Program-made: the position numbers and the translations under genes
Notes under the pieces: model-generated
What the model saw: the letters and a program-made list of their open reading frames with translations, nothing else
Told to the model about the DNA's origin: nothing
Database searches by the model: none
From: Blastococcus sp. URHD0036
Lineage (GTDB): Bacteria; Actinomycetota; Actinomycetes; Mycobacteriales; Geodermatophilaceae
DNA: 64,000 bases
NCBI RefSeq assembly: GCF_000701365.1
Contig: NZ_KL370778.1
Span: forward strand, 62,001 to 126,000
Direction: 5' to 3'
In this document: piece by piece, positions 1 through 64,000 of the stretch
Layout: the number at the start of each line of letters is the position of its first letter
Numbering within the stretch: the stretch's first letter is position 1

Positions 1-92
1 AGCGCCCCCACGTCGCGGTGGGGCAGGTCCAGGACGGCGACCTCGTCGCCCTCGCGGCGCGCCAGGCCCTCCGGCGTAGCGAGCAGGTCCAT
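1..92 (-). CDS. N-terminus of an unidentified protein (partial)
   Basis: An open frame starts with ATG at 92 and runs off the left edge, giving about 30 residues beginning MDLLATPEGLARREGDE with normal high-GC codon use. Two copies of the palindrome shared with other catabolic genes here lie just upstream at 110-126 and 135-151, so it probably belongs to the same regulon. Too little is visible to name a family. Confidence 0.55.
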   Translation of the reverse strand, partial: MDLLATPEGLARREGDEVAVLDLPHRDVGA

Positions 93-109
93 GTCGGCGA
101 TCCTTCGAT

Positions 110-126
110 GCGAGACGGCGTCTTGT
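110..126. promoter_or_regulatory. Regulon palindrome, copy 1
   Basis: GCGAGACGGCGTCTTGT is an 8-1-8 imperfect palindrome (6 of 8 arm positions paired). It lies 18 bp upstream of the partial gene starting at 92 and 8 bp from a second copy. It resembles the sites at 1063, 15594 and 20621. Operator function is inferred from recurrence. Confidence 0.5.
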
Positions 127-134
127 CAAGCAAT

Positions 135-151
135 ACGAGACGACGTCCCGT
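135..151. promoter_or_regulatory. Regulon palindrome, copy 2
   Basis: ACGAGACGACGTCCCGT differs from the site at 1063-1079 only in its central base. The arms pair at 7 of 8 positions. With copy 1 it forms a tandem operator (25 bp start to start) between the aldo/keto reductase gene end and the partial gene. Confidence 0.6.
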
Positions 152-171
152 CCCGCGAGACGCCCGGGAAC

Positions 172-1050
172 TCAGTGGGCGAACGTCGTGGGGCGGGAGG
201 GGTCGATCGGCGCGTCGGTGATCCGTCCGATCTGCTCCGCCGACAGCTCCAGCCCGGCCGCGCCGGCGCTGTCGGTGATCGACGCCGGACGGGTCGAGCC
301 GGGGATGGCGACGACGGCCGGCGAGTGGGCCAGCAGCCAGGCCAGCGCGACCCGCTGGGGCGAGACGCCGAGCTCGGCGGCCACCTCGCGGGTCGCCTGC
401 GCCCGGGCCCCGCTCTCCGCGACCCCGGCCAGGGGTGTGTACGGCAGGAACGCCAGGCCGAGCTCCTCGGTCCGGCGCAGCATCGGCTCGCCCCAGCGGT
501 CCTCGACGGAGAACGGGTTCTGCACGCCGACCAGCCGGTCCCCGAGCACCTCGGCGGCGATGTCCAGCTTGGCGACGTCGACATTGCTCACCCCGACGGT
601 CCGCACCACGCCGTCGTCCACCAGGTCGCGCAGGGCGCCCACGGATTCCGCGTACGGCACGGAGGGGTCGGGCCAGTGCAGCTGGTAGAGCCCGATCGCC
701 TCGACGCCGAGGGCCTGCGCGCTCGCACGGGCGGCGGCGTGCAGGTGTTCGGGGGTGGCGCGGAAGTCCCAGGGCCGGACGAGCCCGCCCTTGGTGGCCA
801 CGAGGACGGTGTCGGCATCGCCGGACCAGCTCCGCAGCGCCGCGGCGACCAGCCGCTCGTTGTGGCCGATCTCGGTCTCGTCGGCGCAGTAGACGTCCGC
901 GGTGTCGACCAGCGTCACGCCGGCGTCGAGCGCCGCGTGCACGGTCGCCGCCGCGTGCTCCGCGTCGGGCCGATCCGGCCGGCTGGACAGATGCATCGCA
1001 CCCAGACCTACCGCGCCGACCTGCCGGGAACCGAGCTGTCGCTGCCGCAT
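172..1050 (-). CDS. Aldo/keto reductase
   Basis: A 292-residue NADPH-dependent carbonyl reductase of the AKR TIM-barrel family. The tetrad is visible: Asp49 and Tyr54 in DTADVY, Lys87 in VATKGG and His125 in YQLHWPDP. An IPGST segment near residue 255 fits the cofactor phosphate site. The ATG at 1050 is chosen because upstream frame is spacer containing the palindrome at 1063-1079. The gene is monocistronic, with its own promoter region after the terminator of the next operon. Its role is probably to reduce an aldehyde or ketone intermediate; the substrate is unknown. Confidence 0.9.
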   Translation of the reverse strand: MRQRQLGSRQVGAVGLGAMHLSSRPDRPDAEHAAATVHAALDAGVTLVDTADVYCADETEIGHNERLVAAALRSWSGDADTVLVATKGGLVRPWDFRATPEHLHAAARASAQALGVEAIGLYQLHWPDPSVPYAESVGALRDLVDDGVVRTVGVSNVDVAKLDIAAEVLGDRLVGVQNPFSVEDRWGEPMLRRTEELGLAFLPYTPLAGVAESGARAQATREVAAELGVSPQRVALAWLLAHSPAVVAIPGSTRPASITDSAGAAGLELSAEQIGRITDAPIDPSRPTTFAH

Positions 1051-1062
1051 GCGGCTCACACT

Positions 1063-1079
1063 ACGAGACGCCGTCCCGT
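1063..1079. promoter_or_regulatory. Regulon palindrome, copy 3
   Basis: ACGAGACGCCGTCCCGT lies 13 bp upstream of the aldo/keto reductase ATG, where a repressor would block transcription. Arms pair at 7 of 8 positions. The 16 bases from 1068 to 1083 recur exactly, inverted, at 20620-20635 in front of the amidase gene. Confidence 0.65.
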
Positions 1080-1125
1080 CATGTGAACCACCTTGGCGTG
1101 TTCGTCGGTGTCCTCGTGAGGTGTT

Positions 1126-1178
1126 GTCCGGCAGGCCGGCGGCCCCGTCCACCACGCGGGTGGGCGGGGTCGCCGGAC
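1126..1178 (-). terminator. Hairpin ending the oxidoreductase-methyltransferase operon
   Basis: The arms 1138-1153 and 1159-1174 pair over 16 bp (two G-T wobbles) around a 5-base loop, flanked by an outer GTCCGGC/GCCGGAC pair. It lies just past the VOC gene stop at 1187. There is no clear U tract, as is common in actinobacteria. Confidence 0.6.
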
Positions 1179-1186
1179 GGGCGGGG

Positions 1187-1654
1187 TCAGCCCCAGAGGT
1201 CCTGGATGGTCGCGAAGACCTTCTGGTTGTGGCTGAACTCCAGGACGTTGCCGTCGGGGTCCAGGACGGCGCAGATGTAGCCGATGTGCTCGGCCATCTG
1301 GGTCGGCTCCCACTGCAGCCGGCCCAGCTCCTTCGCCTTCGCCGCGACGTCGTCCACGTCGGACTTGTTGGGCAGCTCGATGCCGATGTGCGCCCACGGC
1401 GAGAACGTCGGGTCGGGCTTGCCGTCGACGATGCCGAAGCGGGCACCGACCTCGGGGATGAACTCCCCGAGCACGAGCACGAACGGCGTCTCGACCTGCC
1501 CGGGGTTGGACAGCCACGCGCTGCGGCCGCTCTCGTCGGCGTTCCGCTGCACGAGCACCAGCGGGGTCACCGACGTGTAGAACTCGATCGACCGGTCGAT
1601 GTCGGTGACGGGGATGGCCACGTGGGTCCAGCGGGCCTCGGTCAGTTGGGGCAT
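1187..1654 (-). CDS. VOC family (glyoxalase/dioxygenase-fold) protein
   Basis: A 155-residue single-unit vicinal-oxygen-chelate protein. His11 (WTHVAI), His89 (WAHIGIE) and Glu139 (NVLEFSHNQ) sit where VOC enzymes bind a divalent metal, so it is probably an enzyme and not only a binding protein. AGGAAGG precedes the ATG. It is the last gene of the operon starting at 5194 and a clear paralogue of the protein at 5748-6206, sharing the FYTS.TPLV, AWLSN, PFVLVL, HIGIE and SHNQKV blocks. The reaction (isomerase, dioxygenase, lyase) cannot be told from sequence. Confidence 0.85.
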   Translation of the reverse strand: MPQLTEARWTHVAIPVTDIDRSIEFYTSVTPLVLVQRNADESGRSAWLSNPGQVETPFVLVLGEFIPEVGARFGIVDGKPDPTFSPWAHIGIELPNKSDVDDVAAKAKELGRLQWEPTQMAEHIGYICAVLDPDGNVLEFSHNQKVFATIQDLWG

Positions 1655-1685
1655 GACGGTTCCTTCCTGGTGGGTGTTCGTCGGT

Positions 1686-3098
1686 TCAGAACGTGGGCCA
1701 CTTGGCCCGGTCGGGGAGCCCGGAGCGGGCGACGACGCCCTCGCCCGCGGCCTGGGCGCGGCGCAGCAGGTCGTCCTCGTCGATCGTGGTGCAGCGGTAG
1801 TCCTCGACCACGCGCCGTCCGCCGACGAGGACGGTGTGCACGCCGCGGCCGTCGGCGGACCAGACCAGCTGGTTGGCGACGTTGTGCAGCGGCCGCCACT
1901 CCGGGCGGTTCGTGTCGTGCAGCACCAGGTCGGCCTGCTTGCCCACCTCGATGGAGCCGAGCTCGTCCTCGGCCTGCAGCGCCTTCGCCCCGTTGCGGGT
2001 GGCCATGGCGAACGCGTCCTCGGCCGGGAACATCGTCGCGTCGCGCCGGGCGTCCTTGAACAGACCGGCCACGAGGTAGGTGGCCCGCATGAGGTCGTGG
2101 TAGTTCGACGCGTTGTTGCCGTCGGTGCCGATCGCCACGTTGACGCCCGCGGCGACCATCTCGGGGAACTTCCCGATCTGGGTGACGCCGTAGGAGACCT
2201 TGAGCGCCGTCGTCGGGCAGTGCGCGATCGAGGTGCCGGTCCGGGCCAGCGCGGCGATCTCGCTGTCGTCGACGTGGACGGCGTGGGTGAGCAGGACGTT
2301 GCGGTCGAGGACGCCGATCTCGTCGAGGTGGATCATCGGCCGCTGCCCGAAGGTGGCCAGGAAGCCCTCGGGGTCCATCGCGGCCGGGGACATGTGCGCG
2401 CTCATCCCGGTGCCGCGCTCGTCCGACATCCTCTTGGCGGTCTGCCACAGCTCGTCGCTGCAGGTCGTGTGCCCGATGACGATCGGCCAGGCCTGCACGC
2501 GCCCGTCGGCGGCCGAGCCGTAGGTGTCCATCGCGTAGGTCATCGCGCCGATCGCCTCGGCGGTGGTCATCCGCAGCGCCTCGTAGTCGCCCACCAGGTC
2601 CCACGCCCAGGGGCCCACCCGCGCCCGGATGCCGATCTCCGACAGCCCGTCGACGACGGGGTCGATGAAGCGGACCGTCCCGGCCTCCAGGAACGCCGTC
2701 GTCCCTGACTTGAGCATCTCCAGCGCGGCGAGCTGCGCGGAGATGTGCTCGTCCTCCTCGGTGTAGTGCGTGTGGATCGGGGTGAGCCACTCGAAGACGT
2801 TCTCGAGGAACGGGGTGTCGTCGGGCACGAAGCCGCGGGTCAGCGGCTCGCCGGTGATGTGCACGTGCGTGTTGATCAGGCCCGGGGTGACGACGAACCG
2901 CTCACCGCCGACGACCTCCCGCGCGTTCCAGCCGGCCGACAGCTCGGCCGCCGGGCCGACGTCGACGATCCGGCCGCCGCGGATCGCGATGGCACCGTCA
3001 CGGAAGACCCGGCGGTCGTCGTCCATCGTGACGACGTGCGAGCCGAGCACGAGGGTGTCGCAGGGCTGGCCCGTCGGTGCGGTGCTGTTCTCGGACAA
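1686..3098 (-). CDS. Amidohydrolase, TRZ/ATZ-like
   Basis: A 470-residue metal-dependent hydrolase of the subgroup with MTA/SAH deaminases and triazine hydrolases. The metal set is visible: His78 and His80 (NTHVH), His235, His272 (LTHAVH) and Asp326 (IGTDGNN). After His235 it reads HMSP, whereas deaminases of this group have HxxE with Glu as proton shuttle, so deamination should not be assumed. It lies 3 bp after the methyltransferase and 31 bp before the VOC gene in one operon. The protein at 11828-13228 is its paralogue. Substrate is probably a nitrogenous ring compound (inference). Confidence 0.85.
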   Translation of the reverse strand: MSENSTAPTGQPCDTLVLGSHVVTMDDDRRVFRDGAIAIRGGRIVDVGPAAELSAGWNAREVVGGERFVVTPGLINTHVHITGEPLTRGFVPDDTPFLENVFEWLTPIHTHYTEEDEHISAQLAALEMLKSGTTAFLEAGTVRFIDPVVDGLSEIGIRARVGPWAWDLVGDYEALRMTTAEAIGAMTYAMDTYGSAADGRVQAWPIVIGHTTCSDELWQTAKRMSDERGTGMSAHMSPAAMDPEGFLATFGQRPMIHLDEIGVLDRNVLLTHAVHVDDSEIAALARTGTSIAHCPTTALKVSYGVTQIGKFPEMVAAGVNVAIGTDGNNASNYHDLMRATYLVAGLFKDARRDATMFPAEDAFAMATRNGAKALQAEDELGSIEVGKQADLVLHDTNRPEWRPLHNVANQLVWSADGRGVHTVLVGGRRVVEDYRCTTIDEDDLLRRAQAAGEGVVARSGLPDRAKWPTF

Positions 3099-3101
3099 GG
3101 G

Positions 3102-4151
3102 TCACTCCTCGTTCTCGGGGGCGGGGGCCTCGGGGCGGATCAGGAAGACGGTCTGGCGGGGCACCGGTTGCAGGACGTCGGCCAGGGCGGCTCCGCCGTC
3201 GGCGGCCCAGGACCGCAGGTCGGCGACGGTGACGCCGACGCCGTCGGTGGCGGCGGTCATGGTCAGCGAGAGCAGGAGCTCGTGGCGGGCCCCGGCGAGG
3301 ACGGCGGCCCGGTCGGGATCGGGCGCGGCGACCGGGTCGGGCCGCGGGTAGTCGGCCACGACGACGACCCCGCCGGGCGCCAGCAGCTCCAGCGCCCGCA
3401 GCAGCAGCGCCCGGGCGCGGGCCGGCGGCTCCGCCCGCAGCACGTGCGCGAGGACGACGACGTCGGCGGACCCCGCGGCCAGCTCCACCTCGAGGTAGTC
3501 GCCCTCGAGCAGCGTGACGCCGGCGACGCCCTCCAGCGTCTCCCGCGCGACCGGCAGGACGCCGGGCAGGTCCACGCCCACCGCGGTGGCGCCGGGCCGG
3601 TCGGCGAGCAGCGCGGCCAGCCAGGCGCCCGATCCGCAGCCGAGGTCCACGACGGTCGGCGACGACGGCCACAGGTCCCGCTCGGCCAGCGCGGCGGCCA
3701 CGCCGGAGGCCACCGCCCGCTGGGTCGGCGCCGTGGCCCGCACGAGCTCCGGGTACATCGCGTCGAGCTCGTCCCGGGTGCCGGCCGCCACGGCGCCGCT
3801 GCGGACGGTCTCGGCCAGCTGCTGCCAGCCCGACCAGGGGCCGGGCGAGAGGCGGCCCAGCGCCGCCATCGAGGCCGGCGAGCCCGACACGAGGAACCGC
3901 TCGGCCACCGGGGTCAGCGCCACGGCCCGCCCGTCGCCGGTGAGCAGCCCCAGGGAGACCAGCACGTCGGCGAGCAGCGCCACCGCGTCGACGTCCTCGG
4001 CCGAGAGCCTCGCGGCCAGGTCGTCGGGCGGCAGCCCGCCCTCGGCCAACGCATCGAAGAGGCCCAGCTCCAGCGCGGCGGACAGGGCGCCGAACGCAGC
4101 CAGCCCGTTGACGACGTCCCAGACCGGGCCGGGCCCGACCGGCGCGGTCAC
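3102..4151 (-). CDS. SAM-dependent methyltransferase (plant O-methyltransferase-like)
   Basis: A 349-residue protein with a winged-helix dimerisation region (about 1-100) and a Rossmann methyltransferase domain. Motif I is VVDLGCGSGAW at 167-177; an acidic loop GVDLPG follows at about 192-197. The GTG start at 4151 overlaps the upstream TGA as GTGA, indicating translational coupling. The frame is open much further upstream, but that part overlays the oxidoreductase gene. Family members methylate O, N or C atoms of small aromatic molecules. Set between an oxidoreductase and an amidohydrolase, it may act in catabolism, possibly in reverse or on a by-product. Confidence 0.82.
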   Translation of the reverse strand: MTAPVGPGPVWDVVNGLAAFGALSAALELGLFDALAEGGLPPDDLAARLSAEDVDAVALLADVLVSLGLLTGDGRAVALTPVAERFLVSGSPASMAALGRLSPGPWSGWQQLAETVRSGAVAAGTRDELDAMYPELVRATAPTQRAVASGVAAALAERDLWPSSPTVVDLGCGSGAWLAALLADRPGATAVGVDLPGVLPVARETLEGVAGVTLLEGDYLEVELAAGSADVVVLAHVLRAEPPARARALLLRALELLAPGGVVVVADYPRPDPVAAPDPDRAAVLAGARHELLLSLTMTAATDGVGVTVADLRSWAADGGAALADVLQPVPRQTVFLIRPEAPAPENEE

Positions 4152-5194
4152 GGCCGCAGCACGATCTTGCCGGTGGCCCGCCGCGACTCCATGTGCCGCT
4201 GCGCGTCGGCGGCGTCGGTCAGGGCGAACTCGCTGTCCACCGGGGTGCTGAAGCCCGAGCTCCAGTACCGCTCGAGCATCGGCCCGAACTCCCGGCGGTC
4301 GTAGGGGTCGGAGCCGAGGAAGCGCAGGCCGAAGTGGTAGGCGTAGACGAGGTCGAAGGACGTCCGGTCGCCGGTGGTGTTGCCGAGGAAGACCATCCGG
4401 CCGCGCGGCGCCATGCTGTAGACCGAGGCGTCCCAGACGGCCGGGCCGACGTGGTCGACGACGAGGTCCACCCCGCGGCCGTCGGTGAAGCCGCGCGCGG
4501 CCCCGACCAGGTCGGTGCTCGACGTGTCGATCACGAGGTCGGCGCCCAGGCCCTCGGCGTAGGCCACCTTGGCCGGGCTGCTGACCGTGGTCACCACCCG
4601 CGCACCCGCGGCCTTGGCCAGCTGGATCGCGGCGGTGCTGACGCCGCTGGCGCCGGCGTGCACGAGCACCGTCTCCCCGGCGGCGACCGCGGCCACCTCG
4701 ACGAGGGCGTGCCAGGCGGTCATCCAGACCGTCGGCACGGTGGCGGCCTCGACCAGGCTCACCCCGTCCGGCACGAGGTGCACGTTCGCGGCCGGGACGA
4801 CGACGTAGTCGGCGTAGCCGCCGGCCACGTTGCCGCCGACGACGCGCGCGGTGCCGCACAGCCCGTCGGCCCCGCTGCGGCAGGCCGGGCAGTCGTCGCA
4901 GGGGATCGCCGGGTTGACCACCACCCGGGTCCCCGAGCGGGCCGCCGGGAAGGCGACGACGTCGACCCCGGGGCCGAGGCCGACGACGGTGCCGGCGACG
5001 TCCATGCCGGCCACGTGCGGCAGCGCGTACCCGGGGATGAGGGCGGGCCCGCGGCGCTGGAGGACGTCGAGGTGGTTCAGCCCGCAGGCGGCGACGGCGA
5101 CGAGCACCTCGCCGGGGCCGGGCTGCGGCACGTCGGAGTCGACGATCTCGAGGACGTCGGCGTCGCCGTGCGTTCGGTAGAGGACGTTCTTCAC
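4148..5194 (-). CDS. Zinc-binding alcohol dehydrogenase / quinone oxidoreductase family
   Basis: A 348-residue medium-chain dehydrogenase. Cys37 and His60 fall at catalytic-zinc positions, and Cys99, Cys102, Cys105 and Cys113 form the structural zinc lobe. The nucleotide site is in the second half (VHAGASGVS). The GTG at 5194 is chosen because GGGAG lies 7 bases upstream and homology to the paralogue at 13225 begins there. It is the first gene of a four-gene operon (oxidoreductase, methyltransferase, amidohydrolase, VOC). Both paralogues sit beside paralogous amidohydrolases, so they probably act in consecutive steps on related substrates. Confidence 0.87.
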   Translation of the reverse strand: MKNVLYRTHGDADVLEIVDSDVPQPGPGEVLVAVAACGLNHLDVLQRRGPALIPGYALPHVAGMDVAGTVVGLGPGVDVVAFPAARSGTRVVVNPAIPCDDCPACRSGADGLCGTARVVGGNVAGGYADYVVVPAANVHLVPDGVSLVEAATVPTVWMTAWHALVEVAAVAAGETVLVHAGASGVSTAAIQLAKAAGARVVTTVSSPAKVAYAEGLGADLVIDTSSTDLVGAARGFTDGRGVDLVVDHVGPAVWDASVYSMAPRGRMVFLGNTTGDRTSFDLVYAYHFGLRFLGSDPYDRREFGPMLERYWSSGFSTPVDSEFALTDAADAQRHMESRRATGKIVLRP

Positions 5195-5297
5195 TGGAGG
5201 ACTCCCGGGGGTGGACCGATGGGGTCCGGCCGGGCGCACGTCGCACGCCCGATCGGCATGCAACGGCGGGATCCAGCGGGCGTCGTCGCCGCGCTCC

Positions 5298-5329
5298 CCC
5301 ACCCCGGTCTGTTGCCAACTCGGGGTGGG
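5298..5329 (-). terminator. Hairpin ending the ABC importer operon
   Basis: CCCACCCCG (5298-5306) pairs perfectly with CGGGGTGGG (5321-5329) across a 14-base loop. It lies just downstream of the SnoaL-like gene stop on the minus strand, inside the 150-bp gap before the next operon. I see no copy of the 17-bp palindrome in this gap. Confidence 0.55.
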
Positions 5330-5344
5330 TCGTGGGGGGGTCGG

Positions 5345-5755
5345 TCAGGGGGCCGCAGCGTCCACGGCCGCGATCTGCGCGGCGACCACCTCCCCGTCCC
5401 AGTAGTCGGCGCGGGCGGCGACCAGGCCGTCCCGGACATGGAAGCGGAAGACGCCGCGGACGTCGAGGGGCACCGCCGGGGCACCGTCGCGCTGCATGAG
5501 GGCGGTCATCCGGTACGCCAGCGCCGCACGGTCGCCGTCGACCAGCAGCTCCTCGACGTCGTACCGCAGGCCGGAGAAGCCCGTGAGGAAGCCGGGCAGG
5601 CGCTCCCGGTAGGCGGCCCGCCCGGTGAGGCTGCTCCCCCGCGCGCTGGTGTGCTCGTTGACGAAGTCCTCCGTCACGCAGCCGGCGACGCCGTCGGCGT
5701 CCCCGGCGTTCAGCGCGGCGAGGTAGCCGAGGACGGCGTCGCGGGTCTCACTCAG
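5345..5755 (-). CDS. SnoaL-like / NTF2-fold protein
   Basis: About 136 residues with the cone-shaped NTF2 pattern: an N-terminal helix with LAALNAGDADGVAGCV, a central FLTGFSGLRYDVEELLVDGD strand region, and a C-terminal F.V.DGLVAARADYWD strand. Family members are polyketide cyclases, isomerases and ester-cyclase-like proteins. No ATG or GTG fits in frame; the likeliest start is CTG at 5755, overlapping the VOC gene stop by 8 bp. It is the last gene of the long operon. A role in isomerising or hydrolysing a ring-opened intermediate is possible. Confidence 0.72.
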   Translation of the reverse strand: MSETRDAVLGYLAALNAGDADGVAGCVTEDFVNEHTSARGSSLTGRAAYRERLPGFLTGFSGLRYDVEELLVDGDRAALAYRMTALMQRDGAPAVPLDVRGVFRFHVRDGLVAARADYWDGEVVAAQIAAVDAAAP

Positions 5756-6206
5756 CGGTGCCCCACTTGGCGCGCACGAGCTCGTACACCTTCTGGTTGT
5801 GCGAGATCTCGATGACGTTGCCGTCGGGGTCGTTGAGCGCGCAGATGTAGCCGACGACGCCGGGCATGTCCCGCGGCTCCCAGTGCAGGTTCCCGGCCTC
5901 GCGGGCCTTGTCGGCGATCGCGTCGACGTCCTCCCGGTTCGGGACCTCGATGCCGATGTGCGCGAACGGCTTGAGCAGGCCCAGCTGCTGGCCCTTCGAG
6001 GAGTTGAAGGAGACGAGGACCAGCACGAACGGCGAGTCGGCCTGCTTGTCGTTGGACAGCCACGCACTCTCGCCGGCCTCGTCGGCGAACCGCTCGACGA
6101 CGACCAGCGGGGTCAGCGACGTGTAGAACTCGATCGAGGCGTCCAGGTCGCCGCAGGGCAGGGCGACGTGCGTCCAGCGGGCCTCGGGGAGCGCGGGTCC
6201 GGTCAT
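5748..6206 (-). CDS. VOC family (glyoxalase/dioxygenase-fold) protein
   Basis: A 152-residue paralogue of the VOC protein at 1187-1654. Candidate metal ligands are His13 (WTHVAL), His83 (FAHIGIE) and Glu133 (NVIEISHNQ). It follows the importer genes after a 43-bp gap holding AAGGAG near the start. A VOC gene near the end of each catabolic operon suggests both pathways use the same type of metal-dependent ring or C-C step. The exact reaction is unknown. Confidence 0.85.
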   Translation of the reverse strand: MTGPALPEARWTHVALPCGDLDASIEFYTSLTPLVVVERFADEAGESAWLSNDKQADSPFVLVLVSFNSSKGQQLGLLKPFAHIGIEVPNREDVDAIADKAREAGNLHWEPRDMPGVVGYICALNDPDGNVIEISHNQKVYELVRAKWGTAE

Positions 6207-6249
6207 CAGGGGTACTCCTTCTCGGGATCGGCGACGGTGCCGGTCGGGC

Positions 6250-7158
6250 TCACACGAGCCCTCTCTCGAACGGTTTGGCCAGCGCCCGGGGCTCCCGCTG
6301 CGACTTGGCCATGAGCACCATGACCGTCAGCGCGAGGAGGTAGGGCGCCGCGACGAGCAGTTGGGCGTTGAGCTCCACGCCCAGCGACGGCAGCGCCAGC
6401 CGCAGCGCGTCGGCGGCGCCGAACAGGAAGCAGGCGAGCATGGTGCCCTTGAGCCGCCAGGCACCGAAGATCACCGCCGCGATGACGATGAACCCGCGGC
6501 CGGCGGTCATGTTGTTGTTGAAGGAGCCGACCAGGCCGACCGACAGGTAGGCCCCGCCCAGCCCGGACAGCAGGCCGCACCACATGAGCGCCTGCCGGCG
6601 GCGCAGGTTCACCTTGATCCCGCTGACGTCGGCGGCCTGCGGGTTCTCCCCGACGGCGCGCAGCTCCAGCCCCCACCGGGTGCGGTTGACGAGGTACCAG
6701 GTCAGCGGGACGACGCCCACCAGCAGGTAGAACGGCCAGCGCTGGTCGAACACGACGCCGAGCATCGGGATGTCGGCGAGTCCGGGTATCCGCAGCACGG
6801 CGACCTGCGTGCGGGAGAACTCCATGATCTGCGTGAGGAAGCTCGTCACGCCGAGGACCAGGGTGTTGATCACCAGGCCGACCACGAAGGTGTTGATCTG
6901 GATCCGGTGCGACAGGTTGGCGTGCACCAGGGCGACGACCAGGCCGATCAGCGCGCCGGCGAACAGGCCGACGCTCGGGCTGCCGGTCGCGCTGCCGACC
7001 GCGATCGCGCCGAAGGCGCCCGAGAGCATCATCCCCTCGACTGAGATGTTCAGCGTCCCCGCGCGCTCGGCGAGGTACTCACCGCAGGCGGCGAAGGCCA
7101 GCGGAGCGGTCAGGCGCAGGGCGCTGGAGAGCACCGTGCCACCGTCGTCGAGCCACAT
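6250..7158 (-). CDS. ABC transporter permease, nucleoside/BMP type (second permease)
   Basis: A 302-residue integral membrane protein with about 8-9 hydrophobic segments and the conserved LNISVEGMML block near residue 38, typical of BmpD/YufQ-type permeases that move nucleosides or related compounds. The ATG overlaps the previous gene's TGA by one base. With the other permease, the ATPase and the lipoprotein it forms a complete importer. Context suggests the transported compound feeds the amidohydrolase pathway. Confidence 0.88.
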   Translation of the reverse strand: MWLDDGGTVLSSALRLTAPLAFAACGEYLAERAGTLNISVEGMMLSGAFGAIAVGSATGSPSVGLFAGALIGLVVALVHANLSHRIQINTFVVGLVINTLVLGVTSFLTQIMEFSRTQVAVLRIPGLADIPMLGVVFDQRWPFYLLVGVVPLTWYLVNRTRWGLELRAVGENPQAADVSGIKVNLRRRQALMWCGLLSGLGGAYLSVGLVGSFNNNMTAGRGFIVIAAVIFGAWRLKGTMLACFLFGAADALRLALPSLGVELNAQLLVAAPYLLALTVMVLMAKSQREPRALAKPFERGLV

Positions 7159-8356
7159 CAGACCGGCACCTCTTCCTTGGCGGGCGCGGCGGCCGACGGC
7201 CGGGCGGGGGTCTCGGCGACGGCGGAGCGGTTGCGGAGACGGCGGCCCCACAGCGCGGACAGCACGGGCGGGACGACGAAGGCCAGCACCAGCAGCGCCT
7301 GGATGACGTCGACCAGGTAGTCGGGCACCCCGGTGGCGGCCAGGTAGCTGGAGCCGGCGCGCAGGCCGCCGAACAGCACGGCCACCGGGACCGCCAGCCC
7401 CGGGCGACTGCGGGCGACGAGGGCCACGAGCAGACCGTCCCACCCGTAGTTGTTGGAGATCGCCGGCTGGAGCCGGAACACCGTGCCCAGCAGGATGACG
7501 CCGCCGGCGAGCCCGGCGAAGGCCCCCGACAGGACGAGGGCCGAGCCGCCCAGGCGGGAGGCGCGGATGCCGGCGTGCCGGGCGGCCATGGGGTTGAGGC
7601 CCAGCATGCTGAGCCGGAAGCCCCAGCGGCTGCGGCCCAGGAGCACCGCCAGCACGACGGCGGCCAGGAGGGCGAGGATCACGCCCACGCCGATGGTCAG
7701 GTCGGGGTACTGGCCGAAGCTGGCCAGCCGCAGGAACTCCGGCACCGAGTCCGACTGCGGCCGGGCCGGCCCGTTGCCGATGCCGGTCTCCTGCAGCAGC
7801 GAGGGGCTCAGGACGGCGAACTGCACCACCTGGATGGCGATGAAGGTGAGCAGCAGCGTCGACACGACGACGTTGACGCCGCGGGTGTAGTACATCGCCG
7901 CGCTGATGCCCGACCAGGCGCCGCCGCCGGCCGCGGCCGCGACGAGCGCGACGCTGATGACCAGCCAGCCGGGCCCCTGCAGGCGCAGGGCGACGAAGCA
8001 GCCGACCATCGCGCCGATGAGCAGCTGGCCCTCCTGGCCGATGTTGAAGACCCCGGCCCGGTTGGCGATGCACGCACCGAGGGCCACCAGCAGCAGGGGC
8101 GCGGCGTTGACGAGCGTCTGCGACCAGCCCGCGGCGTCGGCGATGCTGCCGGTGTACAGGGCGTCCACGACCTCGGACGGCGAGCCGTCGGAGATCGTCA
8201 CGAGCAACCCGGCCAGCAGCACCGCGACGGCGACGCAGCCCACGGTGATGGCCGCGGTCCGCCACGCGTCGGCACCGGGCCGGCGCAGCCCCATGCCGCC
8301 GACGACGTAGGCGGCCAGCGGCCGCCGCGCGGGGGCGGGCGTCGGGGAGGGGGCGC

Positions 8357-8360
<4 letters not shown>
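7158..8360 (-). CDS. ABC transporter permease, nucleoside/BMP type (first permease)
   Basis: A 400-residue permease of the YufP type, longer than its partner at both ends. It carries the family block NRAGVFNIGQEGQLL near residue 103, about ten hydrophobic segments, and a charged C-terminal tail of roughly 30 residues. ATGA overlap with the ATPase gene and a one-base overlap with the next permease indicate a tightly coupled operon. It should form the heterodimeric pore with the product of 6250-7158. Confidence 0.88.
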
Positions 8361-9985
<1,625 letters not shown>

Positions 9986-9988
9986 GCG

Positions 9989-11086
9989 TCAGCTCCCCAG
10001 GCGCTCGACCTCGGCGTCGGGGTCGATGGTGCCGTCCCCGACCGAGGCGATGAAGTCCGCCAGCTGCTGCTCCTGCTCGGGCGTCGCGCCACTGGCGTCG
10101 CAGAACTGGACGGTCGGCAGCGGGTCGACACCCATCTTCCACAGGCGGGTCGTGCCGCCCTCGAGCTCGCCGTTGGCGAAGTCCTCCAGCGCCGCGGCGA
10201 AGTACTCACCCGGGTCGAAGATCACCGAGATGGCGTAGGTGTCGTCGCTGCAGCGGTCCGTGCCGGGCGTCAGGACGGGGATGTCCGCGTCGAAGCCCAG
10301 CTGGGCCGCCGCGTCGGTGGCGCCACCCAGGTACGGGTAGAGCCCGCCGATGCCCTGGCCGATCTGCGCCTGGGTGGCCTCCACGGCCAGGCCCGAGTCG
10401 TCGAAGTCGCCGGTGTAGGTGGTGACGACCTCGGCGTCGGGCACCAGCTGCCGGACGCCGGCCTGGAAGGCCTGCGCGGCGATGATGCTGAAGTCCAGCT
10501 CGGGGCCGGTGACGAAGCCCGCCGTCGTCGCGCCGCTGTCCTGCATCAGCAGGCCGAGGGCGTAGCCGGCGGCCAGCAGGGACTCCGACGCCGAGTCCTG
10601 GGAGAGGACGACGTTGTCGGCGAGCTCGTAGCCCTCCGTCTGCGACGGCAGGTACCAGATCGTGTCCGCGCAGACGTCCTCCTCGGCCGCCGGCAGGGCG
10701 TCGGCGAGCTCGGAGGCGGCCAGCGCGACCATGTCGACGCCCTGGCGGCACATGTTGCGGGCCTGCTCCAGCGCGTCGGCCGGGTTGATCGACCCGACCT
10801 GGATCAGCTCCCAGCCGTCCTGCTCGTCGACGAACTCCTGCGCCTTGACGACGAAGGACTCGTAGTAGCCGTTGTCGTTGAGGTCGCCGGGGCTGAGGAC
10901 GCCGATCTTGACGTCGCCGTCGCCGTTGACGTCCGGCTGCTCGCCCGAGGCGTTGCTGCCGCCGCCGGAGGAGCCGCCGTCGGACCCGCCGTCGGAGTCG
11001 TCGGCGTTGTTGCCGCAGGCGCTCAGCGCGACGACCGCGACAGCGGCCAGCGCGGCGGTGCGCCGCAGCGGTCTGGTGGTGGACAT
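9989..11086 (-). CDS. BMP-family substrate-binding lipoprotein
   Basis: A 365-residue exported lipoprotein: positive N-terminus, hydrophobic stretch and lipobox LSAC with Cys24, followed by a Gly/Ser/Asp-rich tether to about residue 50. The rest matches the Bmp/Med/PnrA fold that binds nucleosides or similar heterocycles. It captures substrate outside the membrane for the importer encoded by the next three genes. It follows the flavin reductase gene after an 82-bp G-rich gap with no gene. Confidence 0.9.
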   Translation of the reverse strand: MSTTRPLRRTAALAAVAVVALSACGNNADDSDGGSDGGSSGGGSNASGEQPDVNGDGDVKIGVLSPGDLNDNGYYESFVVKAQEFVDEQDGWELIQVGSINPADALEQARNMCRQGVDMVALAASELADALPAAEEDVCADTIWYLPSQTEGYELADNVVLSQDSASESLLAAGYALGLLMQDSGATTAGFVTGPELDFSIIAAQAFQAGVRQLVPDAEVVTTYTGDFDDSGLAVEATQAQIGQGIGGLYPYLGGATDAAAQLGFDADIPVLTPGTDRCSDDTYAISVIFDPGEYFAAALEDFANGELEGGTTRLWKMGVDPLPTVQFCDASGATPEQEQQLADFIASVGDGTIDPDAEVERLGS

Positions 11087-11168
11087 TGCTGCCTCCTGTG
11101 GTTCAGGGGGTGGGGGGACGGGGGCGGGGTGCTGTGGAGCCGGTGGTGCGGTGTGCTGCGCGACCGGC

Positions 11169-11831
11169 TCAGCCGGCGCTGTCGACCAGGTCCGCGTACG
11201 CGACGCGCTCCTGCTCGAAGACGGCGTCGCCCGTGGCGGCGACGAAGTAGGGGAAGCCCATGCGGCCGACGGCGGCGACCCGGGTGGGGTCGATCCGGGT
11301 CTCGCTGCCCTCGGCGAGCAGCTCCTCCGACACCCGGATGTTCACGACCTCGGCCAGGACGATGTGCACCCCGGAGAAGCAGGAGGTGGGGTCGCCGCGG
11401 TCGATCGACTCCAGCACGCGGCACTCCATGTGCGCCGGGCTCTCGGCCACCGACGGCGCGGCGACGACCTCCGACGGCCGGGTGGTCCAGCCGACCAGCT
11501 CGGCCTCGTCCACGCCGGCCGGGTACTCGCGGGCCACGGTCTCGATGTGGTCGGCCATCGCCGTCGTCGTCAGGTTGATGACGAACTCGCCGGTCGCCTC
11601 GAGGTTCACCCAGGTGTCCTTGGGCTCGGGCGTGGCCTCGCGGACCGTGCCGATGGTGACGGCGACGGTCGGCGGCAGGCCGCAGACCGGCATGAAGTAG
11701 CTGAAGGGCGCCACGTTCACGCCGGCCGGGCCGGTCGTGGAGATCATGGCGATCGGCCGGGGCACCACGAGCTGGGAGAGCAGCCCCTGGAGCTGGGCCG
11801 GCGAGCGGCCGCCGAGGTCGATGGTCTTCAC
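11169..11831 (-). CDS. Flavin reductase-like (split-barrel FMN-binding) protein
   Basis: A 220-residue protein of the flavin reductase-like family: VVPRPIAMIST near residue 22, NVAPFSYFMPV near 40, and HMECRV near 133. Family members reduce FMN with NAD(P)H for two-component monooxygenases or bind FMN for other chemistry. It overlaps the amidohydrolase stop by 4 bp (ATGA). No monooxygenase partner is obvious in the operon, so it may serve an oxygenase elsewhere or act directly on the substrate. Confidence 0.84.
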   Translation of the reverse strand: MKTIDLGGRSPAQLQGLLSQLVVPRPIAMISTTGPAGVNVAPFSYFMPVCGLPPTVAVTIGTVREATPEPKDTWVNLEATGEFVINLTTTAMADHIETVAREYPAGVDEAELVGWTTRPSEVVAAPSVAESPAHMECRVLESIDRGDPTSCFSGVHIVLAEVVNIRVSEELLAEGSETRIDPTRVAAVGRMGFPYFVAATGDAVFEQERVAYADLVDSAG

Positions 11832-13228
11832 GTGCGCGGACCTCCGGGGACGAGGGCCGACCGGACCGGCCAGCTGGTGGGGGCGTCGATGCCGGCGCGG
11901 CGCAGCAGCGCGGCCCGGCGGCCTGCCGCCTCCTCGCGGAGGGCGGGCAGGTCGACGGTGGTGACGGAGCCGTCGCGGACGACGGGGCGGCCGTCGACGA
12001 GGACGTCGCGGACGGTGCCGCTGGGAGCACCCCAGACGAGCTGCAGGGCGAGGTCACCGCGCGGCGTCCAGGCCGGTGCGGTGCCGTCGAAGACGACGAG
12101 GTCGGCGCGCTTGCCCACCTCGATCGAGCCGACGACGTCGCCGAGGCCCAGCGCCTCCGCGCCGGTCCGCGTGGCGACGGCGAAGGCGTCCGCGGCGGTC
12201 AGCGGCGGCGCGCCCGCCCGGGTGTCGCGGGAGACCCCCGCCAGCAGCCAGGCCGCGCGCAGCACGTCCGGGGTGTCCCCGGCGTTGTGCGAGTCGCAGC
12301 CCAGGGCCAGCCGTCCGCCCGCGCGGAGGAACTCGGCGTGCCGGGACGCCGTGACGTAACCCTGACCCAGGCGCAGGTAGGCCCCGGGGCAGACGGCGAT
12401 CGCGGTGCCGGTGTCCAGCAGGGTGGCCAGCTCGTCGTCGTCCAGGTGGACGCCGTGCCCGAGCACCAGCCGCGGGCCGAGGACACCCAGGTCGGCGAGG
12501 TGGGTGACCGGCCGCTTGCCGCTGCGGGCGGCGTAGGCGAGGCCGTCGGCGTCGCTGGGCGACAGGTGCCAGGTGACCTGCGTGCCGGCCCGCTCGGCGA
12601 GGTCGGCCGCGGCGGCGAAGAGCTCGTCGCTGGCGAGGTCGTGGCCGACGAGGGTCACCCAGGCGCCGACGACGCCGCCGGGCGGGAGGTCGGCCAGCAG
12701 CTGCTCCTGGCGGCCGACGACCTCGGCCACCGGAGCCGACCAGGGGAGACCGGGGGTGTCCCAGCCCCACATGCCGACGCGGGCGCGGATGCCGGCGGCG
12801 GACAGGCCGCGGGCGACCGACAGCGGGTGGGCCACGGTGCCGGGCTCGGCGATCGTGGTGACGCCGTTGGTCAGGGCCTCGACGGCGGTGAGGGTGGCCG
12901 AAAGCTCGTCGTCGCCGGGCTCGTGGCCGGCGTGGATCGGCACCGCCCAGTCGAAGATCGCCTGCTGCGCGTCGATGTCGTCCGGGATCGTGCTGCGGAT
13001 CAGCGGGTCGCCGGTGGTGTGCTGGTGCGCGTCGACCAGGCCGGGGGTGACCACGCAGCCGGCCGCGTCGATCTCCTCGGCGCCCGGGTACGCGGCCCGC
13101 AGCTCCGCCGCCGTCCCCAGCGCGGCGATCGCGCCGTCGACCACGGCGACGGTGGTCCGCTCCAGCACCGCCCGGTCCGGGCCCATGGTGACCACGTCGC
13201 CGTCCACGACGAGCAGCGCGGCGCTCAC
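11828..13228 (-). CDS. Amidohydrolase, TRZ/ATZ-like (paralogue)
   Basis: A 466-residue paralogue of the enzyme at 1686-3098. Metal residues are His68 and His70 (DAHQH), His221, His258 (LGHGVH) and Asp312 (GCDSHN). It too reads HLSP after His221, lacking the HxxE glutamate of related deaminases, so this is a shared subgroup trait and not an error. The GTG at 13228 overlaps the oxidoreductase stop (GTGA). Probably cleaves a C-N, C-X or ring bond of the compound brought in by the adjacent importer. Confidence 0.85.
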   Translation of the reverse strand: MSAALLVVDGDVVTMGPDRAVLERTTVAVVDGAIAALGTAAELRAAYPGAEEIDAAGCVVTPGLVDAHQHTTGDPLIRSTIPDDIDAQQAIFDWAVPIHAGHEPGDDELSATLTAVEALTNGVTTIAEPGTVAHPLSVARGLSAAGIRARVGMWGWDTPGLPWSAPVAEVVGRQEQLLADLPPGGVVGAWVTLVGHDLASDELFAAAADLAERAGTQVTWHLSPSDADGLAYAARSGKRPVTHLADLGVLGPRLVLGHGVHLDDDELATLLDTGTAIAVCPGAYLRLGQGYVTASRHAEFLRAGGRLALGCDSHNAGDTPDVLRAAWLLAGVSRDTRAGAPPLTAADAFAVATRTGAEALGLGDVVGSIEVGKRADLVVFDGTAPAWTPRGDLALQLVWGAPSGTVRDVLVDGRPVVRDGSVTTVDLPALREEAAGRRAALLRRAGIDAPTSWPVRSALVPGGPRT

Positions 13229-14247
13229 GGGATCACCAGCACGCGGCCGACGGTGCTGCGGTCGCAGAGCACGTCCTGCGCGGCGCCGGTCTCCTCGAGC
13301 GGGTAGCTGCCGGCGACCAGCGCCGTCCCGCCGTCGGCGAACAGCTGCAGGGCCGCGGCCATGTCGCTGGGCACGTAGCCACCGGCACCGAGCAGCTCCA
13401 GGCCGCGGTGGAAGGCGTCGGAGAGGGAGAAGGTGACCGAGTCGCCGGTGGTGTTGCCGAGGAACACCAGCCGGCCGCCGATCCGCAGGGCGGCCAGGGA
13501 CGTGGCCCAGGTGGCCGGGCCCAGGTACTCGAGGACGACGTCGACACCGCGGCCGCCGGTGACCTCGGCGACGAGGGCGCCCACCGCGTCGGGCCCGGAG
13601 GCGATGTGCTCGACGCCGATCTTCCCCAGCGCGGCCGCCTTCTCCGGGCTGCCGACCGTCGCGATCACGTGCGCGCCGACGCGCTGGGCGATCTGCACCG
13701 CGGCCAGGCCGACGTTGCCGGCCGCGGCGTGCACCAGCAGGGTCTCCCCCGCCCGCAGCCGGCCGACGGTGACGACGGCGTGGAAGGCGGTGGCCCAGGG
13801 GGTCGGCAGGCAGGCGGCGTCGACCAGGTCCACCGTGTCGGCCAGCACGTGCGCGGCCGAGGCCGGCGCGACGACGTACTCGGCGAGGCCGCCGTCGACG
13901 GTGGCGCCGATGATCCGGAGGTTGGGGCAGTGGCCGCCGCGGCCCTCGTGACAGAGCGGGCAGGCGCCGCAGGGGACACTGGGGTCGAGGACGACGCGGG
14001 CGCCGACCGGCACCGGGGACTCCTCGCCGGCCGCCTCCACGACGCCGGCGACGTCCATCCCGGCCACGTGCGGCAGCGCGAGCCCGGGCAGCCGGACGTC
14101 GCCCCGGCGCTGCAGGACGTCGAGCTGGTTGAGCCCGCAGGCAGCGACTCTGACCAGCACGTCGGCCGGGCCGGGCACGGGGACCGGGACGTCGGTGAGA
14201 GACAGCACCTCGGGGCCACCGAAACCGGTCTGGACCATCGCTCGCAC
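13225..14247 (-). CDS. Zinc-binding alcohol dehydrogenase / quinone oxidoreductase family (paralogue)
   Basis: A 340-residue paralogue of the protein at 4148-5194, sharing the AACGLN.LDVLQRRG and LPHVAGMDVAG blocks. Cys37 and His60 are candidate catalytic-zinc ligands; Cys93, Cys96, Cys99 and Cys107 form the structural lobe. The GTG at 14247 is preceded by AGGAGG. It heads the nine-gene operon ending at 5345. Upstream lie a half copy of the regulon palindrome (14280-14289) and a GTTACG/CGTAAC inverted repeat. Confidence 0.86.
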   Translation of the reverse strand: MRAMVQTGFGGPEVLSLTDVPVPVPGPADVLVRVAACGLNQLDVLQRRGDVRLPGLALPHVAGMDVAGVVEAAGEESPVPVGARVVLDPSVPCGACPLCHEGRGGHCPNLRIIGATVDGGLAEYVVAPASAAHVLADTVDLVDAACLPTPWATAFHAVVTVGRLRAGETLLVHAAAGNVGLAAVQIAQRVGAHVIATVGSPEKAAALGKIGVEHIASGPDAVGALVAEVTGGRGVDVVLEYLGPATWATSLAALRIGGRLVFLGNTTGDSVTFSLSDAFHRGLELLGAGGYVPSDMAAALQLFADGGTALVAGSYPLEETGAAQDVLCDRSTVGRVLVIP

Positions 14248-14279
14248 CGCCGCTCCACCTCCTTCCCCGAAGACCTCGC

Positions 14280-14289
14280 CCGTCTCGCA
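14280..14289 (-). promoter_or_regulatory. Half-site of the regulon palindrome
   Basis: On the minus strand TGCGAGACGG matches the first ten bases of palindrome copy 1 (109-118), but the other half is degenerate. It lies 33 bp upstream of the GTG that starts the importer operon. Weak evidence by itself. Confidence 0.3.
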
Positions 14290-14373
14290 TCGTGAATCGG
14301 CGAATCACCATGTGGACCGGTGCGGTCACTGTGGTCGGCCCGGCGCGGCCCTGTCAACGGTCGGGTCGAGCCC

Positions 14374-14398
14374 GTTACGCAATCAACGTGGACGTAAC
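14374..14398. promoter_or_regulatory. GTTACG/CGTAAC inverted repeat
   Basis: GTTACG and CGTAAC are separated by 13 bp in the 227-bp gap between the alcohol dehydrogenase stop and the start of the importer operon. It could be an operator for that operon. The rest of the gap contains no gene I can support. Confidence 0.3.
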
Positions 14399-14474
14399 AC
14401 AGCTGGCCCCCTGAGTGACACGCGTCACCGGTGCGGAGTGGTGACGGTCACGTCGCAGGTCACGGCCGGTGCAC

Positions 14475-15581
14475 TCACGCGTCGAACGTGAGCACCGCCT
14501 TGCCGACCCGCCCGGCCCGGACGTCGTCCAGCGCGCGGTTGACCTCGGCGAACGGGTAGTGCGTCAGCAGCCCGTCGACCGGGAAGCGCCCGGCGCGGTG
14601 CAGCTCGACCAGCCGCGGCAGGAACTCCTGCGGCACGCTCGCCCCGGCGGTGATGCCGACGACGGAGCGGCCCGTGCCGAGGATGGAGCGCCACTCGAAC
14701 GACATCTCCGCGCTCGCGCCCACGCCGATCACCCCGCAGACGCCCAGCGGGGCCAGCGACTCCACGGCCGCGCGGAGCACGTCCGCCCGGCCGGTGGTGT
14801 CGAGGCTGTACTGCAGGCCGCCCGGGACCTCGGCCCGCACCCGCTCCGCCAGGTCCGGCTCGCCCGCGGCGACCGTGTGCGTCGCACCGAGCTCGCGCGC
14901 CTGCTCCAGCTTCGCGGGGTTCACGTCGACCGCGACGATGGTCGTGCAGCCGGCCTCGACCGCCCCCAGGATCGCCGCCGCGCCGACCGCGCCGGCACCG
15001 AAGACGCCGATCGAGCTGCCGGGCGCGGGCCGGAGCACGTTGAGCACGCCCCCCGCGCCGGTCTGGAAGCCGCAGCCGAACGGGCCGACGACGGTGAGGT
15101 CGGTGCCCTCGGGGACCTTGACGACGCTGCCGCGGCGGGCGACCACGTGGGTGGCGAAGGAGGACTGACCGAGGAAGTGGCCGTGCACCGGCGCGCCGTC
15201 CTCGCTCAGGGCCGTGCTGCCGTCGGGGCGGGTGCCGATGAAGTTGTAGGCCCAGAAGTTCTCGCAGTAGGCCATCGCGTCGGCCCGGCAGGGGCCGCAC
15301 TCGCCGCAGAACGCGAAGGTCATCGCGACCGGGTCGCCGACGGCGAGGTCGGTCACGCCCTCGCCGACCTGCTCGACGATCCCGGCGCCCTCGTGCCCGA
15401 GCACCACGGGCGGGGTCATCATGGAGCGGAACTCCAGGTCGGTGCCGCAGATGCCGGTGCTCACCAGCCGCACCACCACCTCGTCGGCGCGGGGCGGGGC
15501 CAGCTCCAGTTCGACGAGCTCCAGGGGTCCTGCGGGGTCGCGCAGGACGGCGGCGGTCACGGCAGTGGGTCGACCGGTCAT
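14475..15581 (-). CDS. NAD-dependent zinc alcohol dehydrogenase (aryl-alcohol type)
   Basis: A 368-residue medium-chain dehydrogenase. Catalytic zinc residues are Cys45 (GICGTD) with His63-Glu64 (GHEGAG); the structural zinc lobe is Cys92, Cys95, Cys98 and Cys106; the NAD site is GVFGAGAVG near residue 181. It resembles benzyl/aryl-alcohol dehydrogenases. It is divergent from the aldehyde dehydrogenase, sharing a 60-bp promoter with a copy of the regulon palindrome. Expected to oxidise an alcohol made by the P450 to the aldehyde used by the next enzyme. Confidence 0.9.
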   Translation of the reverse strand: MTGRPTAVTAAVLRDPAGPLELVELELAPPRADEVVVRLVSTGICGTDLEFRSMMTPPVVLGHEGAGIVEQVGEGVTDLAVGDPVAMTFAFCGECGPCRADAMAYCENFWAYNFIGTRPDGSTALSEDGAPVHGHFLGQSSFATHVVARRGSVVKVPEGTDLTVVGPFGCGFQTGAGGVLNVLRPAPGSSIGVFGAGAVGAAAILGAVEAGCTTIVAVDVNPAKLEQARELGATHTVAAGEPDLAERVRAEVPGGLQYSLDTTGRADVLRAAVESLAPLGVCGVIGVGASAEMSFEWRSILGTGRSVVGITAGASVPQEFLPRLVELHRAGRFPVDGLLTHYPFAEVNRALDDVRAGRVGKAVLTFDA

Positions 15582-15593
15582 GCGTGTCACGTT

Positions 15594-15610
15594 ACGAGAG
15601 ACCGTCTTGA
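15594..15610. promoter_or_regulatory. Regulon palindrome, copy 4 (divergent promoter)
   Basis: ACGAGAGACCGTCTTGA matches copy 3 at 12 of 17 positions and copy 1 at 12 of 17. It sits in the 60-bp gap between the divergent alcohol and aldehyde dehydrogenase genes, so one protein could control both directions. Confidence 0.5.
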
Positions 15611-15641
15611 CTGACGAGATGCTCGCGCCGACGATCTGGTC

Positions 15642-17099
15642 ATGACGACGGCCGTGCGCGACGGGCTCAACTTCATCGACGGGGCCTGGACCCCGGCCGC
15701 GGGCGGTGGCCGGCTGGAGCTGGTCGACCCCGCGACGGGTCAGCCGTTCGCCACGGTGGCCGAGGGCAGCGGGGCCGACGTCGACGCCGCGGTCGCCGCG
15801 GCCCGGCGCGCGGCCCCCGGCTGGGCGGCCACCAACCCCAGCGACCGGGGTGCGCTGATCACCCGCTGGTCGCAGCTGGTCTTCGAGAACGCCGAGCGGC
15901 TGGCGGCGCTGGAGGCCCAGGACGTCGGCAAGCCGCTGTCGGGCGGCCGGATGAACGCCTTCATCGCCGGCGGGATCATCGGCTACTTCGGCGGTGCCGC
16001 CGACAAGCTCACCGGCGTCACGCTGCCCACCCGGACGCCGGACTTCCACGGCTACACGCTGATGGAGCCGCTCGGCGTGTGCGCGGTCATCACGCCGTGG
16101 AACGTGCCCGCCGTCCTGACCGCGGCCAACGCCGCTCCCGCGCTCGCCGCGGGCAACGCCGTCGTCCTCAAGCCGTCAGAGGTCGCCCCGCTCGTGGTGC
16201 TGGCGCTCGTCGAGCTGGCGGCCGAGGCCGGGATCCCGGCCGGCGTCCTCAACGTGGTCACCGGCGGTCCCTCGGCCGGCGCCGCGCTGTCCGGGCACGC
16301 CGACGTCGACCACCTCAGCTTCGTCGGCTCCACCGCGACCGGCCGGGCGATCATGCGCGCGGCGGCGGAGAACCTGATCCCCGTCAAGCTCGAGCTCGGC
16401 GGCAAGTCGCCCAACCTGCTCTTCGCCGACGCCGACCTCGACGCCGCCATCCCCGCCATCGTCGGCTCGATCACCGAGAACGCCGGGCAGAACTGCTACG
16501 CCGGCTCCCGGCTGGTGGTGGACGAGTCGATCGCCGACGAGGTCCGCGAGCGGGTCGTCGAGGCGATGCGCGCGGTGCGGGTCGGCGCCTGGGACGAGGA
16601 CCTGGACATGGGCCCGCTGGTCAACGCCACGCAGCGGGACCGGGTTCTCGGCTTCCTCACCGAGCTGCCGGCCACCGGCGCGCGGGTGCTCACCGGCGGC
16701 GGCGTGCCCGGCGACCGGGACGCCGGCTGGTACGTCGAGCCGACCGTGGTCGACGGCGTAACCCCCGACTCCCGGATCGTCCGCGAGGAGGTCTTCGGGC
16801 CGGTCCTGGCGCTGCAGACCTTCCGCGGCGACGGCGAGGCTCTTGAGCTGGCCAACCGCACCGACTTCGGGCTGCTGTCCTGCATCTGGACCTCAGACGT
16901 CTCCCGGGCGCTGCGGATGGCCGCCGGGGTGCGCAGCGGCCAGGTCGCGGTCAACCAGTTCCACGACGCCGGCGTCATCGGCTTCCCGTTCAACATGCAG
17001 AAGGACAGCGGCTTCTCCCGCGGCGGTGGCTACGCCGCCATGCGGGAGTACACGCAGGAGAAGGCGGTCGCGATCCGCCTGCTCCCGCCGCGCGGCTAG
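15642..17099 (+). CDS. Aldehyde dehydrogenase
   Basis: A 485-residue NAD(P)-dependent aldehyde dehydrogenase. The catalytic residues are Glu251 (ELGGKSPN) and Cys285 (GQNCYAGSR), with the cofactor segments TPWNVP near 151 and FVGSTATG near 227. The length is normal. It is followed 69 bp later by the P450 fusion in the same direction and is divergent from an alcohol dehydrogenase. Together they make a hydroxylation, alcohol, aldehyde, acid route. The aldehyde is not identifiable. Confidence 0.93.
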   Translation: MTTAVRDGLNFIDGAWTPAAGGGRLELVDPATGQPFATVAEGSGADVDAAVAAARRAAPGWAATNPSDRGALITRWSQLVFENAERLAALEAQDVGKPLSGGRMNAFIAGGIIGYFGGAADKLTGVTLPTRTPDFHGYTLMEPLGVCAVITPWNVPAVLTAANAAPALAAGNAVVLKPSEVAPLVVLALVELAAEAGIPAGVLNVVTGGPSAGAALSGHADVDHLSFVGSTATGRAIMRAAAENLIPVKLELGGKSPNLLFADADLDAAIPAIVGSITENAGQNCYAGSRLVVDESIADEVRERVVEAMRAVRVGAWDEDLDMGPLVNATQRDRVLGFLTELPATGARVLTGGGVPGDRDAGWYVEPTVVDGVTPDSRIVREEVFGPVLALQTFRGDGEALELANRTDFGLLSCIWTSDVSRALRMAAGVRSGQVAVNQFHDAGVIGFPFNMQKDSGFSRGGGYAAMREYTQEKAVAIRLLPPRG

Positions 17100-17168
17100 G
17101 CTCCCGACTCCCGGTGGCGCGGCCGGGCAACACCGCGCGTCCCACCTCGAGCCCCTCCGGAGCGCGAG

Positions 17169-19355
17169 TTGTCACTGCCCACGTTCGACCACCACTCCGC
17201 CGAGGCCAACGCCGACCCGGTCGCCTACTACCGGCGCTTCCGCGAGCAGCAGCCGGTCGGCTGGACCGAGACCCACGAGGGCTTCTTCTTCACGACCCGG
17301 CACGCCGACGTCGTCCGCATCGCGCGGGACGACGCCACCTTCTCCTCGGAGCGGGCGCCGGCCGGCGACCGCGGGATCTCCTTCGTCATCCCGTTCGGCC
17401 CCGGCCTGGAGCAGTACCCGATCGAGCTCGACCCGCCGCGGGCCACGCCGTACCGGGAGCTGATCAACCCGCTGCTGACGTTCGACGCGGTCGAGAAGCT
17501 GAAGCCGATGATCGCCCGGCACACCACCGCGGCGATCGACGCGTTCATCGAGTCCGGGTCGGTGGACTTCGTCCGCGACCTCACCAACCCGGTGCCGGCC
17601 GCGGTCACGCTGGACTGGCTGGGCTTCCCGACCGACGACTGGAAGAAGCTCGCCGGGCCGGTGCACGACATCTTCGCCAGCGTCCCCGGCACCGAGCGGG
17701 CGATGCGCGGCGTCGAGGGGCTCATGTACCTCGAGTCCCGGATCAGGGAGCTCATCGCCGCGCGCCGGGGCGAGCCCCGCGACGACGCCGTCTCCGCGCT
17801 CGTGCACGCCGAGCACCCCGAGGGGCGGCCGTTCACCGAGCAGGAGCTCGTGTCGGTGATGTACCTGCTGGTCGCCGGCGGGGTCGACACCACCACCTCG
17901 CTCACCGGCTCGACGCTGGTGTGGCTGTCCGAGCACCCGGCCGAGCGGCAGCGGCTGATCGACGACCCCGACCTGCTCGACGTCGCCGTGGAGGAGTTCC
18001 TGCGGGTCTTCGCGCCCTCGCAGTCGATGGCCCGCACGCTGCTGGCCGACACCGAGGTCGGCGGCGTCCCGATGCAGGCCGGCCGGCGGGTGCTCATCCC
18101 CTGGGTGGCGGCCAACCACGACCCGGAGGTCTTCCCCGACCCCGAGAGCGTCGTCCTCGACCGCAACCCGCAGCGGCACCTCTCCTTCGGGATCGGCACC
18201 CACCGCTGCGCCGGCGCACACCTGGCCCGGGCGATGTTCGGCGAGATGATGCGCCAGGTCCTGACCCGGCTGCCCGACTACCGCGTGCTGTCGGAGTCGC
18301 TGGTCCCCTATCCCACCCGCGGCAACCAGACCGGCTGGGACGCCATCCCGGCGCTGTTCACCTCCGGTCCGCGCTTGGGCTCCGCCGCGGTCGCCCCCGC
18401 GATCGTCACGCGGGAGCTGGAGGTGACCGAGGTCCGGCCGGTCGCCACCGACGTCGTCGCGGTGACCTTCGCCGATCCCTCGGGGGCGGTACTGCCGGCC
18501 TGGGCGCCGGGCGCCCACCTCGAGGTGCGGCTGCCCTCAGGGCGGCTGCGCCAGTACTCGCTGTGCGGCTCGCCCGACGCCGACAGCTGGACCGTCGCCG
18601 TCCTGCGCGAGCCGGCCGGCCGCGGGGGGTCGGTGGAGCTGCACGACCTGGCCCGCACCGGCGCCCGGCTGACCGTGCGCGGCCCGCGGAACCACTTCCC
18701 GCTCGTCGACGCCCCCGACCACCTGCTGATCGCCGGCGGGATCGGCATCACGCCGATCCTGGCGATGGCCCGGTCGCTGGTCGCCCGCGGTGCCTCGGTA
18801 CGGGTGCTCTACGGCGGGCGGACGGCGGCCTCGATGGCCTTCGCCGAGGACCTCGTGGCCCTGCTCGGCGACCGCGTGCAGCTCCTCCCGCAGGACGTGC
18901 ACGGCATCCCCGACCTCGCCGGCGCCGTGGCCGCCATCGGCCCGGACACCGCCGTCTACTGCTGCGGGCCCGCGCCGATGATCGCCGCCGTGGAGGCCGC
19001 CTGCGCCGCCGCGGGGGTCTCCGACCGGCTGCACGTCGAGCGGTTCACCGCGCCGGAGGAGGAGGTCGTGATCGACACCTCGCACGACGTCCCCTTCGAG
19101 CTGCACCTGGCCCGGACCGGGACGACGGTGACGGTGCCGGCCGACCGGCGGATCGTGGAGGTGCTCCGCGACGTCGTCCCCACGCTGGCCAGCGACTGCG
19201 AGAAGGGCTACTGCGGCGCCTGCGAGACGCGGGTGCTGGCCGGGGAGCCGGAGCACCGGGACTCGGTGCTCACCGACGAGGAGCGCGCCGCGGGCCGCTC
19301 GATGATGGTCTGCGTCGGCCGCGCCCGGACGCCGTCCCTCACCCTCGACCTCTGA
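17169..19355 (+). CDS. Self-sufficient cytochrome P450 fused to a PDR-type reductase and ferredoxin
   Basis: A 728-residue three-domain oxygenase. P450 (1-400): I-helix AGGVDTTT at 236-243, ExxR Glu276-Arg279, heme cysteine Cys347 in HRCAG. FMN/NADH reductase (about 410-630): RQYS at 461-464, GGIGITP at 523-529, CCGP at 598-601. C-terminal [2Fe-2S] ferredoxin: Cys677, Cys682, Cys685, Cys715. This is the architecture of class VII (CYP116B-type) enzymes, needing only NADH and O2. The TTG start at 17169 has GGAG 6 bases upstream. The N-terminal region looks shorter than usual CYP116B. Expected role: hydroxylation or dealkylation ahead of the ADH/ALDH pair. Confidence 0.9.
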   Translation: MSLPTFDHHSAEANADPVAYYRRFREQQPVGWTETHEGFFFTTRHADVVRIARDDATFSSERAPAGDRGISFVIPFGPGLEQYPIELDPPRATPYRELINPLLTFDAVEKLKPMIARHTTAAIDAFIESGSVDFVRDLTNPVPAAVTLDWLGFPTDDWKKLAGPVHDIFASVPGTERAMRGVEGLMYLESRIRELIAARRGEPRDDAVSALVHAEHPEGRPFTEQELVSVMYLLVAGGVDTTTSLTGSTLVWLSEHPAERQRLIDDPDLLDVAVEEFLRVFAPSQSMARTLLADTEVGGVPMQAGRRVLIPWVAANHDPEVFPDPESVVLDRNPQRHLSFGIGTHRCAGAHLARAMFGEMMRQVLTRLPDYRVLSESLVPYPTRGNQTGWDAIPALFTSGPRLGSAAVAPAIVTRELEVTEVRPVATDVVAVTFADPSGAVLPAWAPGAHLEVRLPSGRLRQYSLCGSPDADSWTVAVLREPAGRGGSVELHDLARTGARLTVRGPRNHFPLVDAPDHLLIAGGIGITPILAMARSLVARGASVRVLYGGRTAASMAFAEDLVALLGDRVQLLPQDVHGIPDLAGAVAAIGPDTAVYCCGPAPMIAAVEAACAAAGVSDRLHVERFTAPEEEVVIDTSHDVPFELHLARTGTTVTVPADRRIVEVLRDVVPTLASDCEKGYCGACETRVLAGEPEHRDSVLTDEERAAGRSMMVCVGRARTPSLTLDL

Positions 19356-19371
19356 CATCTGGCCCTCGTAC

Positions 19372-19432
19372 AGGCATAGGAAGCGATACCCACGTCCTGG
19401 CGCTCAGGACGTGGGTATCGCTTCCTATGCCT
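19372..19432. terminator. Bidirectional terminator with a 28-bp perfect stem
   Basis: Arms 19372-19399 and 19405-19432 are perfectly complementary over 28 bp around the 5-base loop GCGCT. It lies between the convergent P450 and amidase genes and should stop transcription from both sides. The stem is unusually long and exact for a simple terminator. Confidence 0.8.
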
Positions 19433-19449
19433 CGGGGGCCGAGGGCGGG

Positions 19450-20559
19450 TCAGAGGAAGATGTCGCGCCGGATGCCGCAGTGCGCGCCGAGGGTGCCGTC
19501 GACGACCTGGGTGACGCCCATGTCCATCGCCACCGAGCACAGCGAGTAGGCGTCGTCGGCCGAGAGGCCCACCCGCCACCGCAGCAGCGTGATCATCTCC
19601 TCGACCGCCATCCGCGCCGCCTCGTCGAGGTCGGCACCGAAGCCGTGCGTGTACCAGTGCGTGTCGGTCTCGAGCATCGGCGCGCGCAGCTGCAGGTCGT
19701 CCACCGCGGCCAGACGCACCACGGCGTTGGCCGAGGCCTCGATCGCCGTCCCGCAGACCTCGCCGTCGCCCTGCGCGAAGTGCGGGTCGCCCCAGTAGAC
19801 GCCGGCTCCCTCGCGGAACACCGGGTAGAAGACGGTGGCCCCGGGTCCGAACCGCCAGTTGTCCACGTTCCCGCCGAAGACGCCGGGCGGGATGCTGGAC
19901 AGGACGTCGGCGCCGCCGGGCAGCACGCCCATGAGGCCGAAGTGCGGCCGCACCGGCACCCGGACCGGCCGGCTGAACGGCTCCTCGACCCGCGCCGAGG
20001 CCGACGTCTTCCAGCCCGGGACGTCGTAGAGGGCGCGCGAGGTGAAGTCGTAGCCGAACACCGGCCGGGCGATGGTCGGGAAGTCGGTGGCCGGCGTGCC
20101 GTCGGAGTGGTCGAGCTCGTAGACGGTGACCCGCTCCTTGCCGTACGTGTCGTACAGCAGCCCCCAGTTGGCCGCGCAGTTGGAGCCGTAGGGCACCCGC
20201 GGCGCCATCGTGTCGATGCGGACGGCGACGGCTCCACCCGGCCTCGCCCCGGCCACGGCCACCGGCCCGGTGAGCACGTGCACCCCCGGTCCGCGGTCGC
20301 CCTCCGGGATCGCCGCCCAGATCGCCTCGAGACCGGCGTCCATCATCAGCTCGGGGGCGTCACCGGCGTGGTGGCTCACCGCCTCGAGGGCGACGGCCCC
20401 GCCGGAGGGCACCTCCAGCACCGGCTCCGCGGCCGGGTCGATCGCACCCCACCGCACGGTCCCGGGCGTCGCCGGGAGGTCGTGCCGCGTCGGTGCCGGG
20501 TCGGCGAAGGTGCGCTCGGCCTGCGGCGAGAGCGCCAGGAGCGAGGTGGCGGTGGTCAT
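19450..20559 (-). CDS. Acetamidase/formamidase family protein
   Basis: A 369-residue member of the FmdA/AmdA family, which hydrolyse formamide, acetamide or other short amides to acid plus ammonia. It contains SNCAANWGLLYDT in the first half, GGNVDNW near the middle and YWGDPHFAQGDGE, the region of the family metal/active site. The ATG at 20559 is chosen because the longer open frame runs through the promoter holding a copy of the regulon palindrome. Likely releases ammonia and a carboxylate at the end of the N-compound pathway. Confidence 0.87.
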   Translation of the reverse strand: MTTATSLLALSPQAERTFADPAPTRHDLPATPGTVRWGAIDPAAEPVLEVPSGGAVALEAVSHHAGDAPELMMDAGLEAIWAAIPEGDRGPGVHVLTGPVAVAGARPGGAVAVRIDTMAPRVPYGSNCAANWGLLYDTYGKERVTVYELDHSDGTPATDFPTIARPVFGYDFTSRALYDVPGWKTSASARVEEPFSRPVRVPVRPHFGLMGVLPGGADVLSSIPPGVFGGNVDNWRFGPGATVFYPVFREGAGVYWGDPHFAQGDGEVCGTAIEASANAVVRLAAVDDLQLRAPMLETDTHWYTHGFGADLDEAARMAVEEMITLLRWRVGLSADDAYSLCSVAMDMGVTQVVDGTLGAHCGIRRDIFL

Positions 20560-20620
20560 GCGTCGATCGCACCGCGCGCGCATTACCCCGCGGTTTCCGC
20601 GTCGTGACATGTCGTATCGC

Positions 20621-20637
20621 ATGACGGGACGGCGTAC
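20621..20637. promoter_or_regulatory. Regulon palindrome, copy 5 (amidase promoter)
   Basis: On the plus strand ATGACGGGACGGCGTAC; read on the minus strand it contains ACGCCGTCCCGTCAT, part of a 16-base exact match to 1068-1083. One half-site is strong, the other weak. It lies 62 bp upstream of the amidase ATG. The remaining gap also serves the divergent metal importer. Confidence 0.5.
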
Positions 20638-20703
20638 GCACGCAGCGGGACGGCGACATCGGTTCCGCGCAGCCGCAGACGATGCGCCATACTGAGGTGG
20701 AAC

Positions 20704-20718
20704 TGAGAACCATTCCCA
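20704..20718 (+). promoter_or_regulatory. Fur/Zur-type box
   Basis: TGAGAACCATTCCCA resembles the TGAnAAnnATTnnCA boxes bound by Fur-family metal regulators. It lies 13 bp before the GTG of the metal-binding lipoprotein gene, where a repressor would block transcription. Zinc (Zur) is the likeliest signal given the transporter type; this is inference. Confidence 0.55.
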
Positions 20719-20731
20719 TGTCTGGAGTCCC

Positions 20732-21658
20732 GTGCACCGCCTCCGCGCCACCACCGCCGCCGCCTCCGTCGCGGTCCTCGCCGCCCTGGCCGGCTGCACG
20801 GACGACGCCGGCCCGGTCACGGAGACCGGCGACCCGGCGAACTGCCCCGGCGAGGTGGTCGACGTGGTGGTGTCGGTGGCCCAGTGGGGGTCGATCGTCG
20901 ACCAGCTCGGTGGCGACTGCACGAACGTCACCACGGTGCTCGGGTCCGGCGGCGGCGATCCGCACGACCACGAGGCGAGCACCGGCGACATCGCCGCGTT
21001 CGAGGACGCCGACCTCGTCGTCTACAACGGCGCCGACTACGACCCCTGGGCCGCCGACGCCGCCGACGGGGTCTCCCCGCGGCCGGTCGTGCTGGACGTG
21101 TCCGAGGTGGCGGGCGTCAGGAGCGGTGAGGACCCGCACCTCTGGTACGAGCCCGAGCTGGTCCCCCGGTTCGCCGACGCGGTGACCGAGGAGCTGACCG
21201 CGCTCTCGCCCGACGCCGCTCCGTACCTGCAGCAGCAGCGCCAGCTGTTCACCACCGAGCTGCAGCCCTACGTGGAGGCGCTGGCCCGCCTGCGCGAGCT
21301 GTCGCCCGGGCGCACCTACGGCGCCACCGAGCCGGTCTTCGACCGCACCGCCCGGGCCGTCGGGCTCGCCGACGCCACGCCCGCCGGCTACCGCGACGCC
21401 GTCGGCAACGAGGGCGAGCCCGCGCCCGGCGACCTCGCCGAGTTCGTGAACGCGCTGGCCGACGGCAGCATCGACGTGCTGGTCTACAACTCCCAGACCG
21501 CCGGCAGCCTGCCCGAGCAGCTGCGCACCGCCGCCGAGGACGCCGGCGTGCCCGTCGTGGAGGTCACGGAATCGGCGCCGGACGACGAGGGTTCCTTCGT
21601 CGAGTGGCAGGTCGACCAGCTGGAAGCACTCTCCGACGCCCTCGCGGAGAACCCGTGA
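20732..21658 (+). CDS. Metal (probably Zn) ABC transporter substrate-binding lipoprotein
   Basis: A 308-residue cluster A-I binding protein. It has a signal peptide with lipobox LAGC (Cys22), then VVVSVAQWGSIVDQLGGD and the metal-binding histidine region DPHDHEAS near 75 and DPHLWYEP near 135. It lacks the long His-rich loop of many ZnuA proteins. The GTG at 20732 follows TCTGGAG and the Fur/Zur-like box. It is the first gene of a coupled three-gene importer. Mn specificity cannot be excluded from sequence. Confidence 0.88.
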   Translation: MHRLRATTAAASVAVLAALAGCTDDAGPVTETGDPANCPGEVVDVVVSVAQWGSIVDQLGGDCTNVTTVLGSGGGDPHDHEASTGDIAAFEDADLVVYNGADYDPWAADAADGVSPRPVVLDVSEVAGVRSGEDPHLWYEPELVPRFADAVTEELTALSPDAAPYLQQQRQLFTTELQPYVEALARLRELSPGRTYGATEPVFDRTARAVGLADATPAGYRDAVGNEGEPAPGDLAEFVNALADGSIDVLVYNSQTAGSLPEQLRTAAEDAGVPVVEVTESAPDDEGSFVEWQVDQLEALSDALAENP

Positions 21659-22458
21659 GCGCGGTCGCCGGGGTGGCTGCGCCCCCGCCCGCCCTGGTGC
21701 TCGACGGCGTGAGCGTCGCCCGCGGCGGACGGACCGTCTGGTCACAGGGCACGCTCGCCGTGCCCGCCGGCGCGGTCGTGGGCGTGATCGGCCCCAACGG
21801 CGCCGGGAAGACGACGCTGTTCCAGGTGGCACTGGGCCTCCTGCCCGTCGCCGCCGGCCGGGTCGAGGTGCTGGGCGCCACACCGCGCCGCGGGGACCGC
21901 CGGATCGGGTACGTGCCGCAGAACTACACCGCGGCCCTCGGGGACGCGATCCGCTGCCGCGACCTGGTCACCCTCGGGCTCACCGGGCACCGCTTCGGCC
22001 TGCGCCGCACCACGGCCGCCGACCGCGCCCGGGTCGACGAGGCCCTGCGCCGCGTGGGCGCGCTCGAGCACGCCGACCGCCGCATGTCGGAGCTGTCCGG
22101 CGGCCAGCAGCAGCGGGTGGCGATCGCCCAGGCGATCGTCGACGACGCCGAGCTGCTCCTGCTCGACGAGCCCCTGGCCAACCTCGACCTGCGCAACCAG
22201 CAGGAGATCGTCACCCTCCTCGGCGAGCTGCGCCGCGAACGGAGCGTGACGATCATGATCGTCGCGCACGACCTGAACCCGCTGCTGCCGGTGCTGACCG
22301 ACGCCGTCTACCTGCTCGACGGCCACCCGCACCACGACCCGATCGGCGACGTCGTGCAGGAGGACCTGCTCACCCACCTGTACGGCACCACGGTGCGCGT
22401 CGTGCGCACCGCGCAGGGCGATCTGTTCACCCGCGCCACCGGGCCGGACCAGGCATGA
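21655..22458 (+). CDS. Metal ABC transporter ATPase
   Basis: A 267-residue ATPase: Walker A GPNGAGKTT, Q-loop VPQNY, signature LSGGQQQRV, Walker B LLLLDEPLA and H-loop AHD. The GTG at 21655 overlaps the lipoprotein stop as GTGA, which fixes the start over a longer open frame. ZnuC-type, energising uptake through the next gene's permease. The C-terminal HPHHD segment near residue 223 may be a weak metal site. Confidence 0.9.
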   Translation: MSAVAGVAAPPPALVLDGVSVARGGRTVWSQGTLAVPAGAVVGVIGPNGAGKTTLFQVALGLLPVAAGRVEVLGATPRRGDRRIGYVPQNYTAALGDAIRCRDLVTLGLTGHRFGLRRTTAADRARVDEALRRVGALEHADRRMSELSGGQQQRVAIAQAIVDDAELLLLDEPLANLDLRNQQEIVTLLGELRRERSVTIMIVAHDLNPLLPVLTDAVYLLDGHPHHDPIGDVVQEDLLTHLYGTTVRVVRTAQGDLFTRATGPDQA

Positions 22459-23372
22459 GCACCCTCGCCGCCTCGGTGCAGTTCCAGTCCGACTGGTGGG
22501 AGGTCCTCCAGACCGACTTCATGCGCAACGCGCTGGTCGGCGGCTCCCTCGTGGCGCTGGCCGCCGGGCTGCTCGGCTACTTCGTCGTCGTCCGCAGCAA
22601 CGCGTTCGCCGCGCACGCCCTGGCCCACATCGGCTTCCCGGGCGCGACCGGCGCGATCCTCGTCGGGGCCCCGGTCACGCTGGGCCTCGCGGTGTTCTGC
22701 GTGGGCGGCGGCCTGCTCATCGGCCTGCTCGGCCGCCGGGTGGCCGACCGCGAGGTCGCCACCGGCACGGTGCTGGCCTTCGCCACCGGCCTGGGCGTCC
22801 TGTTCGCGTCGCTGGCCAGCGCCAACGCCAGCACGACGACGTCGGTGCTGTTCGGCAACCTGCTCGCGGTGTCGGACGAGGAGCTGGTCGTCTTCGCCCT
22901 GTTCACCGCGGCGGTCGCGCTCGTGCTCGCCGTGATCGGCCGTCCGCTGGTCTTCGCCTCCGTCGACCCGGCCGTGGCCGAGGCGCGGGGCGTGCCGGTA
23001 CGCGCCCTGGGGGTCGCCTTCGTCGTCCTGCTGGCGCTGACCATCACCATGGCCGTGCAGGTGGTGGGCACGCTCCTGCTGTTCGGCCTGGTCGTCACCC
23101 CGGCGGCCACCGCCCTGCGGCTGACCGCCCGGCCGGGGCGCGTCGCCGCGATCGCCGTGGTCATCGCGCTGCTCTCGGTCTGGGTGGGCCTCGTGCTCGC
23201 CGCCATGGTCGACCTGCCGCCGAGCTTCTTCGTCGTCTCGGTGTCCGTGCTGGTCTGGGTGGTCGTCCTCGTCGCCGGCCGCACCCGTCGCGGGGCGCCG
23301 GCGGAGGCCGCGAGCGGGTGCGTCCACGCCGCCGAGGGCGTGCCGACGACGGGTCGCGCGCCCGTACTGTGA
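22455..23372 (+). CDS. Metal ABC transporter permease
   Basis: A 305-residue ZnuB/AztB-type permease of the ABC-3 family with about eight hydrophobic segments; HALAHIGFPGA near residue 53 and an EARGVPVRALG coupling helix near 177 are typical. The ATG overlaps the ATPase stop by 4 bp. The C-terminal 25 residues are hydrophilic and Ala/Glu-rich. It completes the importer. Confidence 0.9.
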   Translation: MSTLAASVQFQSDWWEVLQTDFMRNALVGGSLVALAAGLLGYFVVVRSNAFAAHALAHIGFPGATGAILVGAPVTLGLAVFCVGGGLLIGLLGRRVADREVATGTVLAFATGLGVLFASLASANASTTTSVLFGNLLAVSDEELVVFALFTAAVALVLAVIGRPLVFASVDPAVAEARGVPVRALGVAFVVLLALTITMAVQVVGTLLLFGLVVTPAATALRLTARPGRVAAIAVVIALLSVWVGLVLAAMVDLPPSFFVVSVSVLVWVVVLVAGRTRRGAPAEAASGCVHAAEGVPTTGRAPVL

Positions 23373-23451
23373 GCAGGATCTCGGCCGTTCGGCTCGATGT
23401 CGCCCGCGTGGGTCTGTTTCCGACCCGTGTCGGGAGGGGACCCTGTGTCGC

Positions 23452-23592
23452 ATGGAGGACACGCAGGGCGACGCCCGGATGACGAGCGAGAACACCGTCG
23501 AGCAGCTGGTCGACGAGGCCCGGGAGCAGCAGTCGTCGGCGGGCCCCGTCTCGCGGATGCTGGCCAACCCCCGCCGGGTACGCCGGGCCTGA
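23452..23592 (+). CDS. 46-residue hypothetical protein
   Basis: A short frame starting MEDTQGDARMTSENTVEQL and ending NPRRVRRA. G or C fills nearly every third codon position, as in real genes here, and GGGAGGGGA lies 11 bases before the ATG. It reads as an acidic, Gln/Glu-rich helix followed by a basic Arg-rich tail. No family recognised. It stands between the metal importer and the TetR gene. Confidence 0.6.
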   Translation: MEDTQGDARMTSENTVEQLVDEAREQQSSAGPVSRMLANPRRVRRA

Positions 23593-23743
23593 CGCCGCGG
23601 GCGGCTCGGGCACCCCAGTCGTCCCACGCATCTCCCGCGCCCCGGCTCACCCGGGCGCCTCTCGTCACCCAGTGCAACCATCCTGGGTCGAGGACCGGCG
23701 TGCCGCGAACTGCTCCGTCACGGGCCGGTGCACGATCCAGCAC

Positions 23744-24394
23744 GTGACCGCAGCCGCCCTCTCCCTCGCCCCTGACGACGTCCACGGCACCGACGGGGTC
23801 CCCGTCCGCCGCAGCCGCGCGGAGCGGCAGGCCATCGTGCTCGACACCGCCGAGCGGCTGTTCGCCTCGCGCAGCTCGCGCAGCGTCGGCATGGACGAAC
23901 TGGTCCGCGAGACCGGGCTGGGGAAGATGACCGTCTACCGGCTCTTCAAGAGCAAGGACGAGCTCGTCGGCGCGTACCTGGCCCGCAAGGCGGCGACCGT
24001 GCTCGCCTCGATCGACGCCGACCTGATGCGTCTCGAGGGTGACCCCCGCGCCGCGCTGCTGGCCGTCGTCGACATCGTCGAGCGCGACGTCACCCGCGTC
24101 GGCTTCCGCGGCTGCCCGTTCACCAACGTCAGCAGCGAGTACGACGACCCCACGCACCCGGCCCGCAGCGCCGCGGCCGACTACAAGTTCGAGCTGCACG
24201 CCCGCCTCGAGCGCCTCGCCGACCAGCTCCTCCCCGGGGCCGGCGACGACCTCGCCGCCCAGGTGCACCTGGTCATCGACGGCATGTACCTCTCCGGTGG
24301 CCTGCTGGGCCCCGACGGGCCGGCGTCGCACGGCCGCCAGCTGGCCGAGCGCCTCGTCGACGCCGCCGTCCGCGAGGCCCGGGCGACCGTCTGA
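23744..24394 (+). CDS. TetR family transcriptional regulator
   Basis: A 216-residue repressor with an N-terminal helix-turn-helix (about 22-70; VRETGLGKMTVYRLFKSKDE is the recognition region) and a C-terminal ligand domain containing RGCPFTNVSSEY, characteristic of a subgroup with a cysteine in the pocket. The GTG at 23744 is preferred because upstream frame lacks normal codon use; no strong ribosome site is visible, so the mRNA may be leaderless. Its targets are not evident. Confidence 0.85.
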   Translation: MTAAALSLAPDDVHGTDGVPVRRSRAERQAIVLDTAERLFASRSSRSVGMDELVRETGLGKMTVYRLFKSKDELVGAYLARKAATVLASIDADLMRLEGDPRAALLAVVDIVERDVTRVGFRGCPFTNVSSEYDDPTHPARSAAADYKFELHARLERLADQLLPGAGDDLAAQVHLVIDGMYLSGGLLGPDGPASHGRQLAERLVDAAVREARATV

Positions 24395-24448
24395 CCCGGC
24401 CTGCGGGCCCGGCGAGCGGGTGCGCCGGCCAGCCCGCAGGATGCAGGG

Positions 24449-24874
24449 GTGAGTGACGATCGCACCCGCCCCGACCTCGACGACACGACCGTGGAGGGTC
24501 TGGGCAAGCTCTCCGAGGCCCTGGAGACCATCGAGCAGGCCCGCGGCCAGCTGTACGGGTTCCACCAGCACTCCGGCAAGGCCGACCTGCTGCTGCAGGA
24601 CGCCGTGGAGCTGTTCCGGAAGGCCGGGCACACGAAGCTGGCCGACGACCTGGACCGCGACCTCGTCGGCCGCAACGTCATCGCCGACCGGTGGACCTTC
24701 CAGATCGTCGAGGACTACGACGCGAACTACTGGTCGGCGTTCCGGTCCTTCGACGAGCGCGCCCGCACCGAGCTCTCCGACGGCGACCGGCACGTGTACG
24801 AGGCGCGGATGAAGCAGCGCGAGCGCACCGAGGGCCACCCCCGCCACGAGGCCGGCCCCGCACTCAGCGAGTAG
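24449..24874 (+). CDS. Conserved hypothetical protein, helical and charged
   Basis: A 141-residue soluble protein, GTG start, rich in Asp, Glu and Arg with no hydrophobic segment. It contains LSEALETIEQARGQLYGFHQHSG and a WTFQIVEDYDANYW block. It is predicted all-helical and resembles hypothetical proteins of actinobacteria. It may be cotranscribed with the TetR gene 54 bp upstream. Function unknown. Confidence 0.8.
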   Translation: MSDDRTRPDLDDTTVEGLGKLSEALETIEQARGQLYGFHQHSGKADLLLQDAVELFRKAGHTKLADDLDRDLVGRNVIADRWTFQIVEDYDANYWSAFRSFDERARTELSDGDRHVYEARMKQRERTEGHPRHEAGPALSE

Positions 24875-24914
24875 GGCCCGTTTCCCGCCGGCCGGGGCCG
24901 GGCACCGGCTGGCC

Positions 24915-25085
24915 ATGACCATGCCTGACGCCGACAACGCCGGTTCGGACCGGGAGGCGGAGCCGCTGGGTGCCGAGAAGGCGCCCGGCGAGGACCGGGA
25001 GTCCCTCGGCGCCACGGAGGGACCCGCCGACGGCATCGCCGGCCCGGCGTATCCGCCGGCCGCGACGGAGCCCGACGCGCACTGA
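24915..25085 (+). CDS. 56-residue acidic, disordered small protein
   Basis: Frame MTMPDADNAGSDREAEPLG to TEPDAH, with strong GC bias at third positions. It is very acidic and Pro/Gly/Ala-rich with no hydrophobic core, so probably disordered. It is one of several such proteins here (also 27699, 27946, 51401). No function known. Confidence 0.6.
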   Translation: MTMPDADNAGSDREAEPLGAEKAPGEDRESLGATEGPADGIAGPAYPPAATEPDAH

Positions 25086-25136
25086 CGCCACCGCCGGTCC
25101 GTTTGGCCGACGGTCCCCGGTGGGCATCGGGACGTC

Positions 25137-25514
25137 GTGACGACTCCCGCCTCACCCGCCGACCCCTACCCGGGGACCACTCCCGGGGTCTCCCGCGCTC
25201 CCGGCACCCCCGGGCTCGGCCCGTCCGGCGGCACGACCGGCACGGCGGCGCCCACCGGCCCCACCGGCGGTCCGGTGCACGAGCGGCACACCGGCAAGAC
25301 GATCGGGCGCACCCTCGCGCTCGCCCTGCTGCTGTTCGTGACCGTCGTCCTGGTGCTGTTCGTCGTCTTCAACACCCAGAGCGTCGACATCAGCCTGGTC
25401 TTCGCCGACGTGAACGCCCCGCTCATCCTGGCGCTGCTGATCGCCGCGGTCCTCGGTGCGCTGGTGTCCGGGCTCGCCGCCGCCGTCCTCCGGACCCGCC
25501 GCCGCAACCGCTAG
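25137..25514 (+). CDS. LapA-like (DUF1049) membrane protein
   Basis: A 125-residue protein. An N-terminal 50 residues rich in Pro, Gly and Thr are followed by two membrane helices (about 60-80 and 97-118), with FNTQSVDISLVFADV between them and a basic RTRRRNR tail. This matches the lipopolysaccharide-assembly protein A domain, a small two-helix family whose role in actinobacteria is unknown. A 20-bp stem terminator follows. Confidence 0.8.
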   Translation: MTTPASPADPYPGTTPGVSRAPGTPGLGPSGGTTGTAAPTGPTGGPVHERHTGKTIGRTLALALLLFVTVVLVLFVVFNTQSVDISLVFADVNAPLILALLIAAVLGALVSGLAAAVLRTRRRNR

Positions 25515-25535
25515 CCGCGCGAGCGAGGTCTCCTC

Positions 25536-25584
25536 CCGACGCTCGTGCTCTGCCCACACCCACGGGGCAGAGCACGAGCGTCGG
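25536..25584 (+). terminator. Terminator with a 20-bp perfect stem
   Basis: Arms 25536-25555 and 25565-25584 are perfectly complementary over 20 bp with a 9-base loop, just after the LapA-like gene. A weaker GTGCCCCC/GGGGGCAC pair follows at 25590-25619. The rest of the 226-bp gap holds the acyl-CoA dehydrogenase promoter. Confidence 0.75.
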
Positions 25585-25663
25585 CGCGTGTGCCCCCGCG
25601 CCTCCTCCCATGGGGGCACGTCCCCCACTCCGAGCGTGTCGGAATGCCCCACGCTTGCCGTTG

Positions 25664-25677
25664 TTACCGACGAGTAA
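25664..25677. promoter_or_regulatory. TTAC/GTAA operator, copy 1
   Basis: TTACCGACGAGTAA is a near palindrome (TTACnn..nnGTAA) 63 bp upstream of the acyl-CoA dehydrogenase ATG. A second copy follows 23 bp later. TTAC-N6-GTAA sites are typical of TetR-type fatty-acid regulators; the regulator here is unknown. Confidence 0.5.
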
Positions 25678-25686
25678 TAGCGTTTG

Positions 25687-25700
25687 TTACTGGCGGGTAG
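25687..25700. promoter_or_regulatory. TTAC/GTAG operator, copy 2
   Basis: TTACTGGCGGGTAG matches copy 1 at 10 of 14 positions and is 23 bp downstream start to start, placing the two on roughly the same DNA face. It is 40 bp before the start codon. Confidence 0.45.
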
Positions 25701-25740
25701 GAACCCGCCGGACGGCATGGAGCACGGGAGCCACACGCGC

Positions 25741-27585
25741 ATGAGCCACTACACCGCGAACCTGCGGGACCTCGAGTTCAACCTCTTCGAGTTCCTCGAC
25801 ACCAAGGACCGGTTCGGCACCGGGCCCTTCGCCCAGATGGACGCCGAGACCGCGCGCGGCGTGCTCGCCGAGATCCGCCGGCTGGCCGAGGGCCCGATCG
25901 CGGAGTCCTTCACCGAGGCAGACCGCAACCCGCCGGTGTTCGACCCGGCGACGCACTCCGTCACGCTGCCCGAGGGCTTCAAGAAGTCGGTGGCCGCGCT
26001 CAACGAGGGTGAGTGGTTCCGGCTCGACCTGCCGGAGGAGCTCGGCGGCTTCGGCGCTCCCGTGGCCCTGCGCTGGGCCGCCTTCGAGATGATCCTCGGC
26101 GCCAACCCCGCCGTCTTCATGTACGGCTCGGGCCCGACCTTCGGCACCGTCCTGCACGACCTCGGCACGCCGGAGCAGCGGAAGCTCGCGCAGCTGATGA
26201 TCGACCGCCAGTGGGGCGCCACCATGGTCCTCACCGAGCCCGACGCCGGCTCCGACGTCGGCGCCGGCCGGACCAAGGCCGTGCAGCAGGCCGACGGCTC
26301 CTGGCACATCGAGGGCGTGAAGCGCTTCATCACCTCGGCCGAGCACGACCTGAGCGACAACATCATCCACCTGGTCCTGGCCCGACCCGAGGGCGCGAAG
26401 CCGGGCACGAAGGGCCTGTCGCTGTTCGTCGTCCCCAAGTTCCACGTCGACGTCGAGACCGGCGAGCTCGGCGAGCGCAACGGCGTCTACGTCACCAACG
26501 TCGAGAAGAAGATGGGCCTCAAGGTCTCCACGACCTGCGAGGTCACCTTCGGCGACGGCCCCGTCCCGGCGAAGGGCTGGCTCGTCGGCGACGTCCACGA
26601 CGGCATCGCCCAGATGTTCAAGATCATCGAGTACGCCCGCATGTTCGTCGGCACCAAGGCGATCGCCACCCTGTCGGCCGGCTACCAGGTCGCCCTGGAC
26701 TACGCGAAGAGCCGCGTGCAGGGCGCCGACCTCGCCGCCACCGCGAAGGACGCCCCCAGGGTGACGATCACGCACCACCCCGACGTCCGCCGCTCGCTGA
26801 TGCTGCAGAAGTCCTACGCCGAGGGCATGCGCGCCCTCTACCTGTACGCGGCGAGCTTCCGTGACCAGGTGATGGAGGCCGAGGCCGCCGGCCAGGTCGA
26901 CAGCGAGGAGGCGAAGCTCGCCGAGCGGATCAACGACCTGCTGCTGCCGATCGTGAAGGGCTTCGGCTCGGAGCGGGCGACCCAGCTGCTGACGGCCGAG
27001 TCGCTGCAGACCCTGGGCGGCTCCGGCTTCCTGCAGGACTACCCGATCGAGCAGTACATCCGGGACTCCAAGATCGACACCCTCTACGAGGGGACGACGG
27101 CGATCCAGGGCCAGGACTTCTTCTTCCGCAAGATCGTCAAGGACGGCGGCGTCGCGCTGACCTGGCTGGCCACCCAGATCCAGGCCACGATCGACGCCGA
27201 GGTCGGCAACGGCCGCCTCAAGGAGGAGCGCGCTCACCTGGCCACCGCCCTCGGCGAGGTCCAGGCGATGCTGACCGCGATGTTCGGCCACCTGACCGCG
27301 GCCCAGGAGGACATGGCCAACGTCTACAAGATCGGCCAGAACACCTCCCGCCTGCTGCTGGCCGTCGGTGACCTGATCACCGCCTGGCTGCTGATCCGCC
27401 AGTCCGAGGTGGCCCTCGCCGCGCTCGGCGCCGAGGTGAGCGAGCGCGACCGGCACTTCTACGAGGGCAAACTGGCCGCGACCCGCTTCTTCACCACGCA
27501 GGTGCTGCCGCGCTTCGCCGGTGAGCGGGCGATCGTGGAGGCCACCGACAACGCGCTCATGGAGGTCGACGAGGCCGCGTTCTGA
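25741..27585 (+). CDS. Acyl-CoA dehydrogenase (long form, FadE5/DmdC-like)
   Basis: A 614-residue FAD enzyme oxidising acyl-CoA to enoyl-CoA in beta-oxidation. It has the extra N-terminal segment ([17 protein letters not shown]) and C-terminal domain of the roughly 600-residue branch. [10 protein letters not shown] near 168 is the FAD/substrate block, and Glu450 in [10 protein letters not shown] is the likely catalytic base. The ATG at 25741 is chosen because the family N-terminus starts there. Two TTAC boxes precede it and two tandem hairpins follow, so it is monocistronic. Confidence 0.93.
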
Positions 27586-27591
27586 CCCCCT

Positions 27592-27617
27592 CCCCGCCGA
27601 AGTGGCCTTCGGCGGGG
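27592..27617 (+). terminator. Terminator hairpin 1 after acyl-CoA dehydrogenase
   Basis: CCCCGCCGAAG (27592-27602) pairs with CTTCGGCGGGG (27607-27617) around the loop TGGC: 11 perfect base pairs starting 7 bases after the stop codon. Confidence 0.75.
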
Positions 27618-27620
27618 ACC

Positions 27621-27659
27621 CGACGGGCCGTCTCCCCCCTCCCGGGAGGCGGCCCGTCG
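27621..27659 (+). terminator. Terminator hairpin 2 after acyl-CoA dehydrogenase
   Basis: Arms 27621-27636 and 27644-27659 pair over 16 bp with one wobble and a 7-base loop, only 4 bp after hairpin 1. A tandem pair suggests strong termination after a highly expressed gene. Confidence 0.7.
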
Positions 27660-27698
27660 CCGTGTGTGGCGGCCCTCGAGCCGGGCATCCACCTCCCC

Positions 27699-27914
27699 AT
27701 GACCGACCCGCAGGGCAGCGACCGCATCCAGCAGAACATCCCGACCTCCTCGGGCACCGGGGACAACAGCGACAGCGGCTCCTCCTTCGAGGACGTGCCG
27801 CTCACCCGCGAGGACGCCCTCGAGCGCGACGCCGAGCACGGCGACGACCTCCCGGCCCGCGCGGTGTCGGACGTCGCCCTCTCCGAGCGTGCCGATCCGC
27901 CCGGCGGGGCATGA
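27699..27914 (+). CDS. 71-residue acidic, disordered small protein
   Basis: Starts MTDPQGSDRIQQNIPTSSG; rich in Asp, Glu, Ser and Gly; no hydrophobic segment. The ATG at 27699 is preferred to a GTG 33 bp upstream because the shorter form matches the start of similar small proteins here. Gene order with the next acidic protein (31 bp away) suggests co-expression. Unknown function. Confidence 0.65.
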   Translation: MTDPQGSDRIQQNIPTSSGTGDNSDSGSSFEDVPLTREDALERDAEHGDDLPARAVSDVALSERADPPGGA

Positions 27915-27945
27915 GCCAGCGATCGCGACCAGAGGAGAAGGCCAG

Positions 27946-28131
27946 ATGAGCGAGACCCCGGGCACGGGCTACGGCGAGTCGCCGGACACCGCCGACAGCA
28001 ACGAGAACCTGATCGACGGGCGGACCGGCGACAACGCGAGCGACCGCGGTGAGCAGGACACGACGCTGACCACGGACGACGACGCGCAGCGGGACGAGTC
28101 CGTCGTCCGCGGGGGGAACGACGCCTCCTGA
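27946..28131 (+). CDS. 61-residue acidic, disordered small protein
   Basis: Starts MSETPGTGYGESPDTAD and ends RGGNDAS. AGAGGAGAAG lies 5-14 bases before the ATG, a strong ribosome site that fixes this start. About a third of residues are Asp, Glu or Asn. Similar in style to the preceding gene; both may belong to the stress- or desiccation-linked disordered proteins common in actinobacteria, but this is inference. Confidence 0.65.
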   Translation: MSETPGTGYGESPDTADSNENLIDGRTGDNASDRGEQDTTLTTDDDAQRDESVVRGGNDAS

Positions 28132-28151
28132 GCCCACCTACGCTGGACTGC

Positions 28152-29066
28152 GTGCGCGACCTCGATCCGGCCGACTGGCGGCAGCGGGCAGCGGCGCACA
28201 CCGAGCGCGCCGACGCGCTGACCGCCGCACGCCGGCAGCGGCGCGCTCGCGGGGAGACGCACGCGGTCGAGGACTTCCTCTACACCTACTACGACACTCG
28301 CCCGGCGCTGCTGCGCCGCTGGCACCCGGGCGCGGGGGTGCGCCTGCTGCCGGACGGCGGGACGCCCGCCCCGCAGAGCGGGGCCCGCTGGTACGCGACC
28401 GACGCGGACGGCGTCGTGGCGCTGGATCCGGCCGCCTTCCTGGCCGACCGCGGCGACACCGTGCGGTTCGTCGCCCGGTTGCTGGCCGCCACCGCCGGCC
28501 GGGCCGCCTTCACCGGCTGCTTCGGCCTGCACGAGTGGGCGATGGTCTACCGCGCCGACGAGCACCGGCACCCCCTCCCGCTGCGGCTGGGCCGGGCCGG
28601 CACCGACGCCGTCGTCGAGGCCCATCCCATCCGCTGCACCCACTACGACGCCTTCCGCTTCTTCACCCCGGAGGCGGTCAGCCGCAACGCGGTGCAGCCC
28701 ACCCGGGAGACGCAGGCGGAGTTCGAGCAGCCCGGCTGCCTGCACGCCGGCATGGACCTGCACAAGTGGTCGCTAAAGCTCGGGCCCGCCGTCCCCGGGG
28801 AGCTGGCGCTGGACTGCTTCGCCCTCGCCGCCGACGTCCGGCTGCTCGACATGCAGGCCTCGCCCTACGACCTCCGCGCCTACGGCGAGCCCGCCGTCGC
28901 CGTGGAGACGCCGGAGGGCAGAGCGGAGTACGCCCGCCGCCAGCGGGCGCTGGCCGAGCGGGCCGCGGTCCTGCGGCAGCGACTCCTGGACGTCTGCGCG
29001 ACGCTGCTCGGCGGTCTCCCGCCCGTGTCCGGGCCGTCAGCGGGCCGTCGTACCGTCAGGGCGTGA
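28152..29066 (+). CDS. Protein annotated as 3-methyladenine DNA glycosylase-like in actinobacteria
   Basis: A 304-residue protein beginning VRDLDPADWRQRAAAHTER with VEDFLYTYYDTRPALLRRWHPG near residue 40 and AVQPTRETQAEFEQPGCLHAGMDLHKW near 180-205, blocks I recognise from actinobacterial proteins carrying this label. I see no classical Mag/AlkA/Tag helix-hairpin-helix motif, so the enzymatic label is doubtful. The next gene overlaps its stop as GTGA, linking it to a phosphatase. Conserved His, Asp and Cys residues (GCLHAGMD) suggest an active or metal site. Confidence 0.7.
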   Translation: MRDLDPADWRQRAAAHTERADALTAARRQRRARGETHAVEDFLYTYYDTRPALLRRWHPGAGVRLLPDGGTPAPQSGARWYATDADGVVALDPAAFLADRGDTVRFVARLLAATAGRAAFTGCFGLHEWAMVYRADEHRHPLPLRLGRAGTDAVVEAHPIRCTHYDAFRFFTPEAVSRNAVQPTRETQAEFEQPGCLHAGMDLHKWSLKLGPAVPGELALDCFALAADVRLLDMQASPYDLRAYGEPAVAVETPEGRAEYARRQRALAERAAVLRQRLLDVCATLLGGLPPVSGPSAGRRTVRA

Positions 29067-29908
29067 CCTCCCGCCCCGACGACGCCGTCCGCACCGACCG
29101 CTGGGTGAGCCTCGACGGCACCACCAACACGCGCGACCTCGGCGGGCTGCCCACCGTCGACGGCGGGCGCACCCGGTCCGGCCGGATCCTGCGCAGCGAC
29201 AACCTGCAGACCCTGAGCCCGGCCGACGTCCGCCGGCTGGTGGGCGAGATCGGCCTCCGCGAGGTCATCGACCTGCGCAGCATCGCCGAGGTGCTCATGG
29301 AGGGCCGCGGTCCGCTGCGGGCGGTCCCGGAGGTCACCCACCGGCACTTCAGCCTGCTGCCGGAGCGCGGGCACCACACCGACGTCTTCGCCGTCGAGGA
29401 GGAGGAGGAGACCCCCGAGCTGCCCGGCGGCTGGGTGGAGTCGCTGCTGCCGCGGCAGGTGTCCGAGGAGCACGACGCGGAGCCGCCGGCGGTGAAGTCC
29501 TACCTCGGCTACCTGGAGCACCGCCCGGAGAACGTGGTGGGCGCGCTGCGGGCGCTCGCCACCGCCGACGGCGCCTCGGTCGTGCACTGCGCCGCCGGCA
29601 AGGACCGCACCGGGGTCATCGTCGCCTTCGCCCTCGCCGTGGCCGGGGTGCCGGACGAGGAGATCGTCGCCGACTACGCGCTGACCGCGGACATCATCGA
29701 CGCGCTGGTTGCCAAGCTCGCGCTGTCGGCGACCTACGGCCAGGACATGGACCGCAGCGACGTGGCCCGGCACACGCCCCGGGCGGCGACGATGGAGCGG
29801 GTGCTGGCGGTGCTCGGCGAGCGCCACGGCGGCCCGGTCGGCTGGCTGACGGCGAACGGCTTCGGCCCGGACGAGCAGGCCGCGCTGCGGGCCCGCCTCC
29901 GCGACTGA
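29063..29908 (+). CDS. Tyrosine-protein phosphatase (Y_phosphatase3 family)
   Basis: A 281-residue cysteine phosphatase. The P-loop is HCAAGKDRTG with nucleophile Cys176; NTRDLGGLPT near 20 and the ILRSDNLQ and IDLRS blocks are typical of this family of atypical dual-specificity and lipid phosphatases. The GTG start is fixed by the GTGA overlap with the preceding gene. An acidic insert EEEEET near 113 is unusual. Substrate may be phosphotyrosine or a phosphoinositide. Confidence 0.88.
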   Translation: MTSRPDDAVRTDRWVSLDGTTNTRDLGGLPTVDGGRTRSGRILRSDNLQTLSPADVRRLVGEIGLREVIDLRSIAEVLMEGRGPLRAVPEVTHRHFSLLPERGHHTDVFAVEEEEETPELPGGWVESLLPRQVSEEHDAEPPAVKSYLGYLEHRPENVVGALRALATADGASVVHCAAGKDRTGVIVAFALAVAGVPDEEIVADYALTADIIDALVAKLALSATYGQDMDRSDVARHTPRAATMERVLAVLGERHGGPVGWLTANGFGPDEQAALRARLRD

Positions 29909-29912
29909 GGGG

Positions 29913-31385
29913 CTAGCCGCGCCGGTCGGCGAGGGCGGCGCCGAGGAGGACGTCGGCCACCCCCCACTCACCGGAGTGCACGGCGACGCCGACGGTGGTG
30001 CCGACCTGCACGGGGCGGCGGGCCAGCCGGAACGGCTCGGTGAAGCAGGCGCGGACGCGGCCCAGGACCGCCTCGACGTCCCCGGGACTCCCCAGGCCGG
30101 GCAGCACGACGGCGAACTCGTCGGCGCCCAGCCGGGCGATGGTGTCGGCCGGCCGGACGGCGCCGCGCAGCCGGGCGGCCACCTGCTTGAGCAGCTCGTC
30201 GCCGGCGGTGGCCCCGTGCTCGGCGTTCAGGGCGGCGAAGCCGTCGAGGTCGCAGCAGAGGACGCCGACGTGCTGGTCGGGCCGGACGGTGGTCAGCGCG
30301 GTCTCCAGCCGCTGCCGCAACAGCTCGCGGTTGGGCAGGCCGGTCAGCGGATCGTGCGTGGACTGGTGGCGCAGCGCCTCGGCCAGGCGGGCGCGGTCCA
30401 GCGCGACGGCGACCTGGTCGGATGCAGCCCGCAGCCGGTCCAGGTGCTCGGTCTCGAGCCCGGCGGGGGTCGCCCCGGCGGGCCAGCTGGCGGTGGCCAC
30501 GCCGAGGAAGGTGCCGCCGGCGACCAGCGGGACCGCGAGCGCGTCGGTGATGCCGCCGGCGCCCAGCAGGTCGCGCACGGCCGGGCTGCACGTCTCCCAG
30601 CGCAGGACCCGCGGGGTGCGGTCGGTGAGCATGCCCACCAGTTCCGGGGTCTCCTCGGCGTAGAGCTCGTCGGGGATCGTGTCGGTGGGCCCGCTGCCCG
30701 CGGCGACGCGCAACCGCCCGGCGCCCGTCTCCCACAGCAGCAGGATCACGCGGTCGCAGCCGATGACGGCCGGCAGAGCGGCGGCCGCCTCGGCGCAGAC
30801 GGCGGCGGCGTCGGGTGCGGCGGCCAGCGCCGCGCCGAGCGAGGACAGTGCGGTGGCCCGGGCGGCCTCGCGGCGCGCCTCGTCGCCCGCGGCGCCGCGC
30901 TCGAGGACGGCGGCGGCCAGGCCGGCGTAGGCGGTCAGGACCCGGGACGTGCGCGGGGGCAGGTCGGGGATCGTGCCGTCGACGGCGTCCGCGAGCGGCA
31001 GTGCGGCCAGGCGCCCGTGCCACCGTCGTCCGGACACGACGTCGACGACCAGCGCACCGGGGCCGGGCGCGTTCCCGCCGATGAGCACGGCGGCCAGCCC
31101 GGGCACGTTCGCGGAGGCGATGCCCACGGCCCGGGACAGCACGCCGTCGCCGCCGGCGGGGGTCACCGCGAGGAGCAGGCCGGTCCCGGGCAACGCGTCG
31201 GCGGCGCGGGCGAGCAGGTCCTCCAGCGCCTCGGCGGTCGCAGCCCCGGACGCGAGTCCCGCGGCAGCCGCCTCGAGCGCGGCCAGCCGAACGGCCGACC
31301 CGTCGGGGTCGAGCGCCGGGCCGTCGGCCGGCAGGACGGCACGGGATCGACGCCGCAGGCGTCCACCGCGGTCAGGAGTCCTCAC
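29913..31385 (-). CDS. GAF-GGDEF diguanylate cyclase
   Basis: A roughly 490-residue signalling protein: an N-terminal region of unknown fold, a GAF-type sensor domain (about 175-330), and a GGDEF domain (about 340-475). HDPLTGLPNR at 344-353, metal-binding Asp379/Asp381 (CCDLDGF), active-site GADEF at 420-424, and an intact RxxD product-inhibition site at 411-414, five residues before it. No EAL domain and no membrane helix, so it is a soluble c-di-GMP synthase. The GTG at 31385 is the likeliest start; longer frames collide with the divergent promoter. Confidence 0.82.
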   Translation of the reverse strand: MRTPDRGGRLRRRSRAVLPADGPALDPDGSAVRLAALEAAAAGLASGAATAEALEDLLARAADALPGTGLLLAVTPAGGDGVLSRAVGIASANVPGLAAVLIGGNAPGPGALVVDVVSGRRWHGRLAALPLADAVDGTIPDLPPRTSRVLTAYAGLAAAVLERGAAGDEARREAARATALSSLGAALAAAPDAAAVCAEAAAALPAVIGCDRVILLLWETGAGRLRVAAGSGPTDTIPDELYAEETPELVGMLTDRTPRVLRWETCSPAVRDLLGAGGITDALAVPLVAGGTFLGVATASWPAGATPAGLETEHLDRLRAASDQVAVALDRARLAEALRHQSTHDPLTGLPNRELLRQRLETALTTVRPDQHVGVLCCDLDGFAALNAEHGATAGDELLKQVAARLRGAVRPADTIARLGADEFAVVLPGLGSPGDVEAVLGRVRACFTEPFRLARRPVQVGTTVGVAVHSGEWGVADVLLGAALADRRG

Positions 31386-31484
31386 CAGTCCCGGATCGGC
31401 ACGACGCGGCCCGTGGTTGAGCCGGACCGCCCCCTCGGAGGGAGGCGGTTGACCGCCGGCCCCGGCAGGAGTATCACTGGCACA

Positions 31485-31499
31485 TACCCCTGGGGGGTA
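31485..31499. promoter_or_regulatory. CsoR-like copper operator
   Basis: TACCCCTGGGGGGTA is a GC-rich inverted repeat with TACCCC/GGGGTA arms, like sites bound by CsoR/RcnR copper- or nickel-sensing repressors. It lies 22 bp upstream of the DUF4396 gene. The regulator is not in the window. Confidence 0.55.
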
Positions 31500-31521
31500 C
31501 CTGGCCGAGGAGGAGGAGACC

Positions 31522-31980
31522 ATGGAGCACCAGCACGCACACGACTCCGTCAGCTGGCCGACGGCGGCACAGGCGACGCTCCACTGCCTCACCGGCTGCG
31601 CGATCGGCGAGGTGCTGGGGATGGCGATCGGCACGGCGCTGGGCTGGTCGAACGCCGCGACCCTCGTGCTGGCCGTCGCCCTGGCGTTCGTCTTCGGCTA
31701 CGCGCTGACGATGCGGGGGGTGATCCGCGCCGGCCTGCCGTTCCGGTCCGCCCTGCGCGTGGCGCTCGCGGCCGACACCTTCTCCATCGTGGTGATGGAG
31801 CTCGTCGACAACGCCGTCGTGCTCGCCGTCCCGGGGGCCATGGACGCCGGCCTCGACAGCGGCCTGTTCTGGGGCTCGCTGGCCGTCGCGCTGGCCGTGG
31901 CCTTCGTCGTCGCCCTACCGGTCAACCGCTGGCTGATGGCCCGCGGCCGGGGTCACGCGGTCGTGCACTCCCTGCACTAG
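31522..31980 (+). CDS. DUF4396 membrane protein
   Basis: A 152-residue protein with four hydrophobic segments. It has a His-rich N-terminus (MEHQHAHD), a conserved HCLTGCAIGEVLGMAIG block at 28-44, MELVDNAVVLAVPGAMDAGL, and PVNRWLMARGRGHAVVH at the end. This is the DUF4396 pattern. The His and Cys clusters fit metal binding, and the CsoR-like operator supports a role in copper or other metal homeostasis. GAGGAGGAGGAG precedes the ATG. Biochemical function is not known. Confidence 0.85.
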   Translation: MEHQHAHDSVSWPTAAQATLHCLTGCAIGEVLGMAIGTALGWSNAATLVLAVALAFVFGYALTMRGVIRAGLPFRSALRVALAADTFSIVVMELVDNAVVLAVPGAMDAGLDSGLFWGSLAVALAVAFVVALPVNRWLMARGRGHAVVHSLH

Positions 31981-31991
31981 GCGCGCGGGAG

Positions 31992-32019
31992 CGGGTCCGG
32001 CGGGATCCCGCCGGACCCG
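31992..32019. terminator. Palindromic bidirectional terminator
   Basis: CGGGTCCGGCGGG and CCCGCCGGACCCG pair over 13 bp about a central AT, a perfect 28-base palindrome between the DUF4396 gene and a small convergent minus-strand gene. Confidence 0.7.
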
Positions 32020-32024
32020 GGGTG

Positions 32025-32156
32025 TCAGCGACCGTTCGCGATGGTGAGCAGCTCGTCGCGGAGCGCCGGGCTGGAGGCACGGAACAGCGCCCGCTCCAGG
32101 GCCCGGCGGGTGCGGGAGGCCTGTCGACGCGAACGCCAGGTGGACACGGTGCTCAT
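32025..32156 (-). CDS. 43-residue basic small protein
   Basis: Starts MSTVSTWRSRRQASRTRRAL and ends ELLTIANGR: a basic amphipathic helix, then an LFRASSPALRDELL segment. The ATG at 32156 has GGAGAG 6 bases upstream, so I choose it over a longer frame. The 193-bp region upstream contains two GCCTACGGATC repeats. Unknown function; small basic helical proteins of this type occur in related actinobacteria. Confidence 0.65.
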   Translation of the reverse strand: MSTVSTWRSRRQASRTRRALERALFRASSPALRDELLTIANGR

Positions 32157-32218
32157 GGTGCTCTCCGGATGCCGTAGGAGGTGGACACCAGTAGTAAAGC
32201 AGGCAGCTGCTGATTTAT

Positions 32219-32276
32219 GCCTACGGATCGCAGGCGTGTTGCTCGTATCGCCTACGGATCTCACCCCGTGGGGTGA
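32219..32276. promoter_or_regulatory. Repeated GCCTACGGATC elements and TCACCCC-GT-GGGGTGA inverted repeat
   Basis: GCCTACGGATC occurs at 32219-32229 and 32250-32260 (31 bp apart), and the inverted repeat spans 32261-32276. A related inverted copy, CGGATGCCGTAGG, is at 32166-32178. All lie upstream of the 43-residue gene. They probably bind a regulator, but I cannot name it. Confidence 0.45.
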
Positions 32277-32293
32277 AGAACTTCCTGGAACGA

Positions 32294-32332
32294 CGACGGC
32301 GCCCGCCCCCGGCAGGGGAACGGGCGCCGTCG
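32294..32332 (-). terminator. Terminator after the SRPBCC gene
   Basis: CGACGGCGCCCG (32294-32305) pairs with CGGGCGCCGTCG (32321-32332), a 12-bp perfect stem, with a further CCCC/GGGG pair inside the loop. It lies 18 bp past the SRPBCC stop on the minus strand. Confidence 0.7.
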
Positions 32333-32349
32333 GCGACGAGGTGGCTAGC

Positions 32350-32817
32350 TCACGGCTGGTCGGGCCGGGAGACGTCGCCGCGCCAGGCGCCGGTCTCCGA
32401 GCCGCGGCTCTCGATGAACTCCTTGAACTTCTTGGCGTCGGCCTTCACCTGACGGTCGTCGAAGCCGAGCGCCGCGCCGGCCTTCTCGACGAGACCCTCG
32501 GGCTCCCAGTCGATCTGGATCATGACGCGGGTCTTCGTGTCGTCGAGGCGGTGGAAGGTCACCACGCCGGCGTGCTTGGCCTCGCCGCCGGTGCTGGCCC
32601 AGGCCACGCGCTCCTCGGGGTGCTGCTCGGTGATCTCGGTGTCGAACTCACGCTTCACACCGTCGATGTTGGTGACCCAGTGGGTGTGGGTGTCGTCGGT
32701 CTGGGTGATCCGCTCGACGCCACCCATGAACTGCGGGAACGACTCGAACTGCGTCCACTGGTCGTAGGCGACCCGGATCGGGACGTCGACGTCGACGGAC
32801 TCCTGCACGCTGGCCAC
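32350..32817 (-). CDS. SRPBCC (polyketide cyclase/dehydrase-like) protein
   Basis: A 155-residue protein of the START/SRPBCC fold: VASVQESVDVDVPIRVAYDQWTQFE at the start, FPQFMGGVERI near 28, and a VMIQIDWEPEGLVEKAGAALG helix near 100. The GTG at 32817 has GAGGAGG upstream. Members are stress-induced coenzyme-Q-binding or lipid-binding proteins; this group is common in actinobacteria, often without known ligand. Monocistronic. Confidence 0.83.
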   Translation of the reverse strand: MASVQESVDVDVPIRVAYDQWTQFESFPQFMGGVERITQTDDTHTHWVTNIDGVKREFDTEITEQHPEERVAWASTGGEAKHAGVVTFHRLDDTKTRVMIQIDWEPEGLVEKAGAALGFDDRQVKADAKKFKEFIESRGSETGAWRGDVSRPDQP

Positions 32818-32898
32818 GGGAGGGCCTCCTCTGTCTGGGGATGTCGGTCGTGCACCACCTACCCGCTCCGGTGGCGTCGACACACCCGCATCCCCAGG

Positions 32899-34071
32899 TC
32901 AGCGCAGCGCGGCGACCACGCTTCCCCGGACCGGGGGGCCGTCGAGCAGCAGCATCTGGGCCAGGTGGTAGGCGTCCGGCTGGCCGGTCCAGACCGTCGT
33001 GCCGACCGTCCCGTCGGGGGCCAGCTCGTGGTGCCAGCTGCCCGTGGCCGGGTCGGCGAAGCGCTCCTCGCCGAGCGCCTGCCACGTGCGGGCGAGCTCG
33101 GCGTACCGGGCCTCCCCGGTGACGGCGTGCAGGACCGCGGCCGCGGCGACCGCCTCGCACAGCACCCAGTGCATGCGGGCGACGACGACGGGGCGGTCGT
33201 CCCAGTCGAGCGTGTACGGGAAGCCGGGCTCCCCGTCCGCCGCCCAGCCTCGCTCCGCCGCCGCGTCGAAGAGGGCGACCGCGTCCGCCAGCAGCCAGTC
33301 GGGGGCGTCGTCCGCCAGGGCCGCGCGCAGGTGCAGGCACAGGCGCGCCCACTCGAACTGGTGCCCGACCGTGACGCCGTACGGGCGGAACGGGTCACCC
33401 GGCCGGTCCCGGTTGTGCTCGGGCAGCGGCTCCCAGTCGGCGGTGAAGTGCTCGGGCAGCCGCCAGTCCCGCTCCCGGGTCCAGCCGTGCACGATCCGCT
33501 CGGTGCTGCGCAGCGCCCGGTGCCGTAGCCGGGCCGCCTGTACCGGGTCCTCCGCGGCCAGGACGTCGGCGGCCGCCAGCACCGCCTCGACGCCGTGCAT
33601 GTTGGCGTTGGCGCCGCGGTAGCCGCTGCACGCCGACCAGTCCCGGGTCCACTCCTCCACGGCGAGGCCCTCCGCGTCGCCCCAGAAGCGGCCGTCCCAC
33701 ACCGCCAGGGCCTGGCCGAGCAGCTGGCGGCCGCCGTCGATCCCGGCTGCGGTGGCGGTCGCCCCGGCCAGGACGACGAAGGCGTGCACGTAGGCGGCCT
33801 TGGTGTCGTCGTCCTCCGCCGCGCGCCAGCCGCCGTGCTCCGCGTCGTGCAGTGGCCCGCCGGCCAGCGCCGACACCCCGTGCCGGGCCAGGGCGGTCGC
33901 TCCCGGCCGGCCGAGGAGGGCGGCGAGCCCGAAGACGTGGGTCATCCGCGCGACGACGTAGGTCTCCTGCGGCCGGTCCTCGCGCGACCCGTCGGCCGTC
34001 AGGTGGCCGAAGCCGCCCTCGGGCACCCGGGAGCGCGCGGCGAAGGCCAGCAGCCCGTCGAGGTCCGTCAC
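32899..34071 (-). CDS. AGE family (N-acylglucosamine 2-epimerase / sugar isomerase-like) protein
   Basis: A 390-residue alpha6/alpha6-barrel protein. HVFGLAALLG, HDAEHGGWRAA near 76, GANANMHGVEAVL near 154 and FEWARLCLHL with His residues along the barrel fit AGE-type epimerases and mannose/sulfoquinovose isomerases. The GTG at 34071 lies 4 bp after the E2 gene stop, so it is probably cotranscribed with the dehydrogenase genes, although a metabolic link is not obvious. The sugar substrate is unknown. Confidence 0.82.
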   Translation of the reverse strand: MTDLDGLLAFAARSRVPEGGFGHLTADGSREDRPQETYVVARMTHVFGLAALLGRPGATALARHGVSALAGGPLHDAEHGGWRAAEDDDTKAAYVHAFVVLAGATATAAGIDGGRQLLGQALAVWDGRFWGDAEGLAVEEWTRDWSACSGYRGANANMHGVEAVLAAADVLAAEDPVQAARLRHRALRSTERIVHGWTRERDWRLPEHFTADWEPLPEHNRDRPGDPFRPYGVTVGHQFEWARLCLHLRAALADDAPDWLLADAVALFDAAAERGWAADGEPGFPYTLDWDDRPVVVARMHWVLCEAVAAAAVLHAVTGEARYAELARTWQALGEERFADPATGSWHHELAPDGTVGTTVWTGQPDAYHLAQMLLLDGPPVRGSVVAALR

Positions 34072-34075
34072 CGGG

Positions 34076-35461
34076 TCAGAGCGCCAGCGCCGCCGCCGGG
34101 TCGTGCAGCACGGCACCGATCTCGGCGAGGAACCGGCTGCCCAGCTCACCGTCGACCACGCGGTGGTCGAACGACAGCGCCAGCGTGGTGACCTGCCGCG
34201 GCCGGACCCTCCCCTTGTGCACCCAGGGCATCGGTCGCACCGTCCCGAACGCGAGGATCGCCGACTCGCCGGGGTTGAGGATCGGCGTGCCGGTGTCGAC
34301 GCCGAAGACGCCGACGTTCGTGATGGTGATGGTCCCGCCGCCCATGTCGGCGGGCGAGGTGCGCCCGGCCCGCGCGGTCTCGGTCAGCTCGGCCAGCGCC
34401 CGCGCCAGGTCGGGCAGGGAGAGCCGCTCGGCGCCCTTCACGTTGGGCACCAGCAGGCCGCGCGGCGTGGCCGCGGCGATGCCGAGGTTCACATGCCCCG
34501 GGACGACGATCTCGCGGGTCGCCTCCTCCCAGCGGCTGTTGACCATCGGGTACCGCCCGACCGCGAGCAGCAGCGCCTTCGCCACGAGGAGCAGCGGGCT
34601 GACCTTGACCCCGGCGAACTCTGGCCGCGCGGCGAGGCGGTCGCGCAGCTTCATCGACCGGGTCACGTCGACGGTGAGGAACTCCGTGACGTGCGGCGCG
34701 GTGAAGGCGCTGGCCACCATCGCCGCGGCGGTGTGCTTGCGGACCCCGGTGACCGGGATCCGCTGCTCCCCCTCGCCAGCAGCCGGCGCCTCGGCCGGTG
34801 CGGTGGCGGCCGGCGCGGCCGCGGCCGCCTCGACGTCGGCCCGCGTGATGACGCCACCGGGACCGCTACCGGTCAGGAGGTCCAGATCCACCCCGCGGGT
34901 GCGGGCCAGCTTGCGCACCGGCGGCTTGGCCAGCGGGCGCGGCCGGCCGGTCCCGTGCCGGACGGCACGCGAGGGCGGCGCCTGCACCGCGGCGGCCTCG
35001 GCGGCGTGCGCCTCCGCGGCCCGCCCCATCTCCAGGCCCCCGTGGCGGACCGGCTTGGTGTCCAGGTCGGGCACCGTGGCCAGCAGCGGCGCCCGCTCGG
35101 TCGGCGCGCTCACGGGGGCCTCGGCGGCACCCGTCCGGCGCGGCCGGCGACGCGCCTCGGTGGTCCGCGGCCCGTAGCCGACCAGGTTGGCGGTGCGTTC
35201 GGGCGCCGCCGGGGCAGCGTCGCCGCCGGTGTCGATGGTGATGATCGGCGTCCCGACGTCGACGGTGCTGCCGGCCTCGTGCAGCAGCTCGGCGACCCGC
35301 CCCGCGAACGGGGAGGGCAGCTCGACGGCGGCCTTGGCGGTCTCCACCTCGCACAGCGGCTGGTTGACCGTCACCTCGTCGCCCACGGCGACCAGCCACT
35401 GCAGGATCTCGCCGTCGGTGAGTCCCTCGCCGACGTCCGGCAGGTTGAAGGCGCGTCGCAT
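34076..35461 (-). CDS. bkdC: Branched-chain 2-oxoacid dehydrogenase E2 (dihydrolipoyl acyltransferase)
   Basis: A 461-residue E2. N-terminal lipoyl domain with target Lys43 (EVETAKAAVE), an Ala/Pro linker, a peripheral-subunit-binding domain (about 171-208), and a C-terminal catalytic domain with FDHRVVDG near residue 437. It has a single lipoyl domain. ATG overlaps the E1beta stop by one base. It transfers acyl groups from E1 to CoA. No E3 is in the window, so E3 must be shared with other complexes. Confidence 0.9.
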   Translation of the reverse strand: MRRAFNLPDVGEGLTDGEILQWLVAVGDEVTVNQPLCEVETAKAAVELPSPFAGRVAELLHEAGSTVDVGTPIITIDTGGDAAPAAPERTANLVGYGPRTTEARRRPRRTGAAEAPVSAPTERAPLLATVPDLDTKPVRHGGLEMGRAAEAHAAEAAAVQAPPSRAVRHGTGRPRPLAKPPVRKLARTRGVDLDLLTGSGPGGVITRADVEAAAAAPAATAPAEAPAAGEGEQRIPVTGVRKHTAAAMVASAFTAPHVTEFLTVDVTRSMKLRDRLAARPEFAGVKVSPLLLVAKALLLAVGRYPMVNSRWEEATREIVVPGHVNLGIAAATPRGLLVPNVKGAERLSLPDLARALAELTETARAGRTSPADMGGGTITITNVGVFGVDTGTPILNPGESAILAFGTVRPMPWVHKGRVRPRQVTTLALSFDHRVVDGELGSRFLAEIGAVLHDPAAALAL

Positions 35462-36441
35462 CAGAACCCCATCGCGCGGTCGACGGCGTCGAGCACCCGG
35501 TCCAGGTCGGGGAGGTACTCCTCCTCGATGCGGGCCGGCGGGTAGGGGACGTCCCAGCCCCCGACCCGCAGCACCGGCGCCTCCAGCGAGTGGAAGCACG
35601 TCTCGGTCACCCGCGCGGCGATCTCCGCGCCGAGTCCGAGCGACACCGGGGCCTCGTGCACGACGACGCAGCGTCCGGTCCGCCGGACCGACTCGACCAC
35701 CGGGTCGAGGTCGAGCGGCGCGAGGGTGCGCAGGTCGATCACCTCGAGCGACCGGCCCTCCTCCGCGGCGGCCTCGGCGGCCTGCAGCGCCGTCTTCACC
35801 ATCGGGCCGTAAGCGAGGACGGTGACGTCGTCGCCGCCCCGGACGACCCGGGAGCCGAACAGCGGCTCGGGCGTCGCGTCGAGATCGACCTCGGCCTTCT
35901 CCCAGTAGCGGCGCTTGGGCTCGAGGAACACGACCGGGTCGGGCGAGGCGATCGCCTGCTGGATCCCCCAGTAGGCGTCGACCGGGTTGCTCACCGCGAC
36001 CACCTTGAGCCCCGGGGTGTGCGCGAAGTACGCCTCCGGGCTCTCGCTGTGGTGCTCGACGGCGCCGATGCCACCACCGAACGGGATGCGGATCACGACC
36101 GGCATGTGCTGCCGGCCCTGCGTCCGCGCCGAGATCTTCGCGACCTGGGTGATGATCTGGTTGACCGCCGGGAAGACGAACCCGTCGAACTGGATCTCGC
36201 AGACCGCCCGGTAGCCGCGCATGGCCAGGCCGACCGCGGTCCCCACGATCCCGGCCTCGGCGAGCGGGGTGTCGACGACGCGGGCCTCGCCGAAGTCCTT
36301 CTGCAGGCCGTCGGTGATCCGGAAGACGCCGCCGAGGCGGCCGATGTCCTCCCCCAGGAGCACGACCTTCGCGTCGTCCTCCATCGCCCGGCGCAGGCCG
36401 AGGTTGAGCGCCTTGCCCATCGTGAGCGTCTCGGTGGCCAT
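35461..36441 (-). CDS. bkdB: 2-oxoacid dehydrogenase E1 beta subunit
   Basis: A 326-residue beta subunit of a two-chain E1. LGEDIGRLGGVFRIT near 29, EAGIVGTAVGLAMRG near 62, RIPFGGGIGAVEHHSES near 119 and the C-terminal IEEEYLPDLDRVLDAVDRAMGF are typical. One-base overlaps with both neighbours imply equal translation. Sequence style fits the branched-chain enzyme more than pyruvate E1. Works with E1alpha to decarboxylate branched-chain 2-oxoacids. Confidence 0.92.
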   Translation of the reverse strand: MATETLTMGKALNLGLRRAMEDDAKVVLLGEDIGRLGGVFRITDGLQKDFGEARVVDTPLAEAGIVGTAVGLAMRGYRAVCEIQFDGFVFPAVNQIITQVAKISARTQGRQHMPVVIRIPFGGGIGAVEHHSESPEAYFAHTPGLKVVAVSNPVDAYWGIQQAIASPDPVVFLEPKRRYWEKAEVDLDATPEPLFGSRVVRGGDDVTVLAYGPMVKTALQAAEAAAEEGRSLEVIDLRTLAPLDLDPVVESVRRTGRCVVVHEAPVSLGLGAEIAARVTETCFHSLEAPVLRVGGWDVPYPPARIEEEYLPDLDRVLDAVDRAMGF

Positions 36442-37574
36442 CAGTGCCCCGCTCCCTCGAACGACTGCTGGTAGGCCTCGAACTCCGCGCGCTGGGCGGC
36501 CAGTGGTGCGGTCTGCTCGGCGTAGACGGCATCGAACATGCTCACCGCCGGTGGCGGCTCCATCGACGTCGTCCCGCTGCGGATGCGCGCCGCCAGCTCG
36601 TCCCCCTCCGCGTCGACCTCGGCGAAGAAGGCCGCATCGGCGAGGCCCTCGTGGGCGAGGTGCACCTTCAGCCGGGCGATCGGGTCGCGCAGCTTCCACT
36701 CCTCCAGCTCGTCGGCCAGCCGGTAGCGGGTGGGGTCGTCGGAGGTGGTGTGCGCGCCCATCCGGTAGGTGAAGGCCTCGATGAAGGTCGGCCCCTGCCC
36801 CTCACGGGCAGCGGCCAGCGCCGCCCGGGTCACGGCGAGGACCGCCAGGACGTCGTTGCCGTCGACCCGGACGCCGGGGAAGCCGAAACCCGACGCACGC
36901 TGGAACAGCGGCACCCGCGACTGCCGCTCGATCGGTGCGCTGATCGCGTACTGGTTGTTCTGGCAGAAGAAGACGACCGGTGCCTGGAACGACGACGCCC
37001 AGATCATCGCCTCGTTGACCTCGCCCTGGCTGGTCGCGCCGTCGCCGAGGAAGGCGAGGACGGCGGACTCGGCGCCGTCGCGCTGCACGCCCATCGCGTA
37101 GCCGGTCGCGTGCAGCGTCTGCGCGCCGATGACGATCGTGTAGAGGTTGAACCCGGTGGCCGCGGCGTCCCAGCCGCCGTTGTCCACGCCGCGGAAGAGG
37201 CTCATCACGTGCAGGGGGTCCACCCCGCGCACCCAGGCGACGCCGTGCTCGCGGTAGGTCGGGAAGGCCATGTCGTCGGGCCGCAGCGCGTGGCCGGCGC
37301 CGACTTGGGCGGCCTCCTGGCCGAGCAACGAGGCCCACAGGCCCAGCTCGCCCTGCCGCTGGAGCGCGGTGGCCTCGACGTCCCACCGGCGGACCAGGAC
37401 GAGGTCGCGGTACAGGCCGCGCAGCTCGTCGGCCCCGAGGTCGATCGAGTAGGTGGGGTCCTCGACGCGCTGGCCCTCGGGGGTCAGCAGCTGGACGAGG
37501 TCCGGCTGGGGAGGCAGGTGCGGAGCGCCGGATCCCGGCACCGGGTCGGCCACCTCGGGGGGCACCGTGGACAT
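36441..37574 (-). CDS. bkdA: 2-oxoacid dehydrogenase E1 alpha subunit
   Basis: A 377-residue thiamine-diphosphate subunit. The ThDP motif is LGDGATSQGEVNEAM through CQNNQYAIS, and YRMGAHTTSDDPTRYR is the phosphorylation-loop region. AGGAG lies 8 bases upstream of the ATG at 37574. It leads the operon E1alpha, E1beta, E2, AGE and is divergent from an Lrp-type regulator, a common arrangement for branched-chain amino acid breakdown. Confidence 0.93.
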   Translation of the reverse strand: MSTVPPEVADPVPGSGAPHLPPQPDLVQLLTPEGQRVEDPTYSIDLGADELRGLYRDLVLVRRWDVEATALQRQGELGLWASLLGQEAAQVGAGHALRPDDMAFPTYREHGVAWVRGVDPLHVMSLFRGVDNGGWDAAATGFNLYTIVIGAQTLHATGYAMGVQRDGAESAVLAFLGDGATSQGEVNEAMIWASSFQAPVVFFCQNNQYAISAPIERQSRVPLFQRASGFGFPGVRVDGNDVLAVLAVTRAALAAAREGQGPTFIEAFTYRMGAHTTSDDPTRYRLADELEEWKLRDPIARLKVHLAHEGLADAAFFAEVDAEGDELAARIRSGTTSMEPPPAVSMFDAVYAEQTAPLAAQRAEFEAYQQSFEGAGH

Positions 37575-37698
37575 GGGGTAACTCCTCGTCGTCTCCCGCT
37601 GCCCCGGGGTCGCCGGGGAGCTGCGGTCGGTGGACGTGCGATGGCGCCGGGGTGTGGCGCCACTCACACCATCGTGACACGACGCGCCCCTCGGCGGA

Positions 37699-37763
37699 GC
37701 AGATCACCCACTCGGACGGGTGCGCAACGATGCTTGGACGTCCTAAGCAGATCGCGCACTCGT
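37699..37763. promoter_or_regulatory. Lrp-type repeat region in a divergent promoter
   Basis: GCAGATCACCCACTCGG (37699-37715) and GCAGATCGCGCACTCGT (37747-37763) are near-direct repeats 48 bp apart, with TGCTTGGACG and GTTGGACG between and beyond. They sit between the E1alpha gene and the Lrp gene, as expected for autoregulation by a DNA-wrapping Lrp protein. Confidence 0.45.
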
Positions 37764-37793
37764 TGGACGTGCACGCATGCCAGACTGCGCATC

Positions 37794-38288
37794 GTGCCGG
37801 CCCTCGACGCCACCGACGCCCGCCTGCTGCAGGCGCTCGCGGAGGACCCGCGTGCCTCGGCGATGGCGCTCTCCCAGCGGCTGGGCCTGGCCCGCAACAC
37901 CGTGCAGGCCCGGCTCGCGCGGCTGGAGGCGGGCGGGGCGCTGAGCCCGTTCACCACCCGCGTCCGGCCCGAGGCCCTGGGCCGCCCCCTGGAGGCCTAC
38001 ATGACGGTGCAGGTCGCCCAGCGCGCCCTGACCGACGTCGGGATCGCGCTGGCCGGCGTCCCGGAGGTCGTGGAGGTCACCGCGCTGTCCGGCGCGGCCG
38101 ACCTGCTCGTCCGCGTGGTGGCGGTCGACGCCGACGACCTCTGGCGGCTCACCGAGCAGGTCCTCGCCCTGCCCGGCGTGGAGCGGACCGACACCGCGCT
38201 GGCGCTGCGCCGGTTGGTCGAGCACCGGCTGGACCCGCTGCTGCAGCGCCTCGCCGGAGAGGCCCTCCCCGGCGTGTCGGCGGAGTAG
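37794..38288 (+). CDS. Lrp/AsnC family transcriptional regulator
   Basis: A 164-residue regulator: N-terminal winged helix (LDATDARLLQALAEDPRASA, then LSQRLGLARNTVQARLARLE) and a C-terminal RAM ligand domain with GVPEVVEVTALSGAADLLVRV. GTG start at 37794; the longer open frame overlays the E1alpha gene in antisense and is rejected. Divergent placement suggests it is BkdR-like, sensing a branched-chain amino or oxo acid. Confidence 0.9.
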   Translation: MPALDATDARLLQALAEDPRASAMALSQRLGLARNTVQARLARLEAGGALSPFTTRVRPEALGRPLEAYMTVQVAQRALTDVGIALAGVPEVVEVTALSGAADLLVRVVAVDADDLWRLTEQVLALPGVERTDTALALRRLVEHRLDPLLQRLAGEALPGVSAE

Positions 38289-38333
38289 CGTCCCTCCGGT
38301 CTGGCTCCGTCCGAAACAGCCCGGAGGTGCCGC

Positions 38334-39107
38334 GTGCCGAACCGTGCGCAGGACGACGCCGACTCCGCTGCCGCCCCCGTCCCGCTGGCCACCGCCCTGG
38401 GGGACCTCGCCCGGCAGCTCGAGCAGGAGGACGACCCCGACGCCGTCCTCGACGACATCGTCCGGGCGGCGACAGCGATGATCCCCGGCGCCTCCGAGGC
38501 CTCGATCAGCACGACGAGCGGGGGGAAGGTGGACTCCCGCGCCGCATCCGGCGAGCTCCCCCGCCTCGTCGACGCCCTCCAGCAGGAGACTCGCCAGGGG
38601 CCGTGTCTCGACGCGCTGGGCGAGCACCGCACCGTGCACGTGCCCGACATGGCCACGGAACGTCGCTGGCCCCACTTCGCGACCCGGGCCGCGGCACTGG
38701 GCGCCGGCTCCATGCTGTGCTTCCAGCTCTACGTCGAGGACGACAACATCGGCGCGCTGAACCTCTACGCCGGCCGCGCGCACGCGTTCGACGAGGCGTC
38801 CGAGCACATCGGGCTGCTGTTCGCCGCGCACGCGGCCATCGCCTACGCCGGCGCGCGCAAGCGGGAGGACCTCGAGCGGGCGCTGGACGCCCGGGACCTC
38901 ATCGGTCAGGCGAAGGGCATCCTGATGGAGCGCTACGGGCTGACCGGCCAGCGCGCGTTCCAGCTGCTGGTCCGGCTGAGCAACGAGAGCAACCGCAGGC
39001 TCCGCGACCTGGCCCTGGACGTCGTCCGCAGCTCCTCGGCCGCCGAGCCGGCAGGCCCGGTGACCGCCGGGAGGAGTCGCGACGTCGTGGTGCCCCGCAG
39101 GCGCTAG
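38334..39107 (+). CDS. GAF-ANTAR RNA-binding regulator 1
   Basis: A 257-residue protein with a GAF sensor domain (about 35-175) and a C-terminal ANTAR domain (about 180-240; ALDARDLIGQAKGILMERYG and AFQLLVRLSNESNRRLRDLA). ANTAR domains bind paired hexaloop RNA hairpins and prevent termination. No phosphoacceptor receiver domain. The ligand of the GAF domain is unknown. A paralogue follows 138 bp downstream. Confidence 0.88.
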   Translation: MPNRAQDDADSAAAPVPLATALGDLARQLEQEDDPDAVLDDIVRAATAMIPGASEASISTTSGGKVDSRAASGELPRLVDALQQETRQGPCLDALGEHRTVHVPDMATERRWPHFATRAAALGAGSMLCFQLYVEDDNIGALNLYAGRAHAFDEASEHIGLLFAAHAAIAYAGARKREDLERALDARDLIGQAKGILMERYGLTGQRAFQLLVRLSNESNRRLRDLALDVVRSSSAAEPAGPVTAGRSRDVVVPRRR

Positions 39108-39245
39108 TCTGGGGATCCAACCCGCCTCCGGGCGAACTTCCGTGCGGTCATGACGCGGCTCGCGGTGGCGACCGGCTCCTCGACGAGCCGGGCCGTCGTG
39201 GACGCCGCGGCCCTTCCAGGGTGCGGCACGTAGACAGGTTGTCCC

Positions 39246-39962
39246 GTGCCTCCCGAGCAGTCCCCGCCCGTCGACCCGCGCGAGGCCTTCGAGGAGCTCG
39301 CCCGGCTCTCGCTCCGGGACGAGTCGGTGGACTCGGTGCTCCAGCGGGTGACCCAGCTCGCCCAGCGGTCCATCCACGGGGCGGCCGAGGTGTCGGTGAC
39401 GCTCGTCAGCGACCACACCGCGACCACCGCGGCGTTCAGCGGCCGGGTGGCCGCCGAGCTCGACGAGACGCAGTACGACGCCGGCCGGGGGCCGTGCATG
39501 GAGGCGGCCATCGGCGGCGAGGTCGTCGAGGTCCCGGACTTCGACGTGGAGACCCGCTGGCCGGAGCTGACCACCGCGGCGCTGAAGCGGGGCCTGCACG
39601 GTTCCCTGTCGACGCCGATCCCGGTCCAGGTGCAGCTGCAGGGCGCGGTGAACATCTACTCGGCCGAGCCGCACGCGTTCGACGACGACGACCGCGAGAT
39701 GGCCAAGACCTTCGCCTCCTACGCCGCCGTGGCCATCGCCAACATGCACCTGTACGAGAACACCCGTGCCCTCGCGGAGAACCTGCAGAAGGCGATGGAG
39801 TACCGAGCCGTGATCGAGCAGGCCAAGGGCATCCTCATGAGCCAGCGCAGGATCTCGGCGGCCGAGGCGTTCGAGCTGCTCTCGGCGGCTTCGCAGCGTT
39901 CCAACCGCAAGCTGCGCGACATCGCCGCGGCGATCGTGGCCGGCATCGAGGACGGGCACTGA
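39246..39962 (+). CDS. GAF-ANTAR RNA-binding regulator 2
   Basis: A 238-residue paralogue of the preceding protein: GAF (about 20-160) and ANTAR (about 170-235; MEYRAVIEQAKGILMSQRR, AFELLSAASQRSNRKLRDIA). GTG start at 39246. The 138-bp leader contains a hairpin CCGGCTC-CTCGAC-GAGCCGG at 39172-39191 and a second weaker one at 39204-39227, which might be targets of an ANTAR protein, though the loop lacks the expected leading A. Confidence 0.87.
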   Translation: MPPEQSPPVDPREAFEELARLSLRDESVDSVLQRVTQLAQRSIHGAAEVSVTLVSDHTATTAAFSGRVAAELDETQYDAGRGPCMEAAIGGEVVEVPDFDVETRWPELTTAALKRGLHGSLSTPIPVQVQLQGAVNIYSAEPHAFDDDDREMAKTFASYAAVAIANMHLYENTRALAENLQKAMEYRAVIEQAKGILMSQRRISAAEAFELLSAASQRSNRKLRDIAAAIVAGIEDGH

Positions 39963-40039
39963 CTCGTCCGGCCGGTTCGGCGCCGTACTGGCACCCTGAT
40001 CGCACGGCCCACGCGGTTGCCGGCAACCACGCGGACCCA

Positions 40040-40071
40040 GACTCGGCGGTCGAGAACACGGCCGCCGAGTC
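40040..40071. terminator. Bidirectional hairpin
   Basis: GACTCGGCGG (40040-40049) pairs with CCGCCGAGTC (40062-40071) around a 12-base loop, between the convergent ANTAR and DUF3253 genes. A GGTTGCCGGCAACC palindrome at 40014-40027 precedes it. Confidence 0.55.
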
Positions 40072-40091
40072 GTCTGTCGTGACCCGCCGGC

Positions 40092-40352
40092 TCAGCGCGG
40101 ACGGCGGATCCGGACCGGCCCCCGGGCGGTCGCGACGTCGACCACCTCACCCCGCTGCGTCACCTGCACCTCGCCGGCCCCGGCCAGCCGGCCCGCGGCG
40201 GCGCGGGCGGCGGGCATGAGCTCGCGCCAACCGTCCGGGTCGACGGCCCGCGCCGCGTCCGACGGGCAGATCGAGGCATCGGCCGCGCGGGCGTCCAGGA
40301 GCGCGACGATCTGCCGCTCGAGGGCCCGGTCGACGTCGTCCGCGCCGCTCAC
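40092..40352 (-). CDS. DUF3253 family protein
   Basis: An 86-residue protein. ICPSDAARAVDPDGWRELMPAARAAAGRLAGAGEVQVTQRGEVV matches the DUF3253 pattern, a winged-helix-like fold of unknown function. The GTG start at 40352 overlaps the serine hydrolase stop (GTGA). Probably cytoplasmic, possibly DNA-binding. Confidence 0.8.
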   Translation of the reverse strand: MSGADDVDRALERQIVALLDARAADASICPSDAARAVDPDGWRELMPAARAAAGRLAGAGEVQVTQRGEVVDVATARGPVRIRRPR

Positions 40353-41671
40353 CGCCAGCCGTCCTCGTCGACGCCGCCGGGCACCGGCGCCTCGGGGTCG
40401 TAGGGCGTGCGGGTGAAGACGAACGTGCCCAGGTCGAGGTGGTCCGGCGCGATCCGCAGGGTCTCGCCGGCGTGGTACCCGTCGAGCCCCAGCCAGGTGC
40501 CGTCCGCGCGGGCGGCGAACCGGCTCGCCCGTCCCGTCCGGCCCGGAAGCGGGTCCAGCCGGAGCAGCCCTCCGGCCACGGCGCGCAGGACGTAGGGCGC
40601 CGGCCCCCAGTACCAGACACCGAGCGCGTCCAGGTCCACCGGCGACGGCGCGGGGCGCCACTCGTCGACCACCCGCGGCTCGGCAGCCCGGAGGTCGTCG
40701 AGCAGGCCCGGCCACAGCTGTTCCATGCCGCTGGTGGTGTTGGCCAGGGTCACCGCACCGGTGCCCTCCTCGCGGTCGACGAAGACCCCGGCGAGGAAGC
40801 CGGGCATCGAGCCGCCGTGGCCGGTGACCACCCGGCCGTCGAGCCGCAGCACCTGCAGGCCCAGGCCGTAGGCCGACCAGCCGGGCGCGGAGGAGTCGAC
40901 GCCGGCCGGCACCGCCATCTCCTCGAGGGTCGCCGGCCGCAGGACGTCGCCGGTGTCCCCGAGCAGGAAGACGGCGAAGCGCGCCAGGTCGGCCAGCGGC
41001 GCCCACAGCTGGCCCGCGGCCGCCATCACCCCGGCGTCGTGCTCGGGCTCCGGGAGCACGACGTCGGCCCAGGGGTGCACCGCGGTGCCCTCGGCGGCGG
41101 GCTGGACCGGGCGGGGCGTCGTCCGCGTCATGCCGAGCGGGAGGAGCACCTCGTCGCGCACCACCTCCGCCCACGCCCGCCCCCGGTGCCGGGCGACGAG
41201 CTCACCGAGCAGGCCGAAGCCGAGGTTCGAGTAGTGGAACCGGCGGGCGGCGCCGAGCACCGCGTGCTCCTCGCGCAGCCGGAGGTCCTCCAGCGACCCG
41301 CCCGGCACCCGCTCCCACCAGCCCCCGGGGCTCTCGGCGGCCGCGCCGGCCAGGTGCGACAGCAACTGCCCGACCGTGCGGTCGCCCAGCGGCGTGCCGG
41401 GGACGTGGCGCTCGAGCGGGTCGTCCAGCCCGAGCCGCCCCTCGTCCCGCAGCCGCATCACGGCGACCGCGGTGACCGTCTTGCTGATCGAGCCCAGCCG
41501 GTACTGGACGTCGAGCACGGGCCCCGGCACCTGCCCGCGACCGGCCGACCACACGAGGCCGCCGTCGCGGACCACACCGGCGACCAGCCCGGGGACGCGA
41601 CCGTCGCGCTGGGCGCGGGCCGTCCGCGCCAGCAGGGTGCGGGCGGTCGAGGGGAGCACGGGTCCGGGCAT
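40349..41671 (-). CDS. Serine hydrolase, beta-lactamase/DD-peptidase family
   Basis: A 440-residue class C beta-lactamase-type protein with SISK (Ser61-Lys64), YSN (Tyr147-Asn149) and HGGS near residue 290. No signal peptide is evident at the chosen start, so it is probably cytoplasmic, an esterase or peptidase and not a resistance enzyme. A C-terminal domain of about 110 residues follows the catalytic one. Coupled to the DUF3253 gene. Confidence 0.82.
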   Translation of the reverse strand: MPGPVLPSTARTLLARTARAQRDGRVPGLVAGVVRDGGLVWSAGRGQVPGPVLDVQYRLGSISKTVTAVAVMRLRDEGRLGLDDPLERHVPGTPLGDRTVGQLLSHLAGAAAESPGGWWERVPGGSLEDLRLREEHAVLGAARRFHYSNLGFGLLGELVARHRGRAWAEVVRDEVLLPLGMTRTTPRPVQPAAEGTAVHPWADVVLPEPEHDAGVMAAAGQLWAPLADLARFAVFLLGDTGDVLRPATLEEMAVPAGVDSSAPGWSAYGLGLQVLRLDGRVVTGHGGSMPGFLAGVFVDREEGTGAVTLANTTSGMEQLWPGLLDDLRAAEPRVVDEWRPAPSPVDLDALGVWYWGPAPYVLRAVAGGLLRLDPLPGRTGRASRFAARADGTWLGLDGYHAGETLRIAPDHLDLGTFVFTRTPYDPEAPVPGGVDEDGWR

Positions 41672-41709
41672 GACGGCGACCGTAGGACAGCGCCGCCGGG
41701 GAAGCGGGG

Positions 41710-42027
41710 TCAGGCCGCCCTGACCGCCTCCAGCCGGCCGGTGCGGCGGGCCCAGACCTCGAAGACGACGGTGGCGAACGGCGGCACCGAGGCGGCGAGC
41801 GCCAGCAGCGCCGTCCCGGGGGACCAGCGCAGCCGGCGCGCGGTCAGCAGGGTGACCACGACGTAGAGGACGAACACCGCCCCGTGGATCGGGCCGAACA
41901 CCTTCACGCCGAGCTCGGTCGTCTCGGGCACGTACTTGACGTACATCCCGGTCAGCAGCCCCACCCAGGTGATCGCCTCGGCGACGGCGACGGCGCGGAA
42001 CAGCTGGACGGCGGTGCGCGGGTTCAT
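41710..42027 (-). CDS. DUF3817 membrane protein
   Basis: A 105-residue protein with three hydrophobic helices (about 10-29, 45-64, 72-90), the GMYVKYVPETTELGVKVFGPIHGAVF block and a basic end. This is DUF3817, a small membrane family common in actinobacteria. ATG at 42027; upstream reading in the same frame is not coding-like. Function unknown. Confidence 0.84.
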   Translation of the reverse strand: MNPRTAVQLFRAVAVAEAITWVGLLTGMYVKYVPETTELGVKVFGPIHGAVFVLYVVVTLLTARRLRWSPGTALLALAASVPPFATVVFEVWARRTGRLEAVRAA

Positions 42028-42120
42028 GGTGTCCTCTCGACGGTGGTCCTCCGAGGGAACGGCCGGCGCCGTCGCAGGGTCCCCGGATCGGGGTGTGAGC
42101 TGCGTGGCATCGTCGGCGGC

Positions 42121-42681
42121 GTGCGAGGGCTGGCCCGGCGGGAGTTCTGCCTCGTGCTGCTGCGCCGCATGGCCGACGTCCGCCCCGACCTGGTGGCCGA
42201 GGCCCTGCCGAAGCTGTCGGCGACCCGGGCCCAGGCGAACGCGGCGCACACCCGGTGGCAGGCGCTGCACCACAGCCCCCGCGCCCCGCGCGGCCTGGCG
42301 CTGCGGACGGCGGTGCTGGGACCGCCGGACACCTGCGTGGCCCGCCCGCACGGCGACCTGGTGCTGGAGCTGCGGCAGTGGCCGCTCCCGCTCTGGCCGC
42401 AGCTGCGCTGGCGGGTGGTCACCGCCCCCGGCGGCGAGGTGCTGGACGAGCAGCTCGTGCGGGGCCCGGGGTCCGGCGTGCCGAGGGCCTCGGCCGACCG
42501 GCTGCTCACCTGGCAGCACGTGGTGGACGACGTCGCGGCCGTGCCCGGCACCAGCCACGCCGACCCGGGGACGGCGGCGCACTGGGAGGTCGAACTGCCC
42601 GACGGCCGCCGGGCCCGCTTCGTGTGGGGCCTGCTGCAGGAGGTCCGGGATCAGCCGGCGATGCGCCGTGCTCCGGCGTAG
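42121..42681 (+). CDS. Hypothetical protein, possibly dimeric ligand-binding
   Basis: A 186-residue soluble protein rich in Arg and Leu, starting VRGLARREFCLVLLRRMADV. It contains a PRGLALRTAVLGPPDTC strand region and an HWEVELPDGRRARFVWGL end. I do not recognise its family. Its last 31 bp overlap, tail to tail, the end of the NlpC/P60 gene. Codon bias supports it as real. Confidence 0.65.
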   Translation: MRGLARREFCLVLLRRMADVRPDLVAEALPKLSATRAQANAAHTRWQALHHSPRAPRGLALRTAVLGPPDTCVARPHGDLVLELRQWPLPLWPQLRWRVVTAPGGEVLDEQLVRGPGSGVPRASADRLLTWQHVVDDVAAVPGTSHADPGTAAHWEVELPDGRRARFVWGLLQEVRDQPAMRRAPA

Positions 42682-43739
42682 CCACCCATCGAGTCGATCG
42701 ACCCGACCTTGACGACGTCGCCCGAGGTGGGCGCGTGCACCATCTGGCCGTTGCCGATGTAGATGCCGACGTGGCTCACCGGGCTGTAGAAGAACACCAG
42801 GTCACCGGGCTGGAGGTTCGCCCGGGAGACCGCCTGGCCCATCTGGGACTGCAGCCGGCTGGAGTGCGGGAGGCTGATCCCGGCGGCCCGGAAGGCGTAC
42901 TGCGTCAGGCCCGAGCAGTCGAAGGAGCCCGGTCCGCCCGCGGCCCAGACGTAGGGCTTGCCACGCTGCGCCATGGCGGTGGCGATCGCGGTCTGCGCCG
43001 CTCCGGTGCCGCCGACGACGGGAGCCGACGGCGTCTCCTCCTCGTCGGCCACGGGCTCGGGGCGCTCGGCCCGGCTGGCGGTGGTCTCGGCGTGCGCCGC
43101 GGCCGAGGCGGCGAGTGCGGCCTGCTTCTCCGCGGCGGTGAGCCGGTCGAAGTCGGCCCGGTAGGTGGCGATCTCGGCCTCGAGCGCGGCCTGCTGGGCG
43201 GCGACGGCGTCGTAGGTCTGCTGTGCCTGGGCGGCGGCCAGGTCGGCAGCGGTCCGGGCGGTGGCCGCGGTCTCGCTCGCGCCGACGGCGGCGGTCAGGA
43301 TGCCGTTCTGGTGGTCGGCGACCAGCTCGTAGGCGCTCACCAGGCCGATGAACTCGTCGGCCGAGTCGCTGGTCAGCAGCGCCTGCAGCGATCCGCCGCT
43401 CTGGCCGGTCCACGCGCTGCGGGCGACGCCGCGCACCTGCTGCTGGGCGGCCGCGACCTGGGCCTGCGCCGCGTCGGCAGCGGCGGTCGCCGCGGCGGCC
43501 TGGGCCTGCAGCGCCGCGAGCTCCTCGCGGGCCTCGTTGAACTGCTCGGTGACCGTCTCCAGCTCGTGCCCACGGGCGGCCATGAGCTCGGCGGCCTCGG
43601 CCGCGGTGGCCGGCCCCTCGGCGGCGGCCGGTCCGGGGACCAGGCCGACCCCCAGGGCCACGGCGACGGAGGAGACCAGGAGCACCGCCCGGCGGAGTCG
43701 GTGCGGACGCGCGGGGAAGGCGCGGGCGTGGGACGCCAT
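42651..43739 (-). CDS. Secreted NlpC/P60 peptidoglycan endopeptidase
   Basis: A 362-residue secreted hydrolase: signal peptide (about 1-40, GPAAAEG cleavage), an Ala/Gln-rich coiled coil (about 43-220), an acidic linker, then NlpC/P60 with Cys275 (FDCSGL), His323 (SHVGIYIG) and His335 (VHAP). It cuts cell-wall stem peptides and resembles RipA/CwlT-type enzymes. The ATG is preceded by a c-di-AMP riboswitch, so expression should respond to c-di-AMP. A tail-to-tail overlap exists with the plus-strand gene ending at 42681. Confidence 0.92.
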   Translation of the reverse strand: MASHARAFPARPHRLRRAVLLVSSVAVALGVGLVPGPAAAEGPATAAEAAELMAARGHELETVTEQFNEAREELAALQAQAAAATAAADAAQAQVAAAQQQVRGVARSAWTGQSGGSLQALLTSDSADEFIGLVSAYELVADHQNGILTAAVGASETAATARTAADLAAAQAQQTYDAVAAQQAALEAEIATYRADFDRLTAAEKQAALAASAAAHAETTASRAERPEPVADEEETPSAPVVGGTGAAQTAIATAMAQRGKPYVWAAGGPGSFDCSGLTQYAFRAAGISLPHSSRLQSQMGQAVSRANLQPGDLVFFYSPVSHVGIYIGNGQMVHAPTSGDVVKVGSIDSMGGYAGARRIAG

Positions 43740-43759
43740 GGTCAGGCGGATCTCTCTTT

Positions 43760-43895
43760 CTCCAACGGCCGCCTACCGGGTTAGCTGACGGGTTCGGGCG
43801 GGAGTTCGCCCGGTGCTCGCGGCGGACCGCGGGCACTGCACCCCGGGACTTCGGTGGGTCCCCGGTCCGGCGTCCCCCGAAGGGTCGGCCGGTTC
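43760..43895 (-). ncRNA. ydaO/c-di-AMP riboswitch
   Basis: Read on the minus strand, this leader contains GGGGTGCAGTGCC, GGGCGAACTCCCGCCCGAAC and CCGTCAGCTAACCCGGTAGG, close to the conserved 3' part of ydaO-class riboswitches found before cell-wall hydrolase genes in actinobacteria. It ends about 20 bases before the NlpC/P60 start, with GGAGAAAGAGAG between. A TTGTCA-17-TTACGG element at 43955-43985 could be its promoter. Ends are approximate. Confidence 0.8.
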
Positions 43896-44176
43896 GACGG
43901 CGTCCGTGGGGTGTCACCCAGGCCGGTGACGCTGTGCCCCATCGGACACACAGACCGTAAGGGCCGTTATGGGGGCGTGACAATCACCAGCGTGTAATTC
44001 GTTCGCTCACCGTGAGCAACCGACCCCGTGGCGCGACTGTCCGTGACCGGGGGGCTCGGTTCTGACCAGCGCGGACGTCCCGGGCCCGCCGACGACGCCC
44101 GGGTGCATCCGCTCGTGACGCTCGCCACGCGCTGCACGCCCCGCACGTGTTTGCCGGTGCGGTCCACCGCGCACCC

Positions 44177-45127
44177 ATGACCCATGCGGATTCCCCGGCG
44201 GGCAGTGGCCCGCCCGCTCGTCGAGCAGGAGTTCGACGGCTGAGCGGCACCGCTGCACCACCCCCGCGCGGCACCGCCTGGTCGCGCGCGCGGCTCGGCA
44301 CCGAGGTCCGCTACCTCGCGGCGTCGATCCGGGGCAGACTCCGCGGCCGCGACCTCGCCCTGATCGCGGCGGGGCTGACCTTCTACGCCGCCATCGCCGT
44401 CGTCCCGCTGCTGCTGGTGGCGATCCGGCTCACCGGAGCACTCGTCGGAGCCGACGAGGTCTCCCGGCTGACCGGCCGGCTCGCCGGGCTCCTGCCGGAA
44501 CAGCTGGGCGCCCCGGGCGTGGTCCGCGACCTCGTCGACGCCGGCCTCGGCATGGACCTGTTCGGTCTGCTGCTCGCCCTGCTCCCGCTCTCGCTCTACG
44601 GCGAGGGGCTGCGCCGGGCGCTGCTGCGCTTCAGCGGATCCCGCGACACCCTCACCGGCTGGCGCGGCCGGTTGCTGGCCCTGCCCCTCGTCGTCGTCAC
44701 CCCGCTGCTGCTCTACCCGCTGCTGCTGGCCGCCGCCGGGATGGCCGACCTCACCGACCGCGCCGGCGCCGGACCGGCCGTGGGCCGCTTCGCGCTCGGC
44801 TACTACTCGGTGCTCTTCGTCCTCACCGTGCCGCTGGTGTGGGGCTACCGGGTCGTCGCGGCCGACCGGCTGCGCTGGCCGGCACTGGTGTGCGGGTCCC
44901 TGTTCACCGCGGCCTGCCTGTCCGGCTTCCTCCAGGGCTTCGTCCTGTTCCTGTCCCTGCCGCTGGACCTCGGCGCACCGTTCGGCGGCCTGACCGCGGT
45001 GGGCGCGGCCGTCGCCCTGGGCCTCTGGCTGTTCCTGCTGCACCTGGTCCTGCTGGGCGGCTGGCTGGCGACCCAGGCGCTCGACGACCGCCTCGCAGCA
45101 AGGCGAGACGGCTGGATCGGCGTGTGA
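44177..45127 (+). CDS. YihY/virulence factor BrkB family membrane protein
   Basis: A 316-residue membrane protein with a hydrophilic N-terminal 65 residues and about six transmembrane segments. LIAAGLTFYAAIAVVPLLL near 70 is the family's first membrane motif. Function in bacteria is unsettled. Followed 29 bp later by an alcohol dehydrogenase gene in the same direction. Confidence 0.85.
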   Translation: MTHADSPAGSGPPARRAGVRRLSGTAAPPPRGTAWSRARLGTEVRYLAASIRGRLRGRDLALIAAGLTFYAAIAVVPLLLVAIRLTGALVGADEVSRLTGRLAGLLPEQLGAPGVVRDLVDAGLGMDLFGLLLALLPLSLYGEGLRRALLRFSGSRDTLTGWRGRLLALPLVVVTPLLLYPLLLAAAGMADLTDRAGAGPAVGRFALGYYSVLFVLTVPLVWGYRVVAADRLRWPALVCGSLFTAACLSGFLQGFVLFLSLPLDLGAPFGGLTAVGAAVALGLWLFLLHLVLLGGWLATQALDDRLAARRDGWIGV

Positions 45128-45156
45128 CGGCGGCCCGTGCGGGGGACGGGCAGGGA

Positions 45157-46167
45157 ATGACAGACACGATGCTGGCCGGCCGGCTGAACGTGCGCACCAA
45201 GGAGTTCGCCGTCCGTGAGGTCCCCCGCCCCTCCCCCGGCCCGGGTGAGGTGCTGATCCGCGTCCGCGCGGCCGGGATCTGCCTGTCCGACGTCCACCTG
45301 ATCTCCGGCGAGCTCAACCCGCTGTTCCTCGCGGGCGACGAGGTGACCCTCGGGCACGAGGTCGCCGGCGAGGTCGCCGAACTCGGCGACGGCGTCACGG
45401 GGACGGACGTCGGCCGGCGGGTGACCCTGCAGGCCGGGGAGGAGATCGGCGGCTGGATCCACACCCGCGGCGTCGACTACGACGGCGGCTGGGCCGAGTA
45501 CGCGATCGCCACCGTGCCCACGCTCGTGCCGATCCCCGACGACATGCCCTTCGAGCAGGCCTGCATCGTCCCCGACGCCGTCTCCACGCCGTGGGCGTCG
45601 ATCGTGCGCACCGCCGGGGTCCGCGCCGGCCAGCCGGTGGGCGTGTGGGGCATCGGCGGCCTCGGCGCGCACGCGGTGCAGCTGCTGCGGCTGGCCGGGG
45701 CCGCGCCGATCGTCGCCGTCGACCCGGTGGAGGGCGCCCGCGAGCGAGCGCTGGCCTTCGGCGCCGACCTCGCCCTGGACCCCGCCGACGACGTCGCGGC
45801 GCGGATCCGCGAGCTCACCGGCGGCGCGGGCCTGGCGTACGCGTTCGACTTCGCCGGGGTCGCCGCCGTCCGCGAGCAGGCCGTGCGCTGTCTCGAGCGG
45901 GACGGCGGGCTGGTGCTCGTCGGCCTCACCGACCAGCCGCTGACCATCCGCAACGGCACGCAGTTCAGCTACTTCGGGCAGCGGCTCCTCGGCCACTACG
46001 GCTCCGACCCCGAGCACGTCGAGCAGCTCGTGCGCCTCGTCCGGCACGGCCGGCTGGACCTCTCCCGGTCGATCTCCGGCACCCTGCCGCTGGCCGACGC
46101 GGCACAGGGGGTGGCGCAGCTCGAGCGCAAGGAGGGCAACCCCATCCGCCTCGTGTTGCAGCCCTGA
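45157..46167 (+). CDS. Zinc-dependent alcohol dehydrogenase without the structural-zinc lobe
   Basis: A 336-residue medium-chain dehydrogenase. Cys42 (GICLSD), His67 and Glu68 (GHEV) fit the catalytic zinc. The four structural-zinc cysteines expected near residues 90-110 are absent; the segment reads LQAGEEIGGWIHTRGVDY. NAD site GVWGIGGLG near 163. Preceded by the YihY gene. The missing lobe is unusual but known in some subgroups. Substrate unknown. Confidence 0.85.
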   Translation: MTDTMLAGRLNVRTKEFAVREVPRPSPGPGEVLIRVRAAGICLSDVHLISGELNPLFLAGDEVTLGHEVAGEVAELGDGVTGTDVGRRVTLQAGEEIGGWIHTRGVDYDGGWAEYAIATVPTLVPIPDDMPFEQACIVPDAVSTPWASIVRTAGVRAGQPVGVWGIGGLGAHAVQLLRLAGAAPIVAVDPVEGARERALAFGADLALDPADDVAARIRELTGGAGLAYAFDFAGVAAVREQAVRCLERDGGLVLVGLTDQPLTIRNGTQFSYFGQRLLGHYGSDPEHVEQLVRLVRHGRLDLSRSISGTLPLADAAQGVAQLERKEGNPIRLVLQP

Positions 46168-46180
46168 GCCGTGCGGAATG

Positions 46181-46205
46181 GCGGTTCTGCACCGTGCAGA
46201 ACCGC
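46181..46205. terminator. Bidirectional hairpin
   Basis: GCGGTTCTGCAC (46181-46192) is complementary to GTGCAGAACCGC (46194-46205) with one unpaired centre base; the loop opens to 5-7 bases in practice. It separates the convergent alcohol dehydrogenase and acVLRF1 genes. Confidence 0.65.
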
Positions 46206-46206
46206 A

Positions 46207-46881
46207 CTAGTGCCCGGGAGGGGCCTCGCCGGGTTCGGTGATGTGGACGTCGACCGCGCGGAACAGGGCGGGCGTCTGCAGGAGCACCGCCTTGGTGGGC
46301 TCGCCGACCTCCACCGGGGCGAGCCGGGGCAGGTCGGCCAGACGGCGCAGCCGGGGGTCGGTCAGCACGTCGTCGACCAGCCCGCGGTCGCCACCGGGCG
46401 CCAGCGCGTCGAGGCCGGCCGCGTGCGGTAGCAGCACCCGCGCGGCCGTGTCGGCGGCCGAGGCCACCACGGCGGCGGTCTGGTTGTCCCGGCGGCGGGC
46501 GAACCGCTGCTGCGACCAGCCACCGGCCGCCGTCCGGCCCTGCACCAGCCGGCTGTCCACCTTGGACACGACGAGCGCCGTCCCGTCGAACACCCCGACC
46601 GCCCACCGGCCGCGGCGGACCAGCACGACCGCCACCCGGCGCGGCCGGCCGGCCTCGGCGGTGAACGAGGCCAGCAGCGGCGGCCCGGGCGTCCAGCCGA
46701 ACGGCGCGCGCAGGACGACCGCGGTCCCGTCGGCGCAGGTCACCGCCAGCCCGTCGCCGTCGGGGTGCACGTCGGTGAACGGGCCGTGCCGCTCGGCGAC
46801 GCCGTCGAGCCACCGGCCCAGCCGCTCCGGGGCCACCCCGAGCCGGCGCCCGCCCCCGGCGGCGGGCCGCGACCGGCTCAC
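46207..46881 (-). CDS. acVLRF1-like peptidyl-tRNA hydrolase
   Basis: A 224-residue protein matching actinobacterial Vms1-like release factor 1, which frees nascent chains from stalled ribosomes. The signature VQGRTAAGGWSQQRFARRRD lies near residues 115-134, with KVDSRL before it. The ATG overlaps the beta-helix protein stop by 4 bp. Neighbours give no further clue. Confidence 0.82.
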   Translation of the reverse strand: MSRSRPAAGGGRRLGVAPERLGRWLDGVAERHGPFTDVHPDGDGLAVTCADGTAVVLRAPFGWTPGPPLLASFTAEAGRPRRVAVVLVRRGRWAVGVFDGTALVVSKVDSRLVQGRTAAGGWSQQRFARRRDNQTAAVVASAADTAARVLLPHAAGLDALAPGGDRGLVDDVLTDPRLRRLADLPRLAPVEVGEPTKAVLLQTPALFRAVDVHITEPGEAPPGH

Positions 46882-48755
46882 GGCCGGGCGCCCAGCCGCC
46901 GGGTGCCGGCCGGCAATCCGAGCAGCTCGGCGACGGCGCCGGGCAGCCCGACCGCGACGACGTCCTGCGCGGCGAGCAGCTCGGGGACGACGGTCGCGCC
47001 GGCGAGGACCGCCGCGGGGTACTCCACGCCGGTCACCTCCTGCCCGGTCGCCGCCCGGAACGCCGCGACCGTCGGGTAGGCCACGGGAGCGGCGCCGCCC
47101 TCGGGCCAGGTGACGACCGCGACCGGGGTGTCCGGGCCGGGCAGCAGGTAGGCGTTGCCGGAGACGGTCAGCCCGATCTCACCGGCCGTCCGCCGCAGCG
47201 CGCCGTCCTGCGCACAGATCAGGCAGCCGGTGGTCTCGCCGCCGCCGATGACGTTGTCGGCGACCGTCACCGGACCGAGCACCCAGGTCACCGTCGGGTC
47301 GGGCAGCTCCTGGCGGGGGTCGTGGCCGGGGACGTCGAGGTCGGTGGCCACCCGCTCGTCCTGCACCACCCACAGCGGCCGTTCGCCGTTGCCGACGACC
47401 GTGTTCGCCCACACCTCCACCCCCGACGCGTCGTTGATCTTGATCCCGGTGCGGCCGTTTTCCACGACCAGGTTGTCGGCGAGCACCGCCTGGCTGGAGA
47501 TCTCGTAGGCGATGCCGTTCGAGGTGTTGCGCAGGACGTCGTTGCCGGTGACCGTCGCACCGAACACCGACTCGTCGAACCACAGCCCCGTGCCGAGGTT
47601 GTCGGCGAACACGCTGTCGCGCACGGTCAGCCCGCGGGCCCGGGTCAGCTTCGCCCCGCCGGAGACGGGTGCGGCGTTGAACCGCTCGGTGTTGTTGCCG
47701 ACCGCCCGCAGCCGCTCGACGACCAGCCCGTCGGCATAGGAGGACTCCATGCCGATCAGCCCGTTGCGCTCCAGGGTCACGGCGCGGACGACGACGTCCT
47801 CCCCCTGGTCGCGCCCGCCGACGAACAGGCCCTGGGTGGCGTTGTCCTGCACGACGACGTCCTCGACGGTCACGTCCGGGGCGATCACGCGCACCGTGCC
47901 CTTCTGCGGCACCGACGTCGCGTACCCCCGGAACCCGATGCCGCGCACGGTGCTGCCCGCCCCGAGCACGGTCAGGGCGACGTCGAGGTCGCTGGCCCGC
48001 ACCGCGCGGCCGGCCGGGTCGGTGCCCAGCCACAGCCGGTCGCGGGCGTCGTCGACGGCGAAGGTCCCCGGCACGACCTCGGCGCGGGTGGCGACCTGCT
48101 GCTGGGCCACGCCGTCGACGAACAGCATGTCCGGGTGCGCGGCCAGGGGGTGGGCGGGGTCGACGAAGCGGAACCCCGGCTCGGTGTTGTCGGGCGCGCC
48201 GCGGGTGTAGGTGGGGCTGCTGTCGAACTCTGCCGTCCAGCCGTCGAACCGCCACACCGGCCCGTCGGCGACCCAGCCGGTCACCTCGCGGGTGCCGTCG
48301 AACCAGACCTCGTCCCCCGGCGCCGGCTGCAGGGTGAGCGCGCGGCCCTCGGGCAGGTCGATCCGCTCGTGGTAGCTCCCCGCGTGCAGCACGACCGTAC
48401 CGCCGTCCGGGGCGGCCTCGACCGCCCGCGCGGCGGTGCGGAGGGGAGCCGCGCGGGTGCCGGCCGCGGCGTCGTCGCCGGACGGCGAGACGTGCACCGC
48501 GGCGGGCGGCACCGGGTCGGTCCGGCTGCCCGGCGGAGCCGCGCCCGCCGCGAGGGCGGGCCGGAGGTCGGGCACGTCCGGCGGTGGCGCGGCGGGGACG
48601 GACGGCGGGGCGGCGGGGCCCGGGTCTGATGCCGCCTCCCCCGACCCGCCACGGCCGGCCAGGAGCCCGACGAGGAGGGCCGCGACGGCCAGCACCGCCA
48701 GGACGACGAGGAGCCGGCCCCGCCGGGACGGCGACGCGGCGCGCGGGGCGGGCAT
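46878..48755 (-). CDS. Membrane-anchored right-handed parallel beta-helix protein
   Basis: A 625-residue protein: one N-terminal membrane helix (about 14-34), a Pro/Ala/Ser linker to about 100, then repeated beta-helix coils of the NosD/DUF1565 type (DNVIGG, GNNTERF, NLVVENGRTG turns). Family members include polysaccharide lyases and C5 epimerases. No catalytic residues can be fixed by eye. It is coupled to the acVLRF1 gene. Probably acts at the cell surface on glycans. Confidence 0.8.
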   Translation of the reverse strand: MPAPRAASPSRRGRLLVVLAVLAVAALLVGLLAGRGGSGEAASDPGPAAPPSVPAAPPPDVPDLRPALAAGAAPPGSRTDPVPPAAVHVSPSGDDAAAGTRAAPLRTAARAVEAAPDGGTVVLHAGSYHERIDLPEGRALTLQPAPGDEVWFDGTREVTGWVADGPVWRFDGWTAEFDSSPTYTRGAPDNTEPGFRFVDPAHPLAAHPDMLFVDGVAQQQVATRAEVVPGTFAVDDARDRLWLGTDPAGRAVRASDLDVALTVLGAGSTVRGIGFRGYATSVPQKGTVRVIAPDVTVEDVVVQDNATQGLFVGGRDQGEDVVVRAVTLERNGLIGMESSYADGLVVERLRAVGNNTERFNAAPVSGGAKLTRARGLTVRDSVFADNLGTGLWFDESVFGATVTGNDVLRNTSNGIAYEISSQAVLADNLVVENGRTGIKINDASGVEVWANTVVGNGERPLWVVQDERVATDLDVPGHDPRQELPDPTVTWVLGPVTVADNVIGGGETTGCLICAQDGALRRTAGEIGLTVSGNAYLLPGPDTPVAVVTWPEGGAAPVAYPTVAAFRAATGQEVTGVEYPAAVLAGATVVPELLAAQDVVAVGLPGAVAELLGLPAGTRRLGARP

Positions 48756-48767
48756 GGCGGCCGGGGC

Positions 48768-49178
48768 TCAGTCGCCGCTGATGACCGGCAGGCCGGCCGC
48801 CTTCCACGCCTGGAAGCCGCCGATCACGTCGGTGGCGCGGTGCAGGCCGAGGGCCCGCAGGGAGTCGGCGGCGAGGCTGGAGGAGTAGCCCTCGTCGCAG
48901 AAGACGACGACCTCGACGTCGTAGCCGGTCGCCTCGGGCACCTTCGCGTCGCTGGCGGGGTCGAACCGCCACTCGAGGTGGTTGCGCTCGATCACGAGGG
49001 CGCCGGGGATGGCGCCGTCGCGGTCGCGGAACGACGCGGGGCGGGTGTCGACCAGCACCGCGCCGTGCTCCGCGCGCTCGGCGGCCTCCTGCGGCTCCAC
49101 CCGGCGCAGGCGGCTGCGCGCCTCGGCGAGCAGTTCGTCGATCGTGCGGGCACCGGCCGGCTTCTCCGCGGCGCTCAT
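48768..49178 (-). CDS. Single-domain rhodanese-like sulfurtransferase
   Basis: A 136-residue protein: LVDTRP near residue 42, then the active-site loop FCDEGYSSS with Cys94, and IGGFQAWKAAGLP near the end. The loop CDEGYSS differs from the classical CxxGxR but is seen in actinobacterial rhodaneses. ATG overlaps the transporter stop (ATGA). Transfers sulfane sulfur to an unknown acceptor. Confidence 0.86.
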   Translation of the reverse strand: MSAAEKPAGARTIDELLAEARSRLRRVEPQEAAERAEHGAVLVDTRPASFRDRDGAIPGALVIERNHLEWRFDPASDAKVPEATGYDVEVVVFCDEGYSSSLAADSLRALGLHRATDVIGGFQAWKAAGLPVISGD

Positions 49179-50386
49179 GCCATCACCGCCTCGGCGTCGG
49201 CGTTCTCGGCCGGCACCACCAGCAGGTGCTGGAACGCGGCCACGACCAGGGCCGCGAGCCCCGCCGGGACGATCGCGACGAGGAACGCGGCGTTGGCGCC
49301 GAACTCGTCGACCACCAGGCCGGCGAGCGAGGCGCCCACGGCGACCCCCAGCCCCAGCGCCGTCCCGATCCAGGTGAACGCCTCGGTGGTCGCCGACTTC
49401 GGCACGAGCAGCTCGGCCAGCGTGAAGGAGCTGATCAGCGACGGCGACAGCGAGATCCCGGCCACGACCACGAACGGCAGCATGACCCACACGTCACCGA
49501 TCAGCAGCAGCGGGACGATCAGCACGGTCAGAGCGACCAGCACGACGGCGAGCCGGCGGTTGAGCGGGGTGCGCCAGCACACGGTCCCCCAGCCGATGCC
49601 GCTGGTCATCGAGCCGACGGCCAGCCCGGCGATCAGCACGCCGGACAGCGACATCGCGTCGACCTCGTCGGCGAACGCCACGAGGGCGATCTCCAGCGTG
49701 CCGAGGATCGCGCCCACCGCGGCCCCGACGACGAACAGCACCCGGATCCCCGGCGTGCGGATCGCCGCCGGACCGTTGCGGCTCGCGTGCCCGTGCGGCG
49801 GGGGCTCGGTGCGGCGCTGGGCGGCGAACAGCACACTGCCGACGACGGCCAGGACGAACGCGGTCACGACACCCGACGTGGCGTGCCCGGTCGTGGAGAG
49901 GAACGTGACGAGGACCGGGCCGACGATGAAGACGAACTCGTCGACGACGGACTCCATCGCCAGCGCCGCCGGCAACCGGCTGGTGCCGCGCAGCAGGTGC
50001 GTCCAGCGCACCCGGATCATCGAGGAGACCGGCGGGATGCAGGCGCCCCCGAGACCGGCGAAGAGGAAGACGGTCCACGTGGGCCAGTCGTCCTTCACCG
50101 CGGCGAGGAAGCCGACGCCCGACGCGGCGAAGACCAGCGTGACGGGCAGCAGCGTGCGGCGCTGGCCGACCGTGTCGGCCAGCCGGCCGAGCAGCGGGCC
50201 GGCCACCGCGGTGGTCACGGCACCGGCGGCGGCCACCGCTCCGCCGAAGCCGTAGGAACCGGTCTCGGAGGCCACCAGCAGCACCGAGCCGAGGCCCACC
50301 ATCGACAGGGGGAGGCGGCCGATGAACGCAGCCAGCACCATCGGCACCGCGTGCGGGGTCCGCAGGACGTGCAGGTAGGGAGACAC
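49175..50386 (-). CDS. MFS transporter
   Basis: A 403-residue major facilitator with 12 predicted membrane segments. The first helix is MVLAAFIGRLPLSMVGLG and GRLADTVGQRRTLL near residue 65 is the loop 2-3 MFS motif. GTG at 50386 is preferred; the longer start adds an Arg-rich stretch with rare codons. It is translated with the rhodanese gene. Substrate unknown. Confidence 0.86.
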   Translation of the reverse strand: MSPYLHVLRTPHAVPMVLAAFIGRLPLSMVGLGSVLLVASETGSYGFGGAVAAAGAVTTAVAGPLLGRLADTVGQRRTLLPVTLVFAASGVGFLAAVKDDWPTWTVFLFAGLGGACIPPVSSMIRVRWTHLLRGTSRLPAALAMESVVDEFVFIVGPVLVTFLSTTGHATSGVVTAFVLAVVGSVLFAAQRRTEPPPHGHASRNGPAAIRTPGIRVLFVVGAAVGAILGTLEIALVAFADEVDAMSLSGVLIAGLAVGSMTSGIGWGTVCWRTPLNRRLAVVLVALTVLIVPLLLIGDVWVMLPFVVVAGISLSPSLISSFTLAELLVPKSATTEAFTWIGTALGLGVAVGASLAGLVVDEFGANAAFLVAIVPAGLAALVVAAFQHLLVVPAENADAEAVMA

Positions 50387-50500
50387 CAGCGCAGGAGCCC
50401 GTCGTCTTCGGGGGCAGAGGACCGCAGCCACGCTAACCCACCTGCGCCAGGGAGGCGGGCCGACGCCGGACCTGCCGGACGGAACGGAGCCGGAAGTCGC

Positions 50501-51001
50501 TCAGTCCCCGGGCGCGGCGTACTGCGGGCCGACGACGGCCACGAAGGCGTCCCACTCCGGCGGCAGATCCGCTCCGGTGAGGACCGCGTCGAGCCGGTCC
50601 AGGTACCAGTGCCAGCCGGTGGCGATGTCGGCGACTCCGGTGTCGTCGGGCAGCACCTGGGTGAAGACGAGCGTCGTCGTCCCGCCGTCCTCGGTGAGCT
50701 CCACCTCGATCCGCCAGGCCATCTCGTCGAGGTACTGCAGGACCAGCCGGTGCGGCGGCGCGCACTCCACGATGCGCACCTGCCCGACCGGCGAACCCTC
50801 CTCGGCGGTCATGGTGAACGGACCCTCCGCGCCCGGGTGCCGCTCACCGTCGTAGTGGCCGATCCAGCGCGCCGAGCGGTCCGGCTCGGTCAGCGCCGCC
50901 CACACGGCGGCCGCGGGGTCCGGCCAGGAGCGGCGGAAGACCAGCCGCCGCCGGCCGTCGGCGTCGGTGCTGATCTCGCCGCGGCGTTCGGTTGCCGTCA
51001 T
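50501..51001 (-). CDS. AHSA1/SRPBCC domain protein
   Basis: A 166-residue START-like protein: RLVFRRSWPDPAAAVWAALTEPD, YDGERHPGAEGPF and WHWYLDRLDAVLTG fit the AHSA1 family. ATGA overlap with the ArsR gene shows co-translation, a very common pair in which the ArsR protein controls both genes. Ligand unknown. Confidence 0.87.
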   Translation of the reverse strand: MTATERRGEISTDADGRRRLVFRRSWPDPAAAVWAALTEPDRSARWIGHYDGERHPGAEGPFTMTAEEGSPVGQVRIVECAPPHRLVLQYLDEMAWRIEVELTEDGGTTTLVFTQVLPDDTGVADIATGWHWYLDRLDAVLTGADLPPEWDAFVAVVGPQYAAPGD

Positions 51002-51327
51002 CGGGGTCCCTCCTCGGGGGCCGCCCGCCGTCCGCGGGCGATCTCGGTGTCCAGTGCGTCCAGCCGCTGCGCCCACAGGTCGCGGTAGGGCTCCAGCCAG
51101 GCGTCGAGCTCGCGCAGCGGCGCCGGGTCGAGCGCGTAGAGGTGCCGGCGGCCCTCGACCCGCGCCTGCACGAGGCCCACCTCGCGCAGCACGCGCAGGT
51201 GCCGGCTGACGGCCGGCCGGCTGACCGGGAACCGCCGGGCCAGCTCCCCCGCCGAGACCTCGCCCCCCGCCAGCAGGGCGACGATCTCCCGCCGGATCGG
51301 GTCGGCGAGTGCCGTCAGCGCCTCCAC
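50998..51327 (-). CDS. ArsR family transcriptional regulator
   Basis: A 109-residue winged-helix protein: VEALTALADPIRREIVALLAGGEVSA, then the recognition helix SRPAVSRHLRVLREVG. No metal-binding cysteine cluster is seen, so it is likely a non-metal sensor of the AHSA1-linked type. I choose GTG at 51327 over ATG at 51357 because the upstream frame is the operator itself. Regulates itself and the AHSA1 gene. Confidence 0.85.
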   Translation of the reverse strand: MEALTALADPIRREIVALLAGGEVSAGELARRFPVSRPAVSRHLRVLREVGLVQARVEGRRHLYALDPAPLRELDAWLEPYRDLWAQRLDALDTEIARGRRAAPEEGPR

Positions 51328-51333
51328 GGGAGA

Positions 51334-51357
51334 ATGCGTAACACACGAGTTACGCAT
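51334..51357. promoter_or_regulatory. ArsR operator
   Basis: ATGCGTAAC-ACACGA-GTTACGCAT is a 9-bp perfect inverted repeat with a 6-bp spacer directly upstream of the ArsR start, a typical autoregulatory operator. The small plus-strand gene at 51401 may also be under its control. Confidence 0.75.
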
Positions 51358-51400
51358 CTGGCCAGGGTTGCGGTCGCGCGAGCTCGGGAACGGTCCGGGC

Positions 51401-51673
51401 ATGACCGTCACCGATCCCGACGTGCCCGACCCGCTCAACGACCCGCGGACGCTGCAGGCCGACCCCGGCGCGAACGGCCAAGGCGACGACCTCGCCTCGG
51501 CCGCCGACGACCCGGCATCGACCGGCGAGGACGAACTGACGACCGGCCGCACCCCGGCCGACGACGCCGGCGGCGCGGACGTCACCGGCGGCCTCGTCGA
51601 GGGCGAGAGTGACGAGGACGTCGTCGGCGGCCCGCTGACCGGCGGTGGGACGACAGCCGGCGGCGTCTCCTAG
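51401..51673 (+). CDS. 90-residue acidic, disordered small protein
   Basis: Starts MTVTDPDVPDPLNDPRTLQ; very rich in Asp, Gly and Thr; no hydrophobic segment. Divergent from ArsR with 73 bp between. Codon bias supports it. Same style as the proteins at 24915, 27699 and 27946. Function unknown. Confidence 0.65.
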   Translation: MTVTDPDVPDPLNDPRTLQADPGANGQGDDLASAADDPASTGEDELTTGRTPADDAGGADVTGGLVEGESDEDVVGGPLTGGGTTAGGVS

Positions 51674-51674
51674 C

Positions 51675-51698
51675 CCGCGACGGATCGGTCCGTCGCGG
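51675..51698. terminator. Bidirectional hairpin
   Basis: CCGCGACGGA (51675-51684) pairs with TCCGTCGCGG (51689-51698) around a TCGG loop, between the small acidic gene and the convergent FrnE gene. Confidence 0.7.
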
Positions 51699-51711
51699 CT
51701 CCCGTGACGAT

Positions 51712-52404
51712 CTAGACCGCGCAGCTGCCGTCCTCGCAGCCCTCGGCTGCGGGGACGGTCTGCAGGGGCTGCGCGTCGGCCCACGCCTTCTCCAGCACCT
51801 GCAGGAGCAGCTCGGCCGGCTGGGCGCCGGACGCGCCGTAGCGCCGGTCCACCACGAAGAAGGGCACGCCGGTCGCCCCGAGGGCCCGGGCCGTGGCGAT
51901 GTCCTCCTCCACGGCCGGCCGGAACCGGTGGTCGGCCAGCGCCGCGCGGACCTCGTCCTCGTCCAGGCCCACCTCGGCCCCGAGCGCGGCGAGCGAGTCG
52001 ACGTCGAAGACCGAGCGGCCCTCCTCGAAGTGGGCGTGCAGCAGCCGCTCCTTCGCCGTGTCCTGCACCCCGCGCTCGGCGGCCAGGTGCAGCAGCTCGT
52101 GGGCCAGCAGCGTGTTGCCGCTGACGCCGTTGGCGAGGTCGTAGCGCAGGCCCTCGCCGGCAGCGGTCTCCTCGACGTGCCGCATGGTGCCGCGCATCTC
52201 CTCGACGCTGCGCCCGTACTTCGCCGCCAGGGCCGGCAGCGTCGCGTGGGTCTCCCCCTCGGGCACCGACGGGTCGAGCTGGAAGGACCGCCACACGACC
52301 TCGACGTCGTCCCGGTGGCCGAACCGCTCGAGCGCGGTCTCCAGCCTCCGCTTGCCGATGTAGCACCACGGACAGACGACGTCGCTCCACACCTCTACGC
52401 GCAC
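51712..52404 (-). CDS. DsbA-family oxidoreductase (FrnE-like)
   Basis: A 230-residue thioredoxin-fold protein with CPWC (Cys11-Cys14), a helical insert, and ATGVPFFVVDRR near 177 as the cis-Pro region. The C-terminal EGCEDGSCAV adds a Cys pair. No signal peptide, so cytoplasmic, as for FrnE proteins linked to oxidative stress resistance. Confidence 0.9.
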   Translation of the reverse strand: MRVEVWSDVVCPWCYIGKRRLETALERFGHRDDVEVVWRSFQLDPSVPEGETHATLPALAAKYGRSVEEMRGTMRHVEETAAGEGLRYDLANGVSGNTLLAHELLHLAAERGVQDTAKERLLHAHFEEGRSVFDVDSLAALGAEVGLDEDEVRAALADHRFRPAVEEDIATARALGATGVPFFVVDRRYGASGAQPAELLLQVLEKAWADAQPLQTVPAAEGCEDGSCAV

Positions 52405-52432
52405 GCCGCGGCCAACGACGGCTCCGCCGCCG

Positions 52433-53491
52433 TCATTCCGGCCGGTGCACCTGCGCCCGCGCCCGCCCGTCGCCGGGGGTCGGGTCCAGGAAGACGTACC
52501 GGACGCCCTCGTGCCGGCCCACCAGCCGCTGCTCGGCCTCGTCGGAGGCCCGCTCGATGTCGGCGACCGTCACCTCGTCGGAGAAGTCCACCTTGGCCAT
52601 GACGGCGATCTGCCCGGGGCCGAGGACGGTGGTCAGCAGCACCGGGACGGCGACGACCTGGGGCAGGGCCTCGATCTCCGACCGCAGCTCCTCGCGCAGC
52701 CGCTCGGGCACCGACTGGCCGATGAGCAGCGACACGTTGGCGCGGGCCAGCACGGTCGCGACGAGCAGCAGCAGGAACCCGATGAGGATCGCCGCGACGC
52801 CGTCCCACACCGGGTCGCCGGTGATCTGCTCCATCCCCAGCCCGAGCGCGGCGAGCACCAGGCCGACGAGCGCGGCGGAGTCCTCGAAGGTGACCGCCTT
52901 GACCGTGGTGTCGCTGGTCTCGGCCAGGTAGCGGCGGGGCGTCGTCCCCCACTTGCGGGCGGCGCTGCGGACCTGCCGGACCGCCTTCAGCCAGGACGCG
53001 CCCTCGAGCACGAAGGAGATGCCGAGGACGATGTAGGCGATCTTCGGGTCGCCCTGCTCCTCGCCCTCCAGGATCGTCTCGGCGCCCTGGTAGAAGGAGA
53101 ACCCGGCGCCGAGGGTGAAGGTGGCCAGGCAGGCGAGCAGTGCCCAGAAGTAGGTCTCCCGCCCGTAGCCGATCGGGTGCTTCTCGTCGGGGGCCTTGTC
53201 GCCACGCTTCAGCGCGACGAACAGCAGCACCTCGGTGATGGTGTCGGCGAGCGAGTGCGCGGCCTCCGACAGCATCGCCGAGGAGTGGCTGATCAGGCCG
53301 CCGATCAGCTTGGCGATCGCGATGCCGAGGTTGGCCAGCCCGGCGACGACGACCGTGGCGGTCGACTCACCGCCGGACTCCGCGCCGCCCTTCCCGCTCG
53401 CCTCGGGCTGCTCCGCTCCGGAGCTCCCCGCCTCGGAGCGCTGCGCCTCGGCGATCAAGGTGTGCTCGGGGGCGGGCGACGGGTCGGTCAT
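52433..53491 (-). CDS. Cation diffusion facilitator family transporter
   Basis: A 352-residue CDF transporter with about five or six membrane segments; HSSAMLSEAAHSLADT near 50 holds the metal-site His and Asp residues. A cytoplasmic domain (about 250-345, FSDEVTVADIERASDEAE) follows. Exports Zn, Fe, Co or Mn. The N-terminal 35 residues are acidic and Ser/Gly-rich. Not in an operon. Confidence 0.88.
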   Translation of the reverse strand: MTDPSPAPEHTLIAEAQRSEAGSSGAEQPEASGKGGAESGGESTATVVVAGLANLGIAIAKLIGGLISHSSAMLSEAAHSLADTITEVLLFVALKRGDKAPDEKHPIGYGRETYFWALLACLATFTLGAGFSFYQGAETILEGEEQGDPKIAYIVLGISFVLEGASWLKAVRQVRSAARKWGTTPRRYLAETSDTTVKAVTFEDSAALVGLVLAALGLGMEQITGDPVWDGVAAILIGFLLLLVATVLARANVSLLIGQSVPERLREELRSEIEALPQVVAVPVLLTTVLGPGQIAVMAKVDFSDEVTVADIERASDEAEQRLVGRHEGVRYVFLDPTPGDGRARAQVHRPE

Positions 53492-53540
53492 GGCCGCGGG
53501 GGTGCCCCTCCGGGCGGCCGGTCATGCACCACGCCGAGGC

Positions 53541-53574
53541 CTGAGCCGCCCGGTGCGGGCACCGGGCGGCTCGG
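53541..53574 (-). terminator. Terminator after the FKBP gene
   Basis: CTGAGCCGCCCGGTGC (53541-53556) pairs with GCACCGGGCGGCTCGG (53559-53574), 15-16 bp with one wobble, around a short GG loop that opens to CGGG or more in practice. Confidence 0.7.
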
Positions 53575-53588
53575 CGACGGTGCAGCGG

Positions 53589-53966
53589 CTAGCGGACGCC
53601 GACGAGGTCCACCACGAAGACGAGCGTCGCGCCCGGCTTGATGACGCCGCCGGCCCCGCGGTCGCCGTAGGCCTTGTGCGCCGGGATGGTCAGCCGGCGG
53701 CGGCCGCCGACGCGCATCCCCTGCATGCCCTCGTCCCAGCCCTGGATGACCATGCCGACGCCGAGGCGGAACTCCAGCGGGTCGCCGCGGTCCCAGGAGG
53801 CGTCGAAGGTCTCGCCGGCGTCGTGGGTCACGCCCACGTAGTGGGCGCTGATCAGGTCGCCCGCCTTGGCCTCGGGACCGTCGCCGACGACGATGTCCTC
53901 GATCACCAGGTCCGCCGGGGCGGGACCGGTGGGTGGGTCGACGTCCGGTCTGGTCAGCTCGGCCAC
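53589..53966 (-). CDS. FKBP-type peptidyl-prolyl isomerase
   Basis: A 125-residue cytoplasmic FKBP: VSAHYVG-like VISAHYVG segment near 43, GETFDASWDRGDPLEFRLG near 52, VIQGWDEGMQGMRVGGRR near 72 and IPAHKAYGDRG near 93. GTG at 53966; the first 13 bp overlap the end of the MFS gene. Catalyses proline isomerisation in folding. Confidence 0.91.
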   Translation of the reverse strand: MAELTRPDVDPPTGPAPADLVIEDIVVGDGPEAKAGDLISAHYVGVTHDAGETFDASWDRGDPLEFRLGVGMVIQGWDEGMQGMRVGGRRRLTIPAHKAYGDRGAGGVIKPGATLVFVVDLVGVR

Positions 53967-55306
53967 GGTTCTCCCTCCTGCACCGGGGAGGTCCCGGCGC
54001 CGCGGTCCATCCAAGCAGCGCCGGCCGGGGCCGGCTCCCCGACGGCCGCCTCCTCCCCGTCCGGGCCGACGTCGAGCGGGTGCGCCAGCTCGTCGGCCGG
54101 CAGCCGGGCGGCGACGACGGCGACGACGGCCATGACCGGCGGCGCCAGGCCGGCGACCAGGAAGGTCGCCGTCGTCCCGATGGCCTCGCTGACCGTGCCG
54201 GCCAGGGCCATCGACAGCGGCATGAGGCTCAGCGAGGTGAAGAAGTCGAGGCTGGAGACCCGGCCGAGCAGGGCCGGGGGCACCCGCCGCTGCAGCAGGG
54301 TGCCCCAGATGACCGCGGCCGCCTGGAACGTCGCACCCATGACGCCGGCAGCCGCGATCATCAGCCACAGCGCGGGAGAGGCGCCGAACACGACCAGGGG
54401 AACGCAGCCGAGCCCCCACAGCAGGTTCATCAGCGTCAGGTAGCGCCGCGGCAGCCGCAGCGAGGCGACGACCAGCGAGCCGACCGCGCCGCCGATGCCG
54501 AAGGCCGCCAGCACCCAGGCGTGCTGCGCCGGCCCACCGCCGCCGTCGGCGACGACGTAGGGCACCAGCACCTCGAACGGGCCGATGAAGACCAGCACCA
54601 TCGCCGCGGCGAACAGCAGCGTCGCCAGCAGCCACGGCGTCCGGACCATGTAGACGAATCCCTCGCGGACGTCGGCGAGCAGCCCCGTCCCCTCGGCCAG
54701 TTCGCGGCGCACCGGGGTGGGCGGCAGCGCCCGCACGAGGACGGCGGCCAGCAGCGAGACCACGGCGGTGGCGGCCAGGGCGGTGCCGGGGGAGGTCGCG
54801 GCGACGACGAAGCCGGCGGCCGCCGGCCCCCCCGCCTGGGCCAGGAGCGGCCGGACGACGCCCTCCAAGCCGTTGGCCGCGAGAAGCTGGTCGGCCGGCA
54901 GCAGCCCGGGCACCAGCGCCGAGTAGGCCGGGTAGTACAGCCCCACCCCCATGCCGGACAGCAGCGAGGCCAGAGCCAGCTGCCACGAGCTCAGCACCCC
55001 GGCCAGCGACAGCACCGCGACCGTGCCGACGGCGGAGACCTGCAGCAACTCGCAGGCGAACAGGATCCGCCGTTGCGGCACCCGGTCGGCCAGGGCGCCG
55101 CCGAGCAGCGTGCTGACCAGCATGCCGGCGGCACTGGCGCCGGCGACCAGGCCGAGGACGGCGGGCCCGGCACCCAGCTCGACGACCTGCCACACCAGGG
55201 CGATCGCCCACATCCCCTGGCCGAACAGCGACAGGGCCAGCGACCCGGCGAGCAGCCGGTAGCTCCGGGCGCGCAGCGGTGCCAGCGCCCGCGGCAGGGT
55301 GGCCAT
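53954..55306 (-). CDS. MFS transporter
   Basis: A 450-residue MFS protein, 12 membrane segments predicted. LADRVPQRRILFACELLQ near 73 is the conserved loop motif. It resembles enterobactin/macrolide exporters. The C-terminal roughly 40 residues are acidic and soluble. The start codon lies 121 bp from the divergent alpha-glucosidase gene. Confidence 0.86.
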   Translation of the reverse strand: MATLPRALAPLRARSYRLLAGSLALSLFGQGMWAIALVWQVVELGAGPAVLGLVAGASAAGMLVSTLLGGALADRVPQRRILFACELLQVSAVGTVAVLSLAGVLSSWQLALASLLSGMGVGLYYPAYSALVPGLLPADQLLAANGLEGVVRPLLAQAGGPAAAGFVVAATSPGTALAATAVVSLLAAVLVRALPPTPVRRELAEGTGLLADVREGFVYMVRTPWLLATLLFAAAMVLVFIGPFEVLVPYVVADGGGGPAQHAWVLAAFGIGGAVGSLVVASLRLPRRYLTLMNLLWGLGCVPLVVFGASPALWLMIAAAGVMGATFQAAAVIWGTLLQRRVPPALLGRVSSLDFFTSLSLMPLSMALAGTVSEAIGTTATFLVAGLAPPVMAVVAVVAARLPADELAHPLDVGPDGEEAAVGEPAPAGAAWMDRGAGTSPVQEGEPWPS

Positions 55307-55427
55307 GGCCGCCGTCCTCCTCGTCCGCGTGCTCGTCGGGCGCCCATCGTCTCCCGGGGCGGAAGGCCGGTCGCGCGGTTTTCCGGCCGCGGGTGCGCCG
55401 CGCGGCCGCTCGTGCTGGGCTGGGCGG

Positions 55428-57134
55428 GTGCTCCCCGAAGAGGCCCCGTGGTGGACGCGGGCCGTCGTCTACCAGGTCTACCCGCGGTCGTTCATGGACT
55501 CCGACGGCGACGGCATCGGCGACCTCGGCGGCGTCCTCCAGCGGCTGGACCACCTGACCGCGCTCGGCGTCGACGTCCTCTGGCTGTCGCCGGTGTACCC
55601 CTCGCCGCAGGCCGACAACGGCTACGACATCAGCGACTACCAGGGCATCGACCCCCTGTTCGGCGACCTCGCGACCTTCGACCGGCTGGTCACCGAGCTG
55701 CACGCCCGCGGCATCACGCTGCTCATGGACCTGGTGGTCAACCACACCAGCGACCAGCACCCGTGGTTCCTCGAGTCGCGGTCGTCGCCGACGAACCCCA
55801 AGCGGGACTGGTACTGGTGGCGGCCGCCGCGGCCGGGCATGGCCGCCGGCGCGCCGGGCGCCGAGCCGACCAACTGGCAGTCGTTCTTCTCCGGCCCGAC
55901 GTGGGAGCTCGACGAGGCGAGCGGCGAGTACTACCTCCACCTGTTCGACCGCCGCCAGCCCGACCTCAACTGGGAGAACCCCCAGGTCAGGCAGGCGGTG
56001 TACGCGATGATGCGGTGGTGGCTCGACCGCGGGGTCGACGGTTTCCGCATGGACGTCATCAACATGCTCAGCAAGGACGTCGCCCCGGACGGCTCGCTGC
56101 CCGACGGGCCGCCGCTGCCGGGCTCGGCGTGGGGCGACGGGTCGGCGTCCTACCTCTGCGGCCCCCGCATCCACGAGTTCCTGCAGGAGATGCACCGCGA
56201 GGTGTTCGCCGGGCGCGACGGCGCCTTCCTCACCGTCGGCGAGATGCCCGGCGTCACCGTGGAGCAGGCCCGGCTGTTCACCGACCCGGCCCGCGCCGAG
56301 GTGGACATGGTGTTCCAGTTCGAGCACGTCGGGCTCGACCACGGGACGTCGAAGTGGGACGTGCACCCGCTGCGGATGCGCGACCTCAAGGCCTCGTTCG
56401 GCCGCTGGCAGGCCGGTCTGGCGGAGGTGGGCTGGAACTCCCTCTACTGGGACAACCACGACCAGCCGCGCGCCGTCTCCCGCTTCGGCGACGACTCACC
56501 GCGGTACCGCCGGGACTCCGCGACCTGCCTGGCCACCCTGCTGCACCTGCACCGGGGGACGCCGTACGTCTACCAGGGCGAGGAGCTCGGGATGGCGAAC
56601 GCGCCGCTCCCCACGCTCGCCGACTTCCGGGACGTCGAGTCGCTCAACCACTCCGTGCACGCGGTCTCCGCCGGGGCGGACGCGGCCGAGGTGCTGGCTG
56701 CGCTGCGCGTGGCCAGCCGGGACAACGCCCGCACCCCGGTGCAGTGGGACGCCTCGCCGAACGCCGGCTTCACCACCGGGACGCCGTGGATCGGGGTCAA
56801 CCCCGACCACACGGAGTGGAACGCCGCGGCCCAGTACACGGATCCGGCCTCGGTGTTCGCCCACCACGTGCGGCTGATCGAGCTGCGGCACACCTCGCCC
56901 GTGGTGGCGGTCGGGGACTTCACGATGCTGCTCCCCGACCACGACGAGGTGTACGCCTTCACCCGATCGCTGGACGGCGAGTCGCTGGTCGTCGTCTGCA
57001 ACCTGTCGGCGACACCGCACGACCTGGCCGGCCTGCTGCCCGAGGCGCCCGGCGCCGAGCTCGTGCTGGGCAACCTGGCCGACGCCGGCCCGGAGCTCCG
57101 CGCCTGGGAGGCCCGGGTCCTGCGGCTGCCCTGA
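55428..57134 (+). CDS. GH13 alpha-glucosidase (oligo-1,6-glucosidase type)
   Basis: A 568-residue alpha-amylase-family enzyme: VYQVYPRSFMDSDGDGIGDL near 15, nucleophile Asp209 (GFRMDVIN), acid/base Glu272 (VGEMPG), third acid Asp345 (DNHDQPR). No signal peptide, so cytoplasmic. Releases glucose from short alpha-glucans or related disaccharides. GTG at 55428 is chosen; earlier frame overlaps the transporter start. Confidence 0.93.
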   Translation: MLPEEAPWWTRAVVYQVYPRSFMDSDGDGIGDLGGVLQRLDHLTALGVDVLWLSPVYPSPQADNGYDISDYQGIDPLFGDLATFDRLVTELHARGITLLMDLVVNHTSDQHPWFLESRSSPTNPKRDWYWWRPPRPGMAAGAPGAEPTNWQSFFSGPTWELDEASGEYYLHLFDRRQPDLNWENPQVRQAVYAMMRWWLDRGVDGFRMDVINMLSKDVAPDGSLPDGPPLPGSAWGDGSASYLCGPRIHEFLQEMHREVFAGRDGAFLTVGEMPGVTVEQARLFTDPARAEVDMVFQFEHVGLDHGTSKWDVHPLRMRDLKASFGRWQAGLAEVGWNSLYWDNHDQPRAVSRFGDDSPRYRRDSATCLATLLHLHRGTPYVYQGEELGMANAPLPTLADFRDVESLNHSVHAVSAGADAAEVLAALRVASRDNARTPVQWDASPNAGFTTGTPWIGVNPDHTEWNAAAQYTDPASVFAHHVRLIELRHTSPVVAVGDFTMLLPDHDEVYAFTRSLDGESLVVVCNLSATPHDLAGLLPEAPGAELVLGNLADAGPELRAWEARVLRLP

Positions 57135-57149
57135 CCGACGAGATCGGGG

Positions 57150-57374
57150 TCAGCGGACCCCGGCGGCGTCCTCGACGACGGTGTGCAGCTCGGTGATCGC
57201 GTGCACCGGGCAGTCGAGCAGGGCGCGGCGCACGCCGTCCTCCTGCTCGGGCGGCACGTTGCCGGAGTGGGTGAGCGACACGTACCCCCACTCGTCGAGG
57301 TCGAAGGTCTCCGGCGCCCACTTGGCGCACGCGCCGAAGCCGTCGCACTTGGTCCGGTCGAGCTTGATCTTCAC
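57150..57374 (-). CDS. [3Fe-4S] ferredoxin
   Basis: A 74-residue ferredoxin with Cys10-x5-Cys16 and Cys55-Pro: three cluster cysteines, the pattern of [3Fe-4S] ferredoxins that serve cytochromes P450. GTG at 57374. It follows the NuoF-like gene by 20 bp and so is likely its electron acceptor. Confidence 0.88.
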   Translation of the reverse strand: MKIKLDRTKCDGFGACAKWAPETFDLDEWGYVSLTHSGNVPPEQEDGVRRALLDCPVHAITELHTVVEDAAGVR

Positions 57375-57394
57375 GTCGGTCTCCTCGTCGGACG

Positions 57395-58693
57395 TCAGGC
57401 GGCCGGCACGGCGACGGCGAACGGCGCCCGGGCCAGAGGCCGGCCCTCGACCGGGGCGCAGGTGGCGCAGGTGCCGTCCAGGTGGGTGCTGACGGCCTCG
57501 GGGAACTCGCGCAGCACGGCGGCCGCGACGTTCGTGGCCCCGTCGAGCGTGCCGCAGGCCCCGCGTCCGCGGAGCTTGACCGACCAGTTCGTCAGCCGCT
57601 CGACGTCGTCGGCCTCGGCGCGGTGGTCGCGCAGCGCCTCCAGCACCGCGCTCATCGCCGCGGTGCCGTTGAAGCAGGAGCCGCACTGGCCGGCGTTCTC
57701 GCGGGCGAAGTACGCCATGACCGCGGCCGACACCTCGACGGCGCAGGTGCCGGACGACAGCACGGCGACCGCCCCGCAGCCCAGGCCGCTGTGCAGCGCC
57801 TTGATCGCGTCGTACTCCAGCGAGGCGTCGAGGACGTGCCGGCCCAGGACGCCGGCGAAGTAGCCGCCCATCAGGACGCCGTCGACCTGCGCCGGGTCCT
57901 CGCCCAGCCAGGTGAGCACCTCGGTCAGCGTCACGCCGAACGGCACCTCGTACAGCCCCGTCGAGGCGCAGCCGCTCAGCGTCAGCAGGAAGGTGCCCGT
58001 CGAGGCCACGGTGCCGAGCTCGCGGTAGCCGGTGGCGCCGAGGCGCTGCACCAGCGGGAGGTTGGCCAGGGTCTCCACGTTGTTGATCAGCGTGGGCCGG
58101 CCCTTCACGCCCTCCTCGAAGGGCCGCGGCGGCTTGTCGGTCGGCAGGGCGGGGCCGCCGTCGATCGCCTGCACGGCCGCGGTCTCCTCGCCGGCCACGT
58201 AGGTCGGCTCCACGACGGTGACGCCCACCTCGGCGTCCCATACGCCGGCGCCGCGCAGCTCCTGGACCGCGGCCGTGACACTGGCCGCCGCCTCGGGGTC
58301 GGAGACGTACACGTGCACCTCGTCCGCGGCGACCATGAGCGCGGCGAGCCGCAGCCCGTCGAGCACCAGGTGCGGGCGGGTGCGCAGCAGCCAGCGGTCC
58401 TTGACCGAGGCGGGCTCGCCCTCCTCGCCGTTGGCCACGGCCACCGGCACACCGCGGCCGTCGCGGACCGTCCGGATCTTGCGGGCGATCGGGAACGCGG
58501 CGCCGCCGCGGCCGCGCACACCCGCCTCGTCCACCTCGTCGAGCAGCCGCTCCAGGTCCTCGACGGCCGCGTAGCCGCCGGTGGCCCGGTAGGCGGCGAG
58601 GTCCTCCCGGCCGCCCGCGCGCAGCAGCCGCCCCTCGACCCCGGGATAGGCGGCCACCGTGGCGGTGGCCGGCGCGTCTGTCGCCAGGCTCAT
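57395..58693 (-). CDS. NuoF-like FMN/Fe-S NADH-binding protein (stand-alone)
   Basis: A 432-residue homologue of complex I NuoF. FMN/NADH site: GRGGAAFP at 61-68, NGEEGEPASVKD near 88-99, PTLINNVETLAN at 200-211; SLBB-like region near 240-290; C-terminal Fe-S region with Cys337-x2-Cys340 and Cys380. The third NuoF cysteine position (343) is Gly; extra cysteines lie at 409 and 412. No NuoE/NuoG in the window. Probably a soluble NADH-ferredoxin reductase for the adjacent ferredoxin. Confidence 0.84.
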   Translation of the reverse strand: MSLATDAPATATVAAYPGVEGRLLRAGGREDLAAYRATGGYAAVEDLERLLDEVDEAGVRGRGGAAFPIARKIRTVRDGRGVPVAVANGEEGEPASVKDRWLLRTRPHLVLDGLRLAALMVAADEVHVYVSDPEAAASVTAAVQELRGAGVWDAEVGVTVVEPTYVAGEETAAVQAIDGGPALPTDKPPRPFEEGVKGRPTLINNVETLANLPLVQRLGATGYRELGTVASTGTFLLTLSGCASTGLYEVPFGVTLTEVLTWLGEDPAQVDGVLMGGYFAGVLGRHVLDASLEYDAIKALHSGLGCGAVAVLSSGTCAVEVSAAVMAYFARENAGQCGSCFNGTAAMSAVLEALRDHRAEADDVERLTNWSVKLRGRGACGTLDGATNVAAAVLREFPEAVSTHLDGTCATCAPVEGRPLARAPFAVAVPAA

Positions 58694-58754
58694 GGTGCGG
58701 GGACCTCCGGGGTCATCCGGGCACGCCGGAACGGTTCGGTACGGACGAGGACCG

Positions 58755-58790
58755 TCGGCCGGCGGGCGCGGGATCGCGCCCGCCGGCCGG
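58755..58790 (-). terminator. Hairpin between Rieske and NuoF-like genes
   Basis: Arms 58756-58770 and 58775-58789 pair perfectly over 15 bp around a GGAT loop (one extra wobble outside). It should end the amidohydrolase-Rieske transcript, making the reductase pair a separate unit or partial read-through. Confidence 0.7.
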
Positions 58791-58819
58791 TGCGGCCGTG
58801 CGGATCAGGCCGCGGGAGT

Positions 58820-59230
58820 TCAGGCCGTGACGATGACGTCGGAGCCCTGCACCCGCACCGGGTAGGTGCGGATGCTCCACTCCGGCTTCACCGCGGTGGT
58901 GCCGGTCGCGAGCTCGAACCCCCACTGGTGCCAGGGGCAGTAGATGAACTCGCCGGCCCGGGACTCCGCCGCCCCGCCGGGCACCTCCGGGTCGACGACG
59001 GTCACGCCGTGCGTCCGGCCGGAGCACAGCGGGCCGCCCTCGTGCGGGCAGTAGTTGGCGATCGCGTAGAAGCGGCCGTCGACGTTGTAGACGCCCACCC
59101 CCCAGCGCCCGATCGGGACGACCTTGTGCTCGCCCGGCGGGATCTCCTCGACCGTCGCCACCACGTGTTCCCGCCCCCGCGCGAGCGGGGTCCGTACGGT
59201 CGTGCGCTCCCGCACGCCCCGTTCCTCCAC
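58820..59230 (-). CDS. Rieske [2Fe-2S] protein
   Basis: A 136-residue Rieske protein: Cys61-x-His63 (YCPHEGGPLC) and Cys98-x2-His101 (YCPWHQWGF). GTG at 59230 overlaps the amidohydrolase TAG by one base. Size fits a small ferredoxin or an oxygenase component. It may pass electrons to an unseen oxygenase. Part of the 61581-58820 operon. Confidence 0.87.
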   Translation of the reverse strand: MEERGVRERTTVRTPLARGREHVVATVEEIPPGEHKVVPIGRWGVGVYNVDGRFYAIANYCPHEGGPLCSGRTHGVTVVDPEVPGGAAESRAGEFIYCPWHQWGFELATGTTAVKPEWSIRTYPVRVQGSDVIVTA

Positions 59231-60381
59231 TACTGGGCCCGCTTCTGCCCGGGCAGCGCCGGGACGGTCTCGGGCAGGTTCTTGAAGACCTGCAGCGCGT
59301 TCTGGTACATGATCTTGTCCTGCATGTGCAGGGGCAGGTGCTTGCGCACCCACTGCGGGTCGTCGAAGGTCCAGTGCGGGTAGTCCGACGAGAACAGCAG
59401 GACCTTGTCGGCCTCCATCCACTCCAGCGAGCGGGTGAACTCGAGCTTGTCCTCGGGCATGTCCAGCGGCTGCGTCGTGCACCAGATGTGGTCCTTGACG
59501 TACTCCGACGGCTTCCGCTTCAGGCCGTTCTCCGGGCCGCGCTTGGCGTGGATGGCGTCCATCCGCCACATCAGCGGCAGCAGCCAGTTGAAGGCGTGCT
59601 CGATGAAGACGATCTGCAGGTCCGGGAAGCGGTCGAAGACGCCGTCGAAGATCAGGCTCATGACCTGGTTCGCGGCCAGCATCGAGTAGCTGACCATCAG
59701 GTCGTGGTTGTAGGTCATGAAGCCGACCGGCGACATCGGCAGCTCGTTGTGCTGCCCGCGGCCCAGGTGGCAGGCCACCGGCAGGCCGTTGCGGGTCGCG
59801 GCCTCCCAGACCGGGTCGTACCGCGGGTCGCCCCACGCGGGCCGCAGCTCGGCGCCGATCAGCACCTGGCTCATCATCGGGTGGCCGGCCCAGTGCTCGA
59901 TCTCGCGGGCGGCGGCCTCGGGGGCCTCCATCGCGGCGACGATCGACCCGCGGTAGCGCCCGTGCCAGTTGTGCTCGCTGTCGAGCCAGCACGCGTCCTG
60001 CCACAGGTTGGTGGCCTGGGTGACCGCGTGGTGCTCCTCGTCCGTCTGACCGCCGCCGTTGAGCGGGCCGAGGATCAGCAGGTCGCAGCCGGCCTCCATG
60101 ATCACCTGACGGAACATCAGGTCGGGGTCGGACCCGGCGAAGTTGCCGTCGCTCGGGAACGAGTCGGTGCGCATCGCGAACGAGTGCGCGAAGTCCGGCG
60201 CGTCGTAGTAGACCGGGCTGCCCGCGCCGGTGGCGCGGTTCTCGAACAGGCTGCGGAACTTCGCCGGCAGGAACGGGGTGAGCTCACCCCGCTTCGGGGT
60301 GGGGTGGATGTCGCTGTCGACGACCCGCACCTCCGTCATCTCCTGCGAGGCTTCCTTCGGACGCTGCATCTCGATGGTCAT
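59230..60381 (-). CDS. Amidohydrolase-2 family metal-dependent hydrolase
   Basis: A 383-residue TIM-barrel enzyme of the ACMSD/amidohydrolase-2 family: DSDIHP at 23-28 (Asp and His metal site), HLGRGQH near 206 and SSDYPHWTFDD near 319 with the metal Asp. These enzymes decarboxylate or hydrolyse ring-cleavage and lactone products. Paralogue of the next gene upstream. Confidence 0.88.
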   Translation of the reverse strand: MTIEMQRPKEASQEMTEVRVVDSDIHPTPKRGELTPFLPAKFRSLFENRATGAGSPVYYDAPDFAHSFAMRTDSFPSDGNFAGSDPDLMFRQVIMEAGCDLLILGPLNGGGQTDEEHHAVTQATNLWQDACWLDSEHNWHGRYRGSIVAAMEAPEAAAREIEHWAGHPMMSQVLIGAELRPAWGDPRYDPVWEAATRNGLPVACHLGRGQHNELPMSPVGFMTYNHDLMVSYSMLAANQVMSLIFDGVFDRFPDLQIVFIEHAFNWLLPLMWRMDAIHAKRGPENGLKRKPSEYVKDHIWCTTQPLDMPEDKLEFTRSLEWMEADKVLLFSSDYPHWTFDDPQWVRKHLPLHMQDKIMYQNALQVFKNLPETVPALPGQKRAQ

Positions 60382-60429
60382 GCCGGGTTCCTCTCGTCGC
60401 TGCCGGACGGGTCGGGGGGAGCGAGCGCC

Positions 60430-61581
60430 TCAGGCGGACGCGGGGACGGGGATCGGAGCGGGTGCGGACAGGGGTAGCTCGATGCCGTAGAGCCGGGCGG
60501 CGGTCCGCCACAGCACCTTCTCCCGCTGCTCGGGCGTCCATGCCCGCGGGAGGTCGTCGGGGGAGTGCATCTGCCAGTCCGGGTAGCTGGACCCGAACAT
60601 CGAGTGATCCTCCTTGCCGGTCATGCGCAGCCAGTCGTCGGCGAAGTCGGCGTCGGCGCCGGGACCGTCGAGCGAGCTGTGCACGAAGTAGACGTGGTCG
60701 GCCAGGTAGGCGCTGGGGATCTTCGGCGCCCAGGGGGTCTGCTCCAGGTGCGGCCGCCCGAAGGAGTCCATCCGCCAGATGAACGGCGTCAGCATGTCCG
60801 CCGCGCCGTCGGCCCAGACGATCTTCAGCTCCGGGAACTCCTCGAAGACACCCTCGGCGATCATGTTGAGCAGGTGCCAGACGAACGTCATCGGCTGGTA
60901 GGCGGTCAGGTGCGAGAAGGTCCGGGTGATGCCGGACGGCGTGGGCGGGTGGGTGACGCCGACGCCCATCTCGATGTGGACGGCGACCGGCAGCCCGGCC
61001 TCGACCGCGGCCCGCCACAGCGGCCGGAAGTGCGGCCGCCCGTAGGGCGACTGGGTCTGCATGGGCAGGCCGATCTGCACCACGCGCGGGTGGTCGGAGT
61101 ACCGCTTGATCTCGCGGACCGCGCCGTCGATGTCGTTCGGGTTCACGCGGATGGTCCCGCGGAAGCGGTCGGCGTAGGTGCCGGAGTCCAGCCAGCGCTC
61201 GACGAGCATCTGGTTGTAGGCGGCGAAGATCGCCGTCGAGAGGTGCCAGTCCGGCAGGATGCCGGCGTTCGACATCGGGTGCAGGACGGCGATGTCGACG
61301 CCGCGCTCCTCGAACAACTGGCGGCCGACGAGCTCCGGGTCCGAGCCCGGGTGGCCCGGCATCCTGGTCACGGGCTGGCCGAAGGCCTGCTGCTCGATCA
61401 CCGAGTCGGCCTGCGTGCCGGGGGCGTAGCGCACGCCGTCCGGCGGGGCGAACCAGGCCACGTCGACGTCGGGGTACCCGCGGCTCTTGAACGGCTCCTT
61501 CAGGTGGTCGCGCAGGTCGCGGTCGGACGCGAAGAACGCGTGCACGCTCGCGTCGATGACGGGCCGGCCCTCGGAATCCAA
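60430..61581 (-). CDS. Amidohydrolase-2 family metal-dependent hydrolase (paralogue)
   Basis: A 383-residue paralogue of the protein at 59230-60381. DASVHAFFASDRDLRDHL at 9-26 replaces the DIHP block (His present at 13), with HIEMGVG near 197 and SSYPDWQMHSPDD near 332. Here the usual Asp after SS is replaced (SSYPD), so the metal site may differ. It precedes the paralogue by 48 bp. Likely a consecutive step in the same pathway. Confidence 0.86.
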   Translation of the reverse strand: MDSEGRPVIDASVHAFFASDRDLRDHLKEPFKSRGYPDVDVAWFAPPDGVRYAPGTQADSVIEQQAFGQPVTRMPGHPGSDPELVGRQLFEERGVDIAVLHPMSNAGILPDWHLSTAIFAAYNQMLVERWLDSGTYADRFRGTIRVNPNDIDGAVREIKRYSDHPRVVQIGLPMQTQSPYGRPHFRPLWRAAVEAGLPVAVHIEMGVGVTHPPTPSGITRTFSHLTAYQPMTFVWHLLNMIAEGVFEEFPELKIVWADGAADMLTPFIWRMDSFGRPHLEQTPWAPKIPSAYLADHVYFVHSSLDGPGADADFADDWLRMTGKEDHSMFGSSYPDWQMHSPDDLPRAWTPEQREKVLWRTAARLYGIELPLSAPAPIPVPASA

Positions 61582-61690
61582 CGCATTTCCTCCCAGACGG
61601 CCCGGCCGCGAAACGGCGGACCAAACGATTGCTCCGCCCAGTCTACGACCGCATGACCGCCGTCACAAGGGCGGGGGCGCGAGGCCCGCG

Positions 61691-61735
61691 GCGGGGGCGC
61701 CGGGGTCCGGGGGCGGGGGCGCCGGGGTCCGGGGG
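61691..61735. repeat. 22-bp GC-rich tandem repeat
   Basis: A 22-base unit, CGGGGGCGCCGGGGTCCGGGGG, occurs twice (61691-61712 and 61713-61734) in the 183-bp gap between hydrolase and amidohydrolase genes. It may be a slippage product; it flanks the terminator hairpin. Confidence 0.6.
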
Positions 61736-61757
61736 CGGGCCGCGCCGCCCCCGGACC
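61725..61757 (-). terminator. Terminator after the alpha/beta hydrolase gene
   Basis: GGTCCGGGGGC (61725-61735) pairs with GCCCCCGGACC (61747-61757), extended by two more inside pairs. Located 8 bp past the hydrolase stop on the minus strand. Confidence 0.65.
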
Positions 61758-61764
61758 GCGGACG

Positions 61765-62688
61765 TCAGGCGCCCGGCCGGCCGTTCCAGGCGACCGTGGT
61801 GGCCGTGCCGGCCTCCTTGCCGTCGAGGAAGTCCACGAGGATCGGGGACGCGAGCACCCAGGAGTCGAAGATGTTCCCGGTGCCGGCCTCGCGGGCCGCG
61901 CCGCCGGCCTCCCAGGCGTCCTCCGGCCACGGCGGCTCGATCAGGCGGGAGCCCTTGATCATCGAGTGCACCCGGAACGACGTCGTCGGCGGGTGGTCGA
62001 TGTCGTTGACGCCCGGCCGGATGACCAGCGTGGGCACCGTGATCTCGCCGAACTGGTAGTCGGCGACCCCGGGGATGGCCTCGTTCGGCTTGGGGATGAA
62101 CGCATCGAGCCAACGGGTCATCACCCGCTCGAACTCCTCGGCCCCGAGCGCGCGCAGCCGGTCGGCGTTGCGCGGGTTCGCCGCGATCAGGTCGGTCCAG
62201 CCGCCGGCGGCCCCGCCGAGCTGGAGGATCCCCTCGATGCCCTTGGCCCGCACCGTGCGGATCTCGTTGAGGATGTAGACGCCGGCCAGCGACATCGTGC
62301 TGAAGTTGCCGCCCACGATGTTCCACAGCGCCAGGTGCGTGACCTTCTCCGGGTACATCAGCGCGAAGACGATCGAGTCCCGCGCACCCCCGGACCCACC
62401 GAACTTGGCGACCTTCTCGATGCCCAGCTTCTCGAGCAGGACACCGAGGGTCTCCGCGCGCATGTGCGACTCGGACTGCCCGTAGAGCTGGATGTCGGAG
62501 TTCCCGCAGTTGGGGCGGTCCCACAGCAGCACCCGCTTGCCGCCCGCGGCGATCCCCTCCGCCATCTCGCGGACACCGGGGAACTCCTTGCTGAACCGTC
62601 CGCCGGGCGTCAGGACGACGACCTGGCCGTCCTCCGGTCCGATGAACTCGTGTACGACGATGCCGCCGTTGACCTCTGTCTCAGCCAT
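61765..62688 (-). CDS. Alpha/beta hydrolase
   Basis: A 307-residue alpha/beta-hydrolase. Nucleophile Ser99 in GGSGGARDS, oxyanion strand LTPGGRFSKEF near 26-36, candidate acid Asp232 region (RPGVNDID) and C-terminal His. The GxSxG motif here reads GGSGG. ATG at 62688 with GGAGAGG before it. Divergent from the tandem TetR gene, with an inverted repeat between. Likely acts on an ester, lactone or C-C bond. Confidence 0.86.
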   Translation of the reverse strand: MAETEVNGGIVVHEFIGPEDGQVVVLTPGGRFSKEFPGVREMAEGIAAGGKRVLLWDRPNCGNSDIQLYGQSESHMRAETLGVLLEKLGIEKVAKFGGSGGARDSIVFALMYPEKVTHLALWNIVGGNFSTMSLAGVYILNEIRTVRAKGIEGILQLGGAAGGWTDLIAANPRNADRLRALGAEEFERVMTRWLDAFIPKPNEAIPGVADYQFGEITVPTLVIRPGVNDIDHPPTTSFRVHSMIKGSRLIEPPWPEDAWEAGGAAREAGTGNIFDSWVLASPILVDFLDGKEAGTATTVAWNGRPGA

Positions 62689-62731
62689 GTGCACCTCTCC
62701 TCATCGTTGAGCGATCTGGGTGAACTCCGGT

Positions 62732-62752
62732 GATGCGGTACTCCGCCGCATC
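62732..62752. promoter_or_regulatory. Candidate operator of the tandem TetR regulator
   Basis: GATGCGG (62732-62738) and CCGCATC (62746-62752) form a 7-bp inverted repeat with a 7-bp spacer midway in the 97-bp divergent gap, ideal for repressing both the TetR gene and the hydrolase operon. Confidence 0.55.
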
Positions 62753-62785
62753 TCGGGAGCCGCGACGGCGGCCATACTCAGGGGC

Positions 62786-64000
62786 ATGGCCGGCGTGCAG
62801 GAGACCGCGGGGCGCGCGGTGTCCCGCGACAGCGCCCGGGCGCAGGTGGTGCGCGCCACGGCGGCTCGCCTGTTCGAGGCGTCGGGCTACGCGGGCACGA
62901 CCATGAACGACATCGCCGACGCCGTCGGCCTCCTGCCGGGCAGCCTCTACCACCACTTCGCGTCCAAGGAGCAGATCGCCGCCGAGCTGCTGACGGCGTA
63001 CAGCACCGCGCTCGGCGAGGTGGCCGACGCCGCCGTGGCGGACCCGCCGGCCCCGGGTGCGGCCGCCGAGGAGCGGGTGCGGCAGCTGAGCGCCGACGTG
63101 ATGGCGCTGAGCTTCGAGCACGCCGCCGCCGTCCGGCTGCGGGCCTTCGATCCCCCCACCGTCGCCACCGCCCGGCTGCGCGAGGCCATGCGACTGCCCA
63201 CCGAGGCGCTCGAGATCGCCTGGCGCGACGCCGTCGACGGGCTGCGCCCGGCCCGCGAGGGCGGTGCCGACCCGGCGCTGCTCCGCTTCGCGCTCCAGCA
63301 GGCGACGCTGGACGGGCCCGGCAGCTACCCGTCGGGCCAGGACCCGCGGGAGGTGGCCGCCCGGCTCTGCGACGTCCTGCTCCAGGGCGTCACGACCGGG
63401 TGCCCGCACGACGGCGAGCTCGACGGGTCGGCGGCGTCCCGCGCCGCGGTCGAGGCCCTGGCCGGCTGGCCCGAGCAGGAGCCGCCGGCCGGCCCGCGCG
63501 ACCGCGACACCATCGTGTCCGCGGCCCGCGCCGAGTTCGCCCGCCGCGGGTACGACGCGACGACCGTCCGCGACATCGCCGCCGCCGCCGGGGTGCGGAT
63601 GGGGACGCTGTACCGGCGGGTGGAGTCCAAGGAGGCGCTGCTGCGCGAGATCCTGGGCAGCTACTCGGGCCACCTGGGCGAGGCCTTCGGCGCCGTGCTC
63701 GCGGCCGGCTCCCCCGAGGTCGAGACGCTCGACGGGCTCGCGCGGGTCTTCGTGCACGCCAGCCGGCGGTTCGAGGCCGAGACGTGCATCGTCCGCTACG
63801 GCTGGAGCGGCCGGGAGGCCACGACCAGCCCGTTCCACGACTACTACCTGGCGACGCAGGGCCGGCTCACCGCGCTCGAGGAGCTGATCGACCGGGGTGC
63901 GGCGAACGGCCGGCTGCGCACGGTGCCCGACATGGCTCTGCACATCCGCTCCGTCCTGTGGCTGCCGTTCCACCAGCACGCGCGGACCGGGACGGCCCGC
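62786..64000 (+). CDS. Regulator with two TetR domains in one chain (partial, runs off the window)
   Basis: An open frame from ATG 62786 to the window end (405 residues, no stop). Two TetR helix-turn-helix units: about 20-65 (VRATAARLFEASGYAGTTM, GSLYHHFASKEQ) and about 240-285 (IVSAARAEFARRGYDATTV, GTLYRRVESKEA). Each is followed by its own ligand domain. Such tandem TetR proteins may bind DNA as a pseudo-dimer. Divergent from the hydrolase/amidohydrolase cluster, which it probably represses. Confidence 0.85.
   Translation, partial: MAGVQETAGRAVSRDSARAQVVRATAARLFEASGYAGTTMNDIADAVGLLPGSLYHHFASKEQIAAELLTAYSTALGEVADAAVADPPAPGAAAEERVRQLSADVMALSFEHAAAVRLRAFDPPTVATARLREAMRLPTEALEIAWRDAVDGLRPAREGGADPALLRFALQQATLDGPGSYPSGQDPREVAARLCDVLLQGVTTGCPHDGELDGSAASRAAVEALAGWPEQEPPAGPRDRDTIVSAARAEFARRGYDATTVRDIAAAAGVRMGTLYRRVESKEALLREILGSYSGHLGEAFGAVLAAGSPEVETLDGLARVFVHASRRFEAETCIVRYGWSGREATTSPFHDYYLATQGRLTALEELIDRGAANGRLRTVPDMALHIRSVLWLPFHQHARTGTAR

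What the first reader, a model, noticed from the sequence alone, without database searches (positions are those of the whole stretch)
1187..14247. Two paralogous catabolic modules (oxidoreductase + amidohydrolase + VOC), only one with an importer
Operons 5194-1187 and 14247-5345 each carry a zinc oxidoreductase, a TRZ/ATZ-type amidohydrolase and a VOC protein, pairwise related in sequence. One adds a methyltransferase, the other a BMP-type importer, a flavin reductase-like protein and a SnoaL-like protein. This suggests one pathway duplicated and specialised for related substrates, or sequential rounds on one substrate. I know of no described pathway with this gene set.
Basis: partly seen in the sequence, partly recalled or inferred. 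Interest (0 to 1): 0.7.

Follow-up and report, generated by a model that had tools for sequence, protein, structure and literature searches.

The report
Alternative vitamin B2 breakdown gene cluster
The two look-alike gene sets sit in the middle of a roughly 28-gene cluster that matches the recently described bacterial pathway for breaking down vitamin B2 (via lumichrome), but they stand where different, unrelated enzymes normally are, so this looks like a second, not yet described way of dismantling the flavin ring.

Summary
Two gene sets, A (1187-5194) and B (5345-14247), each have a zinc oxidoreductase, a TRZ/ATZ-type amidohydrolase and a VOC protein, 44%, 41% and 57% identical in pairs. 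The amidohydrolases form two ancient sister clades that keep the metal ligands but lack the catalytic Glu of the deaminases (HxxE is HxSP).

The interpretation changes. A and B are the middle of one cluster of about 28 genes reaching 11 kb past the left edge of the window. Sixteen of its proteins are reciprocal best hits of genes in Nocardioides-like clusters that match the reconstituted lumichrome (riboflavin) catabolic cluster lumA-Y gene by gene (PMC12746152), among them P450 LumU, Rieske LumC/D, dioxygenase LumE and LumV/W/X/Y. The block lumH-M, which dismantles the pyrimidine ring, is missing; A and B stand there instead. LumM and the A/B amidohydrolases exclude each other across 18 genomes. 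On a Streptomyces plasmid the same kind of cluster lies 3.3 kb from a riboflavin-lyase (RcaE) operon.

Best reading: a variant riboflavin/lumichrome pathway in which A and B replace LumH-M. Genomes with A always also have B, even unlinked; B occurs without A. Which step each enzyme performs is inferred, not shown.

The parts
1..92 (-). 5' end of the FAH-family gene (LumV counterpart), continuing left of the window
   Evidence: own gene model, 290 aa. The 56% identity to the Nocardioides-like LumV was measured with the Blastococcus orthologue, about 89% identical to the own protein
172..1050 (-). Aldo/keto-reductase-like protein (start approximate)
   Evidence: 81-86% orthologues in the same place in L032-L035. 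Other A/B clusters carry a different, only distantly similar AKR beside the VOC. No own domain scan was run
1187..1654 (-). A4, VOC-family protein (His11, His89, Glu139 conserved as likely metal ligands)
   Evidence: AlphaFold mean pLDDT 93.9, nearest folds glyoxalase I and FosA
1686..3098 (-). A3, COG0402-type amidohydrolase with HxSP instead of HxxE
   Evidence: nearest fold AtzA 4v1x, TM 0.89
3102..4151 (-). A2, class I O-methyltransferase (PF08100 + PF00891)
   Evidence: conserved between A1 and A3 in the A loci seen
4148..5194 (-). A1, zinc-dependent MDR oxidoreductase
   Evidence: tree
5345..5755 (-). B9, SnoaL-like protein
   Evidence: conserved next to B8
5748..6206 (-). B8, VOC-family protein
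   Evidence: tree
6250..7158 (-). B7, ABC permease (BPD_transp_2)
   Evidence: 54% reciprocal best hit in the Nocardioides-like lum cluster
7158..8360 (-). B6, ABC permease (BPD_transp_2)
   Evidence: 40% reciprocal best hit
8357..9985 (-). B5, two-domain ABC ATPase
   Evidence: 51% reciprocal best hit
9989..11086 (-). B4, BMP/PnrA-type substrate-binding lipoprotein
   Evidence: 41% reciprocal best hit
11169..11831 (-). B3, flavin-reductase-like split-barrel protein
   Evidence: weak PDB relatives 1eje, 3bpk, 4z85; 68-77% orthologues next to B2 in L112 and L117
11828..13228 (-). B2, COG0402-type amidohydrolase with HxSP instead of HxxE
13225..14247 (-). B1, zinc-dependent MDR oxidoreductase
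14475..15581 (-). Zinc alcohol dehydrogenase in the place of LumT (only 33% identical)
15642..17099 (+). Aldehyde dehydrogenase, LumN counterpart (62%)
17169..19355 (+). Single-chain P450/reductase/ferredoxin, LumU counterpart (58%)

Best explanation
Sets A and B are the central, substrate-dismantling part of a variant riboflavin/lumichrome catabolic cluster (contig C18, about 51.1-81.4 kb; window 1-19355 plus 11 kb to its left). Shown: the flanks are orthologous to the lumichrome (lum) cluster, the lumH-M block is absent, and A/B occupy its place. Inferred route: the BMP-type importer brings in the flavin. The ribityl chain is removed, possibly by the cluster's Fe(II)/2-oxoglutarate (TauD-like) oxygenase with the ribose passed to the adjacent ribokinase; on the Streptomyces plasmid RcaE can do this. 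The LumU-like P450 with the ADH and ALDH oxidises the aryl methyl group to a carboxylate. The B2 and A3 amidohydrolases, with their partner zinc oxidoreductase and VOC protein and the SnoaL protein, open and strip the pyrimidine ring, the job of LumH/I/M/K/L/J elsewhere. The product then enters the conserved lower pathway: Rieske oxygenase, extradiol dioxygenase, pyrone hydrolase LumW, hydratase LumY and aldolase LumX, giving pyruvate and acetoacetate.
For: Sixteen of 28 cluster proteins are reciprocal best hits in the Nocardioides-like lum cluster: LumC 72%, LumW 69%, LumE 67%, LumY 66%, IclR 67%, LumN 62%, LumU 58%, LumV 56%, LumX 55%, LumD 55%, LumF 49%, importer 40-54%, LumT 33%. That cluster matches the published gene list by order, domain and mass, including the isochorismatase-like, xanthine-oxidase and TPP genes. 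Mutual exclusion: LumM at >=90% in 7 of 8 Nocardioides-like genomes and only generic hits (<=34%) in 10 A/B genomes; B2 at >=51% in those 10 and in none of the 8. Plasmid NZ_CP108854.1 carries flavokinase, flavin reductase, RcaE (696 bits to PDB 5w48 'Riboflavin Lyase') and a PfkB kinase 3.3 kb from the same kind of cluster with A1-A4 and B2. A Microbacterium MAG has riboflavin synthesis genes directly upstream of a B-type amidohydrolase and VOC. The lum core travels with A, with B, or with both in different genera.
Against: No biochemistry. The RcaE link rests on one plasmid and the riboflavin-synthesis link on one MAG contig. The own genome has no RcaE homologue at E<=1e-40. TauD is missing from the three Streptomyces A genomes, so it cannot be essential to every variant. 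B-type amidohydrolase, VOC and SnoaL also occur in Streptosporangiaceae clusters where no lum core was seen near them, so they may act on other substrates. The own cluster has no LumA/LumB-like reductase or ferredoxin, though relatives do. Only LumM, not LumH/I/J/K/L, was searched genome-wide.
Confidence: 0.72

Rival explanations
1. The cluster degrades a different alkylated N-heteroaromatic (another quinoxaline, benzimidazole or pteridine-like compound). The lum core was borrowed for the benzenoid half, and A and B handle a heterocycle that is not the flavin pyrimidine ring.
For: LumH/I/J/K/L/M are all absent from the cluster; LumT counterpart only 33%; the own genome has no RcaE; B-type genes also occur in clusters without the lum core nearby.
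Against: Rieske and ring-cleavage enzymes 67-72% identical to the Nocardioides-like set; RcaE operon beside the cluster on the Streptomyces plasmid; riboflavin synthesis genes beside the B-type pair in L057.
Confidence: 0.18
2. Within the flavin pathway, A and B are parallel triads (oxidoreductase, amidohydrolase, VOC) for two related substrates, for example two regioisomers or riboflavin-level and lumichrome-level compounds, rather than successive steps. This is a sub-question inside the best explanation, so its confidence is not exclusive of it.
For: Each triad is complete; the amidohydrolase duplication is old; G015 and G229 have B plus the lum core and no A, so one triad can suffice.
Against: A is never seen without a B-type amidohydrolase, even where the two are unlinked; independent substrates would be expected to give some A-only genomes.
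Confidence: 0.4
3. Two unrelated operons lie next to each other by chance and the resemblance reflects common large families.
For: MDR, COG0402 and VOC are very large families; NCBIfam equivalog cut-offs are not met.
Against: Specific sister clades; conserved order in Blastococcus/Trujillonella; the same blocks rearranged but retained in several other families.
Confidence: 0.02

Closest known systems
Lumichrome catabolic cluster lumA-Y of Nocardioides simplex (PMC12746152)
   Same: Single-chain P450, ALDH, BMP-type importer (seen in the Nocardioides-like genomes), Rieske alpha/beta, extradiol dioxygenase, LumF, LumV, LumW, LumX, LumY and IclR counterparts, reciprocal best hits to a Nocardioides-like cluster at mostly 49-72%
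   Different: No lumH, I, J, K, L or M counterparts; instead sets A and B plus TauD-like oxygenase, ribokinase-like protein and AKR; no LumA/LumB in the own cluster
Riboflavin lyase (rca) cluster of Microbacterium maritypicum G10
   Same: Ribokinase-like gene in the own cluster; a flavokinase, flavin reductase, RcaE and PfkB operon adjoins the related cluster on the NBC_00841 plasmid. The composition of the original cluster is from memory; the paper is not held
   Different: RcaE is absent from the own genome
TRZ/ATZ (COG0402) amidohydrolases such as AtzA and MTA/SAH deaminases
   Same: Fold (AtzA TM 0.89) and the HxH, His, His, Asp metal site
   Different: General acid/base Glu of HxxE replaced by an invariant Pro (HxSP) in the aligned A/B members; no curated family cut-off reached

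Membership tests
Lumichrome catabolic (lum) cluster | Self-sufficient P450 (LumU) | tested here: met
   P450 + reductase + 2Fe-2S in one 728-aa chain; 58% reciprocal best hit
Lumichrome catabolic (lum) cluster | Rieske oxygenase LumC/LumD and extradiol dioxygenase LumE | tested here: met
   72%, 55% and 67% reciprocal best hits
Lumichrome catabolic (lum) cluster | Lower pathway LumW, LumX, LumY | tested here: met
   69%, 55% and 66% reciprocal best hits
Lumichrome catabolic (lum) cluster | Pyrimidine-ring hydrolases LumH, LumI, LumM | tested here: not met
   No LumH or LumI counterpart in the cluster; LumM orthologue absent genome-wide, best generic hit 34%
Lumichrome catabolic (lum) cluster | TPP decarboxylase LumK/L and xanthine oxidase LumJ | tested here: not met
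   None in the cluster; the rest of the genome was not searched for these
Lumichrome catabolic (lum) cluster | Electron carriers LumA/LumB | tested here: not met
   Absent from the own cluster; reductase present in G015 and NBC_00841, G1021 and G912, with a ferredoxin in G012
Lumichrome catabolic (lum) cluster | Growth on lumichrome and turnover of its intermediates | not testable with these tools
   needs the strain and purified enzymes
Riboflavin lyase (rca) system | RcaE monooxygenase in the same genome | tested here: not met
   No hit at E<=1e-40 in G000
Riboflavin lyase (rca) system | RcaE operon next to a related cluster in another organism | tested here: met
   Streptomyces sp. NBC_00841 plasmid
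COG0402 aminohydrolases (deaminases) | HxH, His, His, Asp metal site | tested here: met
   H78, H80, H235, H272, D326 invariant in 18 sequences
COG0402 aminohydrolases (deaminases) | Catalytic Glu in HxxE | tested here: not met
   P238 invariant at that place; HxSP in all full-length A/B-type members
Atrazine/triazine hydrolases | Curated family cut-off reached | tested here: not met
   No NCBIfam cut-off reached; for A3 the best model of any kind (5'-deoxyadenosine deaminase) gives 284 bits against a cut-off of 522 and the best chlorohydrolase model 258 against 609

The most novel reading that the evidence does not exclude
A second, non-homologous route for dismantling the flavin pyrimidine ring, built on a Glu-less amidohydrolase clade with zinc oxidoreductase and VOC partners and, in most genomes, a 2-oxoglutarate oxygenase that may remove the ribityl chain. 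[quoted passage not shown]
Probability: 0.5. Interest if true: 0.8.

Novelty: new variant of a known kind. Interest (0 to 1): 0.66.

Why it matters
Vitamin catabolism is poorly mapped; the first complete aerobic riboflavin route was published in late 2025, and its authors noted that no strain was known in which the riboflavin-cleaving enzyme RcaE and the lumichrome genes lie together. Here a Streptomyces plasmid shows that arrangement, and several actinobacterial families carry the lum core with a different middle section. If right, it predicts a new hydrolase chemistry for the flavin ring, widens the known range of lumichrome degraders (lumichrome is a plant-growth and quorum-sensing signal), and gives about 30 testable genes.

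Tried and rejected
(1) Triazine, guanine or nucleobase deaminase pathway: rejected because the catalytic Glu is missing and no family cut-off is met. (2) Importer as a mark of set B only: rejected. (3) TauD-like oxygenase as a universal substitute for RcaE: not supported as universal, since the plasmid has both and three Streptomyces A genomes have neither TauD nor, near the cluster, RcaE; kept only as a possibility for the own genome, where it adjoins a ribokinase-like gene. (4) A and B as independent pathways for unrelated substrates: disfavoured because A always occurs with B. (5) VOC as a ring-cleaving extradiol dioxygenase: not supported; nearest folds are glyoxalase I and FosA and the cluster already has LumE. 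(7) Original rca papers were not held.

Full report
Observation. Both gene sets are present at the given coordinates and on the minus strand. The pairs are related well above background: MDR 44%, amidohydrolase 41%, VOC 57%, while the next amidohydrolase in the own genome is 30%. The window is contig C18:62001-126000 of a 5.2-Mb actinobacterial genome; Blastococcus and Trujillonella carry the same arrangement.

Wider cluster. The left flank, outside the window, continues with FAH-family, amidohydrolase (LumW-like), HpcH aldolase, cupin, IclR, Rieske alpha and beta, a Dabb-glyoxalase dioxygenase, an M20-like protein, a ribokinase-like protein and a TauD-like oxygenase. The right flank is ADH, ALDH and a single-chain P450-reductase. 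Together with A and B this is about 28 genes, C18:51.1-81.4 kb.

Link to a known pathway. A literature search led to the reconstituted riboflavin/lumichrome pathway (PMC12746152). A family-level search with the P450 found eight Nocardioides-like genomes with a 58-59% P450. In G859 and G761 the surrounding genes reproduce the described lum cluster, including isochorismatase-like LumI, xanthine-oxidase LumJ, the TPP pair LumK/L and amidohydrolase LumM. These labels are my assignment from order, domain and mass, not from locus tags. Sixteen proteins of the own cluster are reciprocal best hits there; the FAH comparison used the close Blastococcus orthologue. None of LumH, I, J, K or L has a counterpart; LumM matches A3 at only 26%.

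Replacement, not addition. LumM (>=90%) occurs in seven of eight Nocardioides-like genomes and not in ten A/B genomes; B2 shows the reverse. VOC of this family is also absent from G859. A TauD-like oxygenase at >=63% is in all ten of those A/B genomes and in none of the eight.

Link to riboflavin. On the Streptomyces sp. NBC_00841 plasmid NZ_CP108854.1, a flavokinase (635978-636436), flavin reductase, monooxygenase (636988-638334) and PfkB kinase form an operon; the monooxygenase matches PDB 5w48, riboflavin lyase, with 696 bits. Then come TauD (3.3 kb away), LumF/E/D/C, ferredoxin, reductase, IclR, LumY/X/W/V, A1-A4, SnoaL, importer, B2, ALDH, ADH and P450. In L057, a Microbacterium MAG contig, riboflavin synthase, RibBA and a lumazine-synthase-like ORF (the last by reading, not scanned) lie directly upstream of a B-type amidohydrolase and VOC.

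How A and B relate. The A and B amidohydrolases are sister clades, each at 100/99, with LumM and own paralogues outside. In a sample of 250 genomes of the order, all seven with an A-type VOC also have a B-type VOC; Fisher p = 1e-11 by genome and 4e-4 by genus, ignoring relatedness beyond genus. In Streptomyces (393 genomes) three have A3, always inside a lum-type cluster, and all three have B-type genes elsewhere. In the G012 group A is alone at 5.77 Mb and B sits with the lum core at 0.8 Mb. G015 and G229 have B with the lum core and no A (the neighbourhood was read only for G015). So the blocks form one system, with B the more constant part.

Active sites. The amidohydrolases keep H78, H80, H235, H272 and D326, but the deaminase Glu is Pro238 in all 18 aligned members. 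A different hydrolysis chemistry from ordinary deaminases is therefore likely; this is inference. The VOC model resembles glyoxalase I and FosA; its substrate is unknown.

Verdict. A real and well-conserved feature; a variant of a known kind of pathway with an uncharacterised middle section. The assignment to flavin catabolism is likely; the individual steps are open.

Noticed in passing
L057:3352-9056 (Microbacterium sp. MAG contig JAEKKN010000008.1): Riboflavin synthase and RibBA genes, and a lumazine-synthase-like ORF, directly upstream of a B-type amidohydrolase and VOC; a transposase-like ORF lies nearby and the contig is only 18 kb, so misassembly is possible.
   Followed up: partly
L043, L044, L050, L061, L063, L066 (Streptosporangiaceae, Streptomyces, Embleya): A recurring cluster with B-type amidohydrolase (not called in every locus), VOC, SnoaL, AKR, ALDH, ADH, FGGY kinase, single Rieske protein, DeoC-like aldolase and, in most, HyuA/HyuB, AMP-ligase or RraA; no lum core seen near it. 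Function unknown.
   Followed up: partly
L162:14995-17198 (Novosphingobium resinovorum plasmid pSA1): A-type amidohydrolase (49% to A3) directly followed by a TauD-family oxygenase, outside the Actinomycetota.
   Followed up: no
window 59230-61581: Two adjacent PF04909 amidohydrolase-family proteins, unrelated to sets A and B.
   Followed up: no
L112:4908-7480 (G049): A malate synthase gene next to a second TauD-like gene inside the cluster region, hinting at glyoxylate as a product in that genome.
   Followed up: no
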